In this document: positions 1-64,000 of the stretch, piece after piece
Layout: every line of letters begins with the position of its first letter
Numbering within the stretch: position 1 is the stretch's first letter
From: Tubulanus polymorphus
Lineage: Eukaryota > Nemertea > Palaeonemertea > Tubulaniformes > Tubulanidae
DNA length: 64,000 nucleotides
NCBI RefSeq assembly: GCF_964204645.1
Contig: NC_134036.1
Location: 3,089,501-3,153,500 of the forward strand
Reading direction: 5' to 3'
Notes under the pieces: model-generated
Told to the model about the DNA's origin: nothing
Seen by the model: only the letters and a program-made list of their open reading frames with translations
The model's database searches: none
Made by a program: the position numbers and the translations under genes

Positions 1-23
1 CAAACTCCCTACAAGGACTATGC

Positions 24-566
24 ATGTTTCTAGTGCGTTGCATATTAGACGATCGCGCGCGAGCAGCGTGGATACTCTTACTAAAAGATGGCGCTATCAT
101 GAAAAAGCAGCATCAGCGCCATAAATCATCATCGGCGGCGGCCGGTGGTACTAAAACGAACGATATTTCGTCGTCGGAAGCGGAAGCTGCACGGACGCTA
201 CGCGACGAGCAGATAGCCCGTTTGAGGTTACCGAGCCCGCCTAGTCGCAAGAACATCTATACGACAATACTAGTGAGTAGCCCGACGAAAAACGTGTCGT
301 TCTGGCCGAATCATAAACCGGGACACTCTCAACAAAATCACACGTCATCCGCGGATAAGACTAAAAACAGGGGCGGCTCGTTCTCGAAACGAGTCCATCC
401 GCCGTCCTTACAGCGGATTACGTTCGACGATTCGCTACGACACGTGTCGCCACCTACACAGAACAATTCAACAGTGTCGTCGACCACGACGACGAACAGA
501 GCCACGTGTACGTACAAACAGAAACTAATGATATCCGGAAATTCTACCGCCGGTGCTTTCGTCTGA
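24..566 (+). CDS. Possible 3'-terminal exon of an unknown gene (partial)
   Basis: An open frame runs from near the left edge to a TGA at 564-566. It is CpG-richer than the flanking DNA, as are the proven exons in this window. The product is basic and rich in Ser, Thr and Asn, with a poly-Ala/Gly stretch, a Pro-Ser segment near residue 70 and no domain I recognise. A splice-acceptor-like TTTCTAG ends at position 34, so the real exon may begin at 35 and continue a gene lying to the left. Alternatively translation could start at the ATG at 24 or 99. I cannot assign a function. It could also be a fortuitous frame; codon texture and the lack of internal stops over 540 bases favour real coding sequence. 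Confidence 0.4.
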   Translation: MFLVRCILDDRARAAWILLLKDGAIMKKQHQRHKSSSAAAGGTKTNDISSSEAEAARTLRDEQIARLRLPSPPSRKNIYTTILVSSPTKNVSFWPNHKPGHSQQNHTSSADKTKNRGGSFSKRVHPPSLQRITFDDSLRHVSPPTQNNSTVSSTTTTNRATCTYKQKLMISGNSTAGAFV

Positions 567-579
567 ATATCGACAACGT

Positions 580-944
580 GAAGAAAAGTGGCCAAGAAGA
601 TATACTTCGAATGGAACTATTGATTATATAGCCCGTTCGTTCCATGGAAGTGAATGATGCCTTAAATAACTTGATGTGTTGATACTTCCAGAAAAGAGGG
701 GAAGCTCCATAAATGAATATCTCAAAGATATCATCATCATCATCATCCTCCTCCTACCGAGTAGAGTCCCCCTTTTTTTAATTTGTGTAGTGTATATAAA
801 GCCTTCTAGAAAATGTGATCCTTAATGGCATCTATTGATATAGGCCGTTCGTTCCAAGAAAGTGAATGATGCCTTAGATAACTTGATGTTGTTACACTTC
901 CAGAAAAGAAGGGAAGCTCCATGAATAAATATCTCAAAGATATT

Positions 945-1010
<66 letters not shown>

Positions 1011-1340
1011 CCGACTAGAGTACCCTCTTTTTAATTCGTGTAGTCTATATAATGCCTTCTAGAAAATGTGAACCTTTAAGCATCATCAAAATAATCGGTG
1101 ATACAATGAACTGAAGAAAAGCGGCCATGAAGATGCACGAATGGCATCTATTGATATAGGCCGTTCGTTCCAAGAAAGCGAATGATGCCTTAAATAAATT
1201 GATGTTGTGACACTTCCAGAAAAGAAGGCAAGCTCTATAGATAAATATCCGAAAAATATCAACAGCCTACTGAGTAGCTACCCCCTTTTTAAATTCATAT
1301 AGCGATATGAAGCCTTCTAGAAAATGTGATCCAGGATCAT
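580..1340. repeat. Three imperfect copies of a ~200-240 bp segment
   Basis: The segment from GCCCGTTCGTTCCA to CCTTCTAGAAAATGTGA recurs at about 630-815, 840-1060 and 1158-1330. Shared landmarks are GAATGATGCCTTA, CACTTCCAGAAAAGA, AGCTC(C/T)AT and CCTTCTAGAAAATGTGA. The outer copies are also preceded by GAAGAAAAG(T/C)GGCCA, which in copy one lies immediately after the stop at 566, so the duplication begins in the presumptive 3' UTR. Confidence 0.7.
942..1006. repeat. (ATC)n trinucleotide microsatellite
   Basis: About 20 uninterrupted ATC repeats inside the second copy of the 240-bp segment; copy one has a shorter ATC run at 729-747 and copy three lacks it. Confidence 0.95.
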
Positions 1341-1397
1341 CTTTAAATGCGGTGATGCTGATGTTTGATAATACAATAAACCGGTGCATTAATCGTT

Positions 1398-1516
1398 TAA
1401 ATCCCCTCGGGCTAGTTTTAGACAGGTTTTATCTTTAACCTGGGAGCTAGCCCAACTGAAACGGGATCGTGTTAACCCCCAAGTTAAAGATAATACCAAT
1501 CTATAAAACCGGACCT
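1398..1516. repeat. Miniature foldback element (degenerate)
   Basis: A left arm containing AGGTTTTATCTTTAACC is mirrored by a right arm with TTAAAGATAATACC and ATAAAACCGG. It resembles the better preserved elements at 6300 and 13783. Confidence 0.5.
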
Positions 1517-1540
1517 TGAATCTTAATCTGAGCGAATTTC

Positions 1541-4500
1541 ATTAACGTTTTCGCTCAGATTTTTCGAAATCTTCTTTCCGATGAAAATGAATCTGATGTA
1601 CCCGGTATTCAGTATTCGTACGTCACGCGACAGTAGTTTAATTTGAATAATTTAGTATATATTACAATTGGTGCTACTTTTACACATAGTTGGATTAAGT
1701 CAGGGTACGCAACAACCTTGCCAGGTGGGTTCGAGTCCCGATATTAATTCTGACCTCATCGGAAGGTTTTTAACTCGTTTAGCATTATTACATGTTACGG
1801 TGTAAATTACGATTAATAGCTTATCTTATTCGATGGTGCTTAACGATATCGATAAAATTAGAATGTTTAGTAGTGATCAACGTCACAAAAAGGCCACACG
1901 AGCACGAGAAAAAATAGACTTTGATCTCAACGCCTAACAAAATGCATATGTTACTGAAAACGATAACGTGTGTAATCTAAATTCGAAGTTACTTAAAGAA
2001 GCTCGTTTACATCATAACACTTGAATTGAAACGAAGATTAAATTGAGTCGAACATTTTATGAGAGATCAAGGCCCAAAGACGGATGTGTCTTGATATTCA
2101 AGTGATGCTTTTAGATTTTAGATGTTTATATATATATGTACTTAGGTCTTCCATAATACCTGTAGTCCTCCGTATAAGAAATAGTTCCCTTATCTACGTA
2201 TGAATGTGATTTTTTTACAAAATGAAAAGAAAGATTGAAATGGAACTTTCTTTGCCAGAAAAAAGGTACCTAGATAATTCGTATACCGGAAGCCTAGCCT
2301 GTAATGTAACGAGAATCCCGCAATAAAGACCAGAAAATAATAAAGTCCGAAAATGTTTCCTTGAACTAGTAGTTTATTCAACGTATTCCTGAAGATGACT
2401 ATTTGTATAAAGTATAAAGTCAAAACGTGAGTAAACAACCTGCTCTAGGAAACATTTTCTGACTTCATAATTTTCTCGGATTTAGTGTTTTATCAATGGT
2501 GAACCTAGCCTGTATTCTGACTTTGAAAATCGAGATGACGGAAGTTCAATGAAGCAATGCAAGAACTATATAAGTTAAGGGTAAAGATGATCGTTAAGAA
2601 AAAGCCATACTACGGAGTTCTACGATTTTCTCCCCAAATCGATTAAGAAAATAGAAAAATTGAAATTTTGAACAAAAAAGCAAAGATGTTCATACCTCGA
2701 TAGGTCAAAAATGGTCTAAATGAACGATGTTAATGTGTGCGCAGATAATTTCAATATCATTAGTTCAATAATTCCTCGCCTGAATATATTCAAAATAATG
2801 TATTTGTTTACTCTTTCTTTCAATTGCCAATCGAATATTGTATAGTCTATTTTGCATGTTAAGCCCCGCCCATGATATTATGTAAAACTGGTTGATTGAT
2901 TGATCGATGATACGTTATATGAAAACAATGAAATAAAAACAGGATCTCAATATCATTTGTTATATGAATAAACACGTCAAGCGCTTTATTAAGTCCTGTT
3001 TCATGTGTCCTACTTGCATTTTCTTGCAATTTTGCAATATCTAGATCTCCGAAAGGTCCGGGCGGATTTAGAGGTTGGTCTCGGGAGTCCTGGCCCAAGC
3101 CTTTCAATTTAGGTTGTCCTTTTCGTCAAGATAAAGATCCTTATAACCTGCAAATTTGGCGCTCATCCCCTTGGAAATTGCATGTCTTTCTTCAAAAACA
3201 TTGAAAACCCACTATACCTTTGTCATTTTCCTTCCACTTTTCCCCTAGGCCCTACATTTATCTAAAAATTCTAATGAAACAAATGCAACTCACGTTCTCG
3301 CATTTAATGGTTTACATCTTCATCGACCCCGATAGGGCTTTCTATTTTTCCAAAGGAAACAGTGACGTCCAGGTGATCGCACGAGCAATTTTGGCTAGGA
3401 CCAAACTAGACCCGCTAAACAGTTTTACTCGGGCTTGATCCGTGCTAACTAGAGCCGGGCCAAATCGTCTCCGTATGATCGCGGCAAGAAAGCAAGATGA
3501 TGTAAGTAGATACAATGCAGATACCAAAGGCGTCTGATAGTCGTTCAGATAACAACGTATTCGTGATGCCCGGCCCTCGCACCATCTTTCAGTATCCTAT
3601 GTCCTAACTATAACGGTGACGTCCGCTGAACAAAGCAACTATCTTCCTTAGTGAATGGAGGTCGGATTGGATTTTGCGAGAACTTGTGCATCAAATAACA
3701 CTTACCGTTAACAAATATGAAAACGTATCACTCTCTGCTGGCATCGGGCATTGGAGCTCGCTACATGTTAATCCAAAGTGTCTTTTTTTCACTAATATCG
3801 TATGAAGATTCTCAACCAATTTTGACAATTCCAGATTTTTATCGAAATGACTGCGACCGAGGAAGAAGAGAAAAGAACAAAAGGAGAATAAACAACGAAC
3901 ATTTGGGAACAAATTTGGAAAATCGTGATTCTTTGGAAATTGTGGTTTTATTAATTCAACAACAAATAAGGGTCAGAAATCTTAATACGGTTGATAAAAA
4001 GACAGAAAATAGTTTTTCAGAGGTTAGAAATATACACTCGAATTGCACACACACACGCCATCTATTAACTAATAGAAACATTAAATCTATCCCGCGTTCC
4101 ACTAGTTTCTTTGTACCCTTCTATTTCTAAGCATACATTTATATCAACATCGGTACAAATTTCATGTTTTTATAATTGACTCAAAAATCATTCAAAAGTT
4201 ACATGAATTTAGTTAAACAAGAACATTTTTCACTCGTCAGGTATTACTCGAAAACAGTTTGTGATACGATTTCACCGTGGTTCACAGTGATACCGCGTCA
4301 GGGCAACTGCCATTGATAATCAAATGCTTATATGTAGTAATTATATGTTCGGTACTTTTTCTTTAAATTTCATTGCTAAATAATTTAATCGTAAGTTTCG
4401 TGTGATACGTACTAATGTGTCGTTACACGTAGGTTCAGAGTGGTACCACTGCCGGGTACCTCCCTTCGCCTCGGTCTAATGTAGATAAACCTAGTTTAGT

Positions 4501-6060
4501 AGTAAATGGGATTGGCTTTTGTTTCTTTAGGCTGGGTCTTAATTGAATTTATAAATCAAGTAACATAAATTAGCCTAGATTATGCTGTTCTTAAAATCCC
4601 GGCAATCTGAAGTAGCCCAACTTCTTGCCTACTATTTTTTTAAATCTAAACTATCTTCAACAAATTGTCTTTCTGGCAGCGACATCAGTTTCAGTGTTCC
4701 AATGGTTGAAATGTACCTAGCCAATCCTCAGTAACACAGGCGCCGCATAGTGGGAAGCTGGCCTAAACTGTAGTTAGACCCTTTTGGTCAAGTAGCCTAC
4801 TAATTATCTAGGTAATTATTTACTCACCGTTTCGAAATTATAGTAGAAATCATACTAGGAGTATTTGAGCAAATCTTCACATTTTACATCATTTTTCGCG
4901 CACCAAACTGCGACCTGATTGAACGCAGAGAAGCAACATATAGAATGATCATTCAATCTATGTATGAATGGCAAATCGGGCCTTCTTTGAATAACAACTC
5001 GATGAACTAGATTTTAAGATCTGTATTATACCAACTTCGACCCAGAATCTTTTCAATGAACGTATTGATCTGTTCGATCGATTTTAAGCGGTCATTTTTG
5101 AAAAACGGTTGTACACACATCATAGGTATTGTTACAATTGCAAATTAGACAACCCCACTATTGACCTCTTAACAGCCAATGACGATTTCTTCAATAACCT
5201 AACCATACTACAAAATCGCAGTCATATGATACGTCATTAAAACCATTTTCTAAAATCACCAATTTTCTGCAAATACATGTAATTCTTTTTCATTTAAAAA
5301 TTGAACTAAGACATTAATTTGGAAAACCAAAGTTTGACTGGTTATTATATCACCATTGCGGGCTTGTAAATCTGTAGCCCATAGCTCGCGTTCGCATTAT
5401 GTGGTCATTATTAATTCTCTACTTCAATCTTGTTGTTTTTATTTCCTTGGCACGAAATCTGTTCATATACTAGTCTACAAATCCGCCATCTGGTGCTAAG
5501 CTGGTGGAGACGAACTTAAGCAAAGATGTGCGTACATTTGGCTTTTAACCGAGATAGCTTTTATTTTCGAAATTGTTCATTGATTCTGGCTGACTGTGGA
5601 ATTATTCCGACACTTTGACCCAAATGCCAGTGAGCGATACGGTACGGGTCAGGTTGAAATGCATGTCTTGCGGGCGGTGGACACATTACGATACGGTGGT
5701 GTCACAATATCATCTTCATGGCGTCGTTCTGGGCGTCGTGCTGTTACATTTCACGAAATGGAATCTTCATTCAATCGTTTAATCGCTGCTTCGACGATCT
5801 GATAAAATTGCCTCTTCAAGGGCTGGAGCTATGAGTGTCACATTGGCCCACATTAGGCCACGTTAACCCAGGACTTCACAATTCTCACTACGATACCAAA
5901 TCCGTGTAACATTTCACTCAACATTTTCATCGACCTGGACTTTACAATTATGATGTACAAACAAACACAAAATGTATTGTACTCATGGTACGAACGTTCT
6001 CGGGTTTCTGGGTAGTTTTTTTTTTTTTAAGAAAGAAAGTTTAAAAGTATTGACACTCAT
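1541..6060. other. Intergenic, no gene recognised
   Basis: AT-rich sequence with scattered short frames (for example 3717-4130 plus and 5596-5802 plus) that have no recognisable domain or credible splice context. A pol III B-box-like GGTTCGAGTCC lies at 1728-1738. Nothing else could be supported. Confidence 0.5.
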
Positions 6061-6068
6061 TCGTGGAG

Positions 6069-6074
6069 TTTATT
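6069..6074 (-). terminator. Poly(A) signal of the calexcitin gene
   Basis: AATAAA on the minus strand, 41 bases downstream of the calexcitin stop codon. Confidence 0.7.
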
Positions 6075-6115
6075 GATTGTAATGGAGGGTTTGATTCTGC
6101 GTTTTGAGAGTTCAT

Positions 6116-23849
<17,734 letters not shown>

Positions 23850-24110
23850 TTTATCAGTCCGGTGATTCAAGGTTGATACAAAACGTGACGACGAAAGAGC
23901 GAGCGAGCGAGCGAGTGAGATGTGTAGAGACCTCCGGAGCTACGAAAGACCTTCCAAGAACAGCGCTGTAAAATCTACCCGCGGCGGGCAACTCGAGCGC
24001 GTGATCGTTTCTATCGACGACGCCGATTGGCTGCGTAGAGAGCCTAGATGCGCACGGCAGCCAATCAGCGACGTCGACACGCCACCAGCTCAAGTTTCTC
24101 GGGCGGCATC
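23850..24110 (-). promoter_or_regulatory. Probable calexcitin promoter, CpG-rich with paired CCAAT boxes
   Basis: A locally GC- and CpG-rich block lies just upstream of the calexcitin ATG. It includes a (GAGC)n run at 23897-23914 and two oppositely oriented CCAAT motifs (GATTGG at 24025-24030 and CCAAT at 24061-24065) in an imperfect inverted repeat with flanking GACG/CGTC. No TATA box is evident. The transcription start is not determinable from sequence. Confidence 0.45.
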
Positions 24111-24829
24111 GATTCAAATTACGGTCGAATATTTAAACAAACATCAGCATCTAAACACGTGTACTCGCGTGCCAGAGGTTCGATTCTTTTTTGGTAGGTG
24201 AGATTCGTCAATGTGTATAGAGAATAGTTTTAGGAGCTGTCCATAAAAAACGTTGAGAAGGAGAGATTTTTGAACTTAAGACATTTGTGGATTTTGTGAT
24301 TTCACAGTTTTTTGTGGCCAGCCTCAAACTATTCAATATCTATAGAGAAACATTCGGAGGTTTTCAATGAACATTCGACGAAAAACGGAAGGAAACACGG
24401 TCACATAACCAGAATACCATCCTACTATCAACAAATGATACTATCTTTGATGATGAAAATGAAACAATGAAATCCGTTGCGGGAAGTATTAAAGGCGATC
24501 AGGCAGATTTGACGTACTATTTTCGTTGTTGCCTTTAACGCAGACTTTTCGGTGCCTGGATTTTCTTTGGTGACGACGCGTGGGAGTGGAGGGTAGCGAG
24601 ATCGTTCATTTTTGGTCCGTTTTCTACGAAGGAGTTATTTTTTCTATTAGAAGCTTATGAATATAGACAGTGGTCGCGGTCATTGTGTTAGCAGTTTTGT
24701 CTGATGGTCAAAGAATGGACAAGGCATGAATTATGTATGAAACGATATAATACAGTCTACAGTAGGACGCACTAATAACTAGTGACCATACGGAGTATTG
24801 GGTGACATGGTGGCTTAGATACTGACCAG

Positions 24830-24933
24830 GACCCAGTTCCACAGTTGTGAGTTAAGATTTGAAAGTTAACTCATTGAAAATTAACTAATTTTAATTCAGA
24901 GTAAACTCTCACTCACGACTGTGGAACTGGATC
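24830..24933. repeat. Miniature foldback element, second subtype
   Basis: GACCCAGTTCCACAGTTGTG at the left is mirrored by CACGACTGTGGAACTGGATC at the right, with AGTTAACT-rich inner arms. Ends resemble the element at 44811. Confidence 0.7.
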
Positions 24934-25969
24934 TCAAATGTCTTAGTGTAGCCCAATAATCTTGTTACATTTTCTTCCTCAGGCCCTATTCCTTCTTTAA
25001 ACATTATTTTTGACACGGCTAGATAGTCCGTGCGAGTCTCCGTGTAGACCCTATTATCTTGTTACATATACTTCCTCGCACCATTTCCCCCAATTTTTGT
25101 AATAGAATAATTTGTTAATGGAAATAAATCTAAAGACAAAGATTCAGACATGCATTTTTAGCCAGGGGTATTTTCTACAAAGTTCGTTGATTCAAAAGGC
25201 CAGCCGAGAAGTTTTTGCCCGGACTCGAATCGGGTTCTTGCGGAGGTAATCTGAATGGAAACGTCGCACAGCCCCGCCATCTTGCAGAAGTATATTCAAA
25301 GACGTTACTTATCTAAACCATAACGCAGCATGTCCTAGGGGCATTGAATTCAATTAAAAACATCCTGATCTATGGATACAGACGATGAACTGAGGCATGG
25401 AACGCCGTACAGGTGTAAAAGTGATGACACCTGTGTTGTTGTTGCTACCGGATGATAGAACAAGGTTAGCGGCAAAGAAATAGTTCTTGTCTTCCGAAGC
25501 ACTACTTCTTGCTTTCATTTGAATCGGTGAATATATATGTACCGTTTTGTTATTGTTGACTATCATAACATAACTATGCACACGTTGCTCCACAGCATAT
25601 GTCTTATCAACAATAACATATAAATGTGTTTCAGTGATTTTACGGATAAACAACCTCGCTAAGCATCCAATACCACCATCCGTATCAACATCACCACCGC
25701 CTCCTCATAGCTCATCCGTATCAACATCAACACCACCTCCTTGAAGCTCATCGCTGAGCTTTCCTCGGTTGCATTCCCACCAACAACGCAACACCAGCCA
25801 GACTCGTGTCGCATCACCACAGTCCAGTGCTTCGTCTGACCACTGGCTCCCTTCCAATCGTTGCCTAACTATCCCTTCTGCTATGTTGTCGTTTCCACCA
25901 CCAGTTATGCCTTAATTGTTATTTCCAAAAATCTCGATGTATTAGATTAGGCAGCCATTGTAGGATGAT

Positions 25970-26102
25970 GTTATTCGCTTGTGGTTTCACAGAGGATGCT
26001 ATTTTTGGTCTAGTATCAGGCCTCACGGACCCAGATGTAATTCGCTTGTGCTTTCGGAGAGGTTCCTGTTTTTTGGTCTAGTATCAGGCCTCACGGACCC
26101 AG
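25970..26102. repeat. Tandem duplication of about 68 bp
   Basis: ATTCGCTTGTG through TGGTCTAGTATCAGGCCTCA and CGGACCCAG occurs twice in direct succession with a few differences. Confidence 0.8.
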
Positions 26103-27952
26103 TATAACAGAAACATCACGTACAAATCATACATGATATAATAACAATATCAATGTTTATAAATATACATAAATAACTTCATCTTATTACTCGGATAAAT
26201 ATTTCACCTGACATAACACGTTAACAGGTAGTTGTATCATCAGGCCTTTAACAAATTGTTAGGTAGTATATAGATTTATATACTTCAATATGATCTAAAC
26301 ATGATATACGTACTTATGGTGGTAAGAAACAAGTGCACCAATTCATAGTATTTTCTCATTAGAATTACGACCGAATTCATTGAACATTTTGAGACGAAGT
26401 AATTTTGCGGTCAATATAACAAGCCTTCGAGATTTTCAGAACGGATACAGAAAGAAAGAATATGCATTATCAAAGCATTGTTACTTCATTGCAGTACCAG
26501 CCAGCTGGGCCGTGCCGGGTTTTTAGGGCAGTTGTATTTCAAGAAAAAGGGCACTTTTTCATCGTGAAAAAGTACTGACCTTAAATAAAGTGCCCGGGTA
26601 CCTGAATATATTTTAGAATGGATGACTTTTCATTTTCCAAAAAAAATTGTGAAAATTCTATCGAAATTTCGAAAAATCTTAACAAAGTTTCTTGGCACTG
26701 ACTTTTTGAAGGGCACTTAGCAAATTTAAGTGCGTCCGTTCGATATCAAAACAAGTGTGTAAGTTCTGGAGATAATCTGTTTTTACAACAACCACGTCAT
26801 TAGGGACAGAAACTAAGTTTGTACGACTAACTCACTTCATTAATACAGGATTCGAACCCACGCAATCTATCGCCTATGACGTCATTTTGGGAGAGCCGGG
26901 ATATCCCAGCCGTCCAATGTAACAATATGTCCCTGACTGTAGTGTATTTTTATTACCTGGCGATCGAATGTAAACAATCTAGCGCTAAGAAGACAGGCAC
27001 TGATCGTCCAGCTTGTTCCAGATCCTATCTAGGATCAATGTCCGAACTGCCGAATTTATGTGTTTACTGAGTGACTCCAAATATCCGAATTTGACGGAAT
27101 AATTTGGCCATAAATTTGATCAGATATATGTTCATAAATCGAGGTCACAGACACAATAATCATCGTACTACCAGCTGACACCGACGTAGAGATAACGATA
27201 TGAGTGAATTTCGACTATCAATGTTTATATGCTGACCTGTTGTTAATGTTATTAGCTAGGATAATTTCGACTTCATTTCGACTTTTGATCGGCGGTAAGT
27301 GACCCATATTTTATACTAAGTAAATTCTAGTTTTTTTTAATGAATAACCATTAATTCATTGGGTGCCATTCTTGGGATCAGCAAGATCGTCTGATTCATT
27401 CAATTTCTAAAATCTAGTCGTTACCACCAATGGAATCAGGCCAGGGTATAACCCGTAAAACCGATCCCAAACGACCCGTTGCGCAGGGGGACACGTACAC
27501 CGTCTGTTATTCAGACTGCCCGTAACATCATCTATGATTTTATTTTCAATTTAATTTCTTGCTGCATTTTGGTGTAAAACGATTCTTTGGAAAAAAAATG
27601 ACTATGAATATCCTTATCTAATCTAAGTATTGCTAACAATCGAAAAAAGTAATGCCATTTTCCCATTTCCATTGCCGCATATTCCGACTGCGCCTTCTAA
27701 ACTGTCAAGGCACCAGCTGGCGCGCTGAGCCGTTTCATTGAACTAACAACAGTAACATGCAGTAACGTGCTAATCCAAATTTAATTAGAAATGTCTCAAC
27801 ACGTATTATGCTTAATGTATGCTAGCAAATGCCAATTGTTAGTAAACGGCGAAGGACTTAAGTAACGCTTTAAAAACCGGTTCGGTATATGTGTCGCAGA
27901 GTTGAATTTTCTAAATATTCCAAATCCAACTTCAGCCCGCGTTATCAGCGCG

Positions 27953-30907
27953 ATGTTGTCGACGACGGCGAAGAGAAAGTTGATAATTGATACGGATGCT
28001 GGTCTGGATGATGCTCAGGCTATAATGATGGTGCTGGCGGATCCGAACGTTGAGCTGCTGGCGTTGACGACCGTAACCGGTAACGTACACGTCGATCAAG
28101 TCAACGTAAACGTTCTGCGAGTATTGAAACTGTGCAACAAATTGGACGTAAGTTTATACCGCGTAATCTTAGATTTCGTTTGAGCAGGTCGGGGGGCCAA
28201 GTATAAGTAGTCAACCCCCGATATACCGCCCACAACGATTTTGGCGGTATAGAGAGTATGGCGGTATATTGGAAGTGTTTTACTATGTATTTGTATTGAG
28301 ATGTACATTGAGAAAACTTGGAGGTAGGCGGGGGTGGCGTTAAATGGGAGGCGGTATATCGGGGTTGACTGTTGTTGAGTTGGTGAAACGTTAGGGTTAG
28401 AGTTGAGATTTCAATAGTGATGACTGCTTCATTTTTGACAGCGTTGAGATGTACAATTTGGAGTTAAAGACACATGAGTTGATCGTTGAAGTATAACCAA
28501 ATCTGTCATATTTGATGATATTTTCAATTTACAGATTCCAGTATATCAGGGCAGCTCTGATCCACTTGTAGGAGAATATGACAAGGGCGGTGCTGTTAGT
28601 TATCACGGTAAAGACGGACTGGGCGATGTCCCTAATCCAGAAGTGGTAGATATGAGTCTCATCAAGTCGGAGCCAGCCGTCTCGGCGCTTACACGTCTAG
28701 TAAACCAGTACCCAGGTAAAGAAGGATGGTCGATTTTTTATGTTCAGCTCTCTTTGCGAGGTCCATGAGGACACTGCAACGCAGTGCACTCCATGATGGT
28801 ACATGCTTCTGATCCCCTTCTTACAAACAACTCTTAAATCTACCAGAAAAAGCAACAAACCATCCAAATCTACTGAAGAATGAATCATTCTGAACCGAAG
28901 AAATCCACATGAAAAACCGATCCACTGAAGCAATTTGTTTTTCTCTTCAGGTGAGATAAGTCTGGTAGCTATAGGACCGTTAACGAATGTAGCCAAGGCG
29001 ATACGAACTGACGAGAAATTCGGCTCGAAACTGAAAGAATGTTACATAATGGGCGGAAACTATGATGGTAAAAACACAGTTATTTAGATCGTCTTTCAGT
29101 AACTGACCCCTGTACCGTGATATTTAAACACTAGTTTACATTAAGCAACCTTTCAGTAACTGACCCCTGTACCGTGGTATTTGAATACTGGTTTACATTT
29201 AACAACCTTTCAGTATCTGACCCCTGTACCGTGGTATTTGAATACTGGTTTACATTAAACAACCTTTCAGTAACTGTCCCCCGTAAACCGTGGTATTTAA
29301 ACACTGGTTTACATTTAACCTTTCAGTAACTGACCCCTGTACCGTGGTATTTAAACACTGCTTTACATTAAACAACCTTTCAGTAACTGAACCCTGTGCC
29401 GCGGTATTTGAATACTGGTTTACATTAAACAACCTTTCAGTAACTGTCCCCCGTAAACCGTGGTATTTAAACACTGGTTTACATTTAACCTTTCAGTAAC
29501 TGACCCCTGTACCGTGGTATTTGAATACTGGTTTACATTAAACAACCTTTCAGTAACTGTCCCCCGTAAACCGTGGTATTTAAACACTGGTTTACATTTA
29601 ACCTTTCACTAACTGACCCCTTTACCGTGGTATTTAAATACTGGTTTACATTAAACAACCTTTCAGTAACTGTCCCCCGTAAACCGTGGTATTTAAACAC
29701 TGGTTTACATTTAACCTTTCAGTAACTGACCACTGTACCGTGGTATTTGAATACTGGTTTACATTAAACAACCTTTCAGTAGGCCATACTAACTCCCTTA
29801 CTTACAATATATTAAATAACCTTTTCATCCGCGATGGAATGATATGACCCGAAATTTTAAACTGAGATGATATTTTCACAGGTATTGGTAACATTACGCC
29901 ATACGCCGAGTTCAACTTCTACGTCGACCCGGAAGCGGCAAATGAGACATTGACTAAACTAGGCTGTCCAATAACTATCATTACCTGGGAATTGTGTCTA
30001 AGACATCCACTTACCTGGGTAAGTTTTCTTCGAGCCAGCTCTCTACCAAATACAGCTCTCAGGTGAACAAAAATAGCGCGTTCCAAAATTCTGTCAAAAT
30101 AGTTGCCGACCTCGGAGTTTTTTAGATGGTAATTCCAGCTTCCGTTACTGGATGTTCTAATATCAAAGACCACCCATTGAAGATTGTAGGGATCCATAAA
30201 TGCTGGATATGAAAGGCAGGGATTTTCACCGAAAACCATGCATCCTTAAATATGCTTCACCGTTGCAATTGAAGGGGACGGAAGACCACAATCATGTAAT
30301 AATAAAATATCCAAGAAAGGGTTTGCCAGGATATATCTGCCTGGCTGTTTTGAACTCAATGCTTTAAAGGGATGTTGCTGTTAATGGATGGGAGGAGTTC
30401 AACAAACCACTTGACCATCAGATCACATGCAAAAACGACTGCCGTGCTTGAAAGAATCCTGTGAAGAAACGGGAGGAATGCAACAACGTACTGTCCGTTA
30501 TGGACAATGCGATCCTGTCACATGTTTCTGCAAGAGGAACTTAGTGACGCATTTATCTTATGTTACTGTTACAGGAAAGTCGTGACAATTACATCAACAA
30601 TCCCAGCAGTAAGGCGCAGTTCATCAAAATTGCCGAGACGGAAATCGTCGAAAGGCTACGAGACGAGGGGAAGACCTATATCTTTTGCGATCAATATGCA
30701 ACCGCCGCCATTTTGAATCGGTCGTTCGTTTTGGAGACGAAGCGGTGCCGGGCAACGGTGGCGCTGGAAGGTGAAAAACGCGGTATGATGGTTCCCGAAT
30801 GGACGCTTGAAACAGACGATGAACGCACAACAATTGACGTCGTTACGAAAGTCGACGTGGATATATTTTTGAAAATGTTTAACGAAATGTTAACCAGAGA
30901 TGAATAA
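27953..30907 (+). CDS. Inosine/uridine-preferring nucleoside hydrolase, isoform with first terminal exon
   Basis: Five exons: 27953-28147, 28535-28715, 28951-29067, 29882-30018 and 30575-30907; 963 nt, 320 aa, all GT-AG and in phase. The N-terminal D-T-D-A-G-L-D-D block at residues 13-20 is the calcium- and ribose-binding signature of the family. It is followed by V-T-G-N, A-I-G-P-L-T-N and I-M-G-G motifs and, in the last exon, C-D-Q-Y with the metal-ligand Asp, then L-E-G-x-x-R-G-M-M-V. Members cleave the N-glycosidic bond of ribonucleosides in salvage; substrate preference cannot be read here. The ATG at 27953 gives the usual short N-terminus. A repeat array fills intron 3. The AATAAA overlapping the stop codon suggests this isoform has a very short 3' UTR. 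Confidence 0.93.
29094..29785. repeat. About 60-bp tandem repeat in hydrolase intron 3, alternating A/B types
   Basis: About 11 monomers share AACCTTTCAGTAACTG and GTGGTATTT and ACTGGTTTACATT. Type A carries GACCCCTGTACCGTGG; type B carries GTCCCCCGTAAACCGTGG. From about 29270 they alternate as dimers of roughly 120 bp. Confidence 0.92.
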
Positions 30908-30908
30908 A
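30903..30908 (+). terminator. AATAAA overlapping the stop codon of the first hydrolase terminal exon
   Basis: The AATAAA hexamer shares its bases with the TAA stop at 30905-30907. If used, cleavage would leave a 3' UTR of only tens of bases. Confidence 0.5.
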
Positions 30909-31135
30909 ATTTCATGTCTATATAGAAAAATACTTCGGCATTACTTCTTCATTTAATTAATGAAAATGGCGCGGATTTTCAAAACCTGGTCACTAACGGT
31001 TTATCTGTTCGAAGCCTTGTTCCCATCCAGAAACCAACATGGTTGACCCTTAGGAAGCTTACACAAAATTGCCGTATCTCTAACCATTCATCAACGTTTT
31101 GATGCTTTTTTTTATCGGTATTTTTGCATTTTCAG

Positions 31136-31483
31136 GAATACTACGACACTTTCATTGGCCGTCCTCATCTACTATGCAAATTTATCGCCGCCGCCGAAAA
31201 TAGATCCGTCACTGGGCAACGCAACAATAACGACCGGTACCGGTGTTCGGATCAGTTCGCCGCGGCGATTGCCATCGACGAATCGGTTGCGGAAGAATAC
31301 GAAGATTGCCGACGTTTTCCGACGGTCAGGCTCGATGGCACCTACGAAGGTATGATGGAGGCGACATTTTGTGATAGGGGAGAACACGCTTCAGAGGACA
31401 ACGAGAAAACGAACGTTCGCGTCGTGACTGTTTTAGATATGAATAAATTCAAATCGTGTTTGGAGAAAATCTGTTCTCTGTAA
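31136..31483 (+). CDS. Alternative terminal exon of the nucleoside hydrolase gene (second isoform)
   Basis: A 348-nt exon 229 bp beyond the first terminal exon, preceded by TTTTTGCATTTTCAG and entering in the same phase (0). Joined to exon 4 it completes a 325-aa enzyme (27953-28147, 28535-28715, 28951-29067, 29882-30018, 31136-31483). It is homologous to the exon at 30575 along its length: E-Y-Y-D for E-S-R-D, S-D-Q-F-A-A-A for C-D-Q-Y-A-T-A and L-D-G-x-x-E-G-M-M for L-E-G-x-x-R-G-M-M. The metal-ligand Asp is kept but overall identity is low. It has a longer Ser/Asn-rich insertion and a Glu/Asp-rich tail. An AATAAA lies at 31748. It could instead be a decaying duplicate; the intact frame and splice site argue against that. 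Confidence 0.8.
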   Translation, partial: EYYDTFIGRPHLLCKFIAAAENRSVTGQRNNNDRYRCSDQFAAAIAIDESVAEEYEDCRRFPTVRLDGTYEGMMEATFCDRGEHASEDNEKTNVRVVTVLDMNKFKSCLEKICSL

Positions 31484-31747
31484 AAATCGTAGGGCATCAA
31501 TCGGCATTCCTTAGTTAACTTTATTTCATTACATTCGATGAATTCCGTAACGAGTTTTCGTTTTATTTGACGTGAAAATTAGAATACCTATTGTGGAATT
31601 CTTTCTGATGACGGACATCGTGAAGTGCACATTTTAGGACCGGCCGATATCGTTGGCTTCATAGAGAATGTTTTTACCTGTAACAAAAGCATTTATTGTA
31701 AAAGTACATGACGTATACATTTTCATGTGTTGCAATGACCAATTTTG

Positions 31748-31753
31748 AATAAA
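31748..31753 (+). terminator. Poly(A) signal for the second hydrolase terminal exon
   Basis: AATAAA 265 bp downstream of the stop at 31483. Confidence 0.5.
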
Positions 31754-32128
31754 ACATACAGTTACATTTTACTACAATTGCTGTACAAAAATCAACAGTA
31801 TGATTGTACTATAAGCCTACCAAAACAGAAATCTTGCCATGTAATGTTATAAATGCATTTTTATTGATATAAGCGCACGCGTCTCAGAAATGAAAATCTT
31901 TTTTTATAAACCTTCGATTTATTTCACATAATTTCTATTCATTTCACACAATTTTTATTCGAGTCGGTCTGAAAACAAGGGTCTTCTTGTTCGTGTGCGG
32001 TTGTCACTGCGGACCTGGTTATTACACTACTGTGGCAATCAAGGATCCACTGGAGGCGCCTTCCTTTGAGTTCATCCAAAACTAGCCGAAATAGCCCAGT
32101 TGGGAGAGCATTAAACTCAAGATCAGAA

Positions 32129-32134
32129 TTTATT
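32129..32134 (-). terminator. Poly(A) signal of NTAQ1
   Basis: AATAAA on the minus strand, 73 bp after the NTAQ1 stop; the convergent hydrolase signal is at 31748. Confidence 0.55.
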
Positions 32135-32207
32135 TGCTTCTTGATTTTCTCCCAAGCACCACCAGTTGCTCAGCGAGCACCTTAGATTATTATAATAACC
32201 GGTAGCG

Positions 32208-33615
32208 CTATCTATCGGGCAGAAAATGAGCTACGAACTCGGTATAGCTGTAAACATCACCGCATCCGACCGATTTTTCCATCGAGATGAAGTCATCCAA
32301 GTTATGGTTACAATCTGTGGAACACAAGACAAAAAGCGGACAATTTTTTTCGGAGATATTCTCATTTAAAGCCTGAACTGCCAAACGGCGAGACCTACCG
32401 TCAGTTTTAATACACGGATATTCGGGTGGAGGCTGTTGCCATTCACCGGACGACGTTCTCATGTGCGAACGATCGGAAGCGAACTTTTCTAAATAAACTT
32501 CGGCCGGTATTACGCGGAAATATCTGAAATGACAGGTCCAAAATTTTAAGATCATCGAGGAGCTTAGAGTCACAGCCATTCTTCAATATTATCAATGTTT
32601 ACATCTTTAATTTTTTACGCATAATAAATGAGGTTCTTGAAATACACCTGTGATATTTTGTTGCTAAACGTCGATCTTCGTGCAAGAACGCTTTATCCAC
32701 ATAGGTGGCGACACTGGTAGGGAACGACAACCGAGTATCAAGGTCATACACGTGACTTCCGTCTCCGTCGGTAACGTGCAGAAATATCACGTGATAATCC
32801 TGCGAACGAAAAAGTACTGCGTGACAAGAAGAGGTATGCGCAGGCAAAAATTGAAAAAAATCGTGTGCGACACTGCACACATCTTACCCAAACTACCGGG
32901 TCTTCGGGATCATCGGATGCAATTTGTTCCCAAAGCGGAATCTGAAATTAACGAAACCAATGAAGTTTATTTTTTCCAACACTGAGAATAAGCCGTACTA
33001 CGATGGTCTACGTGAATGCGGTGTATAAACGATGATCAAGAGCAGAGGATATTGAAAAGTATTCCCCGAACTCTCGGTACTATAGAGCCCACCCTTAAAA
33101 CTAACTTTGTCACCTCTTCCGGGCAAAATCAATCAGTTCCCATAGACATACCGTTCTATTTGGATTCGATAGAACTACGGCGTAACATTTTTCCAATTCC
33201 GAAGGAATCCGTTTACGAATCGATTCGCACATTTTCCAAACGTTCTCTTCACTGAATCGAGAATAGAAATTCGTGTAGCTGTTTTACCAAGAACATTAAA
33301 CCCTAAAGATCGTTATATTGGCCATGAAACGGGCACGAGGCACGAACCGATGTAATAAAATTATATTTGTAGTTTGAGTTTGTAACGGGTAATGAGCGGC
33401 CGTAGTGAGCTGCGTTAACAAATAATTATTAATTGTCATGGTATTTAGTATAGTATCAGTAGCCCCGCTACAAACCTAGAAAACAATAACGCACAACAGT
33501 GACATCTGCAGCACGTACTAACTACTTACCAAAAACATTTCGTGTAAATGCACTCGTCTTTCGAGGCAAAGAGAATTCCTCGCGATTGAGAGTCGTTTTC
33601 TTCTGTAGCGGCCAT
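32208..33615 (-). CDS. NTAQ1: Protein N-terminal glutamine amidohydrolase
   Basis: Six minus-strand exons: 33615-33530, 33251-33152, 32941-32888, 32799-32648, 32523-32399 and 32314-32208; 624 nt, 207 aa, close to the 205 aa of the human protein. The enzyme converts N-terminal Gln to Glu, priming proteins for arginylation and degradation through the Arg/N-degron pathway; it acts in cytosol and nucleus. The catalytic triad is visible: Cys29 in C-F-C-E-E-N, His83 in D-Y-H-V and Asp99 in Y-D-L-D. The F-A-S-D-R-S-H-M and P-P-x-Y-P-C-I blocks are family signatures. The 84-nt final intron (32398-32315) is a multiple of three and free of stops; splicing it restores the family sequence (K-T-D-D then N-L-D-D-F-I-S-M). 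The gene is convergent with the nucleoside hydrolase and divergent from thioredoxin. Confidence 0.95.
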
Positions 33616-34270
33616 TTCTAATGATTCCATTGTCCGAACAATTCACCGATTAGGCCCTGTTCATCTTCCCAACACTAAATAATTCGTCACGCTTAAATCG
33701 CTAAAATGCACTGATTACTTTTGTCGAGCGGGCCACGACGGATCGGCGATGTAAATTTTACGTTAATGTCAATTCATTACGATAGATGGCAACCCGGTGC
33801 ATGAACACAGTTCAGTGTGGCGGCGGTAGCGCTCGGCTTGAGCCGCCGTTTCACAAAGCGCTGGCGACATGTCCGCCGCGGTATAAGGGCTGGCTCGCGT
33901 GTTTAAGCGGGTTTCTGACCAACTGACCGCGCCAAATCGGATCGGCGTTTTAAGCCGTAACTACGCTAATGTTGTTACGATGTCATTAATTCTTCTACGC
34001 AATAGGACGTTATTGGCAACTTTTTGTTTTTGATACCAGGAAAAAGTTGGCTTTTAATCGAAATGGGATTCGAACCCAGTTCGTGCATGGCAGATCCGTT
34101 CTAGCTTGCCGATATAGGAATTAACCTGCACACACATGCTGTCGACTACCGTATATAAATAGCAGTGACCGACCACACCACCACACTCACCACACTCCAC
34201 ATCGACGTGTTTTCTATTAACAGTTCCCAGGGTTCAAGTACAAGTGACGACCGATATTTACACAGCAATC
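33616..34270. promoter_or_regulatory. Divergent NTAQ1 / thioredoxin promoter region
   Basis: 655 bp separate the two start codons. A CpG-rich stretch lies at 33800-33960. A B-box-like GGTTCGAATCC is on the minus strand at 34076-34066. Confidence 0.5.
34152..34159 (+). promoter_or_regulatory. TATA box of the thioredoxin gene
   Basis: TATATAAA, 112 bp upstream of the ATG, consistent with a transcription start near 34185 and a short 5' UTR. Confidence 0.65.
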
Positions 34271-35924
34271 ATGGTGTTGGAATTGAAAACGAAGGTGAGA
34301 TTAATTTAAATCAATTTATTTTTTACATCTAATCGAGGCCTAGAGTAGGAGGACATTTATGATTTATATCGAATCGATAGATAGAATGACCCCGTGTGGC
34401 CGTGGCATGTGTGGTCTAATATTATACTATATTATAGTCTAATCGTCTATTTCAACCTGACTTTGAGAGCATTCCGGGTGGCCTAGCGCGCTCATTTTTG
34501 GTAGTACATACCTGATAAATGTCTTAGTTGGACCAGAAGGGACAAGCAGTCGACCTAAATCATCATTTTTTAATCCATTTGACACTGTATTGAAGGATAT
34601 CCAAAAAGTCTTCACTGAAAAGGGTTAAATGAAGAGAAGTGACTCCATGATTTGAAAGTTTAACAAGTTGTTTCCATGCCTACATACCAAACTCAGTTGG
34701 TAGGCATTGAGACATATTGTTAAACTTTCAAATCATGGAGTCTTTTTTCTCTCATGAACCCCTTTCAGTGAAGACTTTTTGGATATCCTTCAATACAGTT
34801 TCAAATGGATTAAAAAAAATTTGGTTAAGGTCGACTGCCAGTCCTTTCTGGTCCTACTAAGATATGTGTGGTCCTGATTTTTATCCCCTGGGCCCTCGCT
34901 CACTTGCCAGGGATAATTTGTTCATTCGGTGAACTCATTATTGGCCTGATAGTACTCTAGGCAATGATTTCCATATAAAACGTTTCGCATTTTCCATTTT
35001 AGCCCGAATTTGATGAATTCATCAAGAAAAACCCGAAAGTCGCTATCGATTTCACCGCCGCCTGGTGTGGACCGTGCAAAATGATTGGACCGAAATTCGA
35101 AAAAATGGAGTCAGAATTTCCAAACGTCAAATTTGTGAAAGTTGACGTCGATGCGAATAGTGAAGTAAATAAGATGAAAGCGTCCTCCCTATTTTCCCAT
35201 AAGGCGAAATGATGAAACCCCTCAATTGTTTTTATGGATCTTAACAAATTGGATTGTTTAATTATTGACCTCTGTTTGTTTGACTCTGTCTAAAAATGCT
35301 GTGCTGCCATGATGATTATGATATGGACATAAGGCCTAGTGACAGTCTATTTATTGGCCGACAGACGAAGGTTTAACTAATATTGAATCTCGCTTCGGTG
35401 ATGCCTACCTTCCATCACCTACCTACCTACATTTAACTACCTTTTTATTTTTTTTTTAGACTTCAGAAGAATGTAAAATTTCGGCTATGCCAACATTCCA
35501 TGCATACCACGATGGCAAAAAGGTAATTGATTTTTATAAACACCATACACTGCCCATCATCCAACCCCGAGAGCTGAAAAATCTTTTCATTTCAATGAAA
35601 AAATGTTTTCGTTAAAGTCCTGATCACAGACGAATAAAGGCCATTCAAAAATTAGAAGAATGGCAATAAAGTTTGTCTTGAGGTGGATGCAGTGGGTCCT
35701 TACATCGGGTTGCCTTGATGCAGGGGTCCTTACATCTGGATTGCCTTGAATTCCTCACATGGGGATGCCAAGCTCGGACAGCAGATTGACCTGCATTACT
35801 TACGAGCATGTTTGTTAGCCTATAGTCTGTTATTATTGTCTGTTTCTAATTTCAGGTCGATGAATTAGTCGGTGCCAGCGAAGATAAATTACGCGCTTTA
35901 TTGAAAAAGCTCAACGACATGTAA
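34271..35924 (+). CDS. Trx: Thioredoxin (cytosolic type)
   Basis: Four exons: 34271-34294, 35003-35164, 35460-35522 and 35856-35924; 318 nt, 105 aa, the standard length. The redox centre W-C-G-P-C is at residues 29-33 and the cis-proline motif M-P-T at 72-74. There is no signal or transit peptide, so this is the cytosolic/nuclear form that reduces protein disulfides and is recycled by thioredoxin reductase. Exon 1 encodes only eight residues. The final A-L-L-K-K-L-N helix is typical. Intron 1 carries a 347-bp foldback element. Several AATAAA signals follow, for example at 37356-37361, so the 3' UTR may be long. Confidence 0.97.
34519..34865. mobile_element. 347-bp full-length palindrome (foldback MITE) in thioredoxin intron 1
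   Basis: The left arm from CTTAGTTGGACCAGAAGG is mirrored across about 150 bp by the right arm ending CCTTTCTGGTCCTACTAAG. Internal blocks such as GAAGGATATCCAAAAAGTC and CATGATTTGAAAGTTTAACA match their inverted partners exactly. The centre is near 34692, around CCAAACTCAGTTGG. There is no coding capacity. A long hairpin would form in the pre-mRNA. Confidence 0.9.
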
Positions 35925-36974
35925 ATTGCAACTCGAAATCATCGGGGCTCATTCGGACAAAATGCTCAGCAGCGCCATCTTGAACTGAGCCCTGAATGAA
36001 AAAAAGCGCCATTCGTAAATCAAACCCGTTTAATGTCGATGGTAAATCGGAATTAGGCGGGTTTGATCATCGATGAAACCTTTCAACTTCTTTCGAAAAA
36101 CCAAAAACCAGATCTACGATATATGGACTTTAGTTGTAACGGTAAAATTTACCTTGTCCTCAAGGTGTTTTAGTAGGTGACACACGCATAATATAATACA
36201 TTATATCAAATCGCGATTATTCTGTTTGACCCCTTTGTCAAAGATTAGTCAATATTTAGGGGCTTTTAAATTTTTATTTCAACTTATCAAGGAAGCATAC
36301 GTACTATAATGGTCTTTGAAACTGATAAATTTTTTTAGATAAGCAGGGTCCGCGGCCAACCTGTCTAATTGTTTATTGCGAAACCATAACAACTCACTAA
36401 GACACAATGAATATTTAATCATCGGCATGAAATCTATTGACATTATGATTATTGCAGTACATTCATGTATCTCTTCTATAGAATTAACCAGGCCACAATT
36501 ATCAGCACTACGCGTGTATATATGTGTGGACTTGTTTGTCACTGTATTCCGTGATAACCTGCTGGTCTGAAGAACAATCTAAATTAGACTTTTGTGTATA
36601 GGACATGTAGAAATATAAGTACAATATGATCATAGTACGTGTAACTTCATTTCGACATAGGCCTATTCATGTGTGAATTGAATTGAATAGATGTGCAGCT
36701 TACATACCTGACCTATGTGACCTGTGATTAGGAACATGTAACATTTTGACATTCGAGTAGGCCTAATTCATGTTCATATGACCCGAGTAGGCTGAAAAAA
36801 ACTTATGTTCATACTTTCCTTGTAAGAAGGCCTTGTGCATTTTGCATGATCTTTGAAAACATAAGAAAGTAAACGTTATTTCATTTTAAATAATAAAGGA
36901 AACGTTTTTGTATGTTATCAAGTAATTACGTTATTTTCTGGCAGATAAGTTGTTCAATTTGAAGGTTAGGTTAT

Positions 36975-37075
36975 AGATAATCAAAGCAATCTTGTCGACG
37001 AACATTTAAGATAATGAAATTCAAAGGAATCAAAGCAATCTTGTCGATGAACATTTTAAAGATAATGAAATTCGA
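36975..37075. repeat. Tandem duplication of about 57 bp
   Basis: AATCAAAGCAATCTTGTCGA, CGAACATTTAAGATAATGAA and ATTC are repeated with minor changes. Confidence 0.75.
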
Positions 37076-37355
37076 AGGTTAGGTCATTATTGCATAAGTA
37101 CTTGTCTAACATTAGGGCTTTAAGTTTTTTGTACTATTTTTGAATGCTGTGGTTGATTTGTGACGGAGACATATAGCTGGAATACTGATGTACTACATGT
37201 ATAGCACTGTTGTACTATGAGGACAATATAGGGTCAATAAGATGCTAGTATTACTATGCTGCTATAATATATCAATTATGCATCGCGTGAACCGTCACTG
37301 TTTGGGTGGTTTCTATTTCTTTTGTGAAGATCATGTGCCTTGAGTGATTCAGTTA

Positions 37356-37361
37356 AATAAA
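37356..37361 (+). terminator. Candidate distal poly(A) signal of thioredoxin
   Basis: AATAAA in an AT-rich context, followed by TG-rich sequence; earlier AATAAA hexamers also exist, so use is uncertain. Confidence 0.35.
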
Positions 37362-37541
37362 CTATTATATTATGTCAACATAATTTTATCCGTTTGTCAT
37401 ATTTTTGTGTATACCCCTTAAGTCATTTGTTGGTTGATGAGACGAGAAGATACGCAATATCCGTGTATGATGATAACGAGAGAAATCCCACAATAATGAA
37501 GCCAAAATTGAAAAGTTCTATATCAGAATGATTTTATTTAA

Positions 37542-37580
37542 GAGCAACGTTTTGACTAATTGCAATAAGCCATCATTAGG
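37542..37580 (-). other. Hammerhead-ribozyme-like remnant
   Basis: Minus strand reads CCTAATGATGGCTTATTGCA then ATTAGTCAAAACGTTGCTC. It approximates the hammerhead core CTGATGA, stem II, GAAAC found in Penelope-like retroelements, with one change in each core box, so probably inactive. Confidence 0.35.
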
Positions 37581-38464
37581 CGTACTGACATTTGTTGGTC
37601 GAGTCGCCTCCTAAAGTGCTGGTAGCTCGAAGTCCGACTCCCTTGCAAGGATTGGAACCTTCCTTACCCAAATAAAGCCATCCTCCACAAGAAACCTTTG
37701 ATGGTATCACACGACCCTACCAACCACAGTAGACTGTATGACAATGTTAAGTATTGTTTTATTGGTAGGGTATTCAATATTTGTAGAGCAGAAAGGCATG
37801 GATGTCATACTCCAAGCAAGGCAAGTTAGTACTGTAGAATTCACTTAATTCAGATGGCTGGGGACTGCCAAGATTTTTCTTCACAAATTAAGTAAAATCC
37901 AAATTACGAATAATAGTTTACGTCGGTTAAATGGACCAAATATAGTTCATTCAAATTAAGTGAAAATCCACATTGGAAAATCCGATACAAGTGAGTTCAT
38001 TCTGAACTTTCCACTGAATTCAAAGTTGAATTATATGTATATGTGCAGCTTGTGCACGTAATCTGTAGATAAACCATACCGTTGACATTGGACTGATACC
38101 GCTAGTAAAACTGGAAAAAATTGTTTGAACTTGCCGACCCAATAGCCCTCATACATCCTCAATGTGAGCAGATTCGAAGATTAGGACAACCCAGAACAGA
38201 TTTAAGAAATATATGTTCGGCTTTTATACGGAGGAATTAAAGAATAAATCCTCGCACCTGTGAAGCGTAGATGTGGCAGGTGACATGACGCGACAATTCA
38301 ATCGGCGAAAAATAATGACAACAAAAGCACAATTTCATGTTTTATATATATAAATAATGTTTGTTTATATATTACATTTATTTCTATATGTTGTTTAAGT
38401 ATAAAATAGAGAAAGATAAATGGAATGTTTGAAGATACAACATAATATTCAAGTAAAATGTATC

Positions 38465-38636
38465 CAGGGGCAGATTTAGGGAGGTGCGCGTGGGTCGCCA
38501 ATTAAGTGTCCGTTATTTTTTTCCAAATTGACAAAATTTTTCAATGTTTGTCCTTTCTAATTTTCTAAACATTTACATAAAACATAAGCATTCAGAAAAG
38601 CGCACCCCCTTTTCAATATTCCTGGATCCACCCCTG
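38465..38636. mobile_element. 172-bp MITE with imperfect TIRs and 5-bp target duplication
   Basis: Ends CAGGGGCAGATTTAGG and CCTGGATCCACCCCTG are inverted complements with few mismatches; subterminal GGTGCGC / GCGCACC also mirror. It is flanked by GTATC on both sides (38460-38464 and 38637-38641). No coding capacity. Confidence 0.75.
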
Positions 38637-38947
38637 GTATCCGATAATAGAAACTTAATATTATTAGCTTTATTCATTGAATTATGATTTTAATTTCATT
38701 TTCCTACATTTAGATAAAATAATAAGATATTAATTTTTCAATTTGTATAAAATCATTAAGGCCTATATATTTACAGGTAATGTATAAAATGAAGTTTTAC
38801 ATTGTATTATTGTACATCGCGCGCGCGTGTTAGGAAATAATTTACATCAAATCTGTATAAAATCACATCATTTTCTTTTCACCTAATTCTAAAAAATATT
38901 TGTGGATGTAAAAATTTATATTAAATCAGGTAAAATTATTCAACTAC

Positions 38948-39065
38948 CATGGCTGTATTTAGCGAGGTGCCCTATTTTTGCAAATATTAATTCATATCCT
39001 ATGGAACGACCCTTTTTCGGGTTACCCTGCCCCCCAAAAAAATTCAAACGCTAGTTACGGCCCTG
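38948..39065. mobile_element. 118-bp MITE with 5-bp target duplication
   Basis: Left end CATGGCTGTATTTAGCG and right end CGCTAGTTACGGCCCTG are inverted complements with mismatches. It is flanked by ACTAC at 38943-38947 and 39066-39070. Confidence 0.65.
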
Positions 39066-40516
39066 ACTACAATCTATGAAAGTACATAATACAACTATGT
39101 ACATGTATATTCTATGCAGGCATATGTGCCTGTCTAGAATTACTTGAGGTCGATCACTTAATGGACATTTCTTTTTAATTGAATTCAAATCAGAGCGTTT
39201 AAATTAAAATCATTATCATATTTCAAACACGACTCATGTGAATTAGATTAAAATCCAGGGTGAAAAAATAGGACATGATTTCTAAATCTCAACCAGGCAA
39301 ATGAAATTAAGATGGGTGGGAAATACTGACCTGATCTAGGCGCCATCTGGTGTTAATGTATGACGATGGCGATAAGAAAATCAAAATTTTCTCTGCAATG
39401 AATACGAGTCATTGAACGAGAAATATAGGTGTAACTGTTATATTACATGAGACACATATTAGTCACGTACTGGAGAATACTGCAGTGTTTAAAGCTGATC
39501 GTTATACATGGACACATCAGTGATTAAACAGAGAATGTGCTCGACTAAGAGAACTTTAGACATATATAGCAAAGATCAATAATACTGTCTAATCTAGTAT
39601 GTGATGAAAGCTAAAGTATACTTTGTAATAAGTGTACACTTAGTGTATACTGATATACCGAGTAAAGACTTAATTGTATCCTTCGCATTTTAATTTGTAG
39701 CAAAACAGTAGTTCTTTAACTTAATTGTAAAAGAGCATACCAAAGTAAAATGATGGCCAAACTGTAACAGTCATAGGAGAAATTGACTGCATCTATGAAG
39801 CACCTGAAGATATTTCAATTTTATTTCAAAAACTTGAAATGTTGAATCAAGTTTAGAAGCTTATTAATGTAATGGGGAACCCGCAACATCGTCTATTCCA
39901 CCAGATGGCAAGAACTTGGACGGTCTTACGTTGTTCAAAAGTACTTCACTTTCAATGAACTGAACTGAATTTTTTAGACTCCCGAATCCATATATTTTCA
40001 CAGGACCTGCCACATGAACAATTAATTCATTTTTCTACTCGGATATTGGAATAGCTTTCATTAATGATTCATTCAGATTAATTGAAATGTAGAAGAAATC
40101 GAAGGCCGAGTTAACATAGCGACCCTACTAGATACTCTCCTACCGTGAGTAAAATGCTCGATTGCCGCAGGAGGTTAGGTTCCCGATTAGTTTCAGCGGA
40201 AGTAGGCATCAATCTAGATTTAAATCTACGATGATTTGATGGCTCGGGTAATTAATTGGACGGTTATGAGATTGAATGAAGAGGATGGAAAACATTGCGT
40301 GGACGTTTTAATTAAACAATGATCCTGAAATCGAAATTTACCAAAATGTATCATCTGCGTCGAAATTGTTCGCGCTTAAGAATGCAGTTAAAATCCGTTG
40401 ATCCCAAAAATTTTTGAATGTTTTTTTTTCTTTGATCCGAATTTATGAATGTTTATCTGGTTGATGATCGGAGACACAATCCCTGATTCCTGATAAATGA
40501 AAACGCGCTTCCGATC

Positions 40517-43340
40517 CTAGGACGAGAATCTCAACGACACGAATACGGTCGACGCTACAGCGAGGACGACAGCGGCTGCGATCCGGGATCGAGTCCGGAT
40601 CGAGTCGCCGCCGTTGCAATAATGACCCCAACAACACGAGTAATGATTTAACCAGTAACCGTTGACTTCCTTCGGCGGTTCGCACGACACAGCACATCGA
40701 CGAATCACGTGAAGGTCGTCACCACGTTGGAATACTTCTTTCTGCGAAACAAGAAAATAAAAAAACGCGAATTGTAGTTTTCTTTTTTTATAAAAAAAAA
40801 TCTGTGCCGTGTTACGATATGTTGTGTGAGCATAGTATATGTGCAGATTGAGAGTAGGGTCTACGAGGGTTTATAAGTGAGGGTATAATCTATAGTATAC
40901 AGTGTTATGGGTTCAGTATTTAAGGTATAGAATGGAACCTTGTCATAACAACCTCAGATATAACGATCTATTCCTAGAACCATTTTAATATAAGGAATTC
41001 CATACTGAATATAATGAACCTCTTAGTTTGCTGTAACAAGGATCCACTGTATTAGTCTATACTATTAGCATATACTTTACGAAATAGATAACTTTAAAAT
41101 GCTTATAAAGCACGATATATATTGCGGTGCTCGCTACGGGGTCGGGTTTCGTTCTTGTATGAAACAGCTGGTTCGTAAAGCGTGATAAATGACTCGGTAG
41201 AACGCATTAAAAAAGCAACAGATTTTTCAATGAATTTTCTCGTTGAATTCGTTACACCTGCAGCTGATGTTTACGGATTGAACAGGAACAAGAATTGTAA
41301 TCGGTCTAAAAGTGATTTCTACAACAAGTGTCGCATCTGATTGAGAACAATTTTGTGAATAAATAAATGCATGTTTCGGGTTTTTGTATGATACACGCTT
41401 TTATTTGAGAATTTTGGGTATGAAAGTGTTATCTTAATACCAATCTGAGTAAGTGTAGAAGCAGGCTATCAGGTGTCAAAGTGCTGATAAACGATGTGGC
41501 CTTCAGTGTATTGAGGTGTGTATTAGAAAACGTTTTGCTGTATCTGTTAGTTTTTTGTTTTTCTTTTTTCATTACCTCTACCACCACGTCTGAGTGTGGA
41601 TTTTAATTGTTAGTAGGAATTTTAACAAACAAACTGGTTAGTCTTTAACGGTAAAAAAAGAACTGAAGCCTCCATAAATCACTCTAGACGACATCATATC
41701 AAGAATATTGGGCAGGCGAAGATAATCAGCCTGAATTACCGAACCAAAAATGTAGTGTCCACAAAACGACCATCCATTTCTGCGCGCCACTGACTTACTC
41801 TAGACAAAGTGTCGCCACCTGTTTCAATTCAAGTCAGACTTACCTACAACGTGATATTACGAGAAAAAGAAACAAGTGGTCAGGCAGCATTATCCACATT
41901 CCCTGAGATTTCCAGGTTTTGCCAAAATTTGTAAAAATTTGTTTTCCAGGTCAGTGGCGCAACCCAGCTACATGCGAAAGTAACAAAAACCGTTGATGAT
42001 GATGTCATAGGGGGATTTATGAAGACAGGCAGCGCACCACCCTCCGTTTGGAGGGGATGTTTGAACTTACAACGCAGACCGTGCCGACGACATTTTGCAC
42101 GTCTTCCTCGCTGCAGGTCGGTAGTTGAGTCGGCGTAAACGGATCCAGACAACGTTTCATGTTTATACGACTCTGGAAGTAACCGGGACTGAGCTCCGGT
42201 AACAACGCATTCTCCGACACGCTTTCATCGCCGACGCATGTGTAACAATGCCAGCCGTTAACAACTGAAATTTGATAAATAAAACGCACATCGGTTACTC
42301 ATCAATATAGATCGAGACTTGTTATCGTTGCCCCAGCCCTAAGCTTGCGTTTACTGGACTCAGGTTTAGCAGAATCATGATCATATGTTTGCAACAAGCT
42401 CAACAATGATGACCAATTGAACACTAACGATGAGTAGAGGTTACTAATTAGTATCTCGTTAGTAACCTGCGTATATTTCATTTTCATTATTGGATATAAA
42501 TCACTGACATTCACAAACCGTCTGAGGATAAGCCTGACTGATTATAAAAGCTTACGACCAACTACCTGACTAACTTAGGTGACAAGATTATCGACAGGAC
42601 AGTTTCTTTAAAAGAAGTTCTCAATTCTCAATAAAATAATTCTCTAGTCAATTTCAATTGTTTAAATTATTCAGTTCATCATAAATAAATTTAGGAATTG
42701 GGCCTAATCGTTTTTATGACACTTAGTCACAAGGTTCTATAGGCCCAAATATAAATTTCCGAAATGTAGAAAGATATATCGGAAAAACTCCTAATATCTT
42801 ACCAATCTGTAGGGAAGATTAACATGCCATCCCCGGAACCATAAGGTATCCATATAAAATAAACAAGGGCCAGGGATCTCACTTTCAATGATTAATTCAG
42901 ATAGGCCTATACTATCTGACTATGAGTCACTAAATTAAATTGATGACTTGATTCTGTCACAACTTCTCAAAATCTGGCCCCGCCCTTTTGTTTGTTGTTA
43001 AGCCACACGATCATCTTGTTCCCATTTACACATTAAACACCTTTCTTTTCCACCCTCCCCGCTTCGTTTCGTAATTTTCGACCCCTTATGCTTGTGCTCC
43101 CACAATAAATATACCGAATTGAATTGACCTAAATCTCAACGATTCAATTTCAAAATCTCACTTTCGATCTCATTACCGACGGAATAAAGGTGAAAAACGT
43201 ATCGTATTTCGCGCCGATAGACGCAGAGTTTCATTGTTTTATGTTTAAGGGTATGAATCGATAGGCTTACCGAGCAATAAGGCTGCAAAAACGGCCGAAA
43301 TCAAATGGAATTTCGATGATGATATCATGGGCGCCGCCAT
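40517..43340 (-). CDS. GPI-anchored three-finger (Ly6/uPAR/CD59-type) protein
   Basis: Three minus-strand exons: 43340-43271, 42264-42071 and 40741-40517; 489 nt, 162 aa, in phase with GT-AG junctions. Exon 1 encodes a signal peptide (hydrophobic A-V-F-A-A-L-L-L core, cleavage expected near residues 25-27). The mature domain opens W-H-C-Y-T-C and has ten cysteines, ending in the hallmark C-C then C-N (S-C-C-W-G-H-Y-C-N). A Gly/Asp/Ser omega-site region and a hydrophobic C-terminal tail (A-A-A-V-V-L-A-V-A) predict GPI attachment at the cell surface. Invertebrate members act in septate junctions, ion-channel modulation or immunity; none can be chosen here. It is divergent from the giant zinc-finger gene, 1.3 kb between start codons. 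Confidence 0.88.
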
Positions 43341-44659
43341 CTTGTTTCTCTCTAGTCCCACCTATCTCCAGCAACCTATTTACTCAAAAAGGCCAACAAA
43401 GGAAATTTAGGCGTTTCACACTAAAATTAAAAAATTCTATATTCGAAACCAGCCTAGGCACCCGATACCTAATTTTCTAAGGGTACCTAAAATGCCCAAG
43501 TTAAGGTGAAGAACATTTTTGATAAATTACTTTCTCTTGTCTTCAACTTCACAAAGTTACTGGGTTTAAGATTGAAACAGTGTCACTATTTGCACTGAAA
43601 TGGGAAATTTCCGCTAAAGTTGACTTATGCAAAACACAATTAATTCATTCATAGTCGCAGGAACCGAGGAAGGCGATAATAAGCTAATTCTTTAATTTCT
43701 CCAAGCTTATTTTTGTTTCTATTTTCATTTCTTAACTTTTAACTTATTTTCAATTTCTCTTCATTACATATATAGGGGTTACAGGCCAGAAAGAATTATT
43801 CCGTTTAGGAGTTCTTCAGAAACTAATAAGGCCAAAGAACAAAATGCCAAGTCTTTCTATCGCGAGAAGAACACTGGTGATTTGAAGATAGAAATAGAAT
43901 CTAGATAATTTCAAATGTCAAATTTAAGAAACGTGAAAATTGTTTCCAATTCAAAATTTGAAAGAAAAGGTATTTATGGGAATATTTTTTTTCGGTGATG
44001 TATCGACACTATTCTCGCTTGCGCGATTACGGCTCAATCTCTCAAGGTCGTTGAGCCAATATTTACTGGCCCTAAAAATTGTATCACGTAGACCAAATGT
44101 AATGCCTTATTTAAGCTTTGATTGACGTTTTAGTATTTCGTAAGTAAATGTGCATGTAATTTACGAGTTTTGTAGAATTGAGTTACACAGAAAATTAGAT
44201 TTGAGTGGAGGGGAACTTCACAAGTTCAGTGGTCGCTGCACACGCAGGCCAGAATGAGAAGAACAGTCTGGTTAGTACCCTCTCACTTATCCGAATTGTT
44301 TGTGTAGGAGCTGCGGTCCTGGTGGATTTATTCGCCACAGGGTTCAACTAGGTACTCGTAGCAAAATACACTCCAGAAAATGACTGCAAAACAACAATGC
44401 AGTTTTCTCCGCCTGAGGCGCGCTTAATCTCATCTGGGGCCCCCTTCCGAGGCCTTCCTTCTGCATCAACTTTCCAATATTTTGCCCTTTTTTGATAGAA
44501 TGCCTTTAGAACAATTGGGCACTCAAAATTTCCTAGCCAAGGTCCTACCGAGAAATCTTTGAAAAACCCCCTCATTGCCCAAATAATTATTGGCTTACGG
44601 TTTGTTTTTTTTCGAATTTCAGTAGTGTGGTTTGATTGTAGTAGGTGTTTTTAACAAGG
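43341..44659. promoter_or_regulatory. Divergent region between the Ly6-type and zinc-finger genes
   Basis: 1.3 kb between start codons; no TATA box or other clear element. Short frames at 43940-44125 and 44348-44575 are not supported as genes. Confidence 0.35.
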
Positions 44660-47600
44660 ATGAAATCAAAAGATCGATGCAGAATTCAACCGTGTTGCGT
44701 TCAGCTGACCAGAGACTCGAATCTCGACAATCTCGCGATTTCACTCATTCGCAAACAAAATCGCAAACAAAAGGGTACGAAAATGATGAATTCGGCTGGT
44801 AACCAGCTACTGGGCCCAGTTTCACGAACAAGGGTTTAGGCCAAACTCAAATTTTTGGTGTAATTGCTATTGGTTACTTCATGTTTTCGATGAGGACAAC
44901 AATTCAAACTTAACCGTTTTAGGCTTAAACTTTCTCATGAAACTGGACCCAGCCCGCAATCATCAAAATCAAACCATTCATAGTCCATCATTTCTGAAAT
45001 CGCTGTTTTTTTTTGCAGGTGATGCGAGTAAGAAAAATGGAAACGGCGATCAATATCTAGACGAAGATATAAGTTTTGGTACGTGGCGAATTTCGTTTTT
45101 TAACATTGATTCTTAGGCAGGTTTCCATTGGTCTCTATCGATTCTGAAATCTTTTCTCCCATATTTTGATTTCGAACAGAATAGGCTCTACCTATTCCGG
45201 AGAGGAATAATCTGTAAATCCGAAAGGAGCGGCTGGTTAAGAGTTTGTAATCCAGATTTGCTTATTCCTAAACCAGGATTTATTTAGGGCCTAATCAAAA
45301 CCAGTCTTAATGTCCCACATATACGCCTGAAGCTGCCCCACACATAGACCTTGAATTGCCCAATACCTACACCCGGAGCTGTTCCACGCATACACATGGA
45401 GCCACCCAATACAAACACCTGAAGCTGCCAATGATACAAATACCTGGAGCCACCCAATACAAACTGTGCTGTCCCTCACATGCACCCGGAACTATCCCAT
45501 GCAGACACCCAAAGCTGTCCCAACTGTTCCTGAGATCAAATCAGTCAAAAATTGTTTATTTTAGTTATAATCTTTTCCCTATAGGTGGCACTGATGTAAA
45601 TAATGATGATGATGACGGAGATGATGAGTACGATCCGTCTGCCGACGTCGAAGACAGCGATGACGAGGAAATCCACACGTTCGAAACGAACAAACAAGTC
45701 AAGAATTATCGCCAAAAAACTCTCGTCACCGCGACGACGACTAAAAAGAAAAACTCTCGCTCGAACAATCGTCAACGGCGACGATCACCGCGACATCAGC
45801 GACAACGACGCGCAAGTTTACGGTCGTCGGCGAAATCGGACGATTTGACGTCGACTTCGGAGGATGACGACGAGTTGGAATATTCCGGCGCCGGGGACGA
45901 CGACGATGATTCGTTATCTTCTATGACGAGCATCGATTTGGACGACTTCGCGAAGAATTCATTACTCGGTATTGTCGATGAATCGCAGATCGGTAAAACG
46001 GCGTCGTTGGAACAATTCGTTGCTTCGTGGACCCCGAAAATCGAAGCGCAAACCGGAAAACCGAAATCGCGATGTAGACAAAGAAGCCGATCGCGACGGA
46101 AAACGCCCCCGCAACAATCGCAGGAACAATCGGGATGTGTCGCCGCGATGACGACCGCGCGACGTAAATCGTTGACCGACGTCACCGAAGTTTTAGGCGA
46201 ATTATGCGGCGAATTCAGTAGCTCAGATAGTTCGGTGGTCGAAGTGGCACGAATCGACCACCAGCCGGTCAAACCGGGCAATACTAAACAGACGTTAGAA
46301 TGGACATCGAGCGGCGTAGGGGACGACGTCATTCATCGAAATATTTGGGACGATATTTCGAAATATTCGATTGCGTCGTCGACGCGATCCCGAAAGCCGC
46401 GGTCGTCGAGACGGAGTCCACGTTCGAAAAGTTTCGAGGATCATAGAGTTAAACCGGTTAGAATGGCTCCCCCTAGACGGCGGTCTTTACCGGGCGGTGC
46501 CGTAGCGTCTACGAGGAGCCGATCTAGTCCGCGGTTGATGGCTGCCGCAGCCGTCGCTACGAACGTACGTGAAAAACGGTCGAAAAAGACGATTGAATCA
46601 AAAACGCAAATCGAAAATAGAAAAGTTAAGAATTCTACGACCGAGGAGACCACTACGTCTACCCCGACGAGCGAGATTACCCTCTATAGCGACGACATAT
46701 CGAAATCTTCACTTACCGACGAAATACAACCGAAAAAGGAAAATGTCATATTGGGAGTTTTTCCTGGGTCTGCTCCTCAAGAGGAGCATTCACCTTCGAG
46801 CGAGATTTTACCGAGCGGCGGGGACAACGTGTCAAAGACTTTGCTAGCGGATGATAGCGATGATTTGCGGGTTTTTAGACCATTGATGCTTCCTGAAAAT
46901 GAGGAGGATGAGGTGGACAATGATGGGGAAATTCTGTTCCTCGACGACAAGTCAGGAGTTTTTTCGAAAAAGAAACCCGGAGACGTCGACGATTACGATG
47001 AAAGTAGTGCCACCTCGGTGGAAGTTGTTAAATTAGAAAAAGAAGGCGATGCGGTTTCGGTCGATGATTCGAACGCTTCGGATGAAGGATTAGAAAATTT
47101 GGGGAAACTGTCTTCGAAAATTTCCGCGTCGAAAAAGTTTGAGGATGAGTTTGACGGCAAGAAAACAATTTTCCTCTCAAGTGGCGATACGCGCGTTAAC
47201 CAATCACAGGGTATTAAACATTCTGGCAGCAGCCAATCGGATCATGTTACATGCGAATCCAACCAATCATCGTCTCCGAAAGATGCGGCTATTCTTCCAG
47301 CTGTACAATCGCAGGATATGATTGGCCGGAATGATGACAAGTCTAGCCAATCATCACCTCAGTTGGAATCTAAATCTCAATCACGGCACGCGAATGAAAT
47401 TCAGGATGGAACGTCTGACCAATTACAGTGCTCAATTGACAGTTCTGACCAATCGCAGAAGAAGGATCCAATATCAGACCAATCACAACGCACAAATGAA
47501 TCTGAGAAATCGCTGAATGAAACATTTGACCAATCACTGTGCTCAATTGACAAATCTGACCAATCATTGACCTCCAACCATAAAACTGACCAATCAGAAA

Positions 47601-50600
47601 GTTTGGACATTGAAACCAGCCAAACAGAGGAATCTATTCATAAATCTAATCAATTGCAGCAAAGTGTGGTCTGTGAATCTGGTCAATCGCAGAAACCGGT
47701 GAAAAAATTTAACCAATCAGAGCAGAGTTCGTTCTGCCAGTCTGACCAATCGCATGAAACAGTGGATATATCCAACCAATCGCCACACCGTTCTGAGAAT
47801 AGTCCCAACCAATCAGAAGATGAATTCGTGAGTTTGAAACGAATGCACGATAAGAGCACGGCGATTTATCATGTTTTGTCCGGGTCGAATAACACTGATA
47901 AGAGATTACCTCGTGAAGATTCACCAGGTGAGTTATTAATATAAAATCCGAGAATGAAAAATTGTAATGTACAGAGTAGATATGCGGCCATTCGGGTAAA
48001 CTTTTAAACTCAGTAGAATTGAGAAACAATGTGTCTTAACCTAACAGTAAGCTGTTAACTGTCTAGCCTAACAGTAAAATTTAAATCAGTAACTGTGGTC
48101 CATAGTTTTTAAAACCCATCCTCTATGTTACTAATGGTGATGTTTATCGGGCTTTTTTCCTATTTTCAGATTATCGCAGTTTTATTACGGGTCTCCAATT
48201 TTGTCCTCCTTCAATCATCAAATCATCACCGCCTCACCTGCCAGAGACAGCTGAATCGAAACGTCAACGACAGAAATCCAGACTAGGTTTGTGTTACTGT
48301 ACATATAGGCCTATTGTATATAACTGTAACATAGATGCTCGAACACTGTTCAGAGAATTGAACTGATAATCACTGAGCTTACACTTATTGGATAGACGTA
48401 ACTACAGTAGAACCTGCGTATCAGATCGAAATCGAATATAATATTTTATTGATAATAAGCAAAACTGATAGTTGATGACTTAACAGTTTATTCTGACAGT
48501 TTCAACTAGAATTCAGCATCGGAGAAATAAAAATAACACAATAACATTATTCATGTTTATCATGTGATTTTGGGTTCTCTGATGATGAAGCTAAGTCAAA
48601 ACTTCGTAGAAACTGTCAGAAAATAAATTGTTAAATCTTCAACTGTGGAGTTTGTTCATCAACTCGGAAATACTGAGATTGATATCAGTCTCTACGGGTC
48701 ATTGTATTTCACATCCGCAGTAACCTATTCCTCATAACACTGAACCGATTTATTTTTAGACGAATTACGCCGGAAACTGGAAGAATTAAACGACGATGAT
48801 AAGAGTTTATCAACTGCATCGACGCAGACAATTAGCTGTAACCGTCCGTATGTTTGTCCGGTAAGTGTGCGGAGAGCTGACACTGTGACAGTCACTGTCC
48901 CAATCTCAATGAATATCAAATCCCTGTCATCCCCTGTATCAACTAGTGAAGTGGTATGTTTTTCAAACCCTTCACTCCTACTTTCTACGCCTGCAATCAG
49001 TCACATTAACTCTTTCTCCTTTGTAGTGATCACTTATTGAGTCCTGTATTGTGTTTGTTCAGGGTGGCCACTTTCCTGGAAATCAGGGAAAAGTCAGGAA
49101 ATGTTTTTTTTTCCTTATAAAATTCAGGGAATTTTGTAGAAAAGATCTCAGGGAAATTTGTTAAGGTTGCTTGTCATACCTAAAATCAAACAGTTTGCCT
49201 CTTTGCCATATATGACTGTGTTAATTGATGGATTCTTAACAGATCATGTCAGAGAAAACAACGTATACATGTCAGGGAACAGTTGGGGATAAAGCAAGTC
49301 TAATAGAAATTGTATTCACAGTCCAATAATTGTGAAGGACAAACTTCTGAGATACTTTATTTATATCGGAACATTTCAATTCATGTCACGTGCTGCCATC
49401 TTTCTATTTTCGTCGAAACTACTTACCTTTCTCGCTGGTATGATTCTCTGTTAGAGCTACTAAGTATGTCCTGATGAACTATTTAAATTCAAATTTCTCT
49501 TACGATTATCCCCATGGATCTTGACCGGAACAAACTTTTCCATTAATTCACTGAAATATTTGTTTAATTTGCATACATGTTCAACACCGAATTTATAGCT
49601 TGGTCGAGTTGAATACTTAAACATTTGAATAATTGTGGGGAAAGAGAAGAACCTACGAAAAGAAACTCAATTATTTGGCAATCCAAACCTATTTCCCTTT
49701 GAAATACAAGTTGGATTATCCAGCACATGCAGATGGCATCTCTGAAATTGATCTAACCTGTCAGCTTACTATGATGAATGCTGAGAATTAATATAGTGTT
49801 ATGAGATGGTTATCACATGTTTTGGTCATGCACTATGTCCTTTCACATATTTTGGTCATGCACTATGTCCTTTCCGCTGGTTCAAATGATTTATCAAGAG
49901 ATAGGCCTATATGATATATGAGAATATAGATGATAGATAAGAGAAGTCTCTACAGTGAGAATATCTAATCTGTAGCCTCATATTTCAGAACAAAACGCAT
50001 TATTTTTCCTTTCCTACTTATTTGATGATGAAAGTATCTGAATAATTAGTGATTGATTTATAGAAATAATGAATCGGAATTTTTGGAAGCAGGATTTTAA
50101 AGGGGTATCTGGGCTGTATCTGCCACTGCTGCACTACACCGCACTGACCTGACCGCAACACATTTGACTGTACCACATTCAACAACTTCAGCATTTTCAT
50201 GTATTTAAGATATGCGGTTACGATTTCTGGACGCTGAGCGAGCAGCAAACTCACATGAGCGGTCATCGTCAGGACGCGGTCAGTCTGCACGTCAACCTGT
50301 GTCTAGAGGCTATGATCGAACGTAGACGACTCGGTTTAGTCGTCAACATGCCCAATTTCGCGCACCGGTGCCCGTCGTGCGAGGCTGATTTCTCCGGAAG
50401 AGACGCACTCGGACATCATGCAAGATTTTTCGATAATTACACGCAGCAGTACGCGTTTCACAGTCACGTCTACACCGATCCATCGTGCGTCGATGATAAT
50501 CTCAACGAGCTCATCTCACAAACAGGTAATAGAATCAAAGCTGATCGTTGAGCATGGTCGCATTGTGCGCAGGGTCCCCAGGTCAAAAAACTAAAGCAGT

Positions 50601-53600
50601 TTAGATTAAATAAAACTATTTGTTTTTGATTGGGTCTTATTTATTATGATGTTTCCTCGATGAAAATGGCTAGAAATTTTATTTCTAAATTCCGACCACC
50701 ATGAGAATGTGACAGCATAGCGCATGCAATGAACCATGTCCTGGCGCCACCAGCCAGGACATGGTTCATTGCAAAGTTTTGCCATCTATCAGAAATAATC
50801 AGAACTAAAAACGTCTGGTGCGGGCACATAGAGTTATAAGGATAGTGTGCTATACAATACTATATTGACGAGCTGATTTCGTCATATGCACAAGAAATAA
50901 CAATTTTTTTATGAGCCCAGCTTGTCATACGCGGCAAAAGGGTAATAGGAGGGATTGGTTTGTCGATAGGTGGGTGGGTTAGGAGAAGAAAAAGGAGTAA
51001 TTTAGAAAAGAGTAGCATGTAATGAGGGATAGTTTTTGAAACGTTTGGTTAGGTTTGCAAGTTGGATATAGATTTTGAGGAGGGAGTGTAAGTTGAGATA
51101 TGAAGATATTGCATTGCAAAATTAGAATTAGAATTTTTTCCTTCTCATAGACTATGTGTGTAAGACGAAAATCAACAAAGACAACCTGGCTGCTCTGCGA
51201 GATATGGCTGAAAATCTCGCCACCCCTATTTCAGCTACTGAACAACCAGACAGCAAGCAACTAACTGAAGATTCTAACATCCCGAAAAACTCAACAGAGA
51301 TTCTTACGGTTGATGTGAAAAAGTCACAACCACCACCGATGAAGGTGACCGAACATGAAATCACTGAGTTTTCACTGCTAGGTGAACCAGTATCTGGAAA
51401 TGATGTTGAAAAGAATTTGGCCATGTTGCAAGATTTGGCAGAAAATTTGGTATTCAATTCTGAAAATAAAGATGACGCGTCAAAAAGTGAAGTTGCGGTG
51501 GAGACCGAAGCCTGCAAAATGCTCAGTGTTGATGAAATTTCTACCTCGAATGTCGATTCTCAACTTTCAGAGAATGTCGAAAAAGTTGCCAATGGCAGGG
51601 ATCATGGCAATAACATGATCATTGAAAAACAGGAGAAAGAGGATGGCAAGGAATACTACTGTGATAAAAGCCTTTCTGAGAATCCGAATGTGATTACAAA
51701 CAGCTCTGTTATTCAGAAAGTTGCTTCTGAAAATAGAAATGAGCCTATGGTGATGAAAAGTGATGATTTGAATCTCGATGTCTCCATAAATGAGGACAAT
51801 ATAAAATACTCTAATGAAAGCCAGTTTGAAAGTCAGAGTGCGATAATAAATACGCCTGTAGTGATAGATTCTGAAAAAGTCCAAAACCTTGAAACAGCTG
51901 AAAATAGAAGCATTGAAAATGTTGATTCAGATGAGAATGCAGCAAAGAAAACTTCATCTCCCAGTAGGGAAATCGTAAAGACAACTGAAAAGTGTGAAAT
52001 TCTGCCATTGAACGAGAACTTTCCTGTTGATAAACTAGAACAAGAAGCAAATCTAGAAATTGAAAAGATTTCAACAGATGATCATTGTTCTGATAAAACT
52101 TCTACCGATAAGGAAATTAATTTGGAGCAAATGGATGATTTTGAAGTGCCGCCACTGAATGAGAAATTCTCTTTGGATGATAAACAAGATGAGTCAAATT
52201 TATCGAATACACAAGGAGAAATTGTCGAAAGCACAACGGTTGTTCGAGTGAAATCACCAAGCAAAACAACGGAGATCGAAATAAGTACTGGCACAGCTGT
52301 CACTAATAGTGAGGCGACTTCAGCTGATCAGGAATCACTTACCAAAGTTAAAAACACATTTACCTCAGAAATGGACAAGGAATCTAAAGATGTTGAGATG
52401 AGCGATGTATCTCAGACTAGTGCTGATGATATGGAGGTAACGGAAATATGTGCTGCGAAAATCTTAGCAAATACAAACCTCGAAAACTCTATGCCAGAAA
52501 AAATAGATCTAGCCCTAGAAGAGTCGAAATGTGAATGTGTTGATGATTCTGCTGTGACAAAAACTGGCATTGAATTAGAAATTGCTGATTTGACCACTAG
52601 TGACCCTAGAGAACAGCTGAGTACTGAATCTCTTGATGTTGCCAAAGACTCAATAGCATGTAGGTCACCAAGAGCCAGCATCCCGGACATTAGTGGTTCC
52701 ATAGAACAGCTGAGTACAGAATCTCTTGATGCTGCCAAAGACTCAATAGCATGTAGGTCGCCAAGAGCCAGAATCCCGGACACTAGTGGTTCAATAGAAC
52801 AGCTGAGTGCAGAATCTCTTGATGCAAAAGACTCAATAGCAGAAGCTGAATGTAGGTCACCACGAGCAAGCATCCCGGACACAAGTGGTTCAATAGAACA
52901 GCTGAGTACAGAATCTCTTGATGCAAAAGACTCAATAGCAGAAGCTGAATGTAGGTCGCCAAGAGCCAGCATCCCGGACACTAGTGGTCCCATAGAACAG
53001 CTGAGTACAGAATCTCTTGATGCAAAAGACTCAATAGCAGAAGCTGAATGTAGGTCGTCAAGAGCCAGCATCCCTGACACTAGTGGTTCCATAGAACAGC
53101 TGAGTACAGAATCTCTTGATGCAAAAGACTCAATAGCAGAAGCTGAATGTAGGTCGTCAAGAGCCAGCATCCCTGACACTAGTGGTTCCATAGAACAGCT
53201 TAGTACAGAATCTTTTGATGCAAAAGACTCAATAGCAGAAGCTGAATGTAGGTCACCAAGAGCCAGCATCCCGGACACAAGTGGTTCCATAGAACAGCTG
53301 AGTACAGAATCTCTTGATGCAAAAGACTCAATGGCAGAACCTGAATGTAGGTCGCCAAGAGCCAGCATCCCAGACACTAGTGATTCCATAGAACAGCTGA
53401 GTACAGAATCTCTTGATGCAAAAGACTCAATAGCAGAAGCTGAATGTAGGTCACCAAGAGCCAGCATCCCGGACACAAGTGGTTCCATAGAACAGCTGAG
53501 TACAGAATCTCTCAATGAGAAAGACTCAATAGCAGAAGCTGAATGTAGGTCACCAAGAGCAAGCATCCCGGACACTAGTGGTTCAATAGAACAGCTGAGT

Positions 53601-56600
53601 ACAGAATCTCTTGATGCAAAAGACTCAATAGCAGAAGCTGAATGTAGGTCACCAAGAGCCAGCATCCCGGACACAAGTGGTTCCATAGAACAGCTGAGTA
53701 CAGAATCTCTTGATGCAAAAGACTCAATAGCAGAAGCTGAATGTAGGTCGCCAAGAGCCAGCATCCCGGACACAAGTGGTTCCATAGAACAGCTGAGTAC
53801 AGAATCTTATGATACAAAAGACTCAATACCTCTGAATATGTCACACATACAAAACATCTCAGCAGCTGAAACGAGCCTACTTGAAGAAGTAAAAAATGAC
53901 GATGCCATGCCTTCATCATATGTCATTTTGTCAGCTGATTCAAATACAATATGCGATTCATCGAATGAAATAAGTAACTCTGAGGTGACAACTACTCAAA
54001 CTTTGTCAGATGCTAATAATCCTGTAACTGGTCAAACAGAGAATGAGGGTTTCGAAGAGAAGACGAATGATGAAGCTTTACAAAGAAACATTGATAATAA
54101 TGGATTAGAAACTGGGATTCACATCGATAATTCAAAATGCGAAACAACTGATAACGATTTTCAAGAATCAAGACCAGTTGCATCAAATACAATCGATGAT
54201 AGTTTTCTTCTTTGTTCAGAAACATTGGATGACACTCCCAGCTCGAGTCCAAAATCAACCTCTATGGTTCCTACGACTGATGAAACATTGACTTCTGCGT
54301 CGGATAAGGATTCGCGAAAAGAAGCTGAAGTTGTGATTGAACAAAAAAATTCATCGGAATTCACATGTTTGAATGCCAGTATAGATCAAAAGCAGGAAAC
54401 TGAAGCTATGCAGGAATCAACGGAAGAATCAATGGAAGAATTTCAGTCCTCTTTCAAGCCAATATTTGCCGATTCAGGTGAAACAAACTCCAATGTAGAA
54501 TCAGATAAGCTTCAGTCTGTACAGCTAGATAGTACAAATTCGTCAGAAGCCATAAGTACCGGCGGTACCTCCAATATAAGCCAGATTGATGAGATTGTGG
54601 ATCAGATCGAGAAATTGGATGACCATAATCAGAATTTGAAAGGATGTGAAGTCTCAGGCCAGACTGAAGGAAATAGCGGTTCACTATCAGATATTGAAGA
54701 CACGGAAAAAGATTCGATGACTCACGGAAGCATCGTTAGAAGTGGCGAAATTGATGACAACACGAGTCAAGAATTGAACCCAAATACCGAGGAAATATCA
54801 ATGACTGATATTGAAAGCAAAGTTGTTGAAACACACGAAATAGATGAAGAAAAGGTGGACGATGATATTATAGAAATGTCAAAAACTGAAAATGTGAGTG
54901 TCTGTGATGAAGATGTAGTTACTGTTGATGTAATTTCTGCTGCTAGTAGTGATAAAATAAAGGAAATAGATTATGATGTTATGGAGAAATGTCAGCCAGC
55001 TCAATGCAGCAATGAAAACAAGACTGAGCACCCCGGTATATCGGCTGATTCACCTGAATCAGTTGATATCACAATGCAAGAAACAATTACTGTTGCAGCT
55101 GAAGTATGCAGTCTTATGCCGGATCTTTTGTCAAAAGTTGAATGCGAAATTGAAGCTTTCAAAACCAGTGAAGAAGAAATTCCAAATCAACTGAATTTAA
55201 CAGAACTGACCTGTTCAGAAAATCCTGGCTCGGCAATGGATTCAGTTACCGAAAGTTCAGAAGTAGCAACAAAAATATGTGTTGCAGATGACAGTTTGGT
55301 TCACCCAGCCCAGGTTGCCGTAGAGCCTGAACTTGAATCGGATGGTGGTGTAGATGACAGTTTGGTTCACCAAGCTCCGGTTGCCGTAGAGCCTGAACTT
55401 GAATCGGATGGTGGTGTAGATGACAGTTTGGTTCACCAAGCTCCGGTTGCCTTAGATGAACTTGAATCGGATGAAGTGATATCCGATGAAACAGTTGATA
55501 TATGCAAATCCATACAAGAGGATGTAAGGTTTGAAATGCACGAACCAACCGTAAACGTAACGAATCAATCGGAAATAAGAAACGAAGCTAAGAAAGAAGA
55601 AGTTGTTCTCGATGAAGATAGTTTGATAGAATATGTAGAAGGCGAGGCTGTGGAGAAATTAAATGCTGCTCAATCTGATTCCCTGCAAACTATTATACCC
55701 CAAAATGTGCCTAGATCTCCAAATGATGGTGATTCTGACCCCGCTCAATCTGTATCTTCTTGCACACCACACTACGACCCTTACATTCCAATATCCAATG
55801 CATCTGCGGTGGATAGAATTGACCAAGACTCATCTGGCTCCCATGTCTCATATGGAATAAATTTTACTGACAAGAAAGAAATCGAAATTTGCCAAGAATC
55901 AGTAGAACCTAAAACTAATCCTCAAAAGTTTCCCAGCTACGGGTCTGGTGAAAATATCCACTGCTTGATTCGTGAGAAAATTCCTAATGAAACTGTACCA
56001 ATGGAATTGGATCAAGTGAAAGAAATAAAAATTGGTGATCGAATTGATGAAGAAGAATCATTGTGTAGCATGAATGAAAGTGGGCAACAAGAAATTTCAG
56101 AGCATTTAGAAGCCCATGCAACATCTGATAATGACGAGGAATGTGTTGGGTTCAAAGATGATGGAGAAATAGATTCGAAGCAAGTAAACCTCGACAGACA
56201 AGAGACCCAGTCTGGGAGTACCACGGAAAGCAATACCAAAAATAATCAATTTGTTGATCATAACTTGATTGATGCTAACCAATCAGTTCCGATTGTTAGT
56301 GAACAGAATTCTGAGATAATTCCACCAGAATCCCTGATGCAAACTGGCGAAAATGAAAAAGTTTCTGATACTATTCAGAAAGAATCTCTGCCAGATAATT
56401 CTACTCCAGTGAAACCTGAAGATAACGTGTCAGAAGTTGAAGGAGAAAGTGTTGAAATATGTAAACACGAATGTAACAATGAATTAGAGTTAGAGAACAA
56501 TGCCACTGATAGTAATGATAAACAGAACAGTTCTTATGGAACTTTTTCTGACCAACCTGAAGAAAGTGGTGGACCTCAACTTGATGCAGTCTCTCTCACT

Positions 56601-59600
56601 GTGGCTGATAATTGTGAGAATTTATCCGAAGTTTCTGACTCCCCAAATGAGGGTCTGTGTGACCAAGTCAATGTCTCGCCCACTGAAGCTGATGCTGGGT
56701 CTGAAGGTTTTGATTCATTACAGCCTGCAGTTTATGATGCACCAAAACTGAGCTCAACTGCCGCTGAAGTTTCGAACCTGCAAATACTCGAAACTCCTGT
56801 CGAATTAGAAGTTTCCAATTCACACAAGGATGATGAAGATAAGAAAATCAAAGACCCACTGATTCCTGCGGAAGCTGGTGACACACCCGAAGTTTCAGAC
56901 CTTATGGTACTGAGTGAAGCTGGTCTCAGCACTGAAAATTGTACCTCATCCAAAGATACCTGTAATTCAGTGGTGAAATCTTCGATGCCTTTGGACGAAG
57001 CTTCAAATCCGATGAGTTGGAATGAAGCTGATATCGCATTTGATCTAAAGGCCTCAAAAGAAGACAGTCACAGTGACTTAGTTGAAGCTGGTGCTGTATC
57101 TAGAAAACATGATTCACCAGGAGACGCCCAATCTTCATCAGTTGAAGTATCGAATGATCTTTTCTCTGAAAGGTCAAAAGAAGACAGTCACAGTGACTTA
57201 GTTGAAGCTGGTGATGTATGTAGAAAACCTGACTCACCAGGAGACGCCCTATCTTCTCCATTAGTTGAAGTATCGAATGATCTTTCCTCTGAAATGTCAA
57301 ACGATGGCAAGGTTGATCTTAACACCTCGAAAGATAGTAGTCAGACTGACCTAGTCAAAGCTGGTACAGCACCTGGAAAACATAACTTATCATCAACTAA
57401 CCAGTGTTCATCAGTCGAAGCCCCGGCGTCTTTGGGCGATGTTTCGAAAGAAGTTGCCTCTGAAACTGCAACTGATTCAAAGGTTGAAAACAAAGATATT
57501 GATTGTCGTAGTGATGTTGAGCAGTCGGCATTCTTCGCATCGCTCTCTCTACAACAGGGACCAGCACCGGCTGTGATCAGGTCGCCAGAAAAACCATCGG
57601 GAAATACCCGCTTGAAACGACAACGAAGATTGTCCGAGAATATGGCAGCGAATTCGTCAGCGGTCAGGTCGACGGCGGTCGAGAGCACGAAAACATCTCC
57701 GACGAAATCACCTGTTAAAAAAGCGAGAAGCGTTGCAGAAGCTCAGTCTCAGATAGCGGAGGATGGTTCGACCAAAGAGGTAGCGAAACAACGTCCCAGA
57801 AACATGCAGCGCACACCTGACATTATTAAAGTGCATAATTTACGCAGCAAATCGAGTGGGAGTGGTTGCCCGGCAACGGCGGCTGCTGCTTCAGAGCATG
57901 GGCATAATTTACGTAAAAAGTTATCACAAGTCAAAGGCTCAGAACGAGTAACAAGGCCCAGTCAACGAGCTAAGGCCACGAGTCGGTCAGCTCAATCCAC
58001 TGATGCACGAGAAGATAAACTGAAATGGAAAGCTCATGAAAGGGCTACGAAAAAGGCCGTCCGCGAAACTGCTGATACAAAAAAGAACGAGAAAGCCAGG
58101 GGCAGCAATGTCACTAAAGATGGCGGTAGCAGAGGTCGCAAATTGAGGACGGCAGATAAGAAGACTGTGGCCGAAAAATCGTTGAAAGAGGTTAAAAACT
58201 CTAAATCGTCGGCCGTTGAGTTAGTGGCCGATTTGTTTACATCGGAAGAAAATCGACGAACGTCTGCTAAGCTCGTCGCCATGGCAATACTGGACGACAA
58301 CAAAACGTCTAAAGTGGAAACGGAGAGCAGTATCGCTTCTGACTCGGAGACGAGTGAAGCGCCGAAATTTGAGAAAGTTATCATCAACGATTCGAAAATC
58401 GAAAGTCTGCCGCGTACGCTCATCAGGTGCGAACACTGCGCAGTTCAGTTGGAGACTCACGCCTCGGCCGTGCGTCATATGCGCGTTCACAACATGCAGC
58501 TGAAAGACGATGATAAAAATCACGCATGCGCGATTTGCGCTAAGAAGTTCATCTGCGAGTTCCTGCTCGACGAACACATCCGGTTGACGCACGCTTCCGG
58601 TTATAATCTCGTGTGTCCGAAGTGTCCGGAGCGGTTCATGTGGAGGATACTCTTAGAGGAACACATGGAGTCCTGTCATGTTCCGATTGCTGAAGAATTA
58701 CAGGCTGGTATGTATAGTTTGATTTCGACTAAGTTAAGCAGGTTCCGATCCTGGAATCAGCTCTGACGCGTTCGTTTCGACCGAAATACGTTCTGCCCAT
58801 TCGAGAATACAGTCAATGCCCGTTATAATGCCGTTGCTAAGATAGAGAACATATTTGTCCAATCTAACTCAATGAAAATACCATTCCTTTTTTACGCCAA
58901 ATTACCAATAGCGCCAAAGATAAAAACCCACTATTTACAAATTAAAATAAATCTAAAATCGAGAAACGTATTTATTGAAACGAAACGATCTAAAATATAA
59001 GAACACGATGTTTCGATCTCACCCTAGAGATCATCGTCTAGGGTGAGATCGAAACGTCGTGTTCTTTTAATTCGTAAATAGTTGGTTTTTATCTTATCAT
59101 CTGTTCACCACGTGTGTGTGTGGTTATGGTACCACTATAGCGCCATTGGTCCCAAAAGTGCCATTATAACGTAGCATAATCTGTAAATCTGATAGAAGCG
59201 GTAGGGAGTTTGTATCACGTGTTTGATATTTCTAAATCGAATGCACGAACTTTCAAACGGAACCTGCATTACATATGGAATGATTTCATGCCACAAACCA
59301 GTGCCAGGTTTTATTAACTTTAACCTTAAAGATAATTCCAGTTTGTAAATCAGGGCCCTGAAGCTTTTCCACAATTAACATAAATGAAATAAACATGCCT
59401 GTGTATTGTATCTATTTCAGAAACGGTTAACACCAGTCCAAAGAGTTTCAAAAGACGAAAGAACAAACCGTCCGATGCAAAGTCACGATTCACGTGTCAT
59501 TTGTGCAGCAATACCTCGATCGGTAAAGCGAACCACCGTAAACACATGCGTTTACACGGATACGGACCGTGCATGGAGTGCGATCTGTTCAAGCCGTATC

Positions 59601-62323
59601 ACAGCAAGTGTCGCAGTAAAGAGTGCATAACTTTCCGCAAAACTGCCGCCGAACATCGCCGCAAAATCGCCGGCTCTACGCCGTCGAAGAGAGCGGCGAG
59701 CGCGACGATCTGGAAACGGCGATTGGACGACGACGCCGGCGATGATACTGGAAATATCGGCGATAAAAAACAACGTGTAAAAAACGAACCGAGCGAGAAG
59801 ATGATGAAGATATTCGAGAAAGTTCCGCCGGCGTCGACGGTTACTTTCCTGTCTCCCGAGAAGAACAAACTCGAATCTGATGAGATTGGGGAGAATAGCG
59901 GTGGAGCCGGTCGAGGTCAATGGGGACAGCGTCTTCACCTGGCGAATGAAGATTTCGAAGTGACGTTTTTGAACGAATTTAAACCCGATGTGAAAAAAAC
60001 GACGGAAATTGAACTGAAAGAACCGACTAAAGCTTCATCTGCGAACAATGAGACGGAAAATATATCTAGTTCAACAGCGGCTAATGACAGTATAAACTCA
60101 ACTGTTGTTGATTCCGTGGTGACCAGTTGCGATGTTCGGACCGTCGCCCCTGGAAATCAAACATCTCCACCTCGGACTAATGACCCCGTCAATTCACAAT
60201 CGCAAAATTTAGAAAACGACGGAAAGGTTGACGTTTCCGACAACGTTAAAAAGTGTTCGGAAAATAACGAAATGTACCGACGAAACGCTGGTGGGGAAAC
60301 GAAAACTGAACCGGCTGTTAACACAGGAATTCGCGTGCCCGGCGCGCCTGTACAAATGGCAGTTTCGCCGAAGCCGGTTAGAAAAAGGAAAATGACCGAT
60401 CGACTGTTAAGTTATCGGCAAGAAGTTCAGAAGAAAAATTCGAAAACGAAAAAATATCGTAAGACCGTCGAAGACGAACGCTTCGAAAAAGCAGACGATA
60501 GCGACGACGAGATATCGTTTAGAAAATCTGCACTACCGCTCGTACAAGTCGACTGGGAACTAAGCGAACAAGGTCAAGGCGACGTGGAGAACAACTGGCA
60601 AATACCTGACGTAGAAGAAAGCGGTTTAATTAATGAACCAATAATTTCGTTATCTGAAGCCGTACGACAGGCGAAAGACCAACAAGAACGCGGAGACATT
60701 CCGGTGCCGATAGCAGAAATTGGAGATGCGTTAGTTGAAGAAACGCATCCGTTTGTTGTTGAAAATGTTCACATTGAACAATCTCCGATAGCAGACAACA
60801 CTGCTGATATCGGCGGCGACGACAATGTCCAAAAACATTTAACTGCAGCACAAACTGAATGTGTCGAGAGTAGAAAATCTAATGTCGAAAGGCAGCAACA
60901 AGTCGCAGATGAAATTACATCATCCGTAACTTCGAGGCAGCAGTCATCACTTCCGCAATCGGATCCGTCTCGTATCGCGCAGCAAAACCAATATCATCTA
61001 AACGAAGAGAATTCCAAATGGAATTCATTGAAATCATCGTCATCGTCCTCGTCGACTTCATCTTCACCCGTCTCTTGGCAACACGGTCGCTTTCTAGCTG
61101 GCGCTACATACGAGCGACGGCGTAAGAAGCAGCTTTCGGGAGTTCGTGTCTCGACGAAAAGAACTTCGGAAGATGATGGCGACGGATGTAAATACGCGAA
61201 AAAACCTTCCACTCGAATTGGCAAGACACGCCGTCGGTCGCAGGAGAGTCCGGAATACTCGTCGAGGCGAAGGGGTCCGGCTTACTCGTGGGCGTCCTTA
61301 GCGCAGCACGGATTCTCGGTGGATAGTTCTACAATGGATCATAGTTTGACCATCGAAAGTCCCACGAAACGGAGCAGTTCGGTCGAACAGTCGAAACTGT
61401 TTGGAACCGATACGACCGATGGAAGGCTGCCGATTAAGTCTCTTGTCGTGGTACGGCCAGTATCGGTAACATCTCTGAATCAAAACAACGCGCGTTTGGA
61501 AGAGAGTCTCTCGACCGCCTCTAAACAAGATACTTCACTCGCGAAAAGCCAAACAACCGTCTCAGATCGAATGGACCGTTTGGTCCGAACCGGTGGATTG
61601 ATTTGTTCTAGTAAGAAATCCCTGAATCCTATGCCTTCATCGAGTAATTTTCAGCATTCGAAAGCGACTACGCGTACCATTGAACATGTCTCAGCAGAGT
61701 TGGAAGTACAAACAAATTATCATCTGGAAAGCTCAAAAGACGATGCTCCGGTGGTTGGTCAAAAGCAATTCATGGACATAAAATTTACGCAATTGGCGAC
61801 CAGACGACCCAGTACATCCTCGGCTTCGTCTTACGTGGACGAGTTGATTTCACCCGAGGGAGAGAGCGAGGTGATAGCTTCGTACGCAATGAATGCGTTG
61901 AAGAGGTTGAGCGCTTCTGCGCAACAGCAACCATCGCAGCCACTGGTAAAATGCGAGCCACACCAACAGCAGCAGCAGCAGCAGCAGGAACAGCAGCGTG
62001 GTCTCACCTGGGAAGATATCGTACGTGGTAAAAAATGCAGCTCGTCGCCAACGCCATCTATATGCAGCTCCGTCATGTCTAAGACGCCGACTCAGACATA
62101 CAAGCCTTATAAACCGGAAGGGATGCCGCCGCCATGCGAGGTATGCGGCGAGAAGAACGACCTGTGGGCGACTGCTTTATCGCATCTTATTTCGCATCGT
62201 GATAGCCACGCGGCTGGTCGCTATAACTGCGAACACTGCGGTAAGAGGTTCCAGTGGCAGTTACTCTACTCCTATCACATACAGGTGTGTCAGAGTCTGA
62301 ACAACGACGCCAATAACGCATAG
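44660..62323 (+). CDS. Giant acidic, low-complexity C2H2 zinc-finger protein (4,511 aa)
   Basis: Eight exons: 44660-44798, 45019-45078, 45585-47927, 48170-48286, 48760-48860, 50210-50525, 51151-58707 and 59421-62323; 13,536 nt, every junction GT-AG and in phase. An in-frame TAG at 44642-44644 precedes the ATG. C2H2 fingers: about residues 918-940 (C-P-I-C, split by intron 5), a degenerate one near 965-985, three near 3451-3536 (C-E-H-C, C-A-I-C, C-P-K-C), one near 3567 (C-H-L-C) with an extra C-x2-C, one near 4447 (C-E-V-C) and a C2HC finger at the end (C-E-H-C, last ligand Cys). Between them lie long Asp/Glu/Ser/Thr-rich, presumably disordered stretches, an Arg-Ser/Pro-rich segment (residues about 280-360), a D-Q-S repeat zone (605-811), a 33-aa repeat (about 1512-1915), a basic region (about 3290-3400) and a short poly-Gln. 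A nuclear DNA- or chromatin-binding role is inferred; I recognise no orthologue. Confidence 0.88.
44811..44954. repeat. Miniature foldback element in zinc-finger intron 1
   Basis: TGGGCCCAGTTTCACGAACA and GGGTTTAGGCC on the left mirror TTTAGGCTTAAAC and CTCATGAAACTGGACCCA on the right. It begins 12 bp after the donor site of exon 1. Confidence 0.7.
45310..45525. repeat. Degenerate ~30-bp tandem repeat upstream of exon 3
   Basis: Variants of CAATAC(A/C)(A/T)ACACC(T/C)G(A/G)AGCTG(C/T)C recur about seven times within intron 2. The frame that reads through it into exon 3 is not part of the gene model. Confidence 0.6.
47195..47822 (+). repeat. Coding repeat: D/N-Q-S motifs in zinc-finger exon 3
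   Basis: About 18 occurrences of (D/N/S)-Q-S in a Ser/Lys/Glu-rich context, spaced 8-17 residues. At DNA level most are (G/A)ACCAATC, so the exon carries a dense cluster of CCAAT pentamers on the plus strand. Confidence 0.85.
48496..48620 (+). other. Hairpin with hammerhead-like motif in zinc-finger intron 4
   Basis: TTCTGACAGTTTC is mirrored by GAAACTGTCAGAA about 100 bp later. Between them CTGATGATGAAGCTAAG then TCAAAACTTC (48579-48605) resembles the CTGATGA ... GAAAC hammerhead layout of Penelope-like elements, with a degenerate second box. Confidence 0.35.
49062..49165. repeat. Dispersed-repeat fragment in zinc-finger intron 5
   Basis: CAGGGTGGCCACTTTCCTGG followed by repeated CAGGGAAA(A/T) words is the end of a common animal DNA-transposon-derived repeat; no opposite end was found. 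Confidence 0.4.
49818..49874. repeat. Tandem duplication of about 32 bp
   Basis: CACAT then (G/A)TTTTGGTCATGCACTATG and TCCTTT are repeated back to back. Confidence 0.8.
50725..50773. repeat. Perfect 21-bp hairpin in zinc-finger intron 6
   Basis: TGCAATGAACCATGTCCTGG plus C (50725-50745) and its exact inverted complement (50753-50773) flank a 7-nt loop GCCACCA. No mismatch. Confidence 0.9.
52611..53830 (+). repeat. Coding minisatellite: 33-residue repeat, 12 full copies plus one partial
   Basis: The 99-bp unit starts GAACAGCTGAGTACAGAATC. Each encodes E-Q-L-S-T-E-S-L-D-A-K-D-S-I, then A-E-A-E-C-R-S-P-R-A-S-I-P-D-T-S-G-S-I. The first two copies are 93 bp, lacking the A-E-A-E part and carrying an extra residue. 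Copies are nearly identical at DNA level, including third positions. Each has an R-S-P-R-A-S phospho-site-like core and a single Cys. Confidence 0.97.
55287..55475 (+). repeat. Coding 66-bp repeat, three copies
   Basis: GATGACAGTTTGGTTCACC begins three 22-residue units (D-D-S-L-V-H-(P/Q)-A-(Q/P)-V-A) inside exon 7; the third lacks the E-P. Confidence 0.9.
57055..57300 (+). repeat. Coding 123-126 bp duplication in exon 7
   Basis: TCAAAAGAAGACAGTCACAG starts two closely similar units ending at GTATCGAATGATCTTT; a diverged third follows from about 57325. Confidence 0.85.
58999..59066. repeat. 28-bp-stem hairpin in zinc-finger intron 7
   Basis: AAGAACACGATGTTTCGATC then TCACCCTA, and the right arm TAGGGTGAGATCGAAACGTC then GTGTTCTT, pair with one mismatch around a 12-nt loop. 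The right arm ends in TCGAAACGTCGTG, a word common at Penelope/hammerhead-type repeats. Confidence 0.85.
61965..61998 (+). repeat. CAG tract coding poly-Gln
   Basis: A (CAG)n run interrupted by GAA encodes H-Q-Q-Q-Q-Q-Q-Q-Q-E-Q-Q in the last zinc-finger exon. Confidence 0.9.
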
Positions 62324-63500
62324 TCGTAAAATCAATAAATATCTTCCAATTAAAAGTGAAAAGAAAAACAACCTGAGGCTAAAAATTAATACCTTGTTTC
62401 TCATTGCTCGAAGATTCACCCGGCCCCTACATTACTTATTTCAAATCATGATCACGCTGATTTTAACATACCCAGCAGCTATAGAAATGAACTGATCGCA
62501 AATGTCATTACGATTTACGAAATGACCCGGCCGATTAGGAGAAAAACAAGGTATCATTTCTGTTTATCCCTAAAGTTAACATGTACGGTACACGCTATTA
62601 TGAACGTCTCTTTCACCTGTCGATTGTAAAACATGGCATCCACTTGTAGATGAGAAAATGTAAACGCGATTGATCGACTTATACTGGTCTCAAGATACTT
62701 AACTTAAGTTGTAGATATGCTACAATATATGAATGAAAATACTTTGAAATGATTGAAAACTGCAATGACCTGTTTATTAACTGTACATTTTTGTGTGACA
62801 ATCGTTTCTTTTATTGTTTCATTTGGTTCGACGTTTATTTTACGCAACTAACATAATGTTTACATGTATTTGTGAGAGGGTTAGGCCGTACAATGCGTAC
62901 ATTGGTAGTTATTTATATAAATATCTGTACATAAATGATGTTCATTTTTAAATGGTTTGTAAATAAATCGTTGGAATTTATATTAAGATTTTGTTTCATT
63001 CGTATTTTCTTTCGTTTCGCCACATTCTCGTCGATCAGAGCTGGGATGGCTCCATAGTGCAAGAGAGTAAACTCCTCCATTGCGGGACTACATTCTACCC
63101 CCCCCCCCCCCCACTAACGACTCTGCCCAGGAAACAACTGGGAACCTCGTTGATACGACGAACCTATCTTGAATTTAATGCGAAATAGTCGTAGTTTCGT
63201 ACTATGTATCAAAAACATGATCGATATGAACATCTTAGTTGGGACATACTGGAAATCATCGTAATAGATGGATTTCATCTTAGGAAAATCGAGTTCAACG
63301 GTATTCATTCCTCGGGGTACCAGACAATGTTTGTCACAAACGATAGTTCGTTATATCGAATAGGAAACTACATGTACATGTACAGTTCTAGAATCTATCT
63401 TTTTGTGACGAAATGAGTCCCTGTTTTAATATCGAGGTACTGCAATCTACTGTACATCGAAAATGAGAACATACATAACTGACTAAAAACATTTTTTTAT
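62324..63500. other. Zinc-finger gene 3' UTR and spacer
   Basis: No further gene recognised; contains the poly(A) signal and a 15-base poly-C tract at 63098-63112. Confidence 0.6.
62334..62339 (+). terminator. Proximal poly(A) signal of the zinc-finger gene
   Basis: AATAAA only 11 bp after the stop codon; another lies near 62961 (GTAAATAAATCG), so a longer 3' UTR is possible. Confidence 0.5.
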
Positions 63501-63509
63501 TATCAACAA

Positions 63510-63515
63510 TTTATT
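63510..63515 (-). terminator. Poly(A) signal of MESD
   Basis: AATAAA on the minus strand, 39 bp past the MESD stop. Confidence 0.65.
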
Positions 63516-63553
63516 CACGCGTACAAAACAAATGCAGAAATTGTTAAAAAGTG

Positions 63554-63893
63554 TCACAATTCTTCTTTATCTCGAGTTTCATTTTCTAGACTGGATTTCG
63601 TCTTCTTTTCACTTTTCTTCGTAGTTTTCTTGTTCGCAACATTTTCCTTCTAGAAAACAAACATGAAAAACATCATAAAACACCAAACGAATTCTTTCTT
63701 AATCAGATCTTTTAAAAAACCCGGACCCTGGTCGACTACGGTTCTCACTTGCACAGATCCGGCTCCGGGGTAAACTTTCCCTTCAATCGTTACGTCTTTA
63801 CAGCGATCCTGAGCGATCAAATAATTCTTAACAGTCCACGCGAGTGCGCCGTCCTGCAGTACGAACAACACCCGGTCGGGACTTGTAACGTAT
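63554..63893 (-). CDS. MESD: MESD, LRP-receptor chaperone (last two exons, partial)
   Basis: Exons 63893-63749 and 63649-63554 on the minus strand; the gene starts beyond the right edge. The visible part matches the end of the MESD/Boca structured domain: S-P-D-R-V-L-F-V-L-Q-D-G, then A-W-T-V-K-N-Y-L-I-A-Q-D-R-C, then D-V-T-I-E-G-K-V-Y-P-G. A Lys/Glu-rich tail ends in K-E-E-L, an ER-retention-like signal where vertebrate MESD has R-E-D-L. MESD folds the beta-propeller/EGF modules of LDL-receptor-related proteins in the ER and is needed for Wnt co-receptor LRP5/6 export. The 99-nt intron between the exons is stop-free until its last codon; the splice is chosen because it restores the basic tail of the family. 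Confidence 0.9.
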
Positions 63894-64000
63894 CTGAAAA
63901 TTTTTTAAAAATTGAGGAAAATTTGAACGAAGTCAATTTAGAAAAGATTATGAAAATAACAATTACACGGGTCCCACTTTTCAAATCCAGATCTCCAGAT

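Follow-up and report, generated by a model that had tools for sequence, protein, structure and literature searches.

A 4,503-residue zinc-finger protein predicted in Tubulanus polymorphus, probably a scaffold

A window of 64,000 bp (the whole stretch of DNA analyzed here; C12:3089501-3153500 on NC_134036.1, in the 267.8-Mb, 77-contig assembly of Tubulanus polymorphus) contains an apparent gene so long, and with so few zinc fingers, that three questions arise: is it one intact gene, what might its fingers contact, and to which family, if any, does its protein belong?

The gene model and its neighborhood

The gene model was rebuilt from the window DNA by joining stop-to-stop frames and inspecting splice sites, resulting in eight exons and a coding sequence of 13,512 bp (4,503 codons and a single stop at the end), with GT-AG at all seven introns. 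This reproduces two claims of an earlier note on this DNA, namely that eight exons join in phase into about 13.5 kb of coding sequence and that one exon is 7.6 kb long (exon 7 measures 7,557 bp). The exons all lie on the plus strand. Exon 1 (44660..44774) opens with the presumed start ATG, 18 bases after an in-frame TAG at 44642, and is followed by exon 2 (45019..45078), the charged, Ser-rich exon 3 (45585..47927), exon 4 (48170..48286), exon 5 (48760..48860), exon 6 (50210..50525), the mainly acidic, Ser/Thr-rich exon 7 (51151..58707) and exon 8 (59421..62323), which includes the stop codon. The junction phases in exon order are 1, 1, 1, 1, 0, 1 and 1; phase agreement alone is weak proof, because the splice sites were chosen to fit. 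The junction of exons 5 and 6 is the best supported, because it joins up a C2H2 finger, A1 (C911...H931), with the beginning of the first Cys pair (C911) in exon 5 and the remainder (to H931) in exon 6, where the degenerate finger A2 (from residue 966) also lies. The joined model predicts a protein of 4,503 amino acids, about 494 kDa and pI 4.7.

We evaluated the coding potential of the exons in two ways. The exon-7 frame extends over 2,544 amino acids, far above the longest stop-free run (233 amino acids) in a 2-Mb first-order Markov simulation read in three frames, indicating that the open frame is not due to chance. The in-frame codon score (with three long, unrelated zinc-finger frames of this genome as the training set) is positive for all eight exons (0.05 to 0.28), and every one of the seven introns scores below zero in all three of its forward frames (-0.08 to -0.23). 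Scores are weak for exon 1 (0.146) and for exons 2 and 4 (0.053 each), and another frame outscores the chosen one in exons 1, 2, 4 and 6, this other frame being stop-free only in exon 1 (0.158 versus 0.146). The gene is real and intact.

Several other features of the window were recorded. The gene is flanked by Pfam matches to an N-terminal glutamine amidase (32211-32883, minus strand) and to Mesd (63653-63904, minus strand; read by eye, this match continues in locus L030), which are usable for synteny. Exons of a nucleoside hydrolase lie at 27866-31480 on the plus strand, with two frames above the Pfam cut-off; the frames at 30548-30904 and 31103-31480 give sub-threshold matches, both to the C-terminal end of the profile, and thus point to a partial tandem duplication. 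A 4.5-kb tandem array at 15606-20170 has periods of 54, 99 and 153 bp and a GC skew of about 0.75, and all three of its minus frames are open for about 1,600 codons each, probably an effect of the repeat rather than a gene. Two further arrays, at 8067-8485 and 11161-11476 (about 2.7 kb apart), seemingly have one 60-bp unit in common, as judged by eye.

Zinc fingers and the tracts between them

A ligand-pattern scan of the protein places eight fingers at residues 911, 966, 3444, 3477, 3506, 3562, 4442 and 4473, in a 2-4-2 grouping (blocks A, B and C) with about 2,460 and 860 residues between the groups. Finger A1 spans residues 911-931; B1, B2 and B3 lie within residues 3444-3527 (58428..58679, plus strand), B4 at residues 3562-3582 (59495..59557, plus strand), and the C-terminal fingers C1 and C2 within residues 4442-4493 (62135..62290, plus strand). 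The earlier note had placed two fingers near residue 950, four near 3500 and two at the C-terminus; these positions hold, but two of the fingers are not classical, in that the last ligand of A2 is abnormal and C2 is of the C2HC type (C1 is C2H2). Its description of few, scattered fingers joined by acidic, Ser/Thr-rich linkers, unlike the layout of tandem-finger factors, agrees with our finding that only 170 of the 4,503 residues (3.8%) are in fingers.

Block A, across the exon 5/6 join, passes the curated Pfam cut-off for zf-C2H2_4 (31.5 bits versus 27), and no Pfam model scores above cut-off in blocks B and C (zf-C2H2_4, 10.4 and 10.1 bits), although the ligand pattern is present in both; by its sequence, then, the protein is classed as a member of the C2H2 superfamily. 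It has no TGE[KR]P linkers, an absence that says little because two of four control loci with a similar pattern also have none (three linkers in L021, one in L029, zero in L023 and L018).

In the seven regular fingers, the residues at positions -1, 2, 3 and 6 of the helix are TSET (A1), TASR (B1), CFLE (B2), WILE (B3), GANK (B4), LATS (C1) and WLLY (C2). If V, I, L, M, F, W and Y are counted as large hydrophobic residues, then C2 has four at these reading positions, B3 three, B2 two, C1 one, and A1, B1 and B4 none (five of the seven testable fingers have fewer than three). Of 155 control fingers taken from this genome, two have three such residues and none has four, and Trp at position -1, present in both B3 and C2, was found in one (only fingers with the classical F/Y and L positions were admitted as controls, and C2 itself lacks this L; nor are the controls a random sample, because many of the control loci were drawn from the finger-block search). 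Outside the Cys and His ligands, B3 and C2 also resemble one another (score of 61 versus a shuffle mean of 23.6, with none of 2000 shuffles reaching the score), as do B2 and B3 (0 of 2000 shuffles) and B2 and C2 (5 of 2000); 28 pairs were compared, and the seven involving A2, whose segment stopped short of the first Cys, were disregarded.

Protein binding is favored for B3 and C2, because large hydrophobic residues, Trp included, occupy positions that would otherwise read bases. The earlier suggestion that the modules mainly contact DNA or RNA is not borne out, given the hydrophobic reading positions in these two fingers, and the simplest reading of their likeness is an internally duplicated protein-docking finger. 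This argument about the finger surface is drawn from sequence only, because both single-sequence AlphaFold2 models are poor (mean pLDDT of 43.9 and 54.7).

Ser, Glu and Asp make up 14.1%, 9.7% and 8.3% of the protein. Between residues 1001 and 3000, all eight blocks of 250 residues are acidic, with net charges of -27 to -49, and the two such blocks across residues 3251-3750 are basic (+15 and +9). The tandem-repeat scan found, in frame on the plus strand, 12 copies of a 33-residue unit at residues 1522-1915 (52662..53843; a feature absent from the earlier note), 3.0 copies of a 22-residue (66-bp) unit at 55279..55473, and 2.0 copies of a unit of about 40 residues (120 bp) at 57054..57301. Comparison of 11 full copies of the 33-residue unit gave a pN of 0.052 (raised by inclusion of the last copy's ragged end) and a pS of 0.163 (pN/pS of 0.32); with pN below pS among copies, the repeat keeps its protein sequence, and copying between units could have contributed to this constancy. 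A degenerate [DN]QS repeat occupies residues 597-802 (47198..47815, plus strand), with 11 copies of the motif in residues 590-805 as compared with a mean of 1.07 and a maximum of 5 over 2000 shuffles, for a segment that was picked post hoc.

Scanning of the whole protein for CtBP, HP1, HCF-1, LxxLL, PIP, PP1, NPF and NPxY motifs returned zero matches, and SUMO and CK2 motifs are as frequent as in shuffled sequence, so that no partner or kinase is indicated. No ATM-type SQ/TQ cluster was evident (36 sites in the protein versus 44.6 in shuffles, with nine sites within residues 590-805). Counts above the shuffled means were obtained for SP/TP (57 versus 44.5), for LC8 motifs of the [ST]QT type (8 versus 2.8) and for K/R runs of at least four residues (4 versus 0.64).

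The hydrophobic fingers together with the acidic, repetitive tracts favor a protein-binding scaffold with, at most, weak nucleic-acid contact. On balance we lean toward a nuclear scaffold of the C2H2 superfamily, very large and acidic and for the most part of low complexity; the scaffold role is probable, and we infer the nuclear location from the fold class and the basic clusters only. The acidic, Ser/Thr-rich, repetitive tracts, disordered under this reading, would present numerous binding sites, perhaps under the control of phosphorylation; B3 and C2, with B2 a less clear case, would dock partner proteins through a hydrophobic helix face; and the polar fingers A1, B1 and B4, with the basic residues 3251-3750, might make weak contact with DNA or RNA.

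Search for relatives and the case for a single gene

No close paralogue was found in the same genome for any of the four parts used as queries: exon 8, the finger block of exon 7, exon 6 and the two C-terminal fingers. Exon 8 matched itself alone. For the other three queries, the best match after the gene itself scored 38.8 bits with 34% identity (finger block; 150 of 386 candidates were scored) or had an E value of 0.02 (exon 6) or 0.003 (C-terminal pair). Loci L021 and L024 (from the finger-block search) and L023 (from the C-terminal-pair search) were considered as a duplicate family and rejected; read by eye, they are other multi-finger genes. L021, for example, shares with the giant protein the C2H2 pattern and a long frame, but its stop-free frame (1967-9139 of that locus) shows the C2H2-type pattern 37 times (with two overlapping matches) in 2,391 amino acids, as against eight positions in 4,503. 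As a separate observation, several dozen of the 74 C-terminal-pair matches, together with locus L019 (G000:C12:10810906), have a common stretch of 25-30% identity, in frames of up to about 440 amino acids; the one of these that was read, L019, has matches to zf-U1 and weak ones to C2H2 models. The group is possibly a mobile element.

The earlier failure to match the protein to a named family was repeated here. Across five exon frames and the four blocks that were searched, no family-specific Pfam model scored above cut-off (zf-C2H2_4 in block A was the sole pass), and ZAD and BTB domains were absent. No family stands out among the listed matches of three PDB sequence searches (the best 60 of 98, 45, and the best 60 of 72), at the top of which are C2H2 proteins of many families (Aart, PRDM9, CTCF, ZBTB and ZNF proteins). 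In the collection of viral contigs (viral_contigs), block B had one pattern match and block A four, and in that of prokaryote contigs (genome_contigs) block A had 51, none confirmed in either; both are a poor place for animal genes, and this null was expected. Rfam had no matches across the 64-kb window. A search for the COX1 family gave no matches either, so the assembly seems to lack the mitochondrial genome. Assignment of giant low-complexity zinc-finger proteins is difficult, since their short finger blocks are the only alignable parts, and the present one is most probably a C2H2-superfamily member that is little known or confined to its lineage.

Known proteins with scattered fingers include WIZ/ZNF644, RREB1/Hindsight, PRDM2 and ZNF469, and we regard it as somewhat unlikely, while still a serious possibility, that the gene is a strongly diverged orthologue of one of these or of a similar protein. 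Such proteins are generally large, with isolated fingers and rapid evolution between them, and WIZ (widely interspaced zinc finger) has, going by its name, fingers that lie far from each other. The lack of a family-specific signal in Pfam or PDB sequences speaks against such an orthologue, but weakly, because those libraries hold few scattered-finger families. More tentatively, and with some doubt on our part, the protein might represent an undescribed animal family outside all named ones, a half-megadalton scaffold with 'Trp fingers' (C..C..RF.W..LL...H...C/H; B3, C2 and partly B2) as protein-docking modules. These would be central and C-terminal in position, would stem from duplication with a spacing of about 970 residues, and would be embedded in long, disordered repeat tracts.

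We also considered whether two or more adjacent genes (such as one made up of exons 1-6 and another of exons 7-8) have been joined on paper, which we judge to be improbable. Left unspliced, the exon-6 frame meets a stop at intron bases 24 to 26, with an AATAAA downstream of it near 50609. A phase match at any one junction has a one-in-three chance, and the sites were picked to fit. However, the exon 6/7 border has a consensus-like donor (ACAG/GTAATAG) and a pyrimidine-rich acceptor (TTTTCCTTCTCATAG), the exon-7 frame opens just 19 bases upstream of that acceptor, and it has no in-frame ATG ahead of the Met in 'RDMAENL'. The eight exons probably form a single transcript, as predicted from the DNA. 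The gene offers a clean model, a repeat array with a kept protein sequence, and a testable claim of protein binding for some of its fingers.

Comparison with the ZAS/HIVEP/Schnurri proteins

ZAS/HIVEP/Schnurri proteins are described as very large (>250 kDa), with few C2H2 fingers in separated groups and with acidic and Ser/Thr-rich tracts (PMC3048431, PMC2889900); ZEP/Schnurri fingers are said there to form two pairs plus a solitary finger (PMC2889900), and the ZAS finger pair to come with a Sal-box, FTTKGNLK (PMC5892016). We queried the genome with the human MBP-1 finger pair (its sequence matched to 1bbo; 150 of 936 candidates scored), and of the 144 matches reported, none of those listed falls in the window.

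It is hardly credible that the giant protein is the organism's own ZAS/HIVEP/Schnurri, binding DNA through two distant finger pairs in BMP- or NF-kB-linked control, despite a layout and size that resemble the ZAS description (PMC3048431), because the MBP-1 query found a Schnurri homologue elsewhere, on contig C8, in a 1,159-aa frame with both finger pairs (79% and 57% identity to human MBP-1) and two Sal-boxes, FSFKTKSNL and FSFKTKGNL, whereas the giant protein has no Sal-box (F.TKGNL, TKGNL and KGNL, zero matches), the window has no match to a related Sal-box DNA pattern, and MBP-1 and the window fingers are 23-35% identical in the main alignments. Orthology to HIVEP/Schnurri was rejected on these grounds, and a distant relationship is possible.

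The 2-4-2 grouping differs from the two pairs and solitary finger of the published description, and the finger sequences are unrelated to those of ZAS/HIVEP/Schnurri beyond the C2H2 pattern. The likeness is one of layout only: size (494 kDa), separated finger groups, and acidic and Ser/Thr-rich blocks. That the layout is new in kind, as the earlier note had implied, is not supported, because it resembles the ZAS/HIVEP/Schnurri description (PMC3048431); the architecture of the giant gene is of an already known kind.
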